A stretch of 64,000 bases of DNA from Pedobacter mucosus (lineage in GTDB: Bacteria; Bacteroidota; Bacteroidia; Sphingobacteriales; Sphingobacteriaceae): positions 3,038,001-3,102,000 of the forward strand of contig NZ_CP087585.1 of assembly GCF_022200785.1 (NCBI RefSeq). The letters are read 5' to 3'. Both the position numbers and the translations under genes were made by a program. This document shows, piece after piece, positions 1 through 64,000 of the stretch. The notes below the pieces were generated by a model. It had not been told where the DNA came from. It ran no database searches and saw only the letters and a list, made by a program, of their open reading frames with translations. Positions within the stretch are counted from its first letter, which is position 1, and each line of letters begins with the position of its first letter.

Positions 1-1589
1 TCAAAGTTATAAACGGCAATCACGGTAATTTCTGATAGAATAGCAGAAATAAAAACCAGTTTACCATTTATCTTTTTAAAGTAAAAGGCTACTAAAAATA
101 TACCTAAAATCGGCCCATAAAAAATTGATCCTAAAACATTAACCGCTTCAATTAATGATCCCATTTGGGTTGCAAACATTGCGACTGCTATAGAAAAAAT
201 GCCCCAGCCTAAGGTATGTAACCGGCTAAATTTTAATTCTTCCTCATCGTTGGGTTTATCTTTACTAAAAATAAGATGAATATCCTTTAGTGAACATGCT
301 GCCAAAGAATTTAAAGCAGCTGAAATAGAGCCCCAACTTGCTAAAAATATTACCGCGAATAGCAAACCAATCATTCCAACGGGTAAGGTATTTTTAACGA
401 AATAGAGAAATATATAATTTGTATCCGTTTTTTCAGCATTGTAACTTGAACTGGTTATTGCAGCTTCTACTCTGCTATGTAAATTTTTAACTTGCTTTTG
501 AGTGGATCTAAATTGATTAATGGAAACATTTAATAAAGGAGATCCTGAATCTTTTTCTTTTAGAATATTTTTAGATTGTTGACTAAATTTCAGCTGTAAA
601 GCCTCGTGTTCAGTCTCGAATATTGCTGCCTGCTTTGGCTGTGTTTCCTTTAAATATTGATACGATCGCTCATTGAAATAAATAGGCGCTGGCTTTAACG
701 AAAAGAAGGCGAAAAGCAACGCTCCTATTAATAAAATGGCAAACTGCATTGGTATTTTTACCAATCCATTTAACAACAAACCTTGTCTGCCCGTGGTAGT
801 ATCTTTGGCGGTAATGTATCTTCCAACCTGACTTTGATCGGTACCAAAATATGAAAGTGCTAGAAAAAACCCACCTATCAACCCACTCCAAATATTGTAT
901 TTATCTTTCCAATCGAATTCTGTAGTTATCACATTAAGCTTTCCAGATTTACCTGCAAGGTAAAGCGCATCCTTAAAACCGATTCCATTTGGCATGTTCT
1001 GAACCAATAGATATCCAGCAAATGCCATTGTTCCTAATATGATTAAAAACTGTAGTTTTTGAGTATGTGCAATTGCTTTTGCTCCCCCGATATAAGTATA
1101 GATTAATAAAATTCCGCCAGTTAAAATATTAGTAAGGTAGATATTCCAGTTGAGTACACTTGATAAAATTATACTCGGCGCATAGATACTAATTCCGGTT
1201 GAAAGACCGCGTGAAAATAAAAAAAGCAAGGAAGTTAATACCCTGGTTTTTATATCAAAACGTTGTTCCAAATATTCATAAGCCGTATAAACATTTAATT
1301 TTTGAAATATTGGAATAAAAGTTACGCAGATTACAATCATCGCCAATGGCAAACCAAAATAATACTGAACAAAGCGCATTCCGTCGGTATAAGCCTGACC
1401 AGGGGCACTTAAAAAAGTAATTGCACTGGCTTGCGTGGCCATAATACCCAGCAAAACAATATACCAAGGCATTTTACTATCAGCCATTAAATATGACTCG
1501 TTACTTTTTTGTCCGCGGCCTACATAAATACCATAAACGACTACCGCAACCAGTGTAAAAACGAGTACAATCCAATCGATATTACTCAT
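1..1589 (-). CDS. sodium:solute symporter (SSS family), 3' end outside window
   Basis: 529 codons are visible and the frame stays open to the window edge, so the C-terminus is missing. The start is the ATG at 1589. The protein is very hydrophobic, with repeated membrane segments of the SSS (LeuT-fold) type; segments such as YIGGAKA and SYFGTDQSQVGRY are typical of the family. A hydrophilic stretch at about residues 300-390 (rich in K, Q, E, S) interrupts the membrane segments and would form a large soluble loop. It should import a small solute, perhaps a sugar or amino sugar, with Na+; the substrate cannot be read from the sequence. Its start overlaps the stop of the small upstream peptide (ATGA), and that gene in turn overlaps the PIG-L deacetylase gene, so the three look translationally coupled. 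Confidence 0.85.
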   Translation of the reverse strand, partial: MSNIDWIVLVFTLVAVVVYGIYVGRGQKSNESYLMADSKMPWYIVLLGIMATQASAITFLSAPGQAYTDGMRFVQYYFGLPLAMIVICVTFIPIFQKLNVYTAYEYLEQRFDIKTRVLTSLLFLFSRGLSTGISIYAPSIILSSVLNWNIYLTNILTGGILLIYTYIGGAKAIAHTQKLQFLIILGTMAFAGYLLVQNMPNGIGFKDALYLAGKSGKLNVITTEFDWKDKYNIWSGLIGGFFLALSYFGTDQSQVGRYITAKDTTTGRQGLLLNGLVKIPMQFAILLIGALLFAFFSLKPAPIYFNERSYQYLKETQPKQAAIFETEHEALQLKFSQQSKNILKEKDSGSPLLNVSINQFRSTQKQVKNLHSRVEAAITSSSYNAEKTDTNYIFLYFVKNTLPVGMIGLLFAVIFLASWGSISAALNSLAACSLKDIHLIFSKDKPNDEEELKFSRLHTLGWGIFSIAVAMFATQMGSLIEAVNVLGSIFYGPILGIFLVAFYFKKINGKLVFISAILSEITVIAVYNF

Positions 1590-1690
1590 GCCCAAAACCT
1601 AGTAAAAAAATAATAAAATACGATTTGTACCACTAAAGCTGCTGCCAAAAGTATATACCAAGTATTCCAATTTTTAAGTTGATTTCTCAT
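1586..1690 (-). CDS. 34-residue single-pass membrane peptide
   Basis: ATG at 1690 to TGA at 1586-1588 encodes 34 residues: a polar N-terminus (MRNQLKNWNTWY) followed by one hydrophobic helix (ILLAAALVVQIVFYYFF) and a short tail. It matches no family I can name. Its ATG shares one base with the TAA of the PIG-L gene, and its TGA overlaps the ATG of the symporter. This arrangement of overlapping start and stop codons on both sides is strong evidence that it is translated. It may be a small subunit or stabiliser of the symporter, as known for other transporters, but that is inference. Confidence 0.65.
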   Translation of the reverse strand: MRNQLKNWNTWYILLAAALVVQIVFYYFFTRFWA

Positions 1691-4158
1691 TACTTTCCTG
1701 CCGATATAAAGTTAAAAAACAGTCTGGCAGCGCCAATATTACCGGCCGGTAATTGTCTAAAAAAAGCTAAAGGGCTATAAATGAAGTTACCTTTTCCATA
1801 TTTAGCATATAAAGTTGAACCTTGTAATGGTGCTTCGCCGGTATCATGCATTTCGAATAAAGGTTCATATTTTTGATCCCAGGTATCAGGGAAATAAGCA
1901 CCACGTTCTTGAACCCAACCTTTAAAATCGTCAGCAGTAATTTTATTAGGATAATTTAGCAAGCGCTGGTTCGGATTTAGAAACTTGACTTCGGCGTTTT
2001 CTTCAGTAACCCTTTTACCACTAATATTAAAAGGATAAACGCCAAAATCCTGTAGCGCCATATCTTGCGTGGTGTTGTATTGCATCACAATCGTTCCACC
2101 ATTTTCTACGTAAGTTCTTAAAGCTGACTGCCAATTCTTGATTCTTTTCTCTGTATTAACCACCCTTACACCAGTTACAACGGCATCATAACTTGCTAAT
2201 TTTACCACATCCAAAACATCGGCCTCAGTTAATACATCAACTTGTAAGCCTGCTTGCCGCAAAAATTCTGGTATTAAATCGCCAGCACCTTCTATATAGC
2301 CAATTTTTTTCGCGGTTACTTTAACATCTCCTTTAAGGAGCCAGGTTGTAGCCTGTACAAAGTATTGTAATGTTGGCAAATGAGGATATTGAATAAGAAT
2401 TTGCCCTTTAGTAAACTCATCTTTTTCTGTAGAAAAAACAACTTCAAGTTTATTTTGACTTGTTTTAATCTTTGCTAAATCTTCAACCGGAATCACAAAA
2501 TCCTTAACAGTTATGGTGTTTTCAACCAAATTAATGCCCGTAAATGTTTTAATTATTGTGGTTCCAATCTTGAAATTTACTTTACCATAATTAATATTTT
2601 TGTTTGCTTTTAAACGTAGTGTAACCGTTAAGCCTTCTTTTTCTTTTGCGAAATAAACAGGTTCAGCAAAACTCAAATCTAAAGCAGGTATTAAACGCAA
2701 AGGCTCAACAACATCGCCTTTTACAGGATCTAATTTTTTAAAGGATAAAGGCAAATTAACATCAAATTTTTCAGCTCCAATTCTCAATACAATCGCCACA
2801 TTTAATGCGGATTCTGATTCAGGCAAACCAATTAAGGTATCATTTGCAACACTGAAAGTTGCTGCATTTTTTGCAGCCTTTTCTAACCAATAAGGCTCCG
2901 TAATAGGTGAAGTAGCAGGGATTTGAATTTTTCGTTCTATTGTTATCAATGAATCTCCAGAAATTTTTCTACTTATTTTATCTGTCTGATTAATCCAATT
3001 TACTTGCTCAAGCAATACTGGAGTGGATGATCGGGACACTAAATTCAATCTAAAATTATAGCTGTTACCAGCGATAGCCTCGGCCTGTGTAGTTACAACT
3101 TCACCCATAAAGCCAGCACAGCTTAAAATAATTTGATCGATTGCAGCTAGTTTATCTTTTTTTAAATTTAAATCCTGAAGTGCTGCAATCTTCTGGCGAA
3201 TCATTAACAATCCATGCAAACTCTTATCAGGATGATTATAATCGAACGATAAAAGAATGATATCGATAAGTTCGTCCATATCAGCAATGCCTTTATCTGA
3301 CCAGTTTATTGGGATTTTATCAAATAAAGATTCTTTGGCTGGAACACCTAATACATGCATAAAATATTCTGTTCTAACGCCTGCAACAGATTGTGTTCCT
3401 GCGCCCTGACTTTTATGCAAACTTCTACTTAAACCAGCCAGTTCTCCGTAACCCATTCCAAGTTGCGCATCATACTGGCCAACGGTAACTTTTAATTGAT
3501 CATCTGCGGTTGTATTTACAGCGCCAAAACGAAAGGTATTCCACAGCAATCTTTTAGGTTGCCAAACCTCAACATACTTAAGCTGATTAGGAAACATGTT
3601 TTTATCGGCGGCTGCTTTAAAAGCTTTTTCTGCTACAACTGCAGATGCTGCATGCTGCCCATGACCAGCAGCAGCTGTTGGTGGGAAACGACAAATGATT
3701 ACATCTGGGCGAAATTTTCTGATCACCCAAACAACATCGGCTGTAATGCTGTCTGCATCCCACTGTTTAAAAGTGTCATCTGTATTTTTTGAGAAGCCAA
3801 AATCGATAGCTCGGGTAAAAAATTGTTTAGCACCGTCTAGTCTTCGGGCTTCTAAAAGTTCGTGTGTTCTAATCAATCCTAAAGCTGCACCTTGTTCTGT
3901 ACCTAAAAGATTTTGTCCGCCGTCGCCTCTTGTTAACGATAAATATGCCGTTTCTACATCCTGATCATTGATTAACCAAGATAGTAATCCTGTATTTTCA
4001 TCGTCAGGATGGGCAGCCAAATAGAGCACTTTTGGTATATGCCTAAGTGTTTTTAATTCACGATAAATTTCTGATGATTTAGAGGGCCTTACTTGTTGAG
4101 CCAAACAGAATTGACTAAGAAGAGATAAAATAAATATCGTGGTTAATCTTTTAAACAT
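1690..4158 (-). CDS. PIG-L family deacetylase, secreted, large form
   Basis: 822 residues. Residues 1-21 form a signal peptide ending in FCLAQ, so the protein is periplasmic or outer-membrane associated. The zinc-binding motif AAHPDDE is at about residues 48-54 and a second histidine motif, GHGQH, at 164-168, as in LmbE/PIG-L N-acetylglucosaminyl deacetylases. The rest, about residues 280-822, is an extra region whose last 200 residues look like a ThuA/glutamine-amidotransferase-like Rossmann domain (YDAVVTGVRVVN, GGTIVMQYNTTQ). Such long forms are common in Bacteroidota. Its stop overlaps the start of a 34-residue membrane peptide that leads into the symporter gene. The likely role is deacetylating an amino-sugar-containing substrate whose product the symporter imports; this link is inferred from position. 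Confidence 0.88.
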   Translation of the reverse strand: MFKRLTTIFILSLLSQFCLAQQVRPSKSSEIYRELKTLRHIPKVLYLAAHPDDENTGLLSWLINDQDVETAYLSLTRGDGGQNLLGTEQGAALGLIRTHELLEARRLDGAKQFFTRAIDFGFSKNTDDTFKQWDADSITADVVWVIRKFRPDVIICRFPPTAAAGHGQHAASAVVAEKAFKAAADKNMFPNQLKYVEVWQPKRLLWNTFRFGAVNTTADDQLKVTVGQYDAQLGMGYGELAGLSRSLHKSQGAGTQSVAGVRTEYFMHVLGVPAKESLFDKIPINWSDKGIADMDELIDIILLSFDYNHPDKSLHGLLMIRQKIAALQDLNLKKDKLAAIDQIILSCAGFMGEVVTTQAEAIAGNSYNFRLNLVSRSSTPVLLEQVNWINQTDKISRKISGDSLITIERKIQIPATSPITEPYWLEKAAKNAATFSVANDTLIGLPESESALNVAIVLRIGAEKFDVNLPLSFKKLDPVKGDVVEPLRLIPALDLSFAEPVYFAKEKEGLTVTLRLKANKNINYGKVNFKIGTTIIKTFTGINLVENTITVKDFVIPVEDLAKIKTSQNKLEVVFSTEKDEFTKGQILIQYPHLPTLQYFVQATTWLLKGDVKVTAKKIGYIEGAGDLIPEFLRQAGLQVDVLTEADVLDVVKLASYDAVVTGVRVVNTEKRIKNWQSALRTYVENGGTIVMQYNTTQDMALQDFGVYPFNISGKRVTEENAEVKFLNPNQRLLNYPNKITADDFKGWVQERGAYFPDTWDQKYEPLFEMHDTGEAPLQGSTLYAKYGKGNFIYSPLAFFRQLPAGNIGAARLFFNFISAGK

Positions 4159-4258
4159 GGAATTTGCTTTGCGAATTCAAATATGCTTAAAATGCTTTTA
4201 GTTTGAGGGATTGGAAACGAAAAAGGTACAATGAATTTTGAAAAATATTTTTGATTCT

Positions 4259-4558
4259 TTAAGAATTTTCTTTCTTTTCAGGACTTAAGTAACTATTGAA
4301 AATATGCAAAATATAAATTAGATTCTCTTTCGGAATGATTTCATAAACAATTACATAGGGAAACTTAGGAACCACATATTCTCTGAAAGTATTCGTTCTG
4401 ATAGCAAAGACTTCTGGAAACTTAGAAATCATAACAATAGAAGTTTCTATTATAGTTAAAAAACGAACTCCTAAACCTGATTGTTTTTCCTCATACCAAT
4501 CAAATGATTATTGTATTTCATCTTTCACCGCCGATGAAAAGACTACATTATAATCCCT
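4259..4558 (-). pseudogene. RelE/ParE-family toxin, broken (start lost, internal stop)
   Basis: The frame from 4558 to the TAA at 4259-4261 encodes about 99 residues resembling a RelE/ParE toxin: NVVFSSAVKDEIQ, then a stop, then SFDWYEEKQSGLGVRFL, and a C-terminal part with YVVPKFPYVIVYEI and YILHIFNSY, all typical of the family. Two lesions are seen: an in-frame TAA at codon 17 (4508-4510), where the family usually has an acidic or small residue, and AGG (4556-4558) where a start ATG would be expected. No later ATG would leave a functional protein. It lies 9 bases after the antitoxin-like gene, the normal antitoxin-toxin order. A sequencing error could explain one lesion but hardly both. Confidence 0.7.
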
Positions 4559-4567
4559 TTAAAGAAA

Positions 4568-4798
4568 TTATTTATTCAGAATACTGTTCTTAATATCGGA
4601 AAAGGAAATTCCTTTGTCAAGACCATTTTTTAGATTGCTAGAACGCGTGTTAACGGTGTTTAATAAATTTTGATCTTCCCACCAAGAATAAGTTTTCTCT
4701 GTTAAGTCAACAGAATAATTGACCCCCAGTTGATCTAAGTAATCAAGTATCGCCTTCTCTGATTTAACATCTTCGATATTTATAGTCAATGTTTTCAT
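4568..4798 (-). CDS. antitoxin-like small protein
   Basis: 76 residues from the ATG at 4798 (a TTG six bases upstream is also in frame). The N-terminus MKTLTINIEDVKSEKAIL looks like a beta strand followed by a helix, and the C-terminal half (residues 40-76) is polar and probably disordered, as in antitoxins that wrap their toxin. It lies directly upstream of a RelE/ParE-like toxin remnant on the same strand, which is the main reason for the call. With the toxin broken, it would be an orphan antitoxin. I cannot assign a named antitoxin family. Confidence 0.55.
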   Translation of the reverse strand: MKTLTINIEDVKSEKAILDYLDQLGVNYSVDLTEKTYSWWEDQNLLNTVNTRSSNLKNGLDKGISFSDIKNSILNK

Positions 4799-4861
4799 AC
4801 TCAAATTTAACTATTAATATTAAGAATAGATATTGTTTTGGCTAGAATGAATGAGACTAAA

Positions 4862-5338
4862 TTAAACAATATATGGTTCCATTTCTTTATCAATACTTTT
4901 GCGGAGATCCATTAGTTTAACCGCATAGCCATGCATAGCAATTTCTTTTTCTGTTTTCGGCTTAAAAGAGGGAATAAGTTTTGGCTGCCCTTCCTCATCA
5001 ACAGCTACAAATACGATGATGCAATGCGTATTTTTAATAAAATCTGCCTTACCAATAGCCTTTGAATAAGCATCAACCGCAATATGCATGCTGGTTTTGC
5101 CTGTATAAATAATTCGGGCTTCCATTTTAACTAAATGACCGATGTGTACCGGATGAAAAAATCGGATACCACCTACGTAAACTGTTACGCAGTAAGATTG
5201 ACTCCATTGTAGCGCACATGCAAAAGCAGCCTGATCAATCCATTTCATCATCATGCCACCATGAACCTTGCCCCCATAATTTACATCAGCGGGCTCGCTT
5301 AAAAATTGTAACTCTATATGATTTTTGATTTTCGACAT
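4862..5338 (-). CDS. acyl-CoA thioesterase (hotdog fold)
   Basis: 158 residues, a single hotdog domain. The segment VHGGMMMKWIDQAAFACA at residues 25-42 is the conserved N-terminal helix region of YciA/BACH-type acyl-CoA hydrolases, with the GG and the acidic residue that form the active site. It should cleave cytosolic acyl-CoA to free acid and CoA. The chain length preferred cannot be read. The next gene upstream is on the same strand but separated by a repeat-filled gap of about 150 bases, so it is probably its own transcript. Confidence 0.85.
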   Translation of the reverse strand: MSKIKNHIELQFLSEPADVNYGGKVHGGMMMKWIDQAAFACALQWSQSYCVTVYVGGIRFFHPVHIGHLVKMEARIIYTGKTSMHIAVDAYSKAIGKADFIKNTHCIIVFVAVDEEGQPKLIPSFKPKTEKEIAMHGYAVKLMDLRKSIDKEMEPYIV

Positions 5339-5358
5339 TTTTTATTGAGTTGAGCTTT

Positions 5359-5481
5359 TTAACCGCAAAGTACGCAAAGAAAAAAAGCAAAGAAAAATAA
5401 GCGCTAACTTAAGAATACTTTAAAGCTTCTTTTTAACCTTTGCATTCTTTGCGAAAAAACTCAGCGTTCTTTGCGGTTAAA
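5359..5481. repeat. inverted repeat with AACCGCAAAG / CTTTGCGGTT ends
   Basis: The gap between the thioesterase and GH97 genes begins with AACCGCAAAGTACGCAAAGA and ends with TTCTTTGCGGTTAA, an imperfect inverted repeat whose arms both carry extra CGCAAAG/CTTTGCG copies. Both flanking genes are transcribed leftwards. The structure looks like an interspersed repeat rather than a simple terminator, as there is no clean stem followed by a T-run. Confidence 0.6.
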
Positions 5482-5490
5482 TTCGAAAAC

Positions 5491-7650
<2,160 letters not shown>

Positions 7651-7722
7651 TTATTTGAACCATATCATGTTGCTGTTATTTTGAAAGCAGTGATATTTAA
7701 TTTTTGATAAGCCCTACATAAA

Positions 7723-7795
7723 CAGTCGTCATCCTGAACTTGTTTCAGGATCTGATTAGCATGAAAGATGCTGAACTAAATCAGCATGACGACTG
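7723..7795. repeat. GTCAT-ended interspersed hairpin repeat, copy 1
   Basis: Outer arms CAGTCGTCAT (7723-7732) and ATGACGACTG (7786-7795) are perfect inverted repeats. Inside lie two smaller hairpins, one built on CCTGAA/TTTCAGG and one on ATGCTGA/TCAGCAT. The same ends (GTCAT...ATGAC) recur at five other intergenic sites in the window. It resembles REP/BIME-type elements. Confidence 0.75.
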
Positions 7796-7888
7796 TAAAA
7801 CCGTAGCTCATAAACAGTTTGTCATCAACCAACTTAAGCATTTCAAAAAAAACTGAAATCTCAGAGCAATAACCGTTTAAAATTTTTC

Positions 7889-9139
7889 CTATTCCAAAAA
7901 AAGTGTATCATCTTCATCTGTCAAACTCAATTGTACACTATCCGTACCTGCTATACCTTCAATAGATCCGCGGATGTGTGTGGCATTCAACAACACTTTT
8001 TCTAGCTGCTTTTCACGGGCTTTCCATAAACGTTCCATGGCATCTCGTTCGCGTTGAATAGAAAGTTTCATACTCATAAAACCTTCTCTGATGGCTTTCC
8101 ATTGTTCTGAAAACTCTACGCCCATTAAATAATCGTAAAGCATGTGCATTTTTTCGCCACGATTTTCCTGAGATTTGACAGCACCCGACAATTTCAAAAT
8201 TCCCTCACGCAAAACGTAAGCAACCGCATTTACTTCTTCAAATGAGCAAATCCAAATCCCATCCTTTTGTCCGAAACAATCCATACCTTTTGGATAACAC
8301 TGACTTACAATAACGGCCACATCAATGCCCATGCTGCGCATGTCTTTCTTTAATTTTTCGATCCAATCGCCCCCAAAATCTTTGGTTCGTTTGCTTTCGT
8401 AAATTATTTTACCACATTCCTGCCCAAATTGATTTCTCACCACTTGAACACAATCGGCTCCACGAACGCCTTTTCCAACTTCTTCAATTAAATCGAAAGG
8501 ATAATTACTTCTAAGTAATTCTTCCAAAATTAGTTCTTGCACCTCTCCCTGCAACTGCATACTACCTTGCTCGGCTTTTCGTCGCATTTCTTCGGCAAGC
8601 TTTTTCTGATCATCCAGCTGCTTTTCCAGTTCCTTTAAACGAAGCTGATGCTCTGTATCTTTTATACTATTTTTTTCCGTTTCCTGCTTGCGAATTTGCT
8701 CCACCAACTCATTACGTTGCTCCTGCATTTTACGCTGCATAGAAAGCTCCATTTCTTGCTCTTTTAACAAAAGTCCTTCTTCTCTGCGGAGAAACTGCAG
8801 TTCTTTTTCGCGGGCAAGTCTTAGTTTTTCTGCATTATCTTTTGCGTTTCCTTCAAGCATTTGCAGTTTTGTTTCAAAATCAGCAGCAATACTTTTACGT
8901 AAATTTTCCTCAATTGAACCTTTAATTTTAGCTTTTTCATCAGCGAGTTTCAACTCAAATGCTTTCTGCTGCTGTATTTTTTCTGCATCAAATGCAACTA
9001 ATTTTCGTTGATATTCCTCATCCTTTTGTTTGGTAAAGAATACCATTTTTTCTCTTAATTCTTTTTTATAATCTTCAGCCATTGCTTCTTCCATAGGAAA
9101 AACATGGGCACAGCTCGGACATTTTATTTCGGTTGGCAT
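7889..9139 (-). CDS. DUF2130 domain protein with zinc ribbon, coiled coil and nuclease-like core
   Basis: 416 residues. The N-terminus has a CPSC pair (residues 8-11) like half a zinc ribbon. Residues about 20-210 are a long E/K/Q/R-rich coiled coil. Residues about 215-350 form the DUF2130 core: GADCVQVVRNQFGQ then GKIIYESKRTKDFGGDW, where the spaced D and the E-x-K fit the PD-(D/E)xK nuclease pattern. The C-terminus is again helical and ends in an acidic tail. The overall layout (coiled coil plus nuclease-like domain) resembles RmuC-type proteins. The function is not established. It stands alone, with repeats downstream and OsmC upstream. Confidence 0.85.
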   Translation of the reverse strand: MPTEIKCPSCAHVFPMEEAMAEDYKKELREKMVFFTKQKDEEYQRKLVAFDAEKIQQQKAFELKLADEKAKIKGSIEENLRKSIAADFETKLQMLEGNAKDNAEKLRLAREKELQFLRREEGLLLKEQEMELSMQRKMQEQRNELVEQIRKQETEKNSIKDTEHQLRLKELEKQLDDQKKLAEEMRRKAEQGSMQLQGEVQELILEELLRSNYPFDLIEEVGKGVRGADCVQVVRNQFGQECGKIIYESKRTKDFGGDWIEKLKKDMRSMGIDVAVIVSQCYPKGMDCFGQKDGIWICSFEEVNAVAYVLREGILKLSGAVKSQENRGEKMHMLYDYLMGVEFSEQWKAIREGFMSMKLSIQRERDAMERLWKAREKQLEKVLLNATHIRGSIEGIAGTDSVQLSLTDEDDTLFLE

Positions 9140-9239
9140 AATTAAAATTTAACCTCAAAAAATAAAGAGGCTTTTACAAAGATATTAAAGGTTTTTATGA
9201 AAATATAAAGGAGTTTTGCACCATTATAACTCGTCGTCT

Positions 9240-9620
9240 TTATAAAACTTTTGATCTAATTTCACTCCCGGCAGAGAGAATCTTGCTAACCGGGCATTTC
9301 GATGCAATTTGCTCCAATCTTACTTTTTGTTCTTCCGTTAAGCTGCCAGTGCAAATAATCTCTTCAAGAAAAACTGTTTCGCCATTTTCCGTATCAATGT
9401 TTATATCGACTTCAATTTTTTCAACATCCCAAGCTTTTCTATCAATGTACATTCTTAAGGTAATAGCCACACATGATGCTAATGAGGCCATTAAAAGCCC
9501 TTTTGGAGCAAATCCCTGATGTGTTCCTCCTAATTCTAAAGGTTCATCAACAATTATTTCATGCGATCCATTTGAAACTGAACAAGCATAATGCGCTTTA
9601 TTTATTGTTGCTTTTACCAT
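9240..9620 (-). CDS. OsmC family protein
   Basis: 126 residues, the usual length. The two redox cysteines of OsmC/Ohr proteins are present at about residues 50 (MASLASCVAITL) and 109 (IASKCPVSK). These proteins reduce organic hydroperoxides in the cytosol. The sequence fits the broader OsmC/YhfA-like group better than classical Ohr. It is a monocistronic gene on the minus strand; the plus-strand YtxH gene begins after a 373-base repeat-containing gap. Confidence 0.88.
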   Translation of the reverse strand: MVKATINKAHYACSVSNGSHEIIVDEPLELGGTHQGFAPKGLLMASLASCVAITLRMYIDRKAWDVEKIEVDINIDTENGETVFLEEIICTGSLTEEQKVRLEQIASKCPVSKILSAGSEIRSKVL

Positions 9621-9735
9621 AAGTTAAATATATTTTAAGGAATAAACTTACCAATTTTTATCTCTTGAGGGCCAGTAAAGAAACCTATTTCTTTTTTATG
9701 TAAACGAAAATTTGGTATTTCAAAAAGGTAAACCT

Positions 9736-9790
9736 GTCCCGCAATCCGCTATATCTCCGATGGAAAATCGGAGGATGCCGCTGCTTTCGG
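9736..9790. repeat. CTCCG...CGGAG interspersed repeat, copy 1
   Basis: The element contains ATATCTCCGAT, a 5-base loop, then ATCGGAGGATGCCGCTGCT. The CTCCGAT/ATCGGAG stem (9755-9773) with the flanking ATA and GGATGCCGCTGCT is matched by a second copy near 51710 with compensating stem changes. A further hairpin (GCTCCCGAT/ATCGGAGC, around 9850-9871) follows. The 9621-9993 gap holds these repeats and no gene that I can see. Confidence 0.65.
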
Positions 9791-9993
9791 GTTTATAAAC
9801 GCAAATCTGCAGTACTATTTTAGCCACTTAAACCCAACCATAGTGAAATGCTCCCGATTTTTCATCGGAGCAGAAACGAGGGTGGGACTGCAGAAACCGA
9901 TCAACTACAAATTTTGCTTTCCAAAAAATAACTCATTAAAAAATTATCAAACATTATAAAATCACATTTGTTGTTTTCAAAAACTACTTGGTT

Positions 9994-10362
9994 ATGAAAT
10001 ACAGAAAATTAATAGGAAAATATCTAACGAAAAAATCTGATAAGAATGCTAAGATCGCGATTGCATTAGTAGCTGGTTTAGCGGCTGGAGCAGTTATTAG
10101 TATTTTATTTGCGCCAGATAGCGGCGAGGGTACACGCGGAAAAATTGCAGATGGAGCAAAAAATCTTCGTTATGGTTTTCAGGATAAGTACAACTTATTG
10201 AAAGAAAAAGTTTTTGGTGTTGAAGCAATTGAGGAAGATATTGTTGAACAGGAAGTTCCTCATTTTAAACATAAAGTGCAGAAAAAAGCGAAGTCTGATA
10301 TTAAAGAGATCTTAGATGATGCACACCAACAAACCAGACAAGAAGAAGAAGGACAAGGATAG
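9994..10362 (+). CDS. YtxH domain-containing protein
   Basis: 122 residues from the ATG at 9994 (a TTG six bases earlier is also in frame). A membrane segment (IAIALVAGLAAGAVISILFA) at about residues 21-40 is followed by the APDSGEGTRGKIADGAK motif of YtxH proteins, then an amphipathic, charged tail. YtxH proteins are small membrane-anchored proteins often linked to general stress; the molecular role is unknown. The next gene (YdcF-like) starts 46 bases downstream on the same strand and may be cotranscribed. Confidence 0.85.
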   Translation: MKYRKLIGKYLTKKSDKNAKIAIALVAGLAAGAVISILFAPDSGEGTRGKIADGAKNLRYGFQDKYNLLKEKVFGVEAIEEDIVEQEVPHFKHKVQKKAKSDIKEILDDAHQQTRQEEEGQG

Positions 10363-10408
10363 TAGATTTGATGATTTAAGTTATAGTTTTGAAGCTTATT
10401 AAGCCTCA

Positions 10409-11155
10409 ATGATTTTCATTCTTTCTAAACTTCTTCTTTTTGTTATAAAACCCATAGTATGGGTTTTGGCTATTTTATTATATGCTGCACTTTCTAAAAA
10501 TCCAAAAGGAAAAAGAAAAATAATCTGGGCAGCAGTTATTATTTTCTTTTTCTTTTCAAATGGGTTTTTAGTTGGCAAAGTATTCAATTATTATGAGTCT
10601 GGATATCCTAAAAGTCAAAAATATGATGTAGGTATTGTTTTGGGTGGCTTCTCAGAATTTAATAAGCGCAATCAGTCAATTTCGTTTGGATTTGCAGGTG
10701 ATAGGTTATTTCAGGCTATAAAACTTTATGAAAAAGGTGAAATTAAAAAGATACTAATCACCAGCGGAAGCGCAAGTTTATTGGATACAGCGGCAAAAGA
10801 AGCAGATTACACATTGGCGTTTTTGAAACAATTGGGCATTCCAGATTCATCTATACTAATCGAAAATAGGAGCAGAAATACTGTAGAAAATGCTAAATAT
10901 AGTTTAGCAATAATTGACAAATACAATCCAAAGGCTAAAATATTGGTAATTACCAGTGCTTGGCATATCCCTCGTTCCAAGTTAATTTTTGATAAACAGA
11001 CTCAAAGCAAGCTTACCTATTATCCAACAAATTTTATAGGAAAAACAGAATATGATTTTGGAGATTATATATTACCAAGCGCTTTGGCATTAAATAGCTG
11101 GGAATTAATTTTAAAAGAATGGATAGGTTTAATTGTAGATCGCGTAAGGAGCTAA
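10409..11155 (+). CDS. YdcF/SanA-like DUF218 protein
   Basis: 248 residues. Two N-terminal membrane segments (about 5-25 and 34-54) precede the DUF218 domain: DVGIVLGGFSEF at about 73-84, the conserved ENRSRNTVENA at about 151-161 and TSAWHIPRSKLIF at about 178-190. ElyC/SanA/YdcF proteins are inner-membrane proteins connected to envelope polysaccharide or peptidoglycan metabolism in other bacteria. The exact reaction here is unknown. It follows the YtxH gene closely. Confidence 0.88.
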   Translation: MIFILSKLLLFVIKPIVWVLAILLYAALSKNPKGKRKIIWAAVIIFFFFSNGFLVGKVFNYYESGYPKSQKYDVGIVLGGFSEFNKRNQSISFGFAGDRLFQAIKLYEKGEIKKILITSGSASLLDTAAKEADYTLAFLKQLGIPDSSILIENRSRNTVENAKYSLAIIDKYNPKAKILVITSAWHIPRSKLIFDKQTQSKLTYYPTNFIGKTEYDFGDYILPSALALNSWELILKEWIGLIVDRVRS

Positions 11156-11203
11156 CAATTATAAGTTTAAGGTAGTTACAGATAGGCTGAAATTAAAATC
11201 TTA

Positions 11204-12199
11204 TTATCCTTCTATTGCTTTCCAAAGCATATCTTTTAGCTCTAATAAATTTTTCTCGGCTACAGATGAAATAAATATGGAAGGAATATTTGGTAAATCT
11301 AGTTTCATCTCAGCAGTTAATTCTTCATCCAGCATATCAGATTTTGTAATGGCTAAAACATGCGGTTTTTGCATTAACTCCGGATTGTAGGTTTCTAATT
11401 CTTGCTTCAAAATTTGATATTCTTCCTTAATACTGCGATTCGTATCTGCAGGAACCATAAATAACAAAACAGAATTACGCTCAATATGCCTCAAAAATCT
11501 GTAGCCCAAACCTTTTCCTTTTGATGCACCTTCAATAATTCCAGGAATATCGGCCATTACAAAAGATTTGTTATTGCGATAACTTACTATACCTAAATTA
11601 GGAACAATGGTTGTAAAAGGATAATCAGCAATTTCTGGTTTTGCTGCAGAAACTACAGAAAGCAAAGTAGATTTGCCTGCATTTGGAAAACCAACTAGGC
11701 CAACATCAGCTAAAACTTTTAACTCTAATATATTCCAGACTTCTTGTCCTGGTTCTCCAGGTTGCGCAAAACGCGGAGTTTGTTGTACAGAATTTTTAAA
11801 ATGTGCATTACCTAAACCACCGCGACCAGCAGCAGTTAATATTTGTGTTTCGCCATCTTTGGTAATTTCGAAAAGCACTTCGCCAGTTTCGGCATCTTTG
11901 GCAATAGTTCCTAGTGGAACTTCCAAAATTTCATCCTTACCTTGCTTACCAAATTTATGCGAACTACCGCCAGCTAAGCCATCTTCTGCAATAATATGCT
12001 TACGATACTTAAGGTGTAATAATGTCCAAATTTGAGTACTGCCTTTAAGGATAATGTGGCCACCTCGACCGCCATCACCTCCATCAGGGCCACCCATTGA
12101 TGTTAAAATATCGCGGTGTAAGTGTGCTGAACCTGCTCCACCCTTACCAGAACGACAACAAATTTTAACATAATCTACGAAATTTGAACCTTGTGACAT
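11204..12199 (-). CDS. obg: GTPase Obg
   Basis: 331 residues. The glycine-rich Obg fold occupies residues 1-160 ([25 protein letters not shown]), followed by the G domain with G1 GFPNAGKST at 170-178, G3 [10 protein letters not shown] near 218 and NKxD-like TKSD near 285. There is no C-terminal OCT domain, so this is the short form found in many phyla. Obg is an essential ribosome-associated GTPase acting in large-subunit assembly and stress control. It lies downstream of adk on the same strand, with a hairpin terminator between them, so they may be separately controlled. Confidence 0.95.
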
Positions 12200-12212
12200 A
12201 TTATTCTTTTTA

Positions 12213-12252
12213 AAAACAAAAATGGCGGAAAAAATAAAATCCTTTCCGCCAT
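12213..12252 (-). terminator. rho-independent terminator after adk
   Basis: On the minus strand AATGGCGGAAA pairs with TTTCCGCCATT around an A/T-rich loop and is followed by TTTTTGTTTT. It sits between adk and obg. Confidence 0.75.
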
Positions 12253-12270
12253 TCTAAAAAAACTTATTAT

Positions 12271-12840
12271 TTAGTATTGATCAATAACAGTGCAGAGATC
12301 ATTATATATAGTATCTATTTCGCCTATTCCGTTTACTTTATTTAACTTTCCTTGTCCTTCATAATAAGGTAAAACATGAATCGTTTTTTCAAAGTACTCA
12401 GAAATGCGTTTCTTCAATTTTTCAGCGTCGTCATCTGGTCGACCACTGATTTTGTGGCGCTCCGCAATGCGTTTTGTTAATTCAACCTGATCAACATCTA
12501 AAGCAATAACGCCTGCAATTTTGCTGTTTTTACGCTCTAAAAATAAATCCAATTCTTCAGCTTGTGGAACTGTACGAGGAAAACCATCGAATACAAAACC
12601 TTTAGCTTCAGGGTTTTTATCTACTTCTTCTTCAAGCATTGCAATTGTAATTGCATCTGGCACTAATTCGCCTTCTGCTAACAATTGACTTACTTTTTTC
12701 CCTAATTCGGTTTGATGCTTAACATGAGCTCTAAAAAGATCACCTGTTGAAACGTGTACCAACTGATATTTTTCAATCAATTTTTCAGATTGGGTGCCTT
12801 TACCCGCCCCTGGGGGGCCAAAGAGAACTAAATTTAGCAT
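12271..12840 (-). CDS. adk: adenylate kinase, short LID form
   Basis: 189 residues. The P-loop GPPGAGKGTQ is at residues 8-17, FDGFPRT at about 84-90 and SGRPDDD in the LID region. The LID is short and lacks the four-cysteine zinc site, as in cytosolic-type bacterial adenylate kinases of this length. It interconverts ATP + AMP and 2 ADP. A strong hairpin terminator follows it, and tRNA-Arg with its own terminator lies upstream on the same strand. Confidence 0.95.
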   Translation of the reverse strand: MLNLVLFGPPGAGKGTQSEKLIEKYQLVHVSTGDLFRAHVKHQTELGKKVSQLLAEGELVPDAITIAMLEEEVDKNPEAKGFVFDGFPRTVPQAEELDLFLERKNSKIAGVIALDVDQVELTKRIAERHKISGRPDDDAEKLKKRISEYFEKTIHVLPYYEGQGKLNKVNGIGEIDTIYNDLCTVIDQY

Positions 12841-12871
12841 TAACGTGGTTTAGGTTATCTTTAAAAAAAAA

Positions 12872-12910
12872 CAAAAAAAAAGCCTTGTCGCCATGGGGCG
12901 ACAAGGCTTC
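12872..12910 (-). terminator. rho-independent terminator of tRNA-Arg
   Basis: On the minus strand GAAGCCTTGTCGCC pairs with GGCGACAAGGCTT, followed by an uninterrupted run of T. It lies just downstream of the tRNA gene. Confidence 0.85.
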
Positions 12911-12921
12911 ATCCAAAATTG

Positions 12922-12995
12922 TGCACTTGTAGGGATTCGAACCCCAAACCTCCTCATCCGTAGTGAGGTGCTCTATCCAATTGAGCTACAAATGC
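12922..12995 (-). tRNA. tRNA-Arg (anticodon ACG)
   Basis: 74 bases fold as a complete cloverleaf. The acceptor stem is GCATTTG/CAAGTGC, the D stem GCTC/GAGC, the anticodon stem CCTCA/TGAGG with loop CTACGGA (anticodon ACG, read after A34-to-I editing), and the T arm has GGTTCGAATCC. The discriminator base is A and CCA is not encoded. A consensus promoter lies about 70 bases upstream and a strong terminator 12 bases downstream, so it is transcribed alone. Confidence 0.95.
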
Positions 12996-13062
12996 AATGA
13001 TGCGCTAAATAATGAGTTATTAATAACTCTTCCATTATTGCATTTCCCTTTGTTATCGGATT

Positions 13063-13094
13063 GCAAAAGTAAGATTTGATATCTGATTTCGCAA
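13063..13094 (-). promoter_or_regulatory. Bacteroidota promoter of tRNA-Arg
   Basis: On the minus strand a TTG (-33) is separated by 20 bases from TACTTTTGC, which matches the TAnnTTTGC -7 box. Transcription would start near 13056. A perfect 16-base palindrome, GAGTTATTAATAACTC (13014-13029), lies in the tRNA leader. Confidence 0.7.
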
Positions 13095-13138
13095 TTAAAT
13101 TTGAAAAAAAATCTAATTATGATTTAAATAAAAAATAT

Positions 13139-13603
13139 TTATGCTGATAACACATCGTTAATTGCTTTAAAATCAGGCAGCTCACGAGCATCTTCCAAAA
13201 CCTGTGCAAAAATAATTTTACCTTCTTCATCAATAACAAACGCTGCTCTTTTAGAAACACCTTTCAATCCTAACAGAAATTCATCATAATATGCACCAAA
13301 AGATTTTGATACTTCTTTATTAAAATCTGATAATAAAGGAAACTGATAATTTTGTACTTCTTTAAATTTAGCTAACGAAAATGGCGAATCAACAGAAATT
13401 CCGATTACTTGTGCATCAATGCCTTCGTAAAAACTAAAATTATCCCGCATCGAACACAATTGCTCTGTACATGTTCCGGTAAAAGCCATCGGGAAGAAGT
13501 GGATAATAACCTTTTTACCTTTAAAAGCTGCTAATGAAACTTCCGTTAAATCAGAACTAAATAATTTAAAATCAGGCGCTAATTCGCCAACTTGTAATGC
13601 CAT
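13139..13603 (-). CDS. peroxiredoxin (AhpC/TSA family)
   Basis: 154 residues with a thioredoxin fold. The peroxidatic cysteine is Cys45 in FTGTCTEQLCSMRD; a second cysteine follows five residues later (Cys50). The FFPMAFTGTC context fits the AhpE/BCP-like thioredoxin-dependent peroxiredoxins. It should reduce H2O2 or alkyl hydroperoxides in the cytosol. It lies downstream of an RmlD-like gene, about 57 bases away, and could share its transcript. Confidence 0.9.
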   Translation of the reverse strand: MALQVGELAPDFKLFSSDLTEVSLAAFKGKKVIIHFFPMAFTGTCTEQLCSMRDNFSFYEGIDAQVIGISVDSPFSLAKFKEVQNYQFPLLSDFNKEVSKSFGAYYDEFLLGLKGVSKRAAFVIDEEGKIIFAQVLEDARELPDFKAINDVLSA

Positions 13604-13660
13604 ATTGTTATAATTATTCGTTTATTATTTTTTATATCTGTTATCTGATGAACGTGAATG

Positions 13661-14572
13661 TTACTTATTTCTAATTGTTATTTGCTCGCTCACTATCGCC
13701 AAACCTTCTTCAAAACTATGCGGGTTATAGCCCAGATCACTAACGACTTTATCTAGTATAAATCCTGTTTTCATGGGTCGCTTTGCCGTTTGGTTCAAGT
13801 TTACCGAACTTACTTCTTTTATAATTGATTTATTAAAGCCCCAATAATCGGCAACTTTTTGCACTAATTCTGCAATGCTCATGTAATCTTTACCTGATAC
13901 ATGATAAATTCCTTTTGCATTTTTTTCTACAGCTAATAAGCAAGCTTCTGCTAAATCTTCAGCCAGCGTTGGCATTCGCCATTGATCATTAACCACATTA
14001 ATAGATACGCCTTTTTCCAATGCTCCTTTTGCCCAAAGCACAATATTGCTCCTGCTCATGTCATTGGTAATTCCATAAACCAAAATGGTTCTAATAATTA
14101 CCCAATCTGCTCTTGAGCTTTTTAATAAATTTTCGGCTAATACTTTTGATTCGCCATAATAACTCAGCGGATTAGTTGCTGCATCTTCGGCGTAAGGTCC
14201 GTTTTCACCATCAAAAACAAAATCAGTACTTAAATGAACGAGCTGAATATTTTTTTCTTCGCAAAGCGATATTAAGGTTTGAACGGCATCTACATTAAGC
14301 TGCTTACAGAGATCTTTATTGGCCTGGGCAGTATCAACATTTGTCATAGCAGCGGTGTGTATAATCGCATCTGGCTTATATTGTTTTATTATGGATTTTA
14401 CTTGTAGCGGATCCAGAATATCCATTTCAGCATATTGATAACCTGTTTTTGAAGGATAACGGTTTCCACCTCTAGAGGTGGCAATCAGATTTACTCTACC
14501 TTCGGCTAATACTTTTTCAGTAATTTTTTGTCCTAAAAGACCATTGCTACCCGTTACTAAAATTGTTTTCAT
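13661..14572 (-). CDS. SDR oxidoreductase, dTDP-4-dehydrorhamnose reductase-like
   Basis: 303 residues. The NAD(P)-binding motif GSNGLLGQ is at residues 8-15, HTAAMTNVD at about 73-81 and the catalytic YGESK (YxxxK) at about 139-143. The nearest named family is RmlD/RfbD, which makes dTDP-rhamnose, but no rmlA, rmlB or rmlC lies nearby. It may therefore act in another nucleotide-sugar or housekeeping reaction. It is divergent from atpD, with a promoter-bearing gap of about 160 bases. Confidence 0.82.
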   Translation of the reverse strand: MKTILVTGSNGLLGQKITEKVLAEGRVNLIATSRGGNRYPSKTGYQYAEMDILDPLQVKSIIKQYKPDAIIHTAAMTNVDTAQANKDLCKQLNVDAVQTLISLCEEKNIQLVHLSTDFVFDGENGPYAEDAATNPLSYYGESKVLAENLLKSSRADWVIIRTILVYGITNDMSRSNIVLWAKGALEKGVSINVVNDQWRMPTLAEDLAEACLLAVEKNAKGIYHVSGKDYMSIAELVQKVADYWGFNKSIIKEVSSVNLNQTAKRPMKTGFILDKVVSDLGYNPHSFEEGLAIVSEQITIRNK

Positions 14573-14649
14573 ACCTGCTTTTGATGCTCAAAATTATCTA
14601 TAAATAACTTGTTGAAAAAATTTATAATATATATTTAAATTTCACTTAG

Positions 14650-16233
<1,584 letters not shown>

Positions 16234-16245
16234 TACCAAGATTTT

Positions 16246-16305
16246 AGTATCAAGTATCAAGATAGGGCTTCCAATCTTGATACTTGATACTTGATACTTG
16301 ATACT
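16246..16305 (+). repeat. inverted heptamer arrays between atpD and atpC
   Basis: GTATCAA occurs twice (16247-16260) and its reverse complement TTGATAC four times (16277-16304). AGTATCAAGTATCAAGAT (16246-16263) pairs perfectly with 16274-16291, giving an 18-base-pair stem with a 10-base loop; the extra copies allow slipped pairings. No T-run follows, so it is not a classical terminator. Confidence 0.85.
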
Positions 16306-16319
16306 CATATCTAAATACA

Positions 16320-16565
16320 ATGAACTTAGAAATATTAACTCCAGATAAAAAAGTTTTTGAAGGCGAAGTAACATCAGTTACGGTTCCTGGTACTTTAGGC
16401 TCTTTTCAGATTTTAAAAGATCACGCTGCCATTATCTCAACTTTAGAGGATGGGGAAGTTATTTTGAAATCAAACAATGTTGATGAAAAACGTTTTTTTA
16501 TTAAAGGTGGCGTAGTAGAAGCTATCCATAATAAAATCGTTGTTTTGGCTGAAGGAATTGCATAA
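16320..16565 (+). CDS. atpC: F0F1 ATP synthase subunit epsilon, short form
   Basis: 81 residues, only the N-terminal beta-sandwich domain (MNLEILTPDKKVFEGEVTSV, VPGTLGSFQILKDHA). The C-terminal two-helix domain that inhibits ATPase activity in longer forms is absent, as is usual in Bacteroidota. It is part of the central stalk that couples rotation to catalysis. It follows atpD after a hairpin spacer and is followed by a clear terminator. Confidence 0.92.
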   Translation: MNLEILTPDKKVFEGEVTSVTVPGTLGSFQILKDHAAIISTLEDGEVILKSNNVDEKRFFIKGGVVEAIHNKIVVLAEGIA

Positions 16566-16582
16566 CTTACTTACGTTATTTA

Positions 16583-16619
16583 AAAAGCCTTGCAAATTAA
16601 ATTTGCAAGGCTTTTTTGT
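16583..16619 (+). terminator. rho-independent terminator after atpC
   Basis: AAAAAGCCTTGCAAAT pairs with ATTTGCAAGGCTTTTT, followed by a T-run. It separates the atpDC transcript from the ilv leader region. Between it and 16890 I see only A/T-rich sequence. Confidence 0.85.
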
Positions 16620-16891
16620 TTAATATTATTCAAGTTATCCCGCACTTAATTAGCTATTCTTTATTTATAAAATGCATACAAAAAAACCATTTCTTTGGAT
16701 TGAAATCATTTTTTACGCCGAAAAAATTGAAATTTGTAATGCAAGCATAATATCTATACCGTATACCGATTTGATATATGGTATTCTTACGCCCGCATTA
16801 AATAACTAATTATACTCTATTAAAGAATATTGTTTTGATATAGCTATAGTAAATAGAATATTATTCTGAATCACTTTTTTTATTTTTTCTC

Positions 16892-16922
16892 TTGCATATT
16901 ATCTAACCATAAACTAAATTGG
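16892..16922 (+). promoter_or_regulatory. candidate promoter of the ilv-leu cluster
   Basis: TTG (16892-16894) lies 20 bases before TAAATTGG (16915-16922), one mismatch from the TAnnTTTG -7 box. The transcript would start around 16929, just before the leader peptide ATG at 16946. Confidence 0.45.
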
Positions 16923-16945
16923 TTTTTATAAACAACAGGGTAATA

Positions 16946-17083
16946 ATGAATATTCAAAACAACATACTTACAAATAATTATACTGCAAACGCAGTAATAA
17001 ATTTGGTGTTGTCACCTGTCATTTTGCTTAACCTCCTACTCCTAAACATTTTAGGAGACCAGAAGCGGACGCAGTTTAATTAG
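16946..17083 (+). CDS. Ile/Val/Leu-rich leader peptide of the ilv-leu cluster
   Basis: ATG at 16946 to TAG at 17081-17083 encodes 45 residues. Residues 17-36 contain 15 Ile, Val or Leu, including the runs VILL and LLLL; the other five are Asn, Ser and Pro. The peptide ends in a short polar tail. It lies directly upstream of a transcription terminator and of ilvE, the first gene of a full Ile/Val/Leu pathway. This is the layout of a leader peptide whose ribosome stalls when the charged cognate tRNAs are scarce. The peptide itself need have no function. I found it by reading the frame; it has no family. Confidence 0.82.
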   Translation: MNIQNNILTNNYTANAVINLVLSPVILLNLLLLNILGDQKRTQFN

Positions 17084-17136
17084 ATTTTTTAAAAAAAAAT
17101 ATACCTAAAGCGTCCCGATAACCGGGACGCTTTTTT
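17067..17136 (+). promoter_or_regulatory. transcription attenuator: terminator and competing antiterminator
   Basis: AAAGCGTCCCG (17107-17117) pairs with CGGGACGCTTT (17123-17133) as an 11-base-pair terminator stem with a T-run at 17131-17136. The upstream segment GGACGC (17067-17072), plus TTT (17075-17077) after a two-base bulge, is complementary to AAAGCGTCC (17107-17115), the left arm of the terminator. A ribosome stalled on codons 17-36 of the leader would leave 17067-17077 free to form this antiterminator; a ribosome reaching the stop at 17081 would cover it. A further hairpin, CTCCTAAA/TTTAGGAG (17039-17057), lies within the Leu codons and may act as a pause site. Confidence 0.8.
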
Positions 17137-17155
17137 ATTAAAAAACACGTGTATT

Positions 17156-18046
17156 ATGAACTATTATAATGCTAACACGATTATTTACATAGACGGACAG
17201 TTTCAAAAAGCTGTAGAAAGCGGTACTGATCTTTACGGACAATCGCTACATTATGGTTATGCTGCATTCGAAGGAATTAGGGCCTACAAAACCCATAATG
17301 GAAACCGGATTTTTAAAGCTGCTGCTCATTTCGATCGGTTAGAGCGTTCATGCCAATTGGCCAATATTCCTTTTCCATGGGATAAACAAGAACTAATCAA
17401 GGAAACATATAAACTTTTAACATTAAACAAACTGAAGGATGCTTATATCCGTCCTTTGGTTTTTTGCCATCCAAATATGAAGTTGAATGAGCCTAGAGGC
17501 GTATCTATTTTTATTTGTGCATGGGATTGGGATGCATACTCTGGAAACAAATTGTTAAAACTAACCATTTCAGACTACGAAAGGCCAAATCCAAAATCAT
17601 CCCCAATGGAGGCTAAATTGAGTGGGAATTATGTAAATTCTATTTTGGCTACCACCGCAGCTAACATTAAAGGTTATGATGAAGCCTTACTTTTAGATAT
17701 GCATGGCTTTGTTGCTGAAGCTTCAGGAGCAAACATATTTATAGAAAAAGATGGAAAACTTTATACACCATCTGCTGGAAATATTTTACCTGGAATTACT
17801 AGAGCAACCGTAAAGGAACTTTGTACCGTTTTGGATATTGAATGCATAGAAAAAAAACTTACTGTAGAAGATTTGAAAAGTGCAGATAACGCTTTTCTAT
17901 GTGGAACTGCTACGGAAATTGCTGGAATAGCTTCAATTGATGACATCGTTTTTCGAAATCTTTGGCGTGAATCACTTGGATATACCATTCAAAGGGCTTA
18001 CAAAAATTTGGTATTAGAAAAAGTTAATTACGAAGTGATTATCTAG
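17156..18046 (+). CDS. ilvE: branched-chain amino acid aminotransferase
   Basis: 296 residues, a class IV PLP-dependent aminotransferase. The segment EAKLSGNYVNS at about 157-167 includes the PLP-binding lysine, and EALLLDMHGFVAEASGANIFI at about 178-198 is the family signature region (quoted here in part: GFVAEASGANIF). It transfers amino groups between glutamate and the keto acids of Ile, Val and Leu, in the cytosol. It is the first gene after the leader-peptide attenuator, 20 bases beyond the terminator T-run, so its transcription should depend on read-through. Confidence 0.95.
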   Translation: MNYYNANTIIYIDGQFQKAVESGTDLYGQSLHYGYAAFEGIRAYKTHNGNRIFKAAAHFDRLERSCQLANIPFPWDKQELIKETYKLLTLNKLKDAYIRPLVFCHPNMKLNEPRGVSIFICAWDWDAYSGNKLLKLTISDYERPNPKSSPMEAKLSGNYVNSILATTAANIKGYDEALLLDMHGFVAEASGANIFIEKDGKLYTPSAGNILPGITRATVKELCTVLDIECIEKKLTVEDLKSADNAFLCGTATEIAGIASIDDIVFRNLWRESLGYTIQRAYKNLVLEKVNYEVII

Positions 18047-18121
18047 CATCCAATATTAAAACAGGGCGTAAACATTACAACCTATTTAAACCTTAAAACA
18101 TTACAACAACATCACAATACA

Positions 18122-19804
18122 ATGAGCGAAATCAATAAATACAGTAAAACATTTACACAAGACCCGACACAACCTGCAGCCCAAGCCATGCTTTATGGAA
18201 TCGGCTTAACTGATGCCGATATGGCCAAAGCGCAAGTTGGTATTGCAAGTATGGGTTACGATGGTAACACCTGCAACATGCACCTTAACGATCTTGCAAA
18301 AGATGTTAAAGCTGGCGTTTGGAGAAATGATTTAGTGGGCTTGGTTTTTAACACTATTGGCGTAAGTGATGGAATGAGCAATGGCACCGACGGTATGCGG
18401 TATTCGTTAGTAAGTCGTGATGTAATTGCTGATAGTATTGAAACGATTTGTGGTGGCCAATACTATGATGGTATAATCGCCATTCCTGGTTGTGATAAAA
18501 ATATGCCGGGCGCTATTATGGCGATGGCTCGTTTAGATCGTCCATCAATCATGGTTTATGGAGGAACAATTGCTCCTGGTTATTATAAAGGTGAAGAGTT
18601 GAATATTGTTTCCGCATTTGAGGCTTTAGGTCAAAAAATCGCCGGAAACTTAGACGAAGAAGATTTTCAAGGAATTATAAAACATACTTGTCCGGGTGCT
18701 GGCGCCTGCGGCGGAATGTACACAGCGAATACAATGGCAGCTGCAATTGAGGCATTGGGAATGAGTTTACCTTATTCCTCTTCAAATCCAGCGATCAGTG
18801 AAGAGAAAAAACAAGAATGTTTAGATGCTGGAAAGTACATCCGAATTCTTTTGGAAAAAGATATCAAACCTTCAGATATCATGACGAAAAAAGCATTTGA
18901 AAATGCAATTCGTACCATCATAATTTTAGGTGGAAGTACAAATGCAGTACTACATTTTATCGCTATTGGTAAAGCAATTGGCGTAGAAGTTACTCAGGAT
19001 GATTTCCAACGCATGAGCGACATTACCCCTGTTTTGGCTGATTTTAAACCAAGCGGGAAATTTTTAATGCAAGATTTGCATCAATATGGAGGAATTCCTT
19101 CGGTATTGAAATATTTACTAAATGAAGGCTATTTACATGGAGATTGCCTTACTGTAACCGGAAAAACTTTAGCTGAAAATTTAGCTGATGTAAAATCAGT
19201 TATAGATTACGATCAAAAAATTATTCAAAAAATAAGTGAGCCAATTAAAGCGACTGGTCACTTACAAATTCTTTACGGAAACCTAGCTGAGAAAGGTTCT
19301 GTAGCTAAAATTAGTGGAAAAGAAGGAGAAAAATTTGAAGGTCCGGCTCGTGTATTTGATGGTGAGCATGATTTGATTGCTGGTATTTCGAGCGGCCGTG
19401 TTAAACCTGGCGACGTTATCGTAATTCAAAATGAAGGTCCGGTTGGTGCTCCGGGAATGCCAGAAATGCTAAAACCTACCTCAGCAATTATTGGCGCAGG
19501 ATTAGGCAAAACAGTAGCATTAATAACTGATGGCCGTTTTTCTGGTGGTACTCATGGTTTCGTGGTTGGCCACATTACTCCTGAATCTTACAAAGGTGGT
19601 TTAATTGGCTTAGTTGAAGATGACGATCGTATTTTAATTGATGCTGTTAACAACATCATTAGCTTACAAGTTAGTGAAGAAATCATCGCGGAGCGAAGAA
19701 AAAAATATGTACAGCCTGCTTTAAAAGTTACTAAAGGAGTTTTATTTAAATATGCAAAAACGGTATCAGATGCAGCAAGTGGCTGTGTAACTGACGAATT
19801 TTAA
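18122..19804 (+). CDS. ilvD: dihydroxy-acid dehydratase
   Basis: 560 residues, the usual length. Iron-sulfur cluster ligand regions are visible: [10 protein letters not shown] at about 43-52, GCDKNMPG at about 121-128 and [16 protein letters not shown] at about 190-205. It dehydrates 2,3-dihydroxy-isovalerate and -methylvalerate to the keto acids of Val and Ile. It follows ilvE by 75 bases on the same strand. Confidence 0.96.
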
Positions 19805-19889
19805 ACTATAAAGTTATTTTGTGTTTTGCTTGAAGAACATGAAAGAAAATGTCATCCCTAGACAAATAACAGTATTAAAATGAAACAAC

Positions 19890-20447
19890 ATGCAAATAAT
19901 AAAAAGCATTGAAAGTAGAATTTATACAATAAGGGGTGAAAGGGTTATGTTGGATTTCGATCTGGCATCGCTATATGAGGTTGAAACAAGAGTATTAAAT
20001 CAAGCAGTAAAACGAAATATTAAGCGTTTTCCTGAAGATTTTATGTTTCAGCTTACGAAACAAGAGTTTGAAAATTTAAAATTTCAGATTGACAATAACC
20101 AGAGTATGTCATCACAAATTGTGATGACATACTCAACTAAAAGACCAAATATTGCTTTACCATATGCTTTCACAGAGCAAGGTGTAGCAATGCTTAGCGG
20201 GGTTCTAAAAAGCGATAAGGCAATTAATATGAACATCGCAATTATGAGAGCCTTTGTTGACATTAGAAAAATTTTATTAAAGCAAAGTAACATAAACGAC
20301 CAGTTAACAGAAATTAAGGAACGGATTGGAGAGCATGATGTTCAATTAAATGAGCTTTATGATGCGATGGAAAATTTGATAGACGAAAAAATTGCTCAAT
20401 TAAAATGGAAAGACCGAGAGCGAATTGGATTTAAGATAAAAGAATAA
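19890..20447 (+). CDS. ORF6N domain protein inserted in the ilv operon
   Basis: 185 residues. The N-terminal 130 residues are an ORF6N domain (GERVMLDFDLASLYEVETRVLN in part, RFPEDFMFQLT, PYAFTEQGVAMLSGVL), a DNA-binding type known from phage and chromosomal islands. The C-terminal 50 residues are a charged coiled coil. It has no known role in amino acid synthesis, yet sits between ilvD and ilvB on the same strand. The coding sequence contains a perfect 33-base inverted repeat (20105-20137). It is probably an acquired cargo gene that uses operon transcription. Confidence 0.85.
   Translation: MQIIKSIESRIYTIRGERVMLDFDLASLYEVETRVLNQAVKRNIKRFPEDFMFQLTKQEFENLKFQIDNNQSMSSQIVMTYSTKRPNIALPYAFTEQGVAMLSGVLKSDKAINMNIAIMRAFVDIRKILLKQSNINDQLTEIKERIGEHDVQLNELYDAMENLIDEKIAQLKWKDRERIGFKIKE
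20105..20137. repeat. perfect 16-bp inverted repeat inside the ORF6N gene
   Basis: GAGTATGTCATCACAA is followed by one A and then its exact reverse complement TTGTGATGACATACTC. It codes for part of the variable linker (SMSSQIVMTYS) before PYAFTEQGV. It is long enough to form a strong RNA hairpin or to be a protein-binding palindrome. Confidence 0.8.
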
Positions 20448-20468
20448 TAGATCAGCAAAGACATAATT

Positions 20469-22220
20469 ATGGAAACTGCACAAGATACAATACAACAAAC
20501 TGAGGCGAAAGCAGAAACCTCGCAAACCTTTTTCAAGGGAACAGGTTCTCAAGTGCTATTGAACGGCTTAATTACCGAAGGTGTAAAAACTATTTTTGGT
20601 TATCCAGGTGGCGCAATTATGCCAATTTATGATGCGCTTTATGATTATGCTGACAAACTACAGCATATTTTAGTTCGTCATGAACAAGGTGGTATTCATG
20701 CTGCACAGGGTTTTGCTAGAGCTAGTGGTGAGGTGGGTGTGGTCTTCGCGACTAGCGGACCTGGTGCTACGAACCTGGTTACAGGTTTAGCCGATGCACA
20801 AATCGATAGTACACCTTTAGTTGTAATTACTGGTCAGGTTTTCGCTCATTTATTAGGAACTGATGCTTTCCAGGAAACTGATGTTATTAATATCACAACT
20901 CCAGTTACTAAATGGAATTATCAGGTTACAGATGCTAATGAAATTCAGGAAGTTTTAGCAAAAGCTTTCTATATCGCTAAAAGTGGCAGACCAGGACCTG
21001 TATTAATTGATATCACAAAAAATGCACAAATACAAATTGAGGATTTTCCTGAGTACGTAAAATGCCATCATATTCGCAGTTATCGTCCTAAACCAAAAGT
21101 TCGGGTAGAATATATTGAACAAGCTGCTGAATTAATTAACGCTGCCAAAAAACCTTTCGTATTATGGGGACAAGGTGTTGTTTTAGGTACAGCTGAAGAA
21201 GAATTTAAAGCTTTCATTGAAAAAACTGGAATTCCTTCAGCATGGACAATCTTGGGTGAAAGTGCTATTCCAACGTCACACCCACTAAATGTTGGGATGT
21301 TAGGCATGCACGGTAATTATGGACCGAATGTTTTAACCAACGAATGTGATGTTTTAATCGCTATCGGAATGCGTTTCGATGACCGTGTAACGGGCCGTTT
21401 GGATAAATACGCAAAACAAGCTAAAATCATTCACTTGGATATTGATCCGGCGGAAATAGATAAAAATGTTAAAGCTGATGTTGGCGTTTGGGGCGACTGT
21501 AAAGAAACGCTTCCATTGTTAACCAAATTGGTGAATGAGAATAAACACGAAACCTGGTTAGCTGTTTTCAGAGATTATAATCAACAGGAAATTGATCAAG
21601 TCATTACTCCAGAACTTTATCCTGAAGGTGAAGAAATTACCATGGGCGAAGTATTGCGAAATATCAATGAAATTTGTGATGGAGAAGCCATTATTGTAAC
21701 CGATGTTGGTCAGCACCAAATGGTTGCGTGCCGTTATGCCAAATTTAATAATACGCGTAGTAATATCACTTCTGGTGGTTTAGGAACAATGGGCTTTGGC
21801 TTACCAGCAGCAATTGGTGCTAAATATGGTGCTCCAGATAAAACCGTTATTGCCATTATTGGCGATGGTGGTTTCCAAATGACTCCTCAGGAATTGGGTA
21901 CAATTATGCAGTTTGGCGCTGAAGTAAAAATCCTGATCTTGAATAACCGCTTTTTAGGAATGGTTCGCCAATGGCAACAACTATTTAATGATAAGCGCTA
22001 TTCATTTGTGAACATTACAAGTCCGGATTTTGTGGCGCTTGCAAAAGCATATTATATTGAAGGACAAATGGTTAATGAGCGTGAGAAACTAAGGACTGCT
22101 TTAGGAACGATGATCAATCATAAAGGATCTTACCTTTTAGAAGTTATGGTTGGCAGAGAGAATAACGTTTTTCCAATGGTTCCACAAGGAATGAGCGTAA
22201 GCGAGATTAGACTGAAATAA
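20469..22220 (+). CDS. ilvB: acetolactate synthase large subunit
   Basis: 583 residues, a TPP enzyme. The catalytic glutamate is in RHEQGGIHAAQGFARASG at about residue 72, the FAD/central domain lies at about 200-350 (GMRFDDRVTGRLD), and the TPP-binding GDGGFQMTPQELGT begins near 463. It joins two pyruvates, or pyruvate and 2-oxobutanoate, in the first shared step to Val/Leu and Ile. It is followed by ilvN, the regulatory subunit. Confidence 0.96.
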   Translation: METAQDTIQQTEAKAETSQTFFKGTGSQVLLNGLITEGVKTIFGYPGGAIMPIYDALYDYADKLQHILVRHEQGGIHAAQGFARASGEVGVVFATSGPGATNLVTGLADAQIDSTPLVVITGQVFAHLLGTDAFQETDVINITTPVTKWNYQVTDANEIQEVLAKAFYIAKSGRPGPVLIDITKNAQIQIEDFPEYVKCHHIRSYRPKPKVRVEYIEQAAELINAAKKPFVLWGQGVVLGTAEEEFKAFIEKTGIPSAWTILGESAIPTSHPLNVGMLGMHGNYGPNVLTNECDVLIAIGMRFDDRVTGRLDKYAKQAKIIHLDIDPAEIDKNVKADVGVWGDCKETLPLLTKLVNENKHETWLAVFRDYNQQEIDQVITPELYPEGEEITMGEVLRNINEICDGEAIIVTDVGQHQMVACRYAKFNNTRSNITSGGLGTMGFGLPAAIGAKYGAPDKTVIAIIGDGGFQMTPQELGTIMQFGAEVKILILNNRFLGMVRQWQQLFNDKRYSFVNITSPDFVALAKAYYIEGQMVNEREKLRTALGTMINHKGSYLLEVMVGRENNVFPMVPQGMSVSEIRLK

Positions 22221-22225
22221 TTAAG

Positions 22226-22308
22226 AACATAGATTAAAGAGCAAAGATTAAAGATAAACAAAAGCCGTTATGTCTATTATCCTTGTTCCTTACTCGTTAC
22301 TCCAAAAA
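22226..22308. repeat. purine-rich/pyrimidine-rich spacer repeat
   Basis: The ilvB-ilvN gap consists of a purine-rich left part (AGATTAAAGAGCAAAGATTA) and a pyrimidine-rich right part (TATCCTTGTTCCTTACTCG). Related spacers with AAAGANNAAAGA-like words occur at 22950-23005, 53720-53820 and, inverted, at 60521-60570. Confidence 0.45.
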
Positions 22309-22310
22309 AA

Positions 22311-22949
22311 ATGAGTACTGAAGATAAAATAAAATATACAGAAGATTTAGTTGATTTAGACGGAAAACAGGAATATACCATAACGGTATATGCTGAAAAC
22401 CGCATTGGTTTATTAAATAGAATTGCAATTATTTTCTCAAAAAGAAAAATCAATATTGAAAGCTTAAATAGCTCTGCATCAGAAATTGATGGGATTCATC
22501 GTTTCAATATTGTGATACATGAAGGCTATGAAGTAGTAAGAAAACTTGCACGTCAAATCGAAAAGCAAATTGAAGTATTAAAAGTTTACTACAACACAAA
22601 CGAAGAAATTATTTGGCAGGAATTAGCACTTTATAAAGTTTCTACAGATGAAATTGCTGAAAAGGTAACCGTAGAAAGATTGCTTAGACAGTACGGTGCA
22701 AGTGCAGTAGTAATACGTAAAGATTATACCGTTTTCGCAGTAACTGGTCATAGAGAAGAAACTGACGCTTTAGTAAAAGCGCTAGAGCCTTATGAATTAA
22801 TTGAATTTGTGCGTTCGGCAAGAGTTGCAATTATTAAAGATAGTGCTGGTTTCCACGAAAAACTTAAAGAATTTGAAGCTGAAGAACCAGGAGAAGAACT
22901 TGTGGAAAACGAATTTTTAGAAAAAGGTGGTAAGATATTCACTATGTAG
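22311..22949 (+). CDS. ilvN: acetolactate synthase small (regulatory) subunit
   Basis: 212 residues. An ACT domain opens the protein (ITVYAENRIGLLNRIAIIFS at about 24-43, followed by KRKINIESLN), then a second regulatory domain and an acidic C-terminal extension (EEPGEELVENEFLEKGG). In the family this subunit activates the large subunit and confers valine feedback inhibition. It follows ilvB after a repeat-like 90-base gap. Confidence 0.94.
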   Translation: MSTEDKIKYTEDLVDLDGKQEYTITVYAENRIGLLNRIAIIFSKRKINIESLNSSASEIDGIHRFNIVIHEGYEVVRKLARQIEKQIEVLKVYYNTNEEIIWQELALYKVSTDEIAEKVTVERLLRQYGASAVVIRKDYTVFAVTGHREETDALVKALEPYELIEFVRSARVAIIKDSAGFHEKLKEFEAEEPGEELVENEFLEKGGKIFTM

Positions 22950-23012
22950 TTGGAAGAGAAAAGACCAAGAACAAGGAGTAAAGAACAAAGCGAAAACCCA
23001 CAATAATAAAAA

Positions 23013-23474
23013 ATGAACGAAGTATTTGAATTTATAATTAACTCACGTAAAGCTTTTATCAATTTGATCGATGGCTTAACCATCGAACAGCTAAATAAAG
23101 TTCCAAATGGTTTCAACAACAATATTATTTGGAATTTCGGACATATTGTAGTAAGCACACAAACACTTTGCTATGTCAGAACTGGAATTTTGCAAGATGC
23201 CAGTTCGGTAAAATTTAATGAATTTTACAAGAAAGATACTCGTCCAACTTACGTCGTAAGTGAAGGTGAAGTAAAAGAATTAAAGGCACTCGCATTAGAG
23301 AGCGTAGCAAAAATTGAAGAAGATTATAAAGCTGGAAAATTTGCTAACGCTATACCTTTTTCTACTTCAACATATGGAGTTGAGATGAGAAATATAGAAG
23401 AAGTTCTAATTACGACTATAGGCCATGATAATACTCATTTTGGTTATGCATGGGCGCTGAAAAAAGTAGTTTAA
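23013..23474 (+). CDS. DinB-like (DinB/YfiT superfamily) protein
   Basis: 153 residues, a four-helix bundle type. Histidines likely to form the metal site are seen in FGHIVVSTQ (about residue 44) and in TIGHDNTHFGYAW near the C-terminus (about residues 138 and 142). This matches DinB superfamily proteins, many of which are thiol-dependent metal enzymes or of unknown function. It sits between ilvN and ilvC, 63 bases after ilvN, but has no evident link to the pathway. Confidence 0.8.
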   Translation: MNEVFEFIINSRKAFINLIDGLTIEQLNKVPNGFNNNIIWNFGHIVVSTQTLCYVRTGILQDASSVKFNEFYKKDTRPTYVVSEGEVKELKALALESVAKIEEDYKAGKFANAIPFSTSTYGVEMRNIEEVLITTIGHDNTHFGYAWALKKVV

Positions 23475-23573
23475 TATTTCTATTGGCAGATGATTTTAAT
23501 TTGAAATACAAGCCTGAGTAACATAAACCCGATTGAAGTGAAATACTTTTTTAGTAGCAACCCTGAATAAACT

Positions 23574-23685
23574 GTCATGCTGAGGCACGAGGCATCTGCA
23601 ACCGATGAAACAGATTATTCATTTTTTGTTCATATTTTAAAGGGAATTCATGCTTGCTACGCAGGTCTTCGTTCCTCAGAATGAC
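23574..23685. repeat. GTCAT-ended interspersed hairpin repeat, copy 2
   Basis: Outer arms CTGTCATGCTGAGG and CCTCAGAATGACAG are inverted with one mismatch. The element fills part of the 374-base ilvN/DinB-to-ilvC gap. The rest of this gap holds a short word shared with 51909 onwards (TTGAAGTGAAATACTTTTTT) and a GC-rich hairpin (CCCGCCCTGCGGGC, about 23773); I see no gene in it. Confidence 0.65.
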
Positions 23686-23848
23686 AGAAGTTGAAAAATG
23701 TTTAAACGAAAAGCGGGACTAAAATAACCGAAAAGCAAAGGAATCAGCTTTTCTAAAAAGAAATAAAATATACCCGCCCTGCGGGCACCACTCTAAAAAG
23801 AGGGGAATAAAAAACCAAAGTAACATATAAAATTAACCAACAAAAACG

Positions 23849-25330
23849 ATGTCAAATTATTTTAACACATTACCTCTTAGAGAAAAATTAAACCAATTAG
23901 GTGTTTGCGATTTCATGGACAGTTCCGAATTTTTAGACGGTGTGAGCGCATTAAAAGGCAAAAAATTGGTAATTGTAGGTTGCGGCGCTCAAGGCTTAAA
24001 CCAAGGTTTAAATTTAAGAGATAGTGGTTTAGATGTGAGCTATACTTTACGTAAAGAAGCGATTGAAGGTAAACGCGATTCGTGGAAGAATGCAACAGAA
24101 AACAACTTTAAAGTTGGCACTTATGAAGAATTAATTCAAACTGCTGATGTAGTAATTAACCTTACGCCAGATAAACAACATACTGCTGTAGTTACTGCGA
24201 TTATGCCTTTAATGAAAGATGGAGCTACTTTATTGTATTCTCATGGTTTCAATATTGTGGAAGAAGGTATGCAAATTCGTAAAGATTTAACCGTAATTAT
24301 GGTTGCACCAAAATGCCCAGGTAGCGAAGTTAGAGCAGAATATGTTCGTGGTTTTGGCGTGCCTACTTTAATTGCAGTCCACCCAGAAAATGACCCACAA
24401 GGTAAAGGTTTAGTTCAGGCTAAAGCTTACGCAGTTGGAACTGGCGGACATAGAGCTGGCGTTTTAAAATCATCATTCGTTGCTGAAGTAAAATCTGATT
24501 TAATGGGTGAGCAAACCATTCTTTGTGGTTTATTGCAAACGGGTTCTATTTTGTCTTTCGATAAAATGGTTGAAAAAGGAGTCGATGCAGGTTATGCATC
24601 TAAATTGGTTCAATATGGTGTTGAAGTAATTACTGAGGCTTTAAAACAAGGTGGAATTACTGCGATGTTGGATAGATTAAGCAATCCTGCAAAAATTAAA
24701 GCTTTCGAAATTTCTGAAGAATTGAAGGATATTATGCGTCCTTTATTTCAAAAACACCAAGATGATATTATGAGTGGAGAATTTAGCCGCATCATGATGG
24801 AAGATTGGGCTAATGGCGATAAAAACTTATTGGCTTGGAGAGCTGAAACCGGTGAAACTGCTTTCGAAAAAACACCTGCTGGTGATGTTAAAATTGCAGA
24901 GCAAGAATATTTTGATAACTACCTTTTAATGGTTGCTTTTGTTAGAGCTGGTGTTGAATTGGCTTTCGAAACGATGGTGCAAGCGGGTATCAAACCAGAA
25001 TCTGCTTATTATGAGTCGTTACATGAAACTCCTCTTATCGCCAACACGATTGCCCGCAAGAAATTATTTGAAATGAATCGCGTAATTTCTGATACTGCAG
25101 AATATGGTTGTTATTTATTCGATCAGGCTTGTAAACCACTTTTAGGTGATTTTATGAAGAAAGTTGATACCGATTTAGTTGGTAAAAACTACAATGATGG
25201 TAAAGATGCTGGCGTTGATAATAGAAAACTAATTGATATTAATGAGGCTATTCGCTCACACGAAGTAGAACAAATTGGTGCTACTTTACGCAAAGCGATG
25301 ACTGCTATGAAAGCCATTAAAACGGCGTAA
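23849..25330 (+). CDS. ilvC: ketol-acid reductoisomerase, class II
   Basis: 493 residues, the long class II form with a duplicated C-terminal domain, as in E. coli and many Bacteroidota. The NADPH-binding motif [17 protein letters not shown] is at about 43-60. Metal-binding acidic residues lie in the two knotted domains (for example [11 protein letters not shown] and [15 protein letters not shown]). It isomerises and reduces acetolactate to dihydroxy-isovalerate. It has repeats on both sides, so it might be reached by read-through or by its own promoter. Confidence 0.96.
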
Positions 25331-25342
25331 AATAAAAAGAAT

Positions 25343-25410
25343 GTCATCCTGAGCCTGTCGAAGGAATTCTTTTTATGCTATGAAAAGTCTTCGACAAGCT
25401 CAGACTGACA
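25343..25410. repeat. GTCAT-ended interspersed hairpin repeat, copy 3
   Basis: GTCATCCTGAGCCTGTCGAAGG pairs in part with CTTCGACAAGCTCAGACTGAC. It occupies nearly all of the ilvC-leuC gap. Confidence 0.7.
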
Positions 25411-25429
25411 ATATTAAATACAAAACAAA

Positions 25430-26827
25430 ATGTCAAATACATTAGTAGAAAAAATTTGGGATGCACATGTTGTAAAAAGTGAAGAAGGCTTTCCTGATAT
25501 TTTATATATTGATACGCACTTAATACATGAAGTAACTTCGCCGCAGGCTTTTGATGGTTTGCGCAAACGAGGTTTGCCAGTATTGCGTCCGAAACAAACA
25601 GTAGCAACAGCCGATCATAATGTGCCAACTTTAAACCAATTATTGCCGATTAAAGAAGAGCTTTCTCGCTACCAAGTGGATATGCTCACTAAAAATTGTG
25701 CAGAATTTGGGATTGAATTATATGGCTTAGGTCACCCTTTTCAAGGCATTGTGCATGTAATCGGTCCAGAATTAGGCATTACCCTGCCAGGTAAAACAAT
25801 GGTTTGTGGAGATAGTCATACTTCAACACACGGTGCTTTTGGAGCGATTGCTTTTGGCATCGGTACTTCTCAGGTAGAGCAGGTTTTTGCCACGCAATGT
25901 TTATTGCAGCAAAAACCTAAAACCATGAAAATTGAAGTTAATGGCGAATTGGGTAAAGGAGTAGGCGCTAAAGACATTATCCTTTACATCATCGCTCAAA
26001 TTTCTGCTGCTGGCGGAACTGGCTATTTTATTGAATATGCAGGTACGGCAATCGAAGCTTTAAGTATGGAAGCCAGAATGACGATTTGCAATATGAGTAT
26101 CGAAATGGGTGCCAGAGGCGGATTAATTGCGCCAGACCAAACTACTTTCGATTATATTAAAGGAAGAGAATTTGCTCCAGCAGGTGCAGAATGGGATAAA
26201 TCTTTAGCTTATTGGAAAACTTTATTTAGCGATGCTGATGCAAAATTCGACAGTGTTTTAAACTTTGATGCTGCTGATATCGCTCCAATGATTACCTACG
26301 GAACAAACCCAGGAATGGGAATGGGAATTCTAGAGAATATTCCAGCAACTAAAGCTCAGCCTGAAAAAGAAAAACTTTCCTATCAAAAGGCATTAGATTA
26401 TATGGGATTTGATGATGATTCATCATTAATTGGAAGACCTGTTGATTATGTTTTTATTGGCAGTTGCACCAATTCTCGCATCGAAGACTTACGTGAAGTA
26501 GCTGAATTTGTAAAAGATAAACGCAAAGCGGATAACGTAATCGCGTGGATCGTTCCAGGCTCGAAACAAGTCGAACAGCAAGCAATAAACGAAGGTTTAG
26601 ATAAAATTTTCGAGGCTGCTGGCTTTCAATTACGTGAACCTGGTTGTAGCGCTTGTTTAGGAATGAACGAAGATAAAATCCCGGCAGGAAAATACTGTGT
26701 ATCAACATCTAATAGAAATTTTGAAGGTAGACAAGGGCAAAATGCCCGTACTTTATTGGCTAGTCCATTAACTGCTGCCGCTGCCGCCGTAACAGGAAAG
26801 ATTTCGGATGTGAGGGAAATGATTTAG
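25430..26827 (+). CDS. leuC: 3-isopropylmalate dehydratase large subunit
   Basis: 465 residues, aconitase family. [21 protein letters not shown] at about 130-150 (quoted in part: [13 protein letters not shown]) is the family signature. The three 4Fe-4S ligand cysteines are in [11 protein letters not shown] (about 345) and [10 protein letters not shown] (about 405 and 408). With LeuD it isomerises 2- to 3-isopropylmalate. leuD is separated from it by two unrelated genes, which is unusual because the two subunits are normally adjacent. Confidence 0.96.
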
Positions 26828-26910
26828 AGACAAGGCATGCCTTGTCTCTGTGGAACACAGAAAGGTAAAAAGCGATAAGGCGGAAGGTCTTTGCAATACG
26901 CATAACCACT

Positions 26911-26973
26911 CGTCATTGCGAGGCACGAGCAATCTATTTTACAAGAGAGATTGCTTCGTGCCTCGCAATGACG
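26911..26973. repeat. GTCAT-ended interspersed hairpin repeat, copy 4
   Basis: CGTCATTGCGAGGCACGAGC pairs with GCTTCGTGCCTCGCAATGACG along nearly its whole length. It lies between leuC and the ABM-like gene. Confidence 0.8.
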
Positions 26974-26989
26974 GAAACTTAATAAATAA

Positions 26990-27283
26990 ATGATTTTAGA
27001 GGTCGCGGTATTAGATATAAAAGCTGGTTTATCTGCTGATTTTGAAAAAGCCTTTAACGAGGCTCAAAAAATTATCTCTTCAATGGATGGTTATGTTTCG
27101 CATCAGCTTAAAAAGTGTATTGAAGAAGCTGACAAATATATACTGCTAGTAAACTGGGAAACACTCGAGGCGCATACGGAAGGTTTCAGAGGTTCAGCAG
27201 AATACCAAGATTGGAAAAAGTTATTGCATCATTTTTATGAGCCTTTTCCGATAGTTGAGCATTATATGGAGGTAGAAGTTTGA
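26990..27283 (+). CDS. ABM-superfamily (antibiotic biosynthesis monooxygenase-like) protein
   Basis: 97 residues, a dimeric alpha/beta-barrel type. The pattern of the ABM domain is seen: MILEVAVLDIKAG, a helix with FEKAFNEAQKI, then YVSHQLKKCIEEADKYILLVNW and a C-terminal HHFYEPFPIVEHY. Members include small monooxygenases and stress-related or metabolite-modifying proteins; the substrate is unknown. It forms a pair with the methyltransferase 15 bases downstream and both interrupt leuC-leuD. Confidence 0.82.
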   Translation: MILEVAVLDIKAGLSADFEKAFNEAQKIISSMDGYVSHQLKKCIEEADKYILLVNWETLEAHTEGFRGSAEYQDWKKLLHHFYEPFPIVEHYMEVEV

Positions 27284-27298
27284 GGAGTTAAAAATTAT

Positions 27299-27985
27299 AT
27301 GGAAACATTACAAGAAATACAAAACCAATTTAATGCTGTATCTGAAAAGTACGACAAGCAAAGGCGTTTTCTTATTCCTTGTTTTGATGATTTTTATGGG
27401 ACTGCCCTAACCCTATCTAATGAAATAAAAAATGTAAAAAACATTTTGGATATCGGTGCTGGAACGGGTTTAATGAGTGCTTTCTTCCACGAAGAATATC
27501 CCGAGGCCAAAATTACTTTGGTTGATATTTCATCAGCTATGCTTAAAAAAGCGGAAGAGCGTTTTGATGGCAATGGAAATATAAGCTTTCTAAATGCTGA
27601 TTTCGCAACTGTTGATTTATCAGAAAACCATTATGATTTGGTAATTTCTGGATTGGCGATTCATCATTTACCGAATGATTTGAAAAAGCAGCTTTTTAGT
27701 AAAATTGAAAAGGCATTGAAACCTGGAGGGTGGTTTATTAACGCTGACCAAGTTTTGGGTGAAACAGATTTAATAGAAAAGGTTTACACTGACAACTGGA
27801 AGAATCATGTTCAGCAAAACGAAAACTTAACAGAAGAAGAAAAACAAAGTGCATTTGAACGTATAAAAGTAGACATTATGGTGCCTTTAAAAGCACAACT
27901 AGAATGGCTCCAAATGGCAGGATTAAAAAACGCAAATTGTTATTATCAGTATTACAATTTTGTAGTTTTTGCCGCAAATAAATAA
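27299..27985 (+). CDS. class I SAM-dependent methyltransferase
   Basis: 228 residues. SAM-binding motif I is ILDIGAGTGLMSAFF at about 49-63, motif II TLVDISSAMLKKAEERF at about 75-91 and a post-motif LVISGLAIHHLPN at about 117-129. The substrate is not evident. A short purine-rich GAGGAG precedes the start, one of the few Shine-Dalgarno-like sequences here. It lies between the ABM-like gene and leuD on the plus strand. Confidence 0.85.
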   Translation: METLQEIQNQFNAVSEKYDKQRRFLIPCFDDFYGTALTLSNEIKNVKNILDIGAGTGLMSAFFHEEYPEAKITLVDISSAMLKKAEERFDGNGNISFLNADFATVDLSENHYDLVISGLAIHHLPNDLKKQLFSKIEKALKPGGWFINADQVLGETDLIEKVYTDNWKNHVQQNENLTEEEKQSAFERIKVDIMVPLKAQLEWLQMAGLKNANCYYQYYNFVVFAANK

Positions 27986-28044
27986 TTAAAACATGATGAA
28001 GCTGGAAACAGTGAATCATTTAAATCTGTGTAATCATCTTAAAA

Positions 28045-28626
28045 ATGAAGAAGTTCACAACATTAACATCGGCATGCGTGCCATTGAATATAGAAAATAT
28101 TGATACTGATCAGATTATACCGGCCAGGTTTTTAAAAGCAACTACTCGCGAGGGTTTTGGCGAAAATTTGTTTCGCGATTGGCGTTATGAAAACGATAAT
28201 CAACCTAAAGCTGATTTCGTTTTAAATAACCCTACATACAGCGGTCAAATTTTAGTTGCTGGCAAAAACTTTGGTTGCGGAAGTAGTAGAGAACATGCGG
28301 CCTGGGCGATTCAAGATGCTGGTTTTGATGTAGTAATTAGCAGTTTCTTTGCAGATATTTTTAAAGGAAACGCTTTAAACAACGGCTTGTTGCCAATCCA
28401 AGTGAGCGAAGAATTTTTAAAACAAATTTTTACAGCTATTGAAGAAAATTCTAAAGTAAACCTAACAATTGATTTGGAAGACCAAAAGGTTACGATTAAC
28501 GAAACTGGCCTGCAAGAATCTTTTGAAATAAATGCGTACAAAAAATCCTGCTTGATAAACGGATATGATGACATCGATTTTATCCTAAATCAAAAAGACT
28601 TGATAGAAGAATTTGAGAAAAAGTAA
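28045..28626 (+). CDS. leuD: 3-isopropylmalate dehydratase small subunit
   Basis: 193 residues. [17 protein letters not shown] at about 15-31 and [16 protein letters not shown] at about 73-88 are signature regions of LeuD, the swivelling domain that completes the LeuC active site. It lies about 1.2 kb downstream of leuC, after the ABM-like and methyltransferase genes. Confidence 0.95.
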
Positions 28627-28710
28627 CCCAATCGCAAAAAAGTAGTCTAGTAAAATCAGTGTAATCCCTTTATCTGTGTAATCACCCCCGAAGGAAAAAA
28701 ATGAAGTAAA

Positions 28711-30201
28711 ATGAAAGAGAGTTTCGTCGCCATTCAAAATCTAAACCTAAAACACCAACAAAAAACGGTGTTAAAGGATTTGAATTGGACGATTAACAAA
28801 GGCGAAAACTGGGTATTAGGCGGAGCAAGTGGCAGTGGAAAAACTTCTTTGGCTAAAATTATTGCTGGTAAGCAAACTGCAATTGGCGAAGTAAATATAA
28901 ATTACGACCACAAAAGTATCTTGCCTGCTACAGCTTTATTTGTTGAAAGCTGGTATCAATTTAAAAACCTAGAAGGTGTTGCAAATTTCTATTATCAGCA
29001 ACGTTACACTAGTCAACAAGCAAAAGATACGCTAACAGTTCATGGTGAGCTAATGGCTTTTGGCAAAGAAAAAAACCTTCATTTTGATCAGGTTGAACCG
29101 ATTTTAGAGGCTTTAGGCTTTGCAACATTCGCCAGTTCACAATTGATTGAACTATCTAGTGGCGAACATAAAAAACTTCAATTGGTTAAAGCTTTATGGC
29201 TAAAGCCGCAGCTTTTAATTATTGATCAACCTTATACCGGCTTAGATAAAGCATCCCGCAAGAATCTAAACATTTTATTAGATCAGGTTGCCGAAGAAGG
29301 TGTTCAGCTGATTTTAATCTGCAATGATACCGAACTACCAAGCTGCATCAGTTCTTTTGCTGAAATAAGAGATGGACAATTGTTTAAAGTAGATGCTTTA
29401 GAAACATCCACCAGTACTGAAATGAACTTTAAAGAAATTCCGGCTTTTTTAAAAGAATCGCCTGTTTATTCTTCAGAAAATATTGTTAAAATGGTTGATG
29501 TGAACATCAGCTATGGTGAAAAACGAATTTTAAAAAATATTAACTGGGAAGTTATAGCTGGTGAAAAGTGGCTTTTACAAGGTCATAATGGATCTGGTAA
29601 GTCAACTTTATTAAGTTTAATAAATGGCGATCATCCTCAATCTTACGCCAACGAATTATATTTATTTGGCAATAAGCGAGGAAGTGGCGAAAGCATTTGG
29701 GATATTAAACAACATATTGGTTTAATATCTCCAGAATTTCACTGGTATTTTGATGCTAATTCAACGGCTTGGCAAAGCATTGCATCAGGCTTTTACGATA
29801 CGGTAGGTTTATTTCAGCAACTGCCTTATTCAAAAAGTACGCAGGTTGACGAATTGGTTGAGTATTTCGGTCTAACCGGAAACAAAAACGACTTATTAAG
29901 TTCGCTTCCATTAGGAAAGCAGCGATTGGTTTTATTGGCAAGAACCATTATAAAAAATCCAGAATTACTGATTCTAGATGAGCCCTGCCAAGGTTTAGAT
30001 CAGCAGCAAACGCAACATTTTAACCAGTTGGTAGATGAATTATGCAGTAACGGCATGACTTTAATCTATGTTGGTCATTTTGAATCGCAGTTGCCAACCT
30101 GCATCGAAAAAAGAATATTATTAGAAAAAGGTGAAGTTAAAACCATTGAAAGTATAAATACAGAATCTCGTTATTGCGAGTCACGAAGCAATCTTACTTA
30201 G
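28711..30201 (+). CDS. tandem ABC ATPase, ModF-like
   Basis: 496 residues with two nucleotide-binding domains and no membrane segment. Domain 1 has Walker A GGASGSGKTS (about 37-46), signature LSSGEHKK and Walker B LLIIDQPYTGLD, where the usual catalytic glutamate is glutamine. Domain 2 has Walker A GHNGSGKS (about 291), a weak signature (LPLGKQRL) and Walker B LLILDEPCQGLD. This fits ModF/PhrA-like soluble ABC proteins, whose role is poorly known. The last residues (SRYCESRSNLT) and the stop codon are encoded by the left arm of an interspersed repeat (30169-30242), so the C-terminus has been extended or replaced. Confidence 0.85.
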   Translation: MKESFVAIQNLNLKHQQKTVLKDLNWTINKGENWVLGGASGSGKTSLAKIIAGKQTAIGEVNINYDHKSILPATALFVESWYQFKNLEGVANFYYQQRYTSQQAKDTLTVHGELMAFGKEKNLHFDQVEPILEALGFATFASSQLIELSSGEHKKLQLVKALWLKPQLLIIDQPYTGLDKASRKNLNILLDQVAEEGVQLILICNDTELPSCISSFAEIRDGQLFKVDALETSTSTEMNFKEIPAFLKESPVYSSENIVKMVDVNISYGEKRILKNINWEVIAGEKWLLQGHNGSGKSTLLSLINGDHPQSYANELYLFGNKRGSGESIWDIKQHIGLISPEFHWYFDANSTAWQSIASGFYDTVGLFQQLPYSKSTQVDELVEYFGLTGNKNDLLSSLPLGKQRLVLLARTIIKNPELLILDEPCQGLDQQQTQHFNQLVDELCSNGMTLIYVGHFESQLPTCIEKRILLEKGEVKTIESINTESRYCESRSNLT

Positions 30202-30242
30202 TAAAAATAGCACAAAAGATTGCTTCGTGACTCGTAATGACG
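30169..30242. repeat. GTCAT-ended interspersed hairpin repeat, copy 5, overlapping a gene end
   Basis: CGTTATTGCGAGTCACGAAGC pairs with GCTTCGTGACTCGTAATGACG. The left arm codes for the last ten or so residues and the stop codon (30199-30201) of the ABC ATPase; the right arm is the spacer before leuB. Confidence 0.8.
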
Positions 30243-30257
30243 ACAATATAAAACACA

Positions 30258-31361
30258 ATGAAAAAAAACATATTAGTTATACCTGGCGATGGCATTGGAC
30301 CAGAAGTTACCACATGGGGAAAAGCAGCTTTAGAAAAAATTGCTGAAATTTTCGGTCATGAATTTGTGTTTGATGAAGCATTAATGGGGCATGCAGCAAT
30401 CGAAGTTACAGGTGAACCACTGCCAGATGAAACCTTAGAAAAAGCTAGAAAGAGCGATGCTATCCTCTTCGGAGCGATTGGTCATGCGAAATATGATAAC
30501 GACCCTAGCTTGAAAGTTAGGCCGGAACAGGGCCTATTAAAAATCCGCAAAGAGCTTGGATTATTTGCAAATCTCCGTCCGATATTGTTGTTTGATGAAC
30601 TCCTTCAAGCATCGAGTATTAAACCAGAAATTTTAAAGGGAACTGATATTTTATTCTTCCGTGAGTTAACAGGAGATATTTATTTTGGCGAGAAAGTACG
30701 TTCAGAAGATAGAAATACAGCATCTGATTTAATGATTTATCACCGTTACGAAGTGGAACGAATTGCTCATAAAGCTTATCAGGCTGCACAGCAACGTAGC
30801 AAAAGACTTTGTTCTGTTGATAAAGCAAATGTTTTGGAAAGCTCTCGCTTATGGCGGGAAACCGTTCAGGACATTGCGAAACAATATCCTGATGTTGAAA
30901 CCGAGCATATGTTTGTGGATAATGCCGCGATGCAATTAATTAAAAATCCGAAGAAATTTGATGTGGTTTTAACAGCGAATTTATTCGGAGATATTTTAAC
31001 AGATGAGGCATCGCAGATTGCCGGTTCTATGGGCATGTTGGCTTCTGCATCAGTTGGTGAAAGCACTGGTTTTTTCGAACCGATTCACGGTTCTGCGCAT
31101 GATATTGCTGGTAAAGATTTAGCAAATCCCTTAGCCTCTATCCTATCTGCAGCACTAATGCTCGAAATTGGTTTTGGACTAAAAGACGAAGCTAAATTAT
31201 TGGTTAATACGATTGATCAAGTATTGAAAGACGGTTTTAGAACCCATGATATTGCCGATCAAAGCACAAATCGATTTAAAGTTTTGGGTACAGCCGAAAT
31301 GGGTAAATTGGTAATGAAATTTTTATCACAAAAAATAACTACAACAACACAAACATCATGA
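30258..31361 (+). CDS. leuB: 3-isopropylmalate dehydrogenase
   Basis: 367 residues, isocitrate/isopropylmalate dehydrogenase family. The N-terminus [11 protein letters not shown] and the segment [13 protein letters not shown] at about 133-145 contain substrate-binding residues; [20 protein letters not shown] (20 residues) near 240-260 contains the metal-binding aspartates. It oxidises and decarboxylates 3-isopropylmalate with NAD+. Its TGA overlaps the ATG of leuA (ATGA), so the two are probably translationally coupled. Confidence 0.96.
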
Positions 31362-32863
31362 TACACGATCCAAATAAAGTATATATTTTCGATACCACTT
31401 TGCGTGATGGCGAGCAGGTTCCAGGTTGCCAATTAGATACAAATCAGAAAATTGAAATTGCAAAAGCATTAGAATTACTTGGTGTTGATATAATTGAGGC
31501 TGGTTTTCCAATATCAAGTCCTGGAGATTTTCAAAGCGTTGTGGAGTTATCAAAAGCCATTAAGAATCCTACAATCTGTGCTTTAACACGTGCAATTAAA
31601 GGTGATATTGATGTTGCTGCAGAATCTTTAAAGTATGCAAAATACCCTCGTATCCATACGGGAATTGGCGCTTCTGATATGCATATCAAGTATAAATTTA
31701 ATAGCACCCGAGAGAAAATTTTAGAACGAGCTGTTGAAGCTGTTAAGTATGCCAAAACTTTTGTAGAAGATGTAGAATTCTACGCCGAAGATGCGGGAAG
31801 AGCTGATAATGCATTTTTAGCGCAGATGATTGAGGCTGTTATTGCCGCTGGTGCTACCGTTGTAAACATTCCAGATACAAATGGATACTGCTTGCCCGAT
31901 CAATATGGTTCGAAAATTCTTTATTTGAAAGAAAATGTTAAAAATATAGATCAAGCAATTATCTCTGTTCATTGCCATAATGATTTAGGAGTGGCGACAG
32001 CAAACAGCATTGCCGGTGTTTTAAACGGTGCTCGTCAGATTGAATGTACCATTAATGGTATTGGCGAAAGAGCTGGAAATACAGCTTTGGAAGAAGTTTC
32101 GATGATTTTAAAAACTCATGCTTTAAATCTTCACACTGGTATTAACAGCAAACATTTTACGGAAATCAGCGGAATGGTGAGTCGCATGATGCATATGCCT
32201 GTTCAGCCAAATAAAGCTATAGTTGGTAAAAATGCATTCGCACATAGTTCTGGTATTCATCAAGATGGATTTTTGAAACACAGAGAAAACTACGAAATCA
32301 TTAATCCTGAAGATGTTGGTTTAAATAGTGCAGATATTATTTTAACTGCCCGTAGCGGTCGCCATGCCTTAAAACACCATTTGGAACGTTTAGATTATGA
32401 TATCGAGAAAATTAATATTGATGATGTATACGAACGTTTCTTGGTTTTAGCTGATGAGAAAAAAGACATCACCGATGATGATTTGCTTTTTTTAATGAGT
32501 AATGGTGAAACGCCTTCTTATTTAAACGGATATAAATTAAATTTTCTACAGGTTGTTTGTGGAGATTTAGTTAGTCCGACGGCAACCATTAAACTTCAAT
32601 ATGACAACGAAGAAAAGGAAGCTAAAGCGGAAGGAAATGGTCCGGTTGATGCCACTATAAATGCAATTTCAAGCTTAATTGATAAAGACATTACGCTTAA
32701 AGAATTCACCATCCAGGCGATGCATGGTGGAAGTGATGATGTGAGCAAGGTTAATATGAAGGTTGATTACGAAGGAAAATCTTTTATAGGTTTTGGGTTC
32801 AGTACTGATATTGTAAAAGCATCTGCAAACGCATATTTAGATGCGATTAATAAGTTTTTGTAA
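31358..32863 (+). CDS. leuA: 2-isopropylmalate synthase
   Basis: 501 residues. The TIM barrel begins with [14 protein letters not shown] at about 10-23 (metal-binding Asp) and carries the metal-binding [13 protein letters not shown] near 204. A linker leads to the C-terminal LeuA regulatory domain (about 380-501), which in the family binds leucine for feedback inhibition. It condenses acetyl-CoA and 2-oxoisovalerate, the committed step of Leu synthesis. The start overlaps the stop of leuB by four bases. Confidence 0.95.
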
Positions 32864-32989
32864 AGGAGCCACAGCCCCACCCTATGAAAGGATTTGCTAG
32901 GGCTATTTTCTGCAACTCCCTCCCCAAAGGGAAGGGAAACAAAGGATGGTGGTTTGAACCTTATTATACAAAAAGACAGTTTTAAGAAT

Positions 32990-33056
32990 TAAATAGCATA
33001 AATAATATGAACGCCTAAACTCCTCCCCTCCGGGGAGGTTGGGAGGGGATTGATAC
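32990..33056. repeat. GC-rich CTCCCC/GGGGAG intergenic repeat
   Basis: CTCCTCCCCTCCGGGGAGG followed by TTGGGAGGGGAT forms a short hairpin plus a third G-rich block, much richer in G+C than the surroundings. A related CTCCCTCCCC block lies at 32915-32925. It sits between leuA and ilvA. Confidence 0.55.
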
Positions 33057-33062
33057 CATAAA

Positions 33063-34313
33063 ATGAATAATACAATTAAAAATACTTTCGATTTTGATGG
33101 CGCTTTTAAAACTTTAGAAGGTATTGTAAAACGTACTCCTTTGGAGTTTAATGAAGGGTTATCGTCAAAATACAATGCTAATATTTATCTAAAAAGAGAG
33201 GATTTACAAATTGTACGTTCCTACAAATTGCGAGGTGCCTATAATAAAATCAGCACATTACCTGCTGATTCATTGAAAAACGGCATAGTTTGCGCAAGTG
33301 CTGGTAATCATGCTCAGGGTGTTGCTTATTCTTGTAAAAAATTGAATATTAAAGGTGTAATATTTATGCCTGAAATCACCCCCAAACAAAAAATTAAACA
33401 GGTAAATATGTTTGGTGGCAATAATATAGAGATTGTTTTAGTTGGTGATACCTTCGACGATTGTTTAAAAGAAGCCCTAATTTATTGTGAAGAAAAGGCT
33501 TCAACATTTATCCCACCCTTTGATGATGACAAAGTAATTGAAGGACAGGCCACTGTTGCTATGGAAATTTTTCAGGATTTACCTGAGTTAGATGCCATAA
33601 TTGTACCTGTTGGTGGCGGTGGTTTAGCATCTGGTGTTAGTGCCTATTTGCAAACGGTAAAGCCTTCTGTGAAAATATTTGGGGTAGAGCCAATGGGCGC
33701 TCCATCATTAAGCGAGGCACTTAAAAACGGCGGACCAATAACCGTTGAAAACATTGAGCGTTTTGTAGATGGTGCGGCCGTAAAAAGAATGGGCTGGATC
33801 ACCTATAAATATTGTAAGGAATTGCTGAGTTCCACTTACTTAATTCCTGAAGGGCAAATTTGCACAACCATTTTAAAGCTTTATAATGAAGATGCTATTG
33901 TTGTAGAGCCTGCTGGTGCATTATCTGTAGCAGCTTTAGAGCAAGTAAAAGATCAGATTATAGGCAAAAATATAGTATGTATTATAAGTGGAGGAAATAA
34001 TGATATTGAACGCATGCAAGAAATTAAAGAGAAATCTTTACTTTTTGAAGGCCTAAAACATTATTTCATTGTTCGTTTTCCTCAAAGACCAGGCGCTTTA
34101 AAGCTTTTTGTAAATGATGTTCTAGGTCCGCATGATGATATTACTCGTTTTGAGTTTATCAAAAAAACGAATAAAGAAAATGGTCCTGCGTTGGTTGGAA
34201 TTGAATTGACCAATAAAGATGATTATGCAAGTTTGCTAGCTAGAATGGATGAATTTAAGTTTGAAATTATTGAATTGAATCAAGATCAAACTTTGTTTGA
34301 ATATTTGGTTTAA
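33063..34313 (+). CDS. ilvA: threonine dehydratase (ammonia-lyase), short ACT form
   Basis: 416 residues. The PLP lysine is Lys55 in RSYKLRGAYNK; SAGNHAQGVAY at about 80-90 and the phosphate-binding GGGGLASGV near 186 are conserved. After residue 330 a single ACT-like domain (IVRFPQRPGALKLFVNDVLG) follows, as in the shorter Bacteroidota form. It makes 2-oxobutanoate from threonine, the entry point to Ile. It closes the branched-chain cluster. Isoleucine feedback through the ACT-like domain is known in related enzymes but cannot be proven here. Confidence 0.94.
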   Translation: MNNTIKNTFDFDGAFKTLEGIVKRTPLEFNEGLSSKYNANIYLKREDLQIVRSYKLRGAYNKISTLPADSLKNGIVCASAGNHAQGVAYSCKKLNIKGVIFMPEITPKQKIKQVNMFGGNNIEIVLVGDTFDDCLKEALIYCEEKASTFIPPFDDDKVIEGQATVAMEIFQDLPELDAIIVPVGGGGLASGVSAYLQTVKPSVKIFGVEPMGAPSLSEALKNGGPITVENIERFVDGAAVKRMGWITYKYCKELLSSTYLIPEGQICTTILKLYNEDAIVVEPAGALSVAALEQVKDQIIGKNIVCIISGGNNDIERMQEIKEKSLLFEGLKHYFIVRFPQRPGALKLFVNDVLGPHDDITRFEFIKKTNKENGPALVGIELTNKDDYASLLARMDEFKFEIIELNQDQTLFEYLV

Positions 34314-34350
34314 GGCTAGTTTCGAACAATGCTAAGTATCTTAATACTAT

Positions 34351-34433
34351 CAAAGATGCTGAATTTATTTCAGCATCTTTGATGTGTAAACTGCCTTACT
34401 TATTAAGATCCTGAATCAAGTTCAGGATGACGA
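34351..34433. repeat. GTCAT-type interspersed hairpin repeat, copy 6 (two stems)
   Basis: CAAAGATGCTGAA/TTCAGCATCTTTG (34351-34381) and ATCCTGAA/TTCAGGAT (34408-34428), the latter followed by GACGAC, share words with the copy at 7723-7795. It lies between ilvA and the cupin gene and could also end ilvA transcription. Confidence 0.7.
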
Positions 34434-34476
34434 CCGTTCGTGTATGGACTACAGTATAACGCAAAACCTAAAAAAA

Positions 34477-34827
34477 ATGAACTTCAAAGACTTAACTAAT
34501 AAAACACTAATTGCCGATAACGATATCGACTGGGAAGATTTAGGCGCTGGCGTTAAGCGTAAAATTATGTCTTATGATGAAAATTTGATGCTTGTTAAAG
34601 TGGCATTTGAAAAAGACTCAATTGGTGCTTTACATCATCATCCACATTTGCAACTAAGTTATGTTGCAAAAGGTAGTTTTGAAGTTAGCATGGGCGATGA
34701 TAAAAAAATACTTACTGAAGGTGATGTTTTCTTTGCGCCAACAATGGTAACGCATGGGGTGGTGTGCTTGGAAGCTGGTTTATTAATCGATGTTTTCAAT
34801 CCACATCGTGAGGATTTTTTGAAATAA
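34477..34827 (+). CDS. cupin domain protein
   Basis: 116 residues from the ATG at 34477, which follows an A-rich run; an in-frame ATG at 34444 would add 11 residues. It is a single cupin barrel: the metal-binding motif 1 is ALHHHPHLQLSYVAKGSFE and motif 2 includes FFAPTMVTHGVV. The fold is found in isomerases, dioxygenases and sensors, so no reaction can be assigned. It lies downstream of ilvA after a repeat and converges with the DUF4230 gene, leaving one base between them. Confidence 0.82.
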   Translation: MNFKDLTNKTLIADNDIDWEDLGAGVKRKIMSYDENLMLVKVAFEKDSIGALHHHPHLQLSYVAKGSFEVSMGDDKKILTEGDVFFAPTMVTHGVVCLEAGLLIDVFNPHREDFLK

Positions 34828-34828
34828 T

Positions 34829-35389
34829 TTACTCAAAAGTAAATCGTACACTTTTATAGCCTAAACCTTCTAAAATAGGTTTCAATACATTTGTTGCATT
34901 GGTTTTGGTTTGTGCCAAAATGCTCGATTTTTTTACTTCTGAAGTTATTTTCGTTTCAGCAGCTTTATACGCTTCATCGACTAATTTTGCTTCTCGAAAA
35001 TATGCCATTTTTGTATCGTAAACTCTCGAGTTTTTATGATCAATTTTTACATAACAGATTTCTGGTTGTGGCAAATTTACTACAGCAGTATCAGCATCAA
35101 TTTTAATATCTTCTTTAGTTATTTTAGTAAGATCAATACAACCAACTGCCTCTGCCTTTACGATTAATAAAATGCTTGCTTCTGGTAAAAAATCAGTTTT
35201 ATTTTTATGCTCCAAAACATCACTAATTTGATATCTAACCAGCTCTAGTTTTCCAATAGCTTCAATTTTCTCTACCAAAAGTTGATGTTTACTCTCTACG
35301 GACGTGCTGATACTAAACTTTTTTGAAATAAAAAAATAACCTGCAACAAGTAAAATTAGCCATGGTAAAATTCTAAAAACTATCTTCAT
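34829..35389 (-). CDS. DUF4230 domain protein
   Basis: 186 residues. One N-terminal membrane segment (ILPWLILLVAGYFFI at about 7-21) anchors an extracytoplasmic domain with the DUF4230 pattern: IGKLELVRYQISDVLEH, a central strand region with DADTAVVNLPQPEI and a C-terminal helix ending LGYKSVRFTFE. The function is unknown. It is convergent with the cupin gene. Confidence 0.82.
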   Translation of the reverse strand: MKIVFRILPWLILLVAGYFFISKKFSISTSVESKHQLLVEKIEAIGKLELVRYQISDVLEHKNKTDFLPEASILLIVKAEAVGCIDLTKITKEDIKIDADTAVVNLPQPEICYVKIDHKNSRVYDTKMAYFREAKLVDEAYKAAETKITSEVKKSSILAQTKTNATNVLKPILEGLGYKSVRFTFE

Positions 35390-35525
35390 TCTATTATATC
35401 AGTTTGAGTTTCTTCAATGTATTTGATGCTTTAAACAATTATTAGTCCACAATTTACATGAATATATTTTTTGGCAGCAGTTTTGTAATACGGATATCAC
35501 ACACACAAATTAAACACAAAACAAC

Positions 35526-35933
35526 ATGAAAAAGCTTACCATTTTAATACTATGCATTGCCACGCTGGGCCTGGCATCTTGCAAAAAGGACACCATTGTT
35601 CAAAACACGCCAAACATTACGATATACAAAACTATTCAAGCTAACCAATGGCAGAGAAATACTGACAATGGAATTTATTATTTTGTTGATATAACAGATA
35701 ATAGGATAGAAGAATTTGTGGATGATGGTATTATTTTATCATTCGCTCGTTTTAATGATAATGGATATGATGCATTGCCTTTTAACTATGGTTTAGATTC
35801 TTACAGTTACAGTTCTTTTCCAGGAAGGATTAGAGTTTATTTACAAAATAACAATAATAGAACAATTGAACCAACAAGACCTACGTCTAGTATTGATGCA
35901 AGAATTGTTTTGGTAGCATCTTCTTCAGATTAA
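35526..35933 (+). CDS. small lipoprotein of unknown function
   Basis: 135 residues. Residues 1-20 form a lipoprotein signal peptide ending in the lipobox LASC, so Cys19 or close by would be lipidated. The mature part is rich in Asn, Asp, Tyr and Ser, with predicted beta strands, and I do not recognise a family. It has a bidirectional hairpin terminator just downstream, shared with the end of the convergent ABC ATPase gene. Confidence 0.75.
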   Translation: MKKLTILILCIATLGLASCKKDTIVQNTPNITIYKTIQANQWQRNTDNGIYYFVDITDNRIEEFVDDGIILSFARFNDNGYDALPFNYGLDSYSYSSFPGRIRVYLQNNNNRTIEPTRPTSSIDARIVLVASSSD

Positions 35934-35943
35934 AAATAAGATC

Positions 35944-36936
35944 TTAAAACTCTAAAAAACGACTTATGTTCACTTGAACGTGGTCGTTTTTTTTATGAAC
36001 TCCCCTATTTAATTGTAGCGCTCTAATGCTTACACCATTTCTTTCTAGAAGCAGCTCATCATAAAATCCTTTATAATAAACGTCCCGAACTTCATACCGT
36101 CTACTACTCCAATTGCTATTTATTTCTGCCCATTCGGGATAAAAAACAATCGATTCTTTAAAAGTTTTTAAGCCTAATTTTTCAGCATCACCTCTAGATA
36201 AAACGATGGCGTTGCCCAACATTTGTGCGGTGTAAACGTGCTTAGGATTTTGATAAATTTCAGCGGGTTTGCCTGTTTGAAGTAATTTACCTTCCTTAAC
36301 AATTAACAATTGATCGCCTAGAAATAATCCGTCAGCCGGATCATGAGATACCAAAATTACCGTTACACCAGTTTCAGCTGCTATTCTTTTTATATCAGCC
36401 CTGAGTTGGTTTTTTAATAAAGCATCAACCTGACTAAATGGTTCATCTAAAAGCAAAACTTGTGTATCTGCAACCATTGCTTTCGCTATTGCAACACGCT
36501 GTTGTTCACCGCCACTTAATTCGATAACTTTTTTATGTTGCAAAGGTAAAATCCGCAAATGCTCCATAATTTGGAACGTTTTTTCGGCTTTTAATTTAAG
36601 ATCAGAATTTGATAACTGTGATGCAATGTTATCGTAAACCTTTGCATAAATATTTAATGAAAAATCCTGAGTAACCATTTTCATTTGCTTATGACCAGGT
36701 ATTAGCTGTTCATCCGGACCTTTGATTTTTTCATCTTCAAAAAATATTTCTCCCGCATCTGCCTTTAACAATCCATATATAGATTTAAGCAAAGTTGATT
36801 TTCCACTTCCGCTTTCACCAATAATGGCAACCACATCGCCTCTCTTTATATCAAAGCTGATATTTTTAACACCACTTGCTTGTTCAGCCTGATATTGTTT
36901 TGTTAAATTTTTTACACTGATTATAATATCCCTCAC
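35944..36936 (-). CDS. orphan ABC transporter ATPase with TOBE-like C-terminus
   Basis: 330 residues from a GTG start at 36936. Walker A GESGSGKSTLL is at about 38-48, the signature LSGGEQQRVAIAKAM near 140, Walker B VLLLDEPFSQVD near 160 and the switch His in VILVSHDPAD near 195. The last 80 residues (EVRDVYYKGFYDELLLERNG) look like a TOBE-type regulatory domain, as in PotA/FbpC importers of small solutes. No permease lies next to it. It is the last gene of the ECF-SusC-cyanophycinase run, 80 bases after the isoaspartyl peptidase, but it could also be an independent housekeeping gene. Confidence 0.85.
   Translation of the reverse strand: MRDIIISVKNLTKQYQAEQASGVKNISFDIKRGDVVAIIGESGSGKSTLLKSIYGLLKADAGEIFFEDEKIKGPDEQLIPGHKQMKMVTQDFSLNIYAKVYDNIASQLSNSDLKLKAEKTFQIMEHLRILPLQHKKVIELSGGEQQRVAIAKAMVADTQVLLLDEPFSQVDALLKNQLRADIKRIAAETGVTVILVSHDPADGLFLGDQLLIVKEGKLLQTGKPAEIYQNPKHVYTAQMLGNAIVLSRGDAEKLGLKTFKESIVFYPEWAEINSNWSSRRYEVRDVYYKGFYDELLLERNGVSIRALQLNRGVHKKNDHVQVNISRFLEF
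35954..35994. terminator. bidirectional terminator between the small lipoprotein and ABC ATPase genes
   Basis: AAAAAACGAC (35954-35963) pairs with GTCGTTTTTT (35983-35992) around a smaller GTTCA/TGAAC stem. A T-run follows on the plus strand and an A-run precedes it, so it can serve both convergent genes; it lies within the last codons of the ABC gene. Confidence 0.6.
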
Positions 36937-37015
36937 TTGGTAAATATAAAGCTAAAAGCAGAAAACCTAAACCAAAACAAATAATTTAATGCGTTAGCGC
37001 TATAAACCGTCCATT

Positions 37016-38041
37016 TTACTTGTAAATATTTACTTCAATTTTGCCATCAATAGTAATTGTTCCCCTATACATGCCCGCTGTATTAAAAGGCATTGCTACA
37101 TTTCCTTTTTTATCAAGGGCAATCAAACCGCCATCACCACCCATTTTTCCAACTTTGTCTAAAGCAATTTTTGAAGCTTCAACAACTGATAGCCCTTTAT
37201 ATTCCATTAAATCAGAAATGGTTTTAGCGACCACGTTACGAATATAAAATTCGCCCCAACCGGTACAAGAAATCCCTGCTGTTTCATTGTTACAATAAGT
37301 TCCAGAACCGATTATTGGTGCATCGCCAACACGACCGTATTTCTTGTTAGTCATGCCGCCTGTTGAAGTTCCCGCAGCCAAATTACCAGCTTTATCTAAA
37401 GCTACGCAGCCTACTGTACCAAATTTATAATCATGGTTAATGGTTCCTAATAAGGATGATTTTTTACTTGCATGATCTAAAACAGCTTTGGTTGAATCTT
37501 CTTTTATAGCCTCCTGCAAACCATCCCATCGCTCTTTTGTCCAGAAATATTTAGGATCAACGATTTCCAAGCCAACTTCCTTCGCAAATTTATCAGCACC
37601 ATCGCCAAACATCATTACATGTTCTGATTTTTCCATCACTGCCCTAGCCGCAGAAATCGGATTTTTAATAGTAGTAACACCAGCAACTGAACCGGCCATT
37701 AAAGTTTTCCCATCCATTATTGCGGCATCCAATTCATTTCTACCATCATGTGTAAAAACGGCACCTTTACCAGCATTAAAGTGGGGATCATTTTCTAAAA
37801 CATGAATAGTAGCTTCAACAGCATCTAAACTTGTTTTACCCGCTTGTATTTCTGCGTAACCAGCTTTCAAAGCAGCGGTTAGTGCCGCAACATAGGCCAT
37901 CTCCTTTTCTGGAGTCATGTTTTTTTTAAGTATGGTACCGGCACCACCGTGAATAACCATCACATATTTTTTCTGCTGAGCATTAGCATTTAAAGCTAAA
38001 ACCGAAATTAATCCTATCGCAAATAATTTTAATGCTTTCAT
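37016..38041 (-). CDS. secreted isoaspartyl peptidase/L-asparaginase
   Basis: 341 residues. Residues 1-22 are a signal peptide ending NANAQ, so it acts in the periplasm. HGGAG at 31-35 and the autocleavage site G208-T209 in KFGTVGCVALD identify an Ntn hydrolase of the plant-type asparaginase family; Thr209 becomes the nucleophile. AAGTSTGGMTNKKYGRVGD follows as the conserved substrate loop. Members cleave beta-aspartyl dipeptides and asparagine. It starts four bases after the cyanophycinase stop, so the pair is almost certainly cotranscribed; together they can convert cyanophycin to beta-Asp-Arg and then to Asp and Arg. Confidence 0.92.
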   Translation of the reverse strand: MKALKLFAIGLISVLALNANAQQKKYVMVIHGGAGTILKKNMTPEKEMAYVAALTAALKAGYAEIQAGKTSLDAVEATIHVLENDPHFNAGKGAVFTHDGRNELDAAIMDGKTLMAGSVAGVTTIKNPISAARAVMEKSEHVMMFGDGADKFAKEVGLEIVDPKYFWTKERWDGLQEAIKEDSTKAVLDHASKKSSLLGTINHDYKFGTVGCVALDKAGNLAAGTSTGGMTNKKYGRVGDAPIIGSGTYCNNETAGISCTGWGEFYIRNVVAKTISDLMEYKGLSVVEASKIALDKVGKMGGDGGLIALDKKGNVAMPFNTAGMYRGTITIDGKIEVNIYK

Positions 38042-38045
38042 TTAT

Positions 38046-39143
38046 CTATTGATCTTTTTTATTCAAAACCCCATTATTATCTATCCACCACCAGTACCAT
38101 TTACCACCAGTAGCATCGCTTGCTTTAAAGTTAACAACATTAAAGTTACCGCCACCATTTACTGAAGCAGGAATTTCGTAAACAGACACGGCTTTTTCTC
38201 CATTATTCCAAATTACTTTTTTATTTGGTTCAAATTGTTCTGGCTGCTTACTTGGATCAGAAACTAAAAAGTAGGCATAACTATAAGGCCTTGTTGCCGA
38301 ATAATCGCCAAGAACTTGAGCTTTGCCTGTTGCATCAATACAAACTGCCGTTTTTTCATCTACTGCAATCCCTCTAGCGGCTACCTTCCAGTCTTTATTT
38401 ATTTTACCTAAAAAAACTATAGATCTTCCTTCTCTTTCGCGGGTTAAATAATGCTGATCTGTTATCACATTTTGCAAATATGGTGCTTTTAAAAAATCAT
38501 TATTGTACAAGGTTACATTTCCATCATAAGGGTTTCCTAATGCTTGTGTTGAAGTTAAACCACCAGTTTCGCCACTATAATAAAAACCGCCCAAAATTGC
38601 ACAACCTGCACTGGTACCTCCAAGTGGAGCTTTTTTATCATTTAAAAGATAATTAAGTGCTTGCTCTGTTTTAGTTCCTTTCCAATACTTCATATAATCA
38701 GATTGATCTCCGCCAGCAATAAAAACCATCTCGGCATTACGAATGATATAAGCAACGGTATCATTATTTGCCAATTCTTTTGAATCTATTAATAAAGTTT
38801 CGACGGAATTTACAGTACCTAAACCATTTATATAAGCATTATAAGCAGCTGTGCCTGTAGCACGTAAAATGACAACATCACCTCCGCCGCTTTTATCAAT
38901 CATCCATTTAAAGGCTGCATCTACATCAGTACCACCGCCCATTAAAACCATTCCGCCACTTACAGTTTTAATAACATTGCTACTATCACCTACAAAACCT
39001 AAAGATGCTGGTCTACGTTTAACCGGATTAGTGCCAATTACACCGCCTCCCGTGGGTTGGGGTACAACTGATTCTGTTGATTTGCTGCAGCCCATAACCG
39101 AGATGCAGACGCTCATTAATAGTAAAAAAAAGGAATGCTTCAT
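38046..39143 (-). CDS. cyanophycinase, lipoprotein (peptidase S51)
   Basis: 365 residues from the ATG at 39143. The signal ends in the lipobox VMGC at residues 16-19, so it is a lipoprotein. The nucleophile elbow GGTSAGC at 175-181 places catalytic Ser178, preceded by FIAGGDQ at 151-157. The segment DQHYLTREREGR places Asp229, Gln230, Arg235, Arg237 and Arg240. As I recall the Synechocystis CphB structure, Asp172, Gln173, Arg178, Arg180 and Arg183 bind substrate, and the spacing here is identical. This favours true cyanophycinase (release of beta-Asp-Arg) over other S51 peptidases. It follows susD by about 50 bases and precedes the isoaspartyl peptidase. Confidence 0.88.
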   Translation of the reverse strand: MKHSFFLLLMSVCISVMGCSKSTESVVPQPTGGGVIGTNPVKRRPASLGFVGDSSNVIKTVSGGMVLMGGGTDVDAAFKWMIDKSGGGDVVILRATGTAAYNAYINGLGTVNSVETLLIDSKELANNDTVAYIIRNAEMVFIAGGDQSDYMKYWKGTKTEQALNYLLNDKKAPLGGTSAGCAILGGFYYSGETGGLTSTQALGNPYDGNVTLYNNDFLKAPYLQNVITDQHYLTREREGRSIVFLGKINKDWKVAARGIAVDEKTAVCIDATGKAQVLGDYSATRPYSYAYFLVSDPSKQPEQFEPNKKVIWNNGEKAVSVYEIPASVNGGGNFNVVNFKASDATGGKWYWWWIDNNGVLNKKDQ

Positions 39144-39194
39144 GTGCAATTTATAAATCCAGAGCGAAAATTAATTCACTCTGGATATTTGTAA

Positions 39195-40586
39195 TTAATA
39201 ACCTGGATTTTGAACGGTATTTTTGTTTACCGAAATTTCCAGTACTGGAATTGGCAGCGAATATTGTGCTTGAGTGGTAAGTAAAGTAACTGCACCTGAA
39301 GCATTTACAGCATCAGCAGCCAAACGTTGTACAGGTAGGTTTCTTCTTTTTAAATCAAAAAACCGGTGACCTTCAAAAGCAAGCTCTTTATAACGTTCAT
39401 CAAGAATCGCTGTAATTAAAGTTGCCTTATCAGCAAAAGTCGCATTTACATATCCATTAATCCGAGCGTTACGTAAGGCATTTAAATCACCAGCAGCATC
39501 GCCAGTAGATTCAGCTTCAGCCTCTGCTTTAATTAAATACATTTCTCCAGTGCGAAATAATTTAATATCGGCTAAACCAGGCGTTGTTGATGTTCCACCA
39601 ATGTATTTGTTTACTAAATACTGCGATTTTGTACCTGTTCTTGTTGCATCAAATTTAATATAAGCAGGGTAGCGTAAATCGTTTATTTTATCAAAAGTAT
39701 TAATCAATTTAAAAGCTGGTGCATACAATACAATTCCCCCAGTTTGGCGAAAATATGAATCTCCAATTCTAGAATCTGTTGTACCAACACGCTTGGCTTT
39801 CCATATTACTTCGCTATCATTTGCATCTGTCCAGATACCTGGAAACTGAGCTTTTGTTGCTAAAGGATAGGTTGTGATTACCTCATTTGAATAAGTGATT
39901 GCATCGGCCCAGTTTTTTTCGTAAAGTGCCAACCTTGCTTGGATAGCGGATACCGCTACCTTAGTAATCCGTGTTTTATCAGTAAAAGTTGCAGGTATTA
40001 ATCCTTTCGATGCAATTAAATCAGCTTTTGCATTAGCAACTACAACTTCAAAATTATCCCTTGCAGGGTAAGAAATTATTGAAACCTTCATATACGGAAC
40101 CCCAAGTGCACCGGTTTGATAGGCTGGGGCGTAACTGCGCAAAAGTTCGAAGTGAAAATAAGCACGTAAAGCCAATAATTCTCCACGATAACGATTTCCC
40201 GTTACTAAGTCTGCGCCAGTTAAAGTTAAAGCATCCAAACCAGCCAACGTCCTGTTAATTCGATCTATTGCTGTATAGTTATTTGAATATAATGAGGTAA
40301 CTGAGCCGTTGCTAGCGGTATATAACCACCTAAAAGCATCACTATTACCAACAGTATTTTCGGTTGGAAAAGTGGCCTCATCAGATACGGTTGACACGAC
40401 ACCAATTGTAGTTTCATTTACTAACGCATAAGCGCCAAGCAAACCTAAATTTATATCGCTTATATTTCTAAATGCTTTATCTGGTGAAATGGTATCAGAT
40501 GGTGTAAATTCGAGTTTTGTACACGATATAGTTAAAACCAACAAAGAAAATAGAAGCGTGTATTTTTGAAATGTTTTATTAATCAT
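39195..40586 (-). CDS. SusD/RagB family outer-membrane lipoprotein
   Basis: 463 residues. The signal peptide ends in TISC, with Cys22 as the lipidated residue. The SusD pattern is clear: an N-terminal DTISPDKAF region, tetratricopeptide-like helices (RGELLALRAYFHFELLRSY in part), and the C-terminal GHRFFDLKRRNL and YSLPIPVLEISVNKN. SusD proteins cap SusC on the cell surface and bind the oligomer to be imported. It is adjacent to susC (11-base gap) and upstream of cyanophycinase, so its ligand here is probably a peptide or cyanophycin fragment rather than a glycan; that is inference. Confidence 0.93.
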   Translation of the reverse strand: MINKTFQKYTLLFSLLVLTISCTKLEFTPSDTISPDKAFRNISDINLGLLGAYALVNETTIGVVSTVSDEATFPTENTVGNSDAFRWLYTASNGSVTSLYSNNYTAIDRINRTLAGLDALTLTGADLVTGNRYRGELLALRAYFHFELLRSYAPAYQTGALGVPYMKVSIISYPARDNFEVVVANAKADLIASKGLIPATFTDKTRITKVAVSAIQARLALYEKNWADAITYSNEVITTYPLATKAQFPGIWTDANDSEVIWKAKRVGTTDSRIGDSYFRQTGGIVLYAPAFKLINTFDKINDLRYPAYIKFDATRTGTKSQYLVNKYIGGTSTTPGLADIKLFRTGEMYLIKAEAEAESTGDAAGDLNALRNARINGYVNATFADKATLITAILDERYKELAFEGHRFFDLKRRNLPVQRLAADAVNASGAVTLLTTQAQYSLPIPVLEISVNKNTVQNPGY

Positions 40587-40597
40587 TGCTGTAAATA

Positions 40598-43500
40598 TTA
40601 GAAGTTAACATTAAGACCTGCAGTATAAGTTCTGGTATTTGGATATTGGAAACGACCATAAATTGCATTATTTTCAGGATCCAAACCTCTCCATTTTGTC
40701 CAGGTATAAAGATTTTGCCCTTGAATAAATATTTTTACGCCTTTTATAAATTTTGTTTTTTCTAAAATACTTTTAGGAATTGAATAGCCAATGTTTACAT
40801 TTCTTAATCTTAAAAAGGATGCATCCTGAACATCTTTCGAAGTAAATACTCTCGGGATATCAAATCGTTGCAGAATTGCATCATCGCCGCTATCACCAGG
40901 TTTTTGCCATCTGTTTTCTAACATTCTAACGGTTTGATTACTTGTAGCAAAACGTTGATTCTCATTGTAAAAATCTTCGTTATTATGACGCATAACATCA
41001 GATACAAAAGAGAAAAGTGCAGCCGCTGAAATGCCTTTATAATTTAAAGAAGTATTAAATCCACCGGTAAATGTTGGATATAAACTTCCAGAATTGGTTG
41101 TACTTTGTGTGTTTGCATTATAAGTTGTTGTTATTGAGCCATCAAGATTATAATATTGAGCTTCTCCAGTTTGTGGATTTACACCTGCCCAATCTGGTGC
41201 ATAGTAAGTTCCATATGGCAAGCCAACTTGTAAAATACGAGAATCTCCATCTAAATAAGAATCTGTAATATCAGTAACATGAAGAATTTTATTTTTGTTG
41301 TACCCTGCATTAACACCTAAAGACCATACTAAATCTTTCGTTTTAATCACATCACCACTTACTTCAAATTCAACACCCTTGTTTCTCATTTTGCCCGAAC
41401 TTAAGCTTAAAAGCGGGAAACCTGAAGTTGCAGAAGGTGGTTGATCAATAAACATATTCGCGGTTAGCTTATAGTAAACATCAGCAGTAATACGCAATCT
41501 ATTTTTAAACATAGCCAAATCAAAACCAAGGTTAGATTCTTTAACGTATTCCCAATCAAAACTTGCGTTACCAGCCGTTGAAGGGCGAATTGCAGCTACA
41601 CCGCCATAACTTGTACCAACAGTATAAGTTGGTAAATAAATGAAATCTCCACCAAATGGGCTTGCAGTAATACCATAACTTCCACGAACCCTTAAGTCTG
41701 AAAATAGATCAGATTTCTGCAAAAACTCCTCTTTTTTTGCATCCCAACTTGCACCAACTGAATAAAACCCATGCCATTTATTTTCAGGCGCAACCCTTGT
41801 CGAGCCGTCATAACGATAACTTCCGGTTAAGGTATATTTACCGTTGTAAGTATATCTGGCGACGCCCATAAATGATGATAATGCACTTTTAGTTTTGCCG
41901 CCTGTAACCGATGGTAAAAAAGTGGCACTTCCATTTGTGACACCAGCAGGTGTTTCAGGCACTCGTCCATCTATACCGAATGCGCTAAAACCAAATGAGT
42001 TGTAATTATTGTAAACGTATTCGTAAAACGCCGAGGCTTCAAAATCATGTACTTGATTAAAAACTTTGGAATAGGTAATCCCTGATGTTGATATAATATT
42101 GAAATTTCTTCTGTTCGCATCAGTTAAACGTCCTTTCCCGCCCAAAGTATTTGCCACACTTCTAGAGCCGTAGTACGAATCTGGATTAACAAATTGCTGA
42201 TCAACAGAATTTCTATAATCAATACCTGCTCTGGTGCTAATTTTTAGTTCTGGTAAAATCTGGTAGGCAAAAGCAGTGCTGATGATTGATTTTAACTGAT
42301 CGGTTTTATCAGATGAATTAAGTAAACGCTCCAAAGCCTGACTACCTTCTCGTTGATCTAAAATAAAGTATGAAGATCTGTTACCAGGATGCACCAAAGT
42401 ACCATCAGAAGCATATGGATTTTCATAAGGTAAAGCATAATACACTGCAGACATTGCTGTACCAGCACCTGTTGAACCTTCACCCTCAGTAAAACTAGAT
42501 TGAGAATAACCGATTGATAAATTGGTGCTTCCACTAAATTTGCCATCGTTAAAATCTAAATTACTTCGAAGTGAATAACGATCTAAACCAGTACGTTTAG
42601 CTACTCCTTCTTGGCTATAATAATTTAAGGAATTATAAAAACGTAGCTTTTCATTTCCACCGCTAACGCTTACTTGATGTTCTTGAAATTTACCTTTTTG
42701 AAAAAATATATCTCTCCAATCGGTATCAATCTTTTTTAAACTATCAAGAATAAAATCTGCACGGGCACGAGTTGCATTTGTTCCGGCAGCATAAGTAGGA
42801 TTTTTAGGTGAATAAGTCCAACCTGGACCTAAATTTCGACCAGTTAAACCAATTTCTTCTTCAAACTGTAAACGTTGACCCGTATTCATCATTTCGAAAT
42901 TTGGTCTGCTCAAATTTGAAAAGCCATATTGTGAAGTATAATCAACAGCAATTCTTCCAGCTTTTCCTTTCTTAGATGTTAGCACAATGACGCCATTTGA
43001 ACCTCTTGATCCATATAAAGCCTTAGCTGAAGCATCTTTTAAAACGGTAGCTGATTCTATATCCTCTGGATTAATGGTTTGAAAATAACCAGCTTCTATT
43101 GGCACGCCATCTAAAATAAATAATGGTGTAGAAGATCCATTTACACTTCCAATACCACGAATAACTACGGATGCACTTTGACCCGGCTGCCCTGATGTTG
43201 AGATTATGCTCATTCCAGGTACGCGACCTTGCAAAATCTGATCAACTGTTAAACCCGGAACGTTATTGATTTTATCAGCTGTTACCAAAGAAGCAGCATT
43301 TGCCGATTGCCCCTTGGTATAATTGGTGTAACCAGTTATTACAACATCCGTTAAATTACCAGTTGAAAGGGAAAGCTTAATAGATCCCATTTCCGCCTTC
43401 GCTGCAATTTCTTGATCTGCATATCCAATATAAGAAACAATTAAAATAGCATTTTCATCAACGTTTCTTATCACAAAATTACCGTTACTATCTGCTACAA

Positions 43501-43990
43501 TAATGGCAGCTAAACCCTTAACCCTTACTGATGCGCCCGGCATTGGGTTACCATTTTCGTCTACAATTTTTCCTGAAACATCAATTGCTTTAAAATTATT
43601 GATAGTAATTGGCACAATTAATATGGTATTTTCCTTAATTTCCCAACTAAAAGGCTGGGCTTTTAAGGTTTGCGCCAACACTTCAGCAATTTCTGCATTT
43701 TTTAAATTGATGGTTACAGGTTTTGATTTTTGCTTGATCAAATCTGCATCATAAAGAAAAAAGTAACCCGTTTGGCGTTTTATCTCTTTTAAAACCTGAG
43801 CTAAAGGTTTGTTTTTCTGACTGATATTGATGCGCTGTGAATAAGCAGAAGCACTTACATTAATGCAGAAAAGAGTCATTAAAATCGTGAAAACTTTCAT
43901 GGTTCTGCTCATTTGTTGATTAAAATAATTTGCAGTAAAAACTATAGGCTTTTCGGCCAGAGGATTGTTACTTAGCGTGTAAAAGTTCAT
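40598..43990 (-). CDS. SusC/RagA TonB-linked outer-membrane protein with STN domain
   Basis: 1130 residues. A signal region is followed by an STN domain (about residues 52-125, from INISQKNKPLAQVLKEIKRQ), the part that signals to FecR-type anti-sigma factors. Then come a carboxypeptidase-regulatory-like domain (about 134-210, VSGKIVDENGNPMPGASVRV), the TonB plug (DVVITGYTNYTKGQ and VVIRGIGSVNGSS) and the beta barrel to the C-terminus (TYTAGLNVNF). SusC imports oligomers across the outer membrane using TonB energy. The STN domain, together with the FecR and ECF genes directly upstream, makes it a signal-transducing transporter whose substrate should induce the locus. Confidence 0.95.
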   Translation of the reverse strand: MNFYTLSNNPLAEKPIVFTANYFNQQMSRTMKVFTILMTLFCINVSASAYSQRINISQKNKPLAQVLKEIKRQTGYFFLYDADLIKQKSKPVTINLKNAEIAEVLAQTLKAQPFSWEIKENTILIVPITINNFKAIDVSGKIVDENGNPMPGASVRVKGLAAIIVADSNGNFVIRNVDENAILIVSYIGYADQEIAAKAEMGSIKLSLSTGNLTDVVITGYTNYTKGQSANAASLVTADKINNVPGLTVDQILQGRVPGMSIISTSGQPGQSASVVIRGIGSVNGSSTPLFILDGVPIEAGYFQTINPEDIESATVLKDASAKALYGSRGSNGVIVLTSKKGKAGRIAVDYTSQYGFSNLSRPNFEMMNTGQRLQFEEEIGLTGRNLGPGWTYSPKNPTYAAGTNATRARADFILDSLKKIDTDWRDIFFQKGKFQEHQVSVSGGNEKLRFYNSLNYYSQEGVAKRTGLDRYSLRSNLDFNDGKFSGSTNLSIGYSQSSFTEGEGSTGAGTAMSAVYYALPYENPYASDGTLVHPGNRSSYFILDQREGSQALERLLNSSDKTDQLKSIISTAFAYQILPELKISTRAGIDYRNSVDQQFVNPDSYYGSRSVANTLGGKGRLTDANRRNFNIISTSGITYSKVFNQVHDFEASAFYEYVYNNYNSFGFSAFGIDGRVPETPAGVTNGSATFLPSVTGGKTKSALSSFMGVARYTYNGKYTLTGSYRYDGSTRVAPENKWHGFYSVGASWDAKKEEFLQKSDLFSDLRVRGSYGITASPFGGDFIYLPTYTVGTSYGGVAAIRPSTAGNASFDWEYVKESNLGFDLAMFKNRLRITADVYYKLTANMFIDQPPSATSGFPLLSLSSGKMRNKGVEFEVSGDVIKTKDLVWSLGVNAGYNKNKILHVTDITDSYLDGDSRILQVGLPYGTYYAPDWAGVNPQTGEAQYYNLDGSITTTYNANTQSTTNSGSLYPTFTGGFNTSLNYKGISAAALFSFVSDVMRHNNEDFYNENQRFATSNQTVRMLENRWQKPGDSGDDAILQRFDIPRVFTSKDVQDASFLRLRNVNIGYSIPKSILEKTKFIKGVKIFIQGQNLYTWTKWRGLDPENNAIYGRFQYPNTRTYTAGLNVNF

Positions 43991-44068
43991 ACATTCAGTT
44001 TGGTTTAATGGTTTATTGATTAGTTAGTTTGTTTGCTGTTTTAGGTTGTTTTTTCAATCTTTTTATTG

Positions 44069-45238
44069 TTATTGTTTCCCTTGTGATACCTTTAAATTTC
44101 TCCCTTCTAAAATTTCAAACTTTATATTTCCAGTTAATTCTAACATTTTTAAAACTTCTGATAATTTTGCATTTCGCGGCACCATTCCATTATATCGTTT
44201 ATTTGGTATGGAATTATAATCTATCTTAATATCATACCATCGTTCTATTTGATTTAGAATACTCTTCAATCCAGCGTTATTAAACTGGAATAAGCCATTT
44301 TTCCAAGCCGTTTCATCTTCGATATCAACATCAGTCGCCAATTTTATTTTGGAAAATTCATTTATACCCGATATAGATTGTTCTCCAGGTTTTAAAATAA
44401 GGGTTGAATTTAAATTACTAACGCTCACACTACCTTTAAGCAAGGTTGTTCTAATGGTTTGATCATCCATGTACGTGTTAATGTTAAAATGTGTACCTAA
44501 AACAGCAACATCCTGACCATGACTTTTAACATGAAATGGCTTTAAATTATTTTTTGTTACCTCAAAGTAAGCTTCGCCGGTAAGCTCCACATTACGCATA
44601 TTACCAACAAAAACTTCTGGATATTTTAATGATGAAGCAGCATTCAGCCAAACTTTTGTACCATCGGGCAATATAACTTGGTACTGACCGCCTTTTGGTG
44701 TTTTAATGGTGTTATAAGAAATTGTTTTATTCTTAAAATTCTCATTGTCGAGAATTGTATAAATCAATTGTCCGTTATTCGTTTTTGTAATTTTAAGTCC
44801 GTTTCTATTACTGATATTTGCTGCAGTTTTTTCATCCAAAATAATTCTAGATCCATCAGCAAGCGTTAATGTTGCCTTGTTCGTTCCAGGTAAAATATCG
44901 AGATTTTGAACTTGAACTGGTTTTACATCATCAAAAAATTTTCCAGATTTTGAAACGAAAAATGCAGTTCCTGCAATAAAAAGAAAAACCGCTGCTGCAG
45001 CTGCATATTTATAAATTGATAATATTTTAGGTTTTTTTGATGAATTAATTTTAGCTTTTATCGCAATAAAATTTAACGCTTCTGAAGATATTATTTCAGT
45101 TAAATTTAATTCATTTTCATTTTGACCTAGATGTTTATAATATTCCTCAACAAAAAGAATTTCTTCCGCTGTTGCTTTTCCTGAAACATAGCGTTGGATA
45201 ATTTTTTGTAGTTCTTTTCTACTATCAAAAGAATTCAT
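44069..45238 (-). CDS. FecR-family anti-sigma factor
   Basis: 389 residues. A cytoplasmic N-terminus (about 1-75) binds sigma, one membrane segment follows (YAAAAAVFLFIAGTAFFVS at about 78-97), then the periplasmic FecR domain (GGQYQVILPDGTKVWLNAAS, LTGEAYFEVTKN, LGTHFNINTY) and a DUF4974-like C-terminal STN-like domain (LKSILNQIERWYDIKIDY). It should hold the adjacent ECF sigma inactive until the STN domain of SusC signals substrate. It lies 93 bases after the sigma gene and 78 bases before susC on the same strand. Confidence 0.94.
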   Translation of the reverse strand: MNSFDSRKELQKIIQRYVSGKATAEEILFVEEYYKHLGQNENELNLTEIISSEALNFIAIKAKINSSKKPKILSIYKYAAAAAVFLFIAGTAFFVSKSGKFFDDVKPVQVQNLDILPGTNKATLTLADGSRIILDEKTAANISNRNGLKITKTNNGQLIYTILDNENFKNKTISYNTIKTPKGGQYQVILPDGTKVWLNAASSLKYPEVFVGNMRNVELTGEAYFEVTKNNLKPFHVKSHGQDVAVLGTHFNINTYMDDQTIRTTLLKGSVSVSNLNSTLILKPGEQSISGINEFSKIKLATDVDIEDETAWKNGLFQFNNAGLKSILNQIERWYDIKIDYNSIPNKRYNGMVPRNAKLSEVLKMLELTGNIKFEILEGRNLKVSQGKQ

Positions 45239-45331
45239 TTTCTGTGGCTTTTATATACATGTACCAGAAAATTAAAAATATCCCAAAAAAATTATTTTTT
45301 TTTTCTGGAAATATAAATATTGAATAAACTA

Positions 45332-45916
45332 TTAAGATGGGAAGGAAAAAATTAAGACAAAAATTATAAAAAGATGAGTTAATCTTAATCTTAGCGCATG
45401 AGTTGCGGTAGTTAATTGATTCTGAACTGTTTTTTGAGAAATATTTAGCTGCAAAGAAATTTTCGACGTAGATAAACCTTCAAAATAATGCAGTAAAAAT
45501 ATCTTTTGTCTCTTTTTGGGTAGTGCTTTTATAAATAATTCAATTAAATCCTTTGATTCTCTTTCCAAAAGGGCACCATCTGATCGTAATGGAGAAATTA
45601 AATTATTCTCAAAAGTTTGGGTAAAAATATTATTTTTAGGACTTCTGGCAATCTGTTTTAAAACTTGAAAACGAACCGCAGTATGTAAATAGGCTAGTGG
45701 TTTTTCTAAATCTAAAAACGCTTTTCTGTTCCATAAATCAGTAAAAACGTTCTGAATTATATCCTGACACTTTTCTTTTTCTGGCAAGCGTTTGTATGCA
45801 GCATTGTAAAGCTCAACCCAATAAAGTTTATAAATTTTGCTAAAAGCAGTTTCATCCCCTTGCTTTAGTAAGTCAAAAAGTAATTTTTCTTCTGTTAAAT
45901 TTTCTACGAAATTCAA
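45332..45916 (-). CDS. ECF RNA polymerase sigma factor
   Basis: 194 residues from a TTG at 45916. The frame stays open to another TTG at 45940, but that lies on a TATGTTTG promoter box, so the later start is preferred; there is no ATG. Region 2 is seen in LPEKEKCQDIIQNVFTDLW and region 4 in LPKKRQKIFLLHYFEGLSTS then KISLQLNISQKTVQNQL. The C-terminus ends in a hydrophobic stretch (LTHLFIIFVLIFSF), common in this Bacteroidota group. It should direct RNA polymerase to the SusC-SusD-cyanophycinase genes when freed by FecR. Confidence 0.9.
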   Translation of the reverse strand: MNFVENLTEEKLLFDLLKQGDETAFSKIYKLYWVELYNAAYKRLPEKEKCQDIIQNVFTDLWNRKAFLDLEKPLAYLHTAVRFQVLKQIARSPKNNIFTQTFENNLISPLRSDGALLERESKDLIELFIKALPKKRQKIFLLHYFEGLSTSKISLQLNISQKTVQNQLTTATHALRLRLTHLFIIFVLIFSFPS

Positions 45917-45937
45917 AAATTGTGTTGAATAGGAAAC

Positions 45938-45945
45938 CAAACATA
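45938..45945 (-). promoter_or_regulatory. -7 promoter box of the ECF sigma gene
   Basis: TATGTTTG on the minus strand matches the TAnnTTTG consensus and lies 7 bases past the stop of the upstream ABC exporter gene, giving a short leader before the TTG start at 45916. Confidence 0.5.
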
Positions 45946-45952
45946 CTTATTT

Positions 45953-47725
45953 TTACGAACTTTTTGATATCCCTTCAGATGAAAATTGTAATTCATAAAG
46001 CTTTTTATAATAGCCATTTAACTTTAATAATTGCTGATGAGTTCCCTTCTCCTTGATCTCTCCTTTATCCAAAACAATAATCTGATCTGCTTTTTGAATC
46101 GTTGATAACCGATGCGCAATTACAATCGAAGTACGACCATCCATCAAGTTATCAATGGCTTTTTGAATCAAGATTTCCGTCTCTGTATCAACCGAAGATG
46201 TAGCTTCATCTAAAACTAAAATAGCCGGATTATGAACCAGCGCCCTGATAAAAGAAATCAATTGCGCTTGTCCGGCGGAAAGCGTTGCGCCCCTTTCCAT
46301 CACATTGTATTGATAACCACCTGGTAATCGTTCTATAAATTCATGAGCACCTACTTTTTTAGCAGCATCTACTACTTCTTCAATGGTAATTTTTGGGTTG
46401 TTAAGCGTAATGTTATTAAAGATGGTATCAGAAAATAAAAAAACATCCTGTAAAACCGTAGCAATATTGCTTCGCAGATAATCAAGATCAAAATCTTTAA
46501 TTAAGATTCCATCAACAGTTATTTCTCCTTTACTAATTTCGTAGAAACGGTTTAAAATATTTATTGTTGATGATTTTCCTGCCCCGGTTGCACCAACCAA
46601 AGCAACTGTCTCACCAGCTTTTACCTCAAAGGATAAATCTTTCAGCACATATTGTTCTTCATTATAAGCAAACCAAACATCTTTAAAAATAATGTTTCCT
46701 TCTAATTTTATTGGTTTTTGGGTACCAAAATCAGGTGTGCGTTCATCGGTATCTAAAACCTTAAATACACGTTCAGCGCCCACCATTCCCATTTGCAGGG
46801 TATTAAATTTATCAGCCAGTTGGCGAATTGGTGTAAAAACCATACCTAAATACATAATAAATTGGGTAATGGTACCTGGCGTTACATCCATTGGTTTTGA
46901 TAAAATACTTTTGGCTCCATACCAGATTAGTAAGCCTAAAGACATGGCTGAAATTAATTCAACTACCGGAAAAAATATCGAATAATACCAGTTTGAACGA
47001 ATGTTTGCATCGCGATAGCGCTTATTAATATTATAAAATTTATTGTATTCTTGTTTTTCACGAGCAAAATATTGAACTATGGAAATACCAGTAATATGTT
47101 CTTGTAAAAAAGTATTTAAATTAGATACTTCATTTCTAATTTCCTGAAAAGAAACTTTAATTGCCTTTTGAAATTTCCTGGTGGCATAAATCAAAAATGG
47201 AATTGGTAAAAGTATTACCAAACTTAGCTGCCAATCGGTGTAAAGCATTACTCCAACAATAACAACAACTTGCAAGGTGTCGCCAATCATCGAAATTAAA
47301 CCTTCAGAAAATATGTCTGCAATGGTTTCTAAATCGGAAACTGTTCTGGTAATTAATTGTCCGATGGGCGTTTTATCAAAATATTTGAGGCGAAGTTTTG
47401 TAATGTGGTTAAATACGTTGATTCTCAAATCCCTAATTACAGACTGACCTAAAGTATTGGTAAGCAACGTGTGGTTATATTGGATTAAAGTTTGAAGAAT
47501 TAACGTGAAAATCATGAGCATAGTCATATTAACTAAACCCGTGTATTGGCCAGTAAGGATGTAATGATCTAATGTATACTTTATGATAAACGGCCTAACT
47601 GGAGAGATTGCGGCTAATAATATTGTTAAAATCACCGACCACACAAAAACCGAACGATAGGGTTTTACATATTGAAAAATACGTCTTAATAAGCCTGTGT
47701 TATATACGTCGCCTGTTATTGCCAT
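45953..47725 (-). CDS. ABC exporter (fused membrane and ATPase domains)
   Basis: 590 residues. Six membrane segments occupy about residues 20-310. The ATPase domain has Walker A VGATGAGKSST at about 380-390, signature LSAGQAQLISFIRAL near 483, Walker B AILVLDEATSSVD near 505 and the switch His in VIAHRLSTIQ. The LSAGQ signature is typical of MdlB/MsbA-like exporters common in Bacteroidota. It acts as a dimer in the inner membrane; the substrate is unknown (lipid or drug is possible). The ATG at 47725 lies only eight bases from a (TTATGGG)10 tandem array, which would affect its promoter or leader. Confidence 0.92.
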   Translation of the reverse strand: MAITGDVYNTGLLRRIFQYVKPYRSVFVWSVILTILLAAISPVRPFIIKYTLDHYILTGQYTGLVNMTMLMIFTLILQTLIQYNHTLLTNTLGQSVIRDLRINVFNHITKLRLKYFDKTPIGQLITRTVSDLETIADIFSEGLISMIGDTLQVVVIVGVMLYTDWQLSLVILLPIPFLIYATRKFQKAIKVSFQEIRNEVSNLNTFLQEHITGISIVQYFAREKQEYNKFYNINKRYRDANIRSNWYYSIFFPVVELISAMSLGLLIWYGAKSILSKPMDVTPGTITQFIMYLGMVFTPIRQLADKFNTLQMGMVGAERVFKVLDTDERTPDFGTQKPIKLEGNIIFKDVWFAYNEEQYVLKDLSFEVKAGETVALVGATGAGKSSTINILNRFYEISKGEITVDGILIKDFDLDYLRSNIATVLQDVFLFSDTIFNNITLNNPKITIEEVVDAAKKVGAHEFIERLPGGYQYNVMERGATLSAGQAQLISFIRALVHNPAILVLDEATSSVDTETEILIQKAIDNLMDGRTSIVIAHRLSTIQKADQIIVLDKGEIKEKGTHQQLLKLNGYYKKLYELQFSSEGISKSS

Positions 47726-47733
47726 TTTATAGA

Positions 47734-47803
47734 TTATGGGTTATGGGTTATGGGTTATGGGTTATGGGTTATGGGTTATGGGTTATGGGTTATGGGTTAT
47801 GGG
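47734..47803. repeat. heptanucleotide tandem repeat (TTATGGG)10
   Basis: Ten perfect head-to-tail copies of TTATGGG (CCCATAA on the minus strand) lie immediately upstream of the ABC exporter start codon. The array cannot be translated in the minus-strand gene because it contains TAA in one of its frames, so it belongs to the leader or promoter. On the plus strand it is open in all frames but has no gene context. Confidence 0.95.
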
Positions 47804-47932
47804 TTTAGAATTTGTTATGTCTAAAGGTTTAATTGATTTGTTTTCTTTCGAATTTTGTCTCGAAACTTATAATACGTAATGCTTGACTAATTTTGTATCC
47901 AGCCATGTAACTTATAACCTTCAACCCGTAAC

Positions 47933-48685
47933 TTATTTTATATAATTATACTCAACTTTAACTAAATATAAACCGCAAGCAGGAACCGATTGACCGGCTT
48001 TACTGCGATTTTTACTCTCAATTATTGCTTTAAATTCTTCTAAATTTAATTCGCCTTTCCCAATTTGAATCAGTGTACCCATTATCGCCCTCACCATGTT
48101 GCGTAAGAATCGATCAGCTTTGATCGTGAAAACTAAACCGTTGTCTTCCTCTTCAAAAACAGCTTTTACTATTTTACAGTTATTGGTAAAAGTCTGCGTA
48201 TTTGATTTACTGAAACAAGAAAAATCGGTATAATTCAATAATTCAGCGGCTGCAATATTCATTAATGTAATATCTAGTCTATCCTTTAACAACCAAGATC
48301 GATTGTACTTAAAAGGATTTTTAACAAAATGAATATGATATTTATAAGCCCTAGATGTTGCATCAAAACGAGCATGTGCATCATTATGAACGGGAATTAT
48401 CTGCTTTGCAGCAATTTGATAAGGCAATAAAGCGTTTATACTGGCAATACTACTAATTACATTAGTTTCCGCTAAGTTTTCGATATCGAAGTGTGCAAAA
48501 AAATCTGCTGCATGTACGCCAGCATCCGTTCTACCACATCCTAAAGTTTCGATAGGCTGCCTAAAAACAACAGACATTGCCTTATCTAACAGTTCTTGAA
48601 CAGCAATTGCATTAGGTTGAGTTTGCCAGCCATGATATAAGCTGCCATCATATGCCAGTTGAATGAAATATCTATTTTTACTCAA
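47933..48685 (-). CDS. truA: tRNA pseudouridine synthase A
   Basis: 250 residues from a TTG start at 48685. Conserved segments are LAYDGSLYHGWQ at about 9-20, the catalytic GCGRTDAGVHAADFFAHFD with Asp at about residue 52, and RFLRNMVRAIMG near 205. It makes pseudouridine at positions 38-40 of tRNAs. No ATG is available in frame upstream. A TATTTTTGC promoter box ends only ten bases before the TTG, so the leader is very short. Confidence 0.93.
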   Translation of the reverse strand: MSKNRYFIQLAYDGSLYHGWQTQPNAIAVQELLDKAMSVVFRQPIETLGCGRTDAGVHAADFFAHFDIENLAETNVISSIASINALLPYQIAAKQIIPVHNDAHARFDATSRAYKYHIHFVKNPFKYNRSWLLKDRLDITLMNIAAAELLNYTDFSCFSKSNTQTFTNNCKIVKAVFEEEDNGLVFTIKADRFLRNMVRAIMGTLIQIGKGELNLEEFKAIIESKNRSKAGQSVPACGLYLVKVEYNYIK

Positions 48686-48690
48686 AGTGA

Positions 48691-48699
48691 TGCAAAAAT
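48691..48699 (-). promoter_or_regulatory. truA: -7 promoter box of truA
   Basis: TATTTTTGC on the minus strand matches TAnnTTTGC and lies just ahead of the TTG start at 48685, suggesting an almost leaderless mRNA. Confidence 0.5.
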
Positions 48700-48845
48700 A
48701 CTTTTTTCCTTTTAATTAGATGAACTAGAAAACTGGATTAAATATATTTTCTCTGTAAAATATAATTCTATGGCTGGTTAGCGAGTCAAAATATATTATT
48801 AAAAATAAATTTTTAGCTAAGTTTGTTTCCAAATATTAAATAAAC

Positions 48846-49313
48846 ATGATACAAAGAGTACAATCTATCTGGCTTTTTCTAGCGGCTTTAACTTTAGTTT
48901 TAATGATATTTCTACCCATTGCCAGTAAAAATATAACTGGAACGGAGTCAGAAATTTACACTAAAGGCTTGGTTCAATCATTAAAAGGCTCAGTAGGCGC
49001 TGGTCTGCAGTTACAATCATTTTTGCCTTTATTAATTACCAATATTGCTGTTGCGTTTATATGTTTCATAAACATTTTTTTTTTTAGAAAAAGAAGTTTT
49101 CAAAAACGCATTGCAATTATTTCCATTATATTAATTGGCGCCTTTGCTTTCTGGTGCAGTATTTATGCTAAAAAATTACCTGGAGGCGTGGAAGGTGCTC
49201 ATTTTGAGGTTGGCGCATACTTGCCCGCATTATCTATTCTATTTGTAGTGCTTGCTATTTTCGGAATAAATAAAGATGAACGATTAATTCGTTCTGCAGA
49301 AAGGTTACGTTAA
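48846..49313 (+). CDS. DUF4293 family membrane protein
   Basis: 155 residues with four hydrophobic segments (about 7-26, 55-78, 88-107 and 125-142). The N-terminus MIQRVQSIWLFLAALTLVLM is characteristic of DUF4293 proteins of Bacteroidota. The function is unknown. It is divergent from truA and separated from the DEAD-box gene by a 287-base gap holding a promoter and no gene that I see. Confidence 0.85.
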   Translation: MIQRVQSIWLFLAALTLVLMIFLPIASKNITGTESEIYTKGLVQSLKGSVGAGLQLQSFLPLLITNIAVAFICFINIFFFRKRSFQKRIAIISIILIGAFAFWCSIYAKKLPGGVEGAHFEVGAYLPALSILFVVLAIFGINKDERLIRSAERLR

Positions 49314-49542
49314 TCAGTTTCTCTGCTTTTGGCATTCTACAAAAATTGCAGTAAAAAAGCAGGGTTGCCCTAACTGACGAGGAACAGCAATCGCTTTACT
49401 TAATTTCAAAAAAAACAAAGTAGTTAGGCAAACTATAAAGCTTGTTTAAGCACTTAGCTACCTGCTTTCATCACATTAACTTTTATTAATATACTACAAC
49501 GCTTATTTTCAAATAATTACGACAAAAAACTATTTATCTGAC

Positions 49543-49578
49543 TTTCAATAAAATACCAGATAAAAACCTTACCTTTGC
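49543..49578 (+). promoter_or_regulatory. promoter of the DEAD-box helicase gene
   Basis: TACCTTTGC (49570-49578) matches TAnnTTTGC exactly; a TTTC at 49543-49546 could serve as the -33 box 23 bases upstream. The start codon follows at 49601. Confidence 0.6.
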
Positions 49579-49600
49579 GGCTTAAATAAATAAAAGACGA

Positions 49601-51526
49601 ATGACAAACCCATTTAAATTATTGGGGATAAGTGATGACGTCGTTAATGCCGTAAAGGATCTTGGATTTGAAACTCCAACACCTATTCAGGAACAAAGTA
49701 TTCCTGTACTGTTAGAAGGCACTAATGATTTTGTTGGTTTGGCCCAAACAGGAACAGGAAAAACAGCAGCTTTTGGCTTGCCGCTGTTAGAACTAATTGA
49801 TTTTACAAGCAATAAACCACAGGCATTAATTTTATGCCCTACTCGTGAGCTTTGCCTTCAAATCACTAACGACCTTAAAAACTTTTCTAAAAACACTGCT
49901 AATGCCCACGTAGTTGCCGTTTACGGTGGTGCGAACATTATGCAACAACTACGTGAAATACGCCAAGGCGTACAAATCGTAGTGGCCACGCCCGGCCGTA
50001 TGCTAGATATTATTGGTCGTAAAGCCATCGATTTCTCAGCAGTTAAATTTGTGGTGCTTGATGAAGCTGACGAAATGTTAAACATGGGTTTCCAGGATGA
50101 CATTAACGACATTTTATCAACCACACCAGACGACAAAAAAACTTGGTTATTCTCGGCAACAATGCCAGCAGAAGTTCGTCGTATAGCTAAAAACTATATG
50201 GATAACCCTGTAGAATTAACTATGGGTACAAAAAATGCAGGTAGTGCAAATGTAGAACACGAATATTATATCGTTCGTGCTCGTGATAAATATGCTGCCT
50301 TAAAACGTATTGTAGATTTTAATCCAGAAATTTTTGCTGTAGTATTTTGTAAAACCAAATTGGATACACAAGATGTTGCTGAGCATTTAATTAAAGATGG
50401 ATACAATGCTGATGCTTTACACGGCGATTTATCGCAACAACAACGTGATAAAGTAATGCTTCGTTTCCGTGAACGTAACATGCAATTGTTAATTGCTACT
50501 GATGTTGCCGCTCGTGGTATCGATGTAAAAGATGTTACACACGTAATCAATTATGCATTACCTGATGAGATTGAAAGTTATACCCACCGTTCTGGCCGTA
50601 CTGGTCGTGCTGGTAAAACAGGTATTTCAATTTGTATCATCAACTCTAAAGAAGTTGGAAAAATCCGTCAGTTGGAACGCATTATTGGCAAACAATTTAC
50701 CAAAGCTGAGTTACCTACAGGATTTGACGTTTGTGAAAAACAATTATTCTCTTTAGTACATAAAGTACATAACGTAGAAGTTAACGTAGAACAAATAGAT
50801 CAATACATTCCTCGCATAATGGATGAATTTAAGGATTTATCTAAAGAAGATGTGATTAAACGTTTTGCGTCATTAGAATTCAACCGTTTCTTAGATTACT
50901 ATTCTAAAGCACCAGATTTAAATGCAGCTGTAGCTGATGATCGTAACGAACGCGATCGTGTTCGTGGTAACAATAGAGGTAGCGAAGGTTATACTCGTTT
51001 GTTCATCAACTTAGGTTCTGTAGATGAATTTACACGTGGTGATATGTTATCTTTTATCTGTAACAATGGTAAAATAGCAGGCAAAAGCGTTGGTAAAATT
51101 GATTTAAAAGGTGTTTTCTCTTTCTTTGAAGTAGAAGATGACGTTGCTGAGAAAGTATTCGAAGGCTTTAAATCAGTTGAATATAAAGGTAGAAGTGTTC
51201 GTATCGAAAAGAGCGGTGATGCCCCTCGCGAAGGCGGTGGCGAAAGACGCGGTGGTGGTGAAAGACGTAGTGGCGGCGGAGGATTCGGCGGAGAAAGAAG
51301 AAGTTCTGGTGGTGGAGATAGACGCAGTAGTGGTGGTTTTGGTGGCGACAGAAGAAGTTCTGGCGGTGGCGAAAGACGTGAAGGCGGAAGTAGCACTGGC
51401 GGATTCAGAGACTTTTCTGGCCGTAAACGTGAAGATCGTGCAGGAAGTGGAACTAGCGGTGCTAGCGATCGTCCGAGACGTGATAGCGGAAGCAGAGAAG
51501 GCGGAGAACGCAAGAAAAAATGGTAA
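49601..51526 (+). CDS. DEAD-box RNA helicase with DbpA-type domain and Arg/Gly-rich tail
   Basis: 641 residues. The Q motif (FETPTPIQEQSIPVLL) is at about 23-38, Walker A AQTGTGKTAAF near 49, DEAD in VLDEADEML near 153, SAT near 184 and HRSGRTGRAG near 327. A DbpA/CsdA-type RNA-binding domain lies at about 465-540 (GYTRLFINLGSVDEF). From about residue 540 to the end the protein is almost only G, R, S, E and D with GGGERR-like repeats, a disordered RNA-binding tail. It is likely a DeaD/CsdA-like helicase for ribosome assembly or mRNA turnover, often cold-induced in relatives. A strong terminator follows. Confidence 0.93.
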   Translation: MTNPFKLLGISDDVVNAVKDLGFETPTPIQEQSIPVLLEGTNDFVGLAQTGTGKTAAFGLPLLELIDFTSNKPQALILCPTRELCLQITNDLKNFSKNTANAHVVAVYGGANIMQQLREIRQGVQIVVATPGRMLDIIGRKAIDFSAVKFVVLDEADEMLNMGFQDDINDILSTTPDDKKTWLFSATMPAEVRRIAKNYMDNPVELTMGTKNAGSANVEHEYYIVRARDKYAALKRIVDFNPEIFAVVFCKTKLDTQDVAEHLIKDGYNADALHGDLSQQQRDKVMLRFRERNMQLLIATDVAARGIDVKDVTHVINYALPDEIESYTHRSGRTGRAGKTGISICIINSKEVGKIRQLERIIGKQFTKAELPTGFDVCEKQLFSLVHKVHNVEVNVEQIDQYIPRIMDEFKDLSKEDVIKRFASLEFNRFLDYYSKAPDLNAAVADDRNERDRVRGNNRGSEGYTRLFINLGSVDEFTRGDMLSFICNNGKIAGKSVGKIDLKGVFSFFEVEDDVAEKVFEGFKSVEYKGRSVRIEKSGDAPREGGGERRGGGERRSGGGGFGGERRSSGGGDRRSSGGFGGDRRSSGGGERREGGSSTGGFRDFSGRKREDRAGSGTSGASDRPRRDSGSREGGERKKKW

Positions 51527-51547
51527 TTTTATAATACCAAATCATAT

Positions 51548-51583
51548 AGCCGTTCTGATGAAAATCAGAACGGCTTTTTTTTT
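51548..51583 (+). terminator. rho-independent terminator after the DEAD-box helicase
   Basis: AGCCGTTCTGAT (51548-51559), loop GAAA, ATCAGAACGGCT (51564-51575), then a run of nine T. Confidence 0.9.
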
Positions 51584-51610
51584 GATACAAGTGTATCAAA
51601 ATGTTAAACT

Positions 51611-51640
51611 CATTGCCGTTGACTTAAGTCAACGGCAATG
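51611..51640. repeat. perfect 30-base palindrome
   Basis: CATTGCCGTTGACTT is followed directly by its exact reverse complement AAGTCAACGGCAATG, with no spacer. It is separate from the terminator just upstream. Confidence 0.85.
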
Positions 51641-51698
51641 AAAATAAAGCCAAATACAATAACTCGGAAAGCAAATTGCTACTAGATGAAAGTCAGTC

Positions 51699-51753
51699 GG
51701 GCTATTCGTTATAGCTCCGGTAAAAAAAACCGGAGGCTGCCACTACTATCCCG
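51699..51753. repeat. CTCCG...CGGAG interspersed repeat, copy 2
   Basis: ATAGCTCCGGT, an A-rich loop and ACCGGAGGCTGCCACTACT match the element at 9736-9790, with the stem sequence changed on both arms. The 51527-52130 gap also holds three copies of ATTTATGGTTG (about 51779-51815), a GAGATTTGCAATCTC hairpin with a following GGATTGCAAATCC, and no gene that I see. Confidence 0.65.
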
Positions 51754-52130
51754 TTTAGTTAAATAATAAACTGCTACTATTTATGGTTGCTATTTATGGT
51801 TGCCATTTATGGTTGGTCGAGATTTGCAATCTCGTCCTTTGAATAAAGGATTGCAAATCCCAACTAGCACATCTTCCATTTGCACAGTTCTAAATTAATT
51901 AAACCTTATTGAAGCGGAAATACTTTTTTGTGCTCGAAAGTATTGATTTACCAAAGAACCAATCACAAAAAAGATTGTAGTGGAAAGAAGGGCTGCTGAT
52001 CCCGATGAAAAAGAAACTTACATTTTCTAATATTTTCAGAATCACCTATTAGGCTAAAAGTTTATGTATCGTTTGTAAAATATGCGACTCAAATACAATT
52101 TCTCCTTAAATTTACCTTAATTCGCAAATT

Positions 52131-53717
52131 ATGCAGGCAAAATATATTTCTTATCAAGAAACTGGTTCGTTCTCAAAACTTGTTTTAGATTATATAAACG
52201 ACGACGAAGAGCTTAAAGCTTTCTATAGTTACCGACCTGACATGGCTGGTTTAGCCGAAGCAATGGAAAAAAGAAATTTTTTGGGTGATCGAAAAACCTT
52301 AGTTGATGTTCTAAAAGCGCAGTATAAAGATATAACACCAAATAAATCAGTTACTAAAAATATAGAACTTTTAAGCTTAGAAAACACTTTTACGGTAACC
52401 ACAGGCCATCAATTAAACCTTTTTACTGGTCCACTTTATTTTATATATAAAATTGTAACTGCAATTAATTTAGCCATCGAGTTAAAAATTGCTCATCCTG
52501 ACAAAAACTTTATTCCCATTTATTGGATGGCAACTGAAGATCATGATTTTGATGAAATAAATCATGTTAGTGTTGATGAGAAAAATATTAGCTGGATACA
52601 AACCACTAATGGAGCGACTGGAAGGTTAAGCACAAAAACAGTTGCCGCTGCCGTACTGGCCTATAAAGGCTATTTAGGAATTTCTAAAAACGGTAAAAGA
52701 ATAGCAAAATTAGTTGAACAAGCTTATTTACAACATGATAATTTAGCAGATGCTACACGCTTCTTAGTAAATAATTTGTTTGAGAAATACGGTTTAGTGA
52801 TTGTGGATGCAGATAATCCGCTACTAAAAAAGCAGTTTACAGAAATTGTTATTCAGGATATTATAAATCAAAACAGCTCAAAAAACATAGAGAAAAGCTC
52901 TAAAAATTTAGAGGATGCTGGCTACAAAACTCAAGTAAATGGCCGAGATATAAATTTCTTCTATTTAAAGGATGATTTACGTGAACGATTGGTATTTGAA
53001 AAAGATAAATATATAGTTAACCACACAGAAATTAGTTTTACGGAAGATGAAATTAAGGCAGAAATAGATGCTCACCCTGAGCGTTTTAGTCCGAATGTGG
53101 TAATGCGCCCCATGTACCAAGAGGTGATTTTACCTAACATCGCTTATATTGGTGGTGGTGCTGAAGTTGCCTATTGGATGCAGTTAAAGGCTAATTTTGA
53201 CTTTTATAAAGTAAATTTTCCGGTTTTACTATTGCGAAATTCTGCTTTGTTAATTGATAAAAGAAGTGCCCAAAACTTGTTTAGTTTAGGTTTTGCTTTG
53301 GAAGATATTTTCTTACCTGTGGAAGAATTGAAAAATATTTGGGTGAAGAAAAATGCAACCGTTCAATTAAGTTTAGCAGATGAAACCCGGGCAATTAACA
53401 GCATATTCGATCAGATAAAACTGAATGCTTTTAAAATCGATAAAACGCTTTCTGTATCTACAGATTCGGCGAAACAGAAAACAAATCATCTGTTAGAAAA
53501 TCTAGAGAAAAAACTATTTAGAGCAGAAAAACGAAAACATAAAACGGCTCTGGTTCAAATTGATAATGTAAAGAAAAGGCTGTTTCCAAACGGAACCATG
53601 CAAGAAAGAATTTTAAATATTGCACCAATGTATGTTAATTACGGTGAAGATTTTCTTTCTACTTTAATCGAAAATTTTGAACCATTAGGTGGAGATTTTA
53701 CGTTGCTTTTACCTTAA
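52131..53717 (+). CDS. bshC: putative cysteine ligase BshC (bacillithiol biosynthesis)
   Basis: 528 residues, the usual BshC length. Recognisable segments are VTTGHQLNLFTGPLYFIYK at about 85-103, YWMATEDHDFDEINHV at about 131-146 and RPMYQEVILPNIAYIGGGAE near 324. The C-terminal half contains a coiled coil (about 440-490, KQKTNHLLENLEKKLFRAEK). BshC adds cysteine to glucosaminyl-malate in the last step of bacillithiol synthesis. bshA and bshB are not in the window; PIG-L proteins include BshB, but the one at 1.7-4.2 kb is secreted and much too large for that role. Confidence 0.92.
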   Translation: MQAKYISYQETGSFSKLVLDYINDDEELKAFYSYRPDMAGLAEAMEKRNFLGDRKTLVDVLKAQYKDITPNKSVTKNIELLSLENTFTVTTGHQLNLFTGPLYFIYKIVTAINLAIELKIAHPDKNFIPIYWMATEDHDFDEINHVSVDEKNISWIQTTNGATGRLSTKTVAAAVLAYKGYLGISKNGKRIAKLVEQAYLQHDNLADATRFLVNNLFEKYGLVIVDADNPLLKKQFTEIVIQDIINQNSSKNIEKSSKNLEDAGYKTQVNGRDINFFYLKDDLRERLVFEKDKYIVNHTEISFTEDEIKAEIDAHPERFSPNVVMRPMYQEVILPNIAYIGGGAEVAYWMQLKANFDFYKVNFPVLLLRNSALLIDKRSAQNLFSLGFALEDIFLPVEELKNIWVKKNATVQLSLADETRAINSIFDQIKLNAFKIDKTLSVSTDSAKQKTNHLLENLEKKLFRAEKRKHKTALVQIDNVKKRLFPNGTMQERILNIAPMYVNYGEDFLSTLIENFEPLGGDFTLLLP

Positions 53718-53719
53718 GT

Positions 53720-53820
53720 AACAAAGATAAAAGAACAAGGAATAAAGATAAAAATGAAAAGAAATAGGGACAAAGCATTATTTGCAAGTAGTCATTGTTC
53801 TTTGTTCATTATTCCTTAAT
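53720..53820. repeat. purine-rich/pyrimidine-rich spacer repeat
   Basis: AAAAGAACAAGGAATAAAGA on the left and TTGTTCTTTGTTCATTATTC on the right form an imperfect inverted repeat in the bshC-to-Ldh gap, related to the ilvB-ilvN spacer. Confidence 0.5.
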
Positions 53821-53839
53821 CACTTTATAAAATACTAAA

Positions 53840-54925
53840 ATGAACTTCATAACCTTCACCGAAACCAATCTACGAACATTTACATACAACGTTTTTAAAA
53901 AGATGGGATGTTCTGATGAGCATGCAATTTTAGCTACTGATGTATTAGTTAGATCTGATTTACGAGGAATTGATTCGCATGGCGTTGCCCGTTTAAGCGG
54001 ATACATTCGCCTTTGGGAAAAGAAAAGGATAAATGCAACACCAAATATTAAAATAGTACATGAAACGCCAACTACGGCAACGGTGGACGGAGATGCAGGT
54101 TTAGGATTGGTAGTTGCACCCTTTGCAATGAAAGTTGCTATAGAAAAAGCCGAAAAATATGGTAGTGGCTGGGTTTCAGTCAAAAATTCTAATCATTTTG
54201 GAATAGCTGGTTACCACGCTTTAATGGCGGTTGAGAAAGATATGATTGGTATTAGCATGACGAATGCTAGTCCTTTGGTTGCGCCAACCTATTCTAGCGA
54301 ACGGCTTTTGGGAACCAACCCAATGTGTTACGCTTTTCCTGCAGGAAAATATCCGCCAGTAATTGTAGATATGGCGACAGCCGCAGCGGCAAATGGAAAG
54401 CTTGAAATTGCCCAGCGAGCAAATAAAAGCATTCCCGATGGTTGGGTTCAGGATAAAAATGGTGTAAGCTCGACAGATCCAAATGAATTAAAAAAAGGCG
54501 GTTCACTATTACCTTTGGGCAGTGATAAAGATCATGGTAGCCATAAAGGTTATGGATTAAGTGCAACTGTTGATATTTTATCTGCTGTGCTTTCTGGTGC
54601 TAATTATGGTCCTTGGGTTCCACCTTTTGTTGCTTTTTTGGAGCCTTCAGATAATCCTGTTGGCGAAGGTTTAGGTCATTTTTTGGGCGCAATGAGGGTG
54701 GATGGTTTTCGTCCAGCTGCAGATTTTAAAAGTCATCTAGATAACTGGATTGAGCGTTTTAGTAATGCAGAAACTATTGATCCTAGTAAAAAAGTAATTA
54801 TTCCTGGTGAACCGGAGCATGCTTTTGAACAAGAGCGAAAAATAAGTGGAATCCCTATTATTGATGTAGTTGTGAATGATTTAAATGAATTAGCAGCTAA
54901 ATTAGGAATTGAAGGATTGAGGTAG
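53840..54925 (+). CDS. Ldh family (malate/L-lactate/ureidoglycolate) oxidoreductase
   Basis: 361 residues, a type II malate/lactate dehydrogenase. DLRGIDSHGVARLSGY at about 34-49 has the catalytic His; VKNSNHFGIAGYHALMA at about 114-130 and MTNASPLVAPTYSSERLLGTNP (quoted in part: SPLVAPTYSSERLLGTNP) bind NAD(P)H. It reduces 2-oxo acids, or oxidises 2-hydroxy acids, in the cytosol. The natural substrate cannot be read from the sequence. It is convergent with the GH3 gene and there is no cotranscribed neighbour. Confidence 0.92.
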   Translation: MNFITFTETNLRTFTYNVFKKMGCSDEHAILATDVLVRSDLRGIDSHGVARLSGYIRLWEKKRINATPNIKIVHETPTTATVDGDAGLGLVVAPFAMKVAIEKAEKYGSGWVSVKNSNHFGIAGYHALMAVEKDMIGISMTNASPLVAPTYSSERLLGTNPMCYAFPAGKYPPVIVDMATAAAANGKLEIAQRANKSIPDGWVQDKNGVSSTDPNELKKGGSLLPLGSDKDHGSHKGYGLSATVDILSAVLSGANYGPWVPPFVAFLEPSDNPVGEGLGHFLGAMRVDGFRPAADFKSHLDNWIERFSNAETIDPSKKVIIPGEPEHAFEQERKISGIPIIDVVVNDLNELAAKLGIEGLR

Positions 54926-54935
54926 ATCCTGCAAT

Positions 54936-57635
54936 TTAATTTTCGACAGTAATGGTTTCTTTAAGTTGTAGCTCTTTACTTGATGAACCTATCATTATTC
55001 TAAAATCGCCGGGTTCAGTTATCCATTTCAATTCTTTGCTTAACATTTGGAAAGCTTCTGGATTTAGCTCGAGCATAATTTCCTTTACCTCACCAGCTTT
55101 TAAATGAATACGTTTAAAATTTTTAAGCGCCAAAACAGGCTGTGCAACACTTGCTAAAACATCACGAACATAAACTTGTACAACCTCGTCTCCATCATAA
55201 ATGCCCTCATTTTTTAAAACAAATTTTATTCTTAATGTTTCGCCCATTTTAATCCTAGCCTTTTCCATTGTTAAATTTGAATACTTAAAGCTTGTATAGC
55301 TTATCCCAAATCCGAACGGAAACATCGCTTCGCCACTTAAATTGTTATAATCATCTCCTCTGCCAGTTGGCTTATGGTTATATACTAATGGCAATTGCGC
55401 TTCATTAATTGGATAAGTGATTGGTAATCTTCCTGCTGGATTATAATCACCAAAAAGCGTTTCTGCTACGGCATTACCACCTTCTTCGCCAGGATACCAA
55501 ACATTTAAAACGGCAGCAACACTATCGACCCAACTCTGCATATTTACGGCACTTCCACCAACCAATAAAACAACTACTGGCTTTCCTGTTTTAGCCATTT
55601 CCTTAATTAATTGTTCTTGATTTCCTGGCAGATTCAACATTGCTCTATCTAAAAACTCGCCTTCTTTTATTCCTGCAGCAATTAAAATCACATCAGCTTT
55701 TGCAGCTAAAAGTTTAGCTTTTTGTAACTCTTCATCATCTCGGTTTTCGACTCCATAGTTCCAGATTAACTTGATATGCGCATTTCCTTTTGGCTCTTTA
55801 AATTCTACTTTAACAGGATAAACTTTATTTGCCTCAAAACTAAAATCAGTTAACCTAACGTGATAAGAATTTTTACTCCATTGATCAATAACCAATTTTC
55901 CATTAATATATAATCGATAGCCATCATTACCTTCTAACCCAATTTTGTATCGCCCAGTACTGGAGATTTTAATTTCTCCTTCCCACCTTATAGAATAATT
56001 ATCACTCTTTAATTTTTCATTTGGAGCATATAACGTCCAATTGAAATCTATTTTCTTATCGATTTTACTAAAAATCGGTTGGCCGGATAAATCATTCGTT
56101 TCGAAATACGTTCCGATAAGTCCGTTGCTATTTTGATTAAATAAATAAAGAGAATCAATAACCACATATTTTTCTTCCTGTTGAAAACTACCTTGCGTAT
56201 AGTTTACAATGGCAGAATCTTTTGTTCTATTTTTAATACCCTCCAAAATATTAATCTTCCCTTTGCCTGTACCACTGTAACCTCCTAAACGTGCTTTTAC
56301 AGCATCTTCACCTAAAACTAAAATGTTATGAGGGTGTTTCAAAGGCAAAACCTTTTCATTGTTTTTTAATAGCACAAAAGATTCTAACGCAGCCTTTTTT
56401 GCTAATTTTTTATTAGAGAAATCTATTAACGAAGCACTAGCTGCTTTTTCTGAAACATATGGATTCTCAAATAAACCCAACTCAAATTTTGCTCTTAAAA
56501 CTCTTGAAACTGCATCATCAATTCTTACTTGAGGAATACTTCCATCCAAAAATGGAGGCATAAAAAGTTTAAAATGATCATATTCAACTTGAAAAATAAC
56601 ATCTAAACCTGCAGTAATTGCTTTTACAGTTGCATCATGATAATCACTTGCCGTATTATGCAGCACATTTGCGCCACCAACAGCACCGGCATCTGAAATT
56701 ACAAATCCTTTAAAGCCCCAATCATTTTTTAAAACCTGGGTTAAAAGCCAATAATTGGCAGTCGCTGGAGTGCCATCTACGGAGTTATAAGAAGTCATTA
56801 CCGAACGAATATGTCCTTTTTTCACCGCCTCCTTAAAAGCTGGAAAGTGGATCTCCTCTAAGAAACGAGTATTTTTTTCTATTGGATAGCTATCTCTACC
56901 TCCATCTCCAACATTGGCAATAAGATGTTTTGGCGTTACAACGACATTTTCCTTTTCAACAGCTTTCATAAAAGCCAATCCCATTACAGTAGTTAAATAA
57001 GGATCTTCTCCATAGGTTTCTTCCGTTCTGCCCCAGCGAACATCATCTGCCATATTAATTACTGGGGCCAAAACATCTCTAATACCTCTTACTTTTGCTT
57101 CCTTTGCTATAGATTTACCAATTCGAGCCATAAGCAAAGTATCAAAACTTGCTGCTAAACCAATAGATTGAGGAAAAGATGTAGCGCCTTGCCTAACAAC
57201 TCCATGAAGCGCTTCATCAAAAACAAGCATTGGTATACCAAGTTTGGTATCATTTATAAAATAGCGCTGTAATTGGTTAACTTTTTTTGCAACACTTAAT
57301 GCATTTTCTGTTGTGTTGTAGCTTAACATTTGCTGCGATTCGCCACTGCCGCTAGATTGTGCGCTGATTTGTAACCCAAAAATTCCATTTTTATAGTTGC
57401 CTTTTTTTATGCCGTCTACATCGCCGGGAACCATAAATAATTGCCAAAACTTTTCAATGGGTGTCATTCTTAATAAAAGGTCTTTTACACGATCATCAAT
57501 ATTTGCGTTTGAGTCTTTATATATTAATGTACTTTTCTTTTTATCTGCTAATTTAAGCTTGGCATTTTGCGAATAAGTGTCAGGATTAATAGCAAATAGT
57601 AAGATTAAAGCAACAAAAATGGTCTTTATAGTCAT
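54936..57635 (-). CDS. glycoside hydrolase family 3 enzyme with PA14 insertion, secreted
   Basis: 899 residues. The signal peptide covers about 1-22 (FAINPDTYSQ). The GH3 N-terminal barrel occupies about 50-400, with KHLIANVGDGGRDSYP near 230 and the nucleophile aspartate in GFVISDAGAVGG near 314. The GH3 C-terminal domain is split by a PA14 domain (about 505-645, with NGLIGTYFETND and GNDGYRLYINGKLVIDQW), and a fibronectin-like domain ends the protein. Such enzymes are exo-beta-glucosidases or xylosidases; PA14 often shapes the substrate pocket. It is 24 bases downstream of the GH29 gene, so they form a pair. Confidence 0.93.
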   Translation of the reverse strand: MTIKTIFVALILLFAINPDTYSQNAKLKLADKKKSTLIYKDSNANIDDRVKDLLLRMTPIEKFWQLFMVPGDVDGIKKGNYKNGIFGLQISAQSSGSGESQQMLSYNTTENALSVAKKVNQLQRYFINDTKLGIPMLVFDEALHGVVRQGATSFPQSIGLAASFDTLLMARIGKSIAKEAKVRGIRDVLAPVINMADDVRWGRTEETYGEDPYLTTVMGLAFMKAVEKENVVVTPKHLIANVGDGGRDSYPIEKNTRFLEEIHFPAFKEAVKKGHIRSVMTSYNSVDGTPATANYWLLTQVLKNDWGFKGFVISDAGAVGGANVLHNTASDYHDATVKAITAGLDVIFQVEYDHFKLFMPPFLDGSIPQVRIDDAVSRVLRAKFELGLFENPYVSEKAASASLIDFSNKKLAKKAALESFVLLKNNEKVLPLKHPHNILVLGEDAVKARLGGYSGTGKGKINILEGIKNRTKDSAIVNYTQGSFQQEEKYVVIDSLYLFNQNSNGLIGTYFETNDLSGQPIFSKIDKKIDFNWTLYAPNEKLKSDNYSIRWEGEIKISSTGRYKIGLEGNDGYRLYINGKLVIDQWSKNSYHVRLTDFSFEANKVYPVKVEFKEPKGNAHIKLIWNYGVENRDDEELQKAKLLAAKADVILIAAGIKEGEFLDRAMLNLPGNQEQLIKEMAKTGKPVVVLLVGGSAVNMQSWVDSVAAVLNVWYPGEEGGNAVAETLFGDYNPAGRLPITYPINEAQLPLVYNHKPTGRGDDYNNLSGEAMFPFGFGISYTSFKYSNLTMEKARIKMGETLRIKFVLKNEGIYDGDEVVQVYVRDVLASVAQPVLALKNFKRIHLKAGEVKEIMLELNPEAFQMLSKELKWITEPGDFRIMIGSSSKELQLKETITVEN

Positions 57636-57659
57636 TTGTAAATGTTAGATAAAAAGTAA

Positions 57660-59090
57660 TTAACCTTGAGGAACAAATTCAAATGCTAACGCGGGCGAGG
57701 GTAACATTTTAGCTGGCAATTGGAGTGTGATTTCACCATTTACATTTCGCCATTTTACTTTTTGCCCTGTTGAAATAAGAATAATATCTGTACCTTTTTT
57801 AGGAACATTTCCCTTCCAGCTAATAGCAGTAGGTAAACCTTCTTTAGCATCTAAACAGTTAATAGCGAAAAGTTTTTCTCCGTTTTTAGGTTGTGTAAAC
57901 CAAGTACTACCGCTGTTATAATTTTCAGTTGTGCGTGTGCTATATATTGCTTTTGCGTTTGCTGAAGTCCATTTTCCTATATCGGCAAGCTTCGTAATTA
58001 CCTCTTCGGGTAGAGTCCCATCTGGTTTTGGACCAACCCCTAAAAGTAAACTTCCACCTTTGGCAACAATTTCAACTAACTTATGAATAACTTCTGATGC
58101 CGGCTTGTATTTATCATTTGAAACAAAGCCCCAAGCTCCACCTAAAGTCATGCAACTTTCCCAGGGATAAGCCAACTGTTTTTCTGGTACTTTTTGTTCG
58201 GGTGTTTGGTAGTTTTCATATTCACCATGAACGGTTCGATCGACCATAATTAATCCGGGTTGTGCCTTTCTAGCCATTTGTGCTATTCTTGGCATGTCAA
58301 TATCCTGGCTCCATTTAGGAATATTTGCTCCCCATGATAAAACTTCAGCATTTACTGTTTCTAAAGGGCGAACCCATCCTCCATCTAGCCACAAAATATC
58401 TACACTTCCATAATTTTGCATCAATTCTTTAATTTGATTGAAAGTAAAATCTTTGAATTTATTCCATCGCCATGGATACTTTCTTATATCATAATTATTA
58501 TTTCTATCTGGCGTTGCATATTTTTGCCACCAGTAATATTGAGAATGCCAATCAGGTTTTGAAAAATAAGCGCCAATCATAAAGCCCTCTTTTCTAAAAG
58601 CATCGAAGACATATTTAGCAACATCAGCCTTCGGATTATTTGCAAAAGGCCCTTTTGCAATACTAAAATCAGATTGTTGAGTATCAAACATCGCAAAACC
58701 ATCGTGATGTTTGGTGGTAAAAACCAAGTATTTCATACCTGCACTTTTCCCAGCTTTCGCCCACTGATCTGGATTAAATTTTGTAGGATTAAATTGCTTG
58801 CTGATATCCCAATACCCTTTTTTATAATCCTCGTAAGAAACTGTAGTATCTCTTTCTATCCAATCTTCGGAACAAATAGACCACGATTCGATGATGCCCG
58901 GAACTGCATATAAACCCCAGTGGATAATCATTCCAAATTTTTTATCCTGCCAGTTATCTAATTTTTCATTAACTAATTGGTCGGATGGTGCTTCATAATG
59001 AGCAGATTGAGGCATAATATCATTTTGTTGTGCAAAACCACTTACTCCAATAATGTTTAAGCAGCAACAGATCAAAATTTTAATTCTCAT
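57660..59090 (-). CDS. glycoside hydrolase family 29 alpha-L-fucosidase, secreted
   Basis: 476 residues from the ATG at 59090, which gives a clean signal peptide (MRIKILICCCLNIIGVSGFAQ, about 21 residues, quoted in part: LNIIGVSGFAQ); an ATG at 59126 would add 12 hydrophobic residues in front. The barrel has KFGMIIHWGLYAVPG near 45, TTKHHDGFAMFDT near 120 and the nucleophile aspartate in SVDILWLDGGW near 231. GH29 enzymes release alpha-linked L-fucose. It is upstream of the GH3 gene on the same strand; together they could trim fucosylated glycans, but no SusC/SusD pair is adjacent. Confidence 0.92.
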   Translation of the reverse strand: MRIKILICCCLNIIGVSGFAQQNDIMPQSAHYEAPSDQLVNEKLDNWQDKKFGMIIHWGLYAVPGIIESWSICSEDWIERDTTVSYEDYKKGYWDISKQFNPTKFNPDQWAKAGKSAGMKYLVFTTKHHDGFAMFDTQQSDFSIAKGPFANNPKADVAKYVFDAFRKEGFMIGAYFSKPDWHSQYYWWQKYATPDRNNNYDIRKYPWRWNKFKDFTFNQIKELMQNYGSVDILWLDGGWVRPLETVNAEVLSWGANIPKWSQDIDMPRIAQMARKAQPGLIMVDRTVHGEYENYQTPEQKVPEKQLAYPWESCMTLGGAWGFVSNDKYKPASEVIHKLVEIVAKGGSLLLGVGPKPDGTLPEEVITKLADIGKWTSANAKAIYSTRTTENYNSGSTWFTQPKNGEKLFAINCLDAKEGLPTAISWKGNVPKKGTDIILISTGQKVKWRNVNGEITLQLPAKMLPSPALAFEFVPQG

Positions 59091-59195
59091 AAACAATAAT
59101 AATAAAAATCCCGGGCAATAAAACATGACCAGGATAAGCTAATGATTTCAGGAATCATTAAAGTATTAAGATTTTTTTTCACCATTAAGGTAATT

Positions 59196-59232
59196 AAAAT
59201 AAAAAAGAGGCTTAATTTAATTTAAGCCTCTT
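59196..59232 (-). terminator. terminator of the parA-parB-dapB-lepB operon
   Basis: On the minus strand AAGAGGCTTAA pairs with TTAAGCCTCTT and is followed by TTTTATTTT. It lies just past the lepB stop codon. Confidence 0.8.
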
Positions 59233-59252
59233 GTTATCCTATAAAATAGTGA

Positions 59253-60446
59253 TTAATGAATACCACTAAACAGCCTACTCCATCGTATTTTATGTAAAAA
59301 AGATGCATCGCTATCAAAGCTCATCCATATAAAAAGCGCCTTGCCAACAATGTGATCTTCTGGCACAAAACCCCAATAACGAGAATCGGCAGAGTTATGC
59401 CGATTATCACCCATCATCCAATAATAATTCATTTTGAAGGTATAAGAAGTGGCTAACTTATCATTAATGTACCAATCATTGCCTTTCTTCTCTACCTTAT
59501 TTCCTTCATAAGTTCTAATCGCTCTATAATAAATAGGCATGTTATTACTATCGATCTGAACCGTCCAGCCTTTTGCAGGAATTTTAATCGGACCAAGATT
59601 ATCTAAATTCCAAACACGCTTAGGATCATGAGGAAAAATTCCTGTTTCACGCTCCGTAAGCGGATTTGGACTTAAAGTAACCGACTTAACGAAATCAAGG
59701 GCTTTAAGTTTTTCAACAATTTCCGGAGATGCATTAGTTAGGTAAGTATTAGGACCATATTGTTGCATCTCACCCGTTTTAAGTCCTAAATCTTCAATAA
59801 CAGACATGTTAATATCCAAGGTTTTAAACTCAATGCGATAAGGCATCATTCCTGTATTTTTTAATGGCTCTATTTTCCCATTAACGCTCACCACACCATC
59901 TTTTACTGAAATTACATCACCTGCAATACCAATGCAGCGTTTAATATAATTTTCTCTTTTATCTACTGGCCTGTCGATAATAGTATATTGACTTCGAACC
60001 ATTTCCCTGCTCGAATTACGAACCATATTGTAGTAGCTATCTGCTTGATTTTCTACCGCAACCGTATCACCCTCTGGGAAATTGAAAACGACAACATCGT
60101 TTCTTTTGATATCAGATAAGCCTGGTAAACGGTGATATTTCCATTGAACGCCATCCCAATAAGCTTTGGTTGATGTCGTTAATGGCATTGTATGATGTGC
60201 GAAAGGAAAAGCAATTGGCGTCATCGGGATACGGGCACCATAATTCACTTTACTTACGAAAAGAAAATCACCAATTAATAATGAGCGCTCCATCGATCCT
60301 GAAGGAATTGTATAAGCTTCGATAAAAAAAACACGAATAATTGTTGCCGCTACAACTGCAAAAACAATAGCATCTACCCATTCACGGGCTTTAGTTTTCT
60401 TTTTCTTTGGGGCATCAGTTTTTTTCTGCCAGAATTTATAATTCAT
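59253..60446 (-). CDS. lepB: signal peptidase I, large Bacteroidota form
   Basis: 397 residues. One membrane anchor at about 24-44 precedes the catalytic Ser51 in TIPSGSMERSL; the general base is Lys169 in RENYIKRCIGIAGD. Box E GDNRHNSADSRYWGFVPEDH follows near 343. The long insert between the catalytic Lys and box E is usual in this phylum. It removes signal peptides from exported proteins at the inner membrane. It is the last gene of the parA-parB-DUF5683-dapB-lepB run, with a 125-base spacer after dapB. Confidence 0.94.
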   Translation of the reverse strand: MNYKFWQKKTDAPKKKKTKAREWVDAIVFAVVAATIIRVFFIEAYTIPSGSMERSLLIGDFLFVSKVNYGARIPMTPIAFPFAHHTMPLTTSTKAYWDGVQWKYHRLPGLSDIKRNDVVVFNFPEGDTVAVENQADSYYNMVRNSSREMVRSQYTIIDRPVDKRENYIKRCIGIAGDVISVKDGVVSVNGKIEPLKNTGMMPYRIEFKTLDINMSVIEDLGLKTGEMQQYGPNTYLTNASPEIVEKLKALDFVKSVTLSPNPLTERETGIFPHDPKRVWNLDNLGPIKIPAKGWTVQIDSNNMPIYYRAIRTYEGNKVEKKGNDWYINDKLATSYTFKMNYYWMMGDNRHNSADSRYWGFVPEDHIVGKALFIWMSFDSDASFLHKIRWSRLFSGIH

Positions 60447-60571
60447 ATTTTTGTTTAGTTAAGAGCCTCACCCTAGCCCTCTTCAAAGGAAAGGGAGCTC
60501 AAAGCGTTAATATCTCTTTTATTATTATGTCTTTAATCTTTATTCTTTGCTCTTTTATCTTTAATCTTTAA

Positions 60572-61306
60572 CTACTCAAATATATCAGTAATACTAAAAA
60601 ATCCTTTTTTATCTTCAAGCCATTCAGCTGCTACAACAGCGCCTAACGCAAAACCCGCTCTACTATGAGCAGTATGTTTTATTTCAATTTCATCAACTTC
60701 ACTACTATAAATTACGGTATGTGTACCAGGTATATTTTCTATTCGATGAGATTCGATTAAAAGCTGTTCTGGTTTTGCGAAAACGTCTACATTCGTACCA
60801 ACAACTTCATTCAGCCACTCACTTTTTCGTTCAATGTTATCTACTATACCTTCGGCAATTGTTATAGCGGTCCCGCTTGGTGCATCAAGTTTTTGTGTAT
60901 GATGAATTTCTTCAACCTGAACATCATAAGCCGGATAGTTATTCATCAGCTTTGCTAAAGCTTGATTTATTTTGAAAAATAAATTTACGCCAATACTGAA
61001 GTTAGACCCATAAAGCAGTGTATTGTTACTACTATCACAATCATTTTTAACTTCTTGTAATTTTCCATACCAGCCAGTTGTACCTACAACTATTGGCACA
61101 TTGGCATCAAAGCAAGCATTTATATTTTGCAAAACAGAATCAGGTGTACTGAAATCAATAGCAACATCGGCAGCTTTTAAATTCTGACGGGTTAAGTCTT
61201 CCTGATTATCAATTGATATTGTTAAAACGATTTCATGTCCGCGTTCTAAAGCAAATTTTTCAATAATTTGCCCCATTTTACCATAGCCTAAAAGCGCAAT
61301 TTTCAT
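60572..61306 (-). CDS. dapB: 4-hydroxy-tetrahydrodipicolinate reductase
   Basis: 244 residues. The NAD(P)-binding motif GYGKMGQ is at about 7-13, VGTTGW near 77 and the catalytic HHTQKLDAPSGTA near 135-147. It carries out the second step of the diaminopimelate pathway, supplying lysine and cell-wall precursors. It lies ten bases after the DUF5683 gene and is cotranscribed with it. Confidence 0.95.
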   Translation of the reverse strand: MKIALLGYGKMGQIIEKFALERGHEIVLTISIDNQEDLTRQNLKAADVAIDFSTPDSVLQNINACFDANVPIVVGTTGWYGKLQEVKNDCDSSNNTLLYGSNFSIGVNLFFKINQALAKLMNNYPAYDVQVEEIHHTQKLDAPSGTAITIAEGIVDNIERKSEWLNEVVGTNVDVFAKPEQLLIESHRIENIPGTHTVIYSSEVDEIEIKHTAHSRAGFALGAVVAAEWLEDKKGFFSITDIFE

Positions 61307-61316
61307 TTTTATTATT

Positions 61317-62024
61317 TTAAAATGTTAGTGAAAGCTTTATTGCAGGGCTTGCATTAAAACCGTATACTGTATTTGTGTTAATCATCGAAGGCATTATTTT
61401 AAAGGATAGTTTATCATCTATATTAAAAAAATGCAATCGGGCAGCTACATAAGCATCAACAACATTGGCGCCATATAATAATACGTAAGAGAAGATAACA
61501 ATTTGTTTATTTCTGCGATAAGTATCTTTAGCAGTGGTAATTCCGGCTGTTGAATAAGTGGCGTAAGGGCTATTTGGATCGATTTTTCCTGTAAGTGTGC
61601 GATCTTGTAGCTCTTTTAAAAAAAGATTATAGTTTTTACTGCTCTCGATATATGATAACGTTAACGCACCAAAACCTCCATAAATAGCCGCAATTTTACC
61701 AATGGTGTATATTTTTTGAGCCGTTTGATTTTTACCTGCACGGGTTCCATAACCATCATTTAACAGATGAATATTATAAATCTGCCCCAAACCTGGAAAG
61801 ATAAATGATCGCATAACTGCTTTTCTAGCAGCTACCTTACCTGGATTAACGTATCTGGCTTTCGCAGAATCGCGACTAGTCATTACTTTTGGTGCAGGTT
61901 TTACCTCCTGATTTTTAAGCGTATCAGGTTTCCTAAATACAGTATCTCTAACTTGGCCAGCAACTTGATTTACTGCAAAAAAAACAAACAAAACAATTAA
62001 AAATAAGAATGATTTTGTTTGCAT
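61317..62024 (-). CDS. DUF5683 family secreted/membrane protein
   Basis: 235 residues from the ATG at 62024 (an in-frame TTG lies six bases upstream). The signal peptide ends near VNQVAGQ. After a Pro/Lys/Arg-rich linker, the domain has KAVMRSFIFPGLGQIYN, typical of DUF5683, with two further hydrophobic helices (about 95-115 and 155-172). The function is unknown. Its ATG shares one base with the parB stop codon (TAATG), so translation is probably coupled to parB. Confidence 0.88.
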   Translation of the reverse strand: MQTKSFLFLIVLFVFFAVNQVAGQVRDTVFRKPDTLKNQEVKPAPKVMTSRDSAKARYVNPGKVAARKAVMRSFIFPGLGQIYNIHLLNDGYGTRAGKNQTAQKIYTIGKIAAIYGGFGALTLSYIESSKNYNLFLKELQDRTLTGKIDPNSPYATYSTAGITTAKDTYRRNKQIVIFSYVLLYGANVVDAYVAARLHFFNIDDKLSFKIMPSMINTNTVYGFNASPAIKLSLTF

Positions 62025-62932
62025 TACCAATCTAATAATTCTAAAATTCTGTTCAGATCATCATCACTCATAAATGGAATTTCTATTGCTCCTTTACCAT
62101 CCTGACTAACTTTCAACTTTACACGGGTGGCAAATTTGGAAGCTAAATCATCTTGTAGTTTTTGATATTGAAAAGAAACCCCTTTTGTTTTAGGTTTATC
62201 TTCACTTTTTAGAGGAGCATGTTGTAAGTTGCGAACCAATTCTTCTACCTTACGCACAGATAAACCTTTATCTAATATTTCTTGGTGTATAAACAATTGT
62301 TTATCAACTCCATCAACATTAATTAACGCCCGGGCATGACCCATAGAAATTCTTTGATCGCGAATAGACGCCTGAATTGCTGGTGGAAGTTTTAGTAAGC
62401 GTAGATAATTGGTAACTGTTGTACGGTTTTTACCTACACGTTCACCTAGTTGTTCTTGTTTTAAACCTACTTCTTCAATCATCCTTTGGAAACTTAAGGC
62501 AACTTCAATGGCGTTTAAGTTTTCTCGCTGAATGTTTTCTATCAATGCCATTTCCAACATCTGCTGGTCGTTTGCACTGCGGATATATGCCGGAATTTGA
62601 GTTAAACCAGCTAGTTTTGATGCTCTAAATCTACGCTCACCAGAAATAAGTTGATACTTATTAGCCCCAATTTTTCGTACAGTAATGGGTTGAATCAATC
62701 CTTGTAATTTTATAGAATCAGCCAATTCATTTAGGGTAACCTGATCAAATTCTGTTCGTGGCTGAAATGGATTCGTTTCAACTTCGGATAAGCTTACATG
62801 ACTAATATTACCAATTTGTTCGGTTTCACTTAAATGATTTACACTTTGCCTCGGTGGATGAGTAGAATCGCTATCATCTAAAAGCGCACTTAATCCTCTT
62901 CCTAAACCTGTTTTTCGCTGAAAAGATGTCAT
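62024..62932 (-). CDS. parB: chromosome-partitioning protein ParB
   Basis: 302 residues. The N-terminus KTGLGRGLSALL contains the short segment that stimulates ParA. ParB boxes follow: NPFQPRTEFD near 54, GERRFRASKLAG at 98-109 (the CTP/parS-binding core) and a helix-turn-helix near 150-190 (LKQEQLGERVGKNRTTVTNY). The C-terminal dimerisation domain ends the protein. It binds parS sites near the origin; no parS palindrome was seen in this window. It overlaps the DUF5683 start and follows parA by eight bases. Confidence 0.95.
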   Translation of the reverse strand: MTSFQRKTGLGRGLSALLDDSDSTHPPRQSVNHLSETEQIGNISHVSLSEVETNPFQPRTEFDQVTLNELADSIKLQGLIQPITVRKIGANKYQLISGERRFRASKLAGLTQIPAYIRSANDQQMLEMALIENIQRENLNAIEVALSFQRMIEEVGLKQEQLGERVGKNRTTVTNYLRLLKLPPAIQASIRDQRISMGHARALINVDGVDKQLFIHQEILDKGLSVRKVEELVRNLQHAPLKSEDKPKTKGVSFQYQKLQDDLASKFATRVKLKVSQDGKGAIEIPFMSDDDLNRILELLDW

Positions 62933-62940
62933 CTATCGAT

Positions 62941-63744
62941 TTATAAAGTTGCTGTACCTATATTTTCTTCTTCCTTTAACAAGCCGTTTTTCTTAATAAT
63001 TTCGCGGGCAAGGTTAAGGTAATTAATTGCGCCTTTACAATTTGCATCATGCATAATTACGGAGATACCATAACTTGGCGCCTCACTTAAACGTGTGTTA
63101 CGCTGAATAATGGTATCAAAAACCAATTCATGAAAGTGTGTTCTCACCTCTTCGACAACCTGATTTGATAAACGTAAACGCACATCGTACATGGTTAGTA
63201 AGATGCCTTCAATCTCTAATTCAGGATTTAAACGATTTTGTACAATTTTAATTGTATTCAATAGCTTACCTAAACCTTCCAAAGCAAAATACTCACACTG
63301 TACAGGAATAATAACTGAATCTGCAGCTGTTAAAGCATTTATAGTAATCAAGCCCAATGATGGAGAACAATCAATAATGATAAAATCATACTGATCTTTA
63401 ATTTTCTCCAAAACCGCTTTCATTTTATATTCACGATTATTTAAGTTAATCATCTCAATTTCAGCTCCTACCAAATCAATATGTGCAGGTAATAAATCAA
63501 GATTTGGCGTATCCGTCTTTTGAATGGCTTGTAAAGGATCAATATCGTTTATGATACATTCGTATATACTATCTTTAATATTACGGGGATCAAAACCAAT
63601 GCCTGAAGTTGAATTGGCCTGAGGATCAGCATCTACTAATAAAGTTTTAAATTCTAATACGGCTAAACTCGCAGCCAGGTTTATAGATGAGGTTGTTTTA
63701 CCAACACCACCTTTTTGATTTGCTAATGCAATTATTTTGCTCAT
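62941..63744 (-). CDS. parA: chromosome-partitioning ATPase ParA (Soj)
   Basis: 267 residues. The deviant Walker A motif KGGVGKTTS is at 10-18, VDADPQANSTSGIG at about 38-51 and Walker B FIIIDCSPSLG near 121-131. It is the chromosomal ParA/Soj type without an N-terminal helix-turn-helix. It moves ParB-bound origins. It opens the parA-parB-DUF5683-dapB-lepB run. Confidence 0.95.
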   Translation of the reverse strand: MSKIIALANQKGGVGKTTSSINLAASLAVLEFKTLLVDADPQANSTSGIGFDPRNIKDSIYECIINDIDPLQAIQKTDTPNLDLLPAHIDLVGAEIEMINLNNREYKMKAVLEKIKDQYDFIIIDCSPSLGLITINALTAADSVIIPVQCEYFALEGLGKLLNTIKIVQNRLNPELEIEGILLTMYDVRLRLSNQVVEEVRTHFHELVFDTIIQRNTRLSEAPSYGISVIMHDANCKGAINYLNLAREIIKKNGLLKEEENIGTATL

Positions 63745-63924
63745 CTATCTATCCGTAATTTACTTAACGTTTATTTGGGCACTATTTATGATGCGTTTTT
63801 ATCAGCAAAAAGTTCTATTTTTGCGTTGTTTACGCCCTTTTTCCTAATCAGCTAAGATACAAACTATATGGTAATTTTAGCAATAAGGGCATTCGGGTTT
63901 TGAACATGTTATTAACAATTATAC

Positions 63925-64000
63925 ATGATTACAATAATAGCTGCCACCAATAGACCCAATAGCAACACGCTTAAAGTTGCCAAATATTATCAACACCAAC
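63925..64000 (+). CDS. NAD(P)H-dependent FMN-reductase-like protein, 5' end only
   Basis: The ATG at 63925 opens a frame of 25 codons that runs off the window. MITIIAATNRPNSNTLKVA fits the first strand and the FMN phosphate-binding loop of flavodoxin-like NADPH-dependent FMN reductases. It is divergent from parA; a TATTTTTGC promoter box on the plus strand (about 63813-63822) could drive it. With so few residues the call is tentative. Confidence 0.6.
   Translation, partial: MITIIAATNRPNSNTLKVAKYYQHQ

Follow-up and report, generated by a model that had tools for sequence, protein, structure and literature searches.

A predicted ribosome-mediated attenuator ahead of the ilv-leu genes of Pedobacter mucosus

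Why does a short reading frame crowded with isoleucine, valine and leucine codons lie directly upstream of the branched-chain amino acid genes in Pedobacter mucosus? The frame is found in a stretch of 64,000 nucleotides, hereafter called the window. The genome is one contig of 4.93 Mb, and nearly all named relatives whose ilvE is closest to its own (86-95% identity) belong to Pedobacter. In enteric bacteria, the ilvGMEDA, ilvBN and leuABCD attenuators combine a short frame rich in Ile, Val and Leu with alternative stems and an intrinsic terminator before the biosynthetic genes. A first-pass annotation of the window had proposed the same logic here, and conservation, coupled stem changes and a folding model support the proposal. 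From sequence comparison and modelling, we predict that a classical ribosome-mediated transcription attenuator controls the ilv-leu genes, with a probability of about 0.9.

The leader frame (16946-17083, + strand) has 45 codons, begins with ATG and ends with TAG at 17081-17083. Shine-Dalgarno initiation is mostly absent in Bacteroidota. Counted from the translation, codons 17-36 (16994-17053) contain the 15 Ile/Val/Leu residues that had been claimed for them and include the succession CTC CTA CTC CTA. The two strands of the window together give 51 frame-terminator combinations, of which the leader, with 11 Ile/Val/Leu in 15 residues, is the densest. As the runners-up reach 10 and 9 in 15, density within the genome is only modest evidence.

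An intrinsic terminator with 11 pairs, 7 of them G-C, spans 17107-17133, is T-rich to 17136 and lies 22 bases upstream of ilvE. Its left arm (segment 3, 17107-17117, +) faces the right arm with the T tract (segment 4, 17123-17136, +). The antiterminator strand (segment 2, 17067-17077, +; core GGACGC at 17067-17072) occupies the codons just ahead of the stop and forms a duplex with segment 3. The terminator and this complementarity had both been pointed out by the first-pass annotation and are present, with energies of -18.6 kcal/mol for the terminator and -12.2 kcal/mol for the 2:3 duplex. Minimum free energy folds add a possible protector strand (segment 1, 17016-17028, +; partner 17061-17074) and, between segments 1 and 2, a hairpin CTCCTAAA-CAT-TTTAGGAG within the leader (17039-17057, +). 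The RNA of 16946-17155 folds with z = -5.5 against shuffles, and 16560-17500 holds 4 terminator-like sites on both strands against a shuffle mean of 0.5.

Comparison with relatives is the deciding evidence and far stronger than density in one genome. In 71 of the 72 Pedobacter-type loci, counting the own genome, ilvE lies behind a frame that reaches 8 or more Ile/Val/Leu per 15 residues and a terminator with a loop of no more than 14; this set leaves out L101-L104, L106 and L107, and the ilvE set leaves out L109 (Deltaproteobacteria). With a stricter criterion (9 in 15, shorter loops), 68 of 78 loci pass in a set extended by six other loci. The sole exception among the 72 is L092 (Pedobacter montanisoli), in which the promoter pattern before ilvE is kept and the branched-chain-rich leader is absent. 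Loci from other genera of the same family passed the leader test in 0 of 5 cases; in one of these loci, L115, a rich frame is present and no terminator was found after it. The comparison across Sphingobacteriaceae that had been proposed as a check is thus positive for Pedobacter-type loci but not for the other genera.

For the phylum, 170 of 296 sampled genomes gave a match to the ilvD protein at E 1e-120, and 80 upstream regions were analysed. They were picked by hand among the matches listed, mainly at higher identity, from 20 families, and matches of about 40-44% identity were left out. Of these 80 loci, 37 have a frame containing 9 or more Ile/Val/Leu per 15 residues and a subsequent intrinsic terminator, at most 420 bases from ilvE or ilvD, compared with 2 of 1600 dinucleotide shuffles. 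One of the 37, L189, has a long frame and is likely false; it is contained in this count and in the swap, ribosome-model and shuffle counts given below, and is left out of the family count. Without it, 36 of 80 loci pass in 9 of 20 families, and 11 of the 20 families have no passing locus. The distribution in the phylum is wide but patchy.

The leaders also carry coding signals. When the leaders of 48 close relatives are compared pairwise among themselves alone, mismatches at codon positions 1, 2 and 3 number 12602, 11454 and 19458, an excess at the third position. The core columns of the aligned leaders are largely Ile/Val/Leu throughout. CTC makes up 15.3% of the Leu codons in the 48 leaders versus 1.6% in 32 window genes, CTA 25.6% versus 8.3%, and GTC 29.2% versus 2.8% of the Val codons. 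Rare Leu codons are also used by enteric leu leaders. In Pedobacter, the rare codons may be fixed, at least partly, by RNA pairing instead of tRNA supply.

RNAalifold recovers the terminator in the 48 close relatives, with a consensus stem of 11 pairs, each retained in 46-48 of 48 rows. The compensating changes that had been suggested as a check are found: both sides of columns 158-169 are changed in 18 of 48 rows, and those of columns 155-172 in 2 rows. L072 and L073 carry joint alterations of segments 2, 3 and 4, in the antiterminator strand as well as in the two arms of the terminator. Column-wise 2:3 covariation on alignment A1 as one structure was unusable because two variants of segment 2, one with leader endings like KRTQFK and the other like KKTGSF, pair with segment 3 in different registers; it was dropped for duplexes computed per sequence. 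Most of the leaders listed have segment 2 within their final codons or around the stop. In the swap test, the native duplex is compared with the mean of duplexes that use segment 2 of other species. The native duplex is the stronger one in 33 of the 37 phylum loci (-14.6 vs -10.2 kcal/mol) and in 48 of 68 loci of the more uniform first set (-12.7 vs -11.9 kcal/mol), where the test is weak. Compared with base-shuffled versions of itself, segment 2 falls within the top 5% in 61 of 105 loci. By the 2:3 duplex, the swap test in the phylum set and the joint changes, the antiterminator and the terminator are mutually exclusive.

Does the leader geometry allow a ribosome to choose between the two structures? 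Our model assumes that a ribosome hides the RNA to base 12 past the first base of the A-site codon. In this genome, the probability that segment 3 pairs upstream is 0.77-0.86 for stalls at codons 17-36 and 0.01 for a ribosome at the stop. The distances given by the first-pass annotation, by which a stall at codon 36 frees 17067 onward and a ribosome at the stop covers it, therefore hold in the model (about 0.8 vs 0.01). As the probability stays near 0.8 up to codon 36 and falls across codons 37-43, the last control codon is where the switch begins. The means for stall and stop are 0.67 and 0.03 in the 48 close relatives, 0.68 and 0.06 in 20 other loci of the first set, and 0.70 and 0.10 in the 37 phylum loci. 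The stall value exceeds the stop value by 0.15 in 48 of 48, 20 of 20 and 36 of 37 loci, respectively. Part of this ribosome effect is generic: with the ribosome stalled at the final dense control codon, shuffled spacers already give 0.48, compared with 0.67 for the native ones. The native value is above the shuffle mean in 97 of 105 loci, and in only 66 of 105 do at most 4 of 40 shuffles reach it.

The state without a ribosome divides the attenuator model into two forms. With no ribosome, the probability of upstream pairing is 0.78 in this genome and averages 0.71 in the close relatives, 0.60 in the other first-set loci and 0.50 in the phylum loci. A stall exceeds it by 0.15 in 0 of 48, 5 of 20 and 16 of 37 loci, respectively. 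Since the model favours antitermination even without a ribosome, a fail-safe of the enteric type is unproven, and a protector stem (1:2) that keeps untranslated leaders switched off, as in enterics, is not clearly supported. The attenuator could instead be a two-state device whose protector stem is absent or ineffective and whose untranslated leaders would be read through; we put this variant at somewhat less than even odds. In favour of this variant, segment 2 of ribosome-free RNA pairs at equilibrium with segment 3 rather than with segment 1 (0.76 vs 0.08 here; 0.65 vs 0.06 in the 48 close relatives). Before segment 3 is made, however, the 1:2 stem reaches 0.83 in this genome and may persist kinetically. 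The corresponding mean is 0.40 in the 48 close relatives, and the value is above 0.5 in 14 of these 48 and in 60 of 105 loci overall.

For either form of the attenuator, we infer the transcription start, translation of the leader, stalling and read-through from the sequence. RNA polymerase would initiate a few bases past 16922, with a ribosome trailing on the leader frame. With an ample supply of charged Ile-, Val- and Leu-tRNA, the ribosome would reach the stop at 17081 and cover segment 2, and segments 3 and 4 would form the terminator ahead of ilvE. If one of the three amino acids is short, the ribosome should stall on codons 17-36. A ribosome stalled as far along as codon 36 would still have its front at about 17063, leaving segment 2 free. 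Segment 2 would then pair with segment 3, and the polymerase would continue into ilvE and the downstream genes.

The putative promoter at 16892-16922 (+), TTG-N20-TAAATTGG, resembles the TTG/TAnnTTTG type of Bacteroidota, with one mismatch to the consensus. The pattern TTG-N18-22-TAnnTT(G/T)G is present in 72 of 72 Pedobacter-type loci, and on the reverse strand in 0 of 72. Within the promoter-like site, a highly conserved ACCA-N10-TGGT could alternatively be an operator. This raises the possibility that the main regulator is a protein binding there, or a tRNA-binding RNA such as a T-box, and that the leader is secondary. A search of Rfam at gathering score gave no known RNA family, T-box included, at the leader or in 12 relatives. 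A T-box riboswitch was also rejected for the window, in which no T-box covariance model matched at that score. As sensing by the ribosome accounts for the leader geometry, we consider a main regulator of this kind very unlikely. Elsewhere in the window, Flavo-1 RNA (RF01705) has three matches, at 51691-51760 (-), 51897-51998 (+) and 9731-9798 (-), of which two lie in opposite orientation inside a span of 310 bases.

The first gene of the cluster is ilvE (17156-18046, +), a branched-chain aminotransferase gene (TIGR01122, 246.0 bits against a cut-off of 245.55). Across the genus, the best ilvE identities to the protein of the window form two groups, 86-95% and 62-72%, with a gap between them and one second copy at 59%; this split suggests two ilvE lineages or a replacement. 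The cluster continues at 18122-34313 (+) with ilvD, an ORF6N gene, ilvB, ilvN, a DinB-like gene, ilvC, leuC, a 97-aa frame, a methyltransferase gene, leuD, an ABC gene, leuB, leuA and ilvA. Hence, ilvE, ilvD, ilvB, ilvN, ilvC, leuC, leuD, leuB, leuA and ilvA all follow the leader on the + strand (17156-34313). Five genes inside the cluster, all on the + strand, have no obvious branched-chain role: the ORF6N-domain gene (19890-20447), the DinB-like gene (23013-23474), the 97-aa frame (26990-27283), the methyltransferase gene (27299-27985) and the ModF-like ABC gene (28711-30201). In the 13 gaps between cluster genes, a search for terminator-like sites on the + strand found none, and a scan with a looser form of the leader-type promoter pattern gave zero matches. 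Within cluster genes, there are two promoter-like sites of the leader type, at 17618 and 34233, and one terminator-like stem inside ilvE (17426-17465). We infer that the whole of about 17 kb would be under leader control, as one transcript. Palindromic short repeats with a shared core like GCGAGTCACGAAGCAATCT occur in cluster gaps at 26943-26989 and 30168-30258; judged by eye, a similar stretch seems to lie in 23475-23848.

The terminator before ilvE could also be the end of an upstream transcript or a constitutive damper, with a hydrophobic frame in front of it by accident. Intrinsic terminators are common, with 27 in the window on both strands. The upstream ATP synthase genes, however, are closed by a terminator of their own at 16582-16616, and the conserved promoter-like site follows it. 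A constitutive terminator of the upstream genes was therefore rejected. Moreover, frame and terminator occur together in 71 of 72 loci, and their pairing segments co-change. Such a coincidence appears a little less probable still than control by an operator or T-box.

Leaders of other pathways argue strongly for amino acid sensing, as the leader residue changes with the pathway. All 15 genomes of the genus that were compared have a His-rich leader (4-6 His in 12 residues) upstream of hisG (L201 in the own genome). A leader with Trp-Leu-Trp or Trp-Gln-Trp precedes a trpE-like gene in 14 of 14 (own genome, L209); the fifteenth genome has only a shorter-matching homologue. The trpE-like matches score about 399-416 bits, all under the curated trpE cut-off of 517.7, so the name of this gene rests partly on its leader. 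A Thr/Ile-rich leader precedes a long aspartate kinase gene (own genome, L236), probably that of the bifunctional thr enzyme with its frame of about 820 codons, in 14 of 14. One trp and one thr locus (L213 and L243), on cut contigs, were read by eye. Terminators are present after the trp and thr leaders, and a G+C-based scan for a strong terminator after the his leaders gave 0 of 15. In L201, an A+T-rich hairpin and a T run are visible after the his leader.

These leaders also bear on the least probable idea of all, a frame before ilvE whose product works as a small hydrophobic membrane protein or a toxin-like peptide. In favour of it, the product is strongly hydrophobic and shows conservation in the close clade. 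Its sequence, however, is not maintained across lineages, where it becomes very different while branched-chain content, position and RNA pairing are kept, and other operons carry His, Trp or Thr leaders instead.

Returning to the attenuator, the median Leu share of the leaders is 0.44 with leuC downstream (n = 7) and 0.18 elsewhere (n = 32; one-sided P 0.003, kinship ignored), and 5 of the 7 loci are from one family. Here, "downstream" means past ilvD, on the same strand and within 15 kb, with classes assigned by hand; leuC on another contig was counted as elsewhere, and L164, with no leuC match, was excluded. L158 among the 7 and L127 and L154 among the 32 run contrary to the trend. Tentatively, and at rather less than an even chance, Bacteroidota might run a classical attenuator set for ilv-leu, thr, trp and his, the last three known here from Pedobacter. 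The ilv version would extend to nine further families, mainly as a two-state device without protector stem, and its Leu share would track the leu genes in the operon.

How does this leader compare with known systems? Lopatovskaya and others (2010), cited in PMC4833913, made a comparative study that may cover Bacteroidota. The first-pass annotation was aware of no experimentally described ilv attenuator in this lineage. None was found for Bacteroidota among the literature matches listed, a coverage with subscription journals mostly outside it, but clues to attenuation in the phylum already existed. A transcriptome study of Flavobacterium psychrophilum found strong clues that amino acid operons are under leader-peptide attenuation (PMC9723704), so the idea is not new for Bacteroidota. 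That case shares with ours the phylum, the amino acid biosynthesis operons and the structured 5' regions; the passage concerned names no operon, and "ilv" is absent from the main text (PMC9723704). Attenuation-like short frames are mentioned for B. thetaiotaomicron in another report (PMC7366714). The Bacteroid-trp motif (RF01692) is listed as a Bacteroidetes cis-regulatory RNA; its name points to trp and not to ilv, and "leader peptide" is absent from the main text of the source (PMC2864571). Until they described their Firmicutes cases, the authors of a 2010 paper were aware of leader peptide systems in Proteobacteria and Actinobacteria only (PMC2965389).

In other phyla, the ilv-leu operon of Staphylococcus aureus has a leucine-rich attenuator with genetic evidence (PMC5794164). 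Like the Pedobacter locus, it has one leader peptide and a terminator ahead of a joint ilv-leu operon; it differs in phylum and in that the attenuator is combined with CodY (PMC5794164). Corynebacterium ilvBNC is controlled by a uORF and resembles our case in having a conserved short frame that controls an ilv operon, but it belongs to Actinobacteria, and the start of the abstract does not name leu genes (PMC10272879). The Pedobacter leader resembles the enteric ilv/leu attenuators in its Ile/Val/Leu-rich frame, alternative stems, terminator and rare Leu codons. It differs from them in phylum, in placing a single leader before both ilv and leu genes, and in its uncertain protector stem. The control logic of the E. 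coli type seems to recur in other Bacteroidota lineages.
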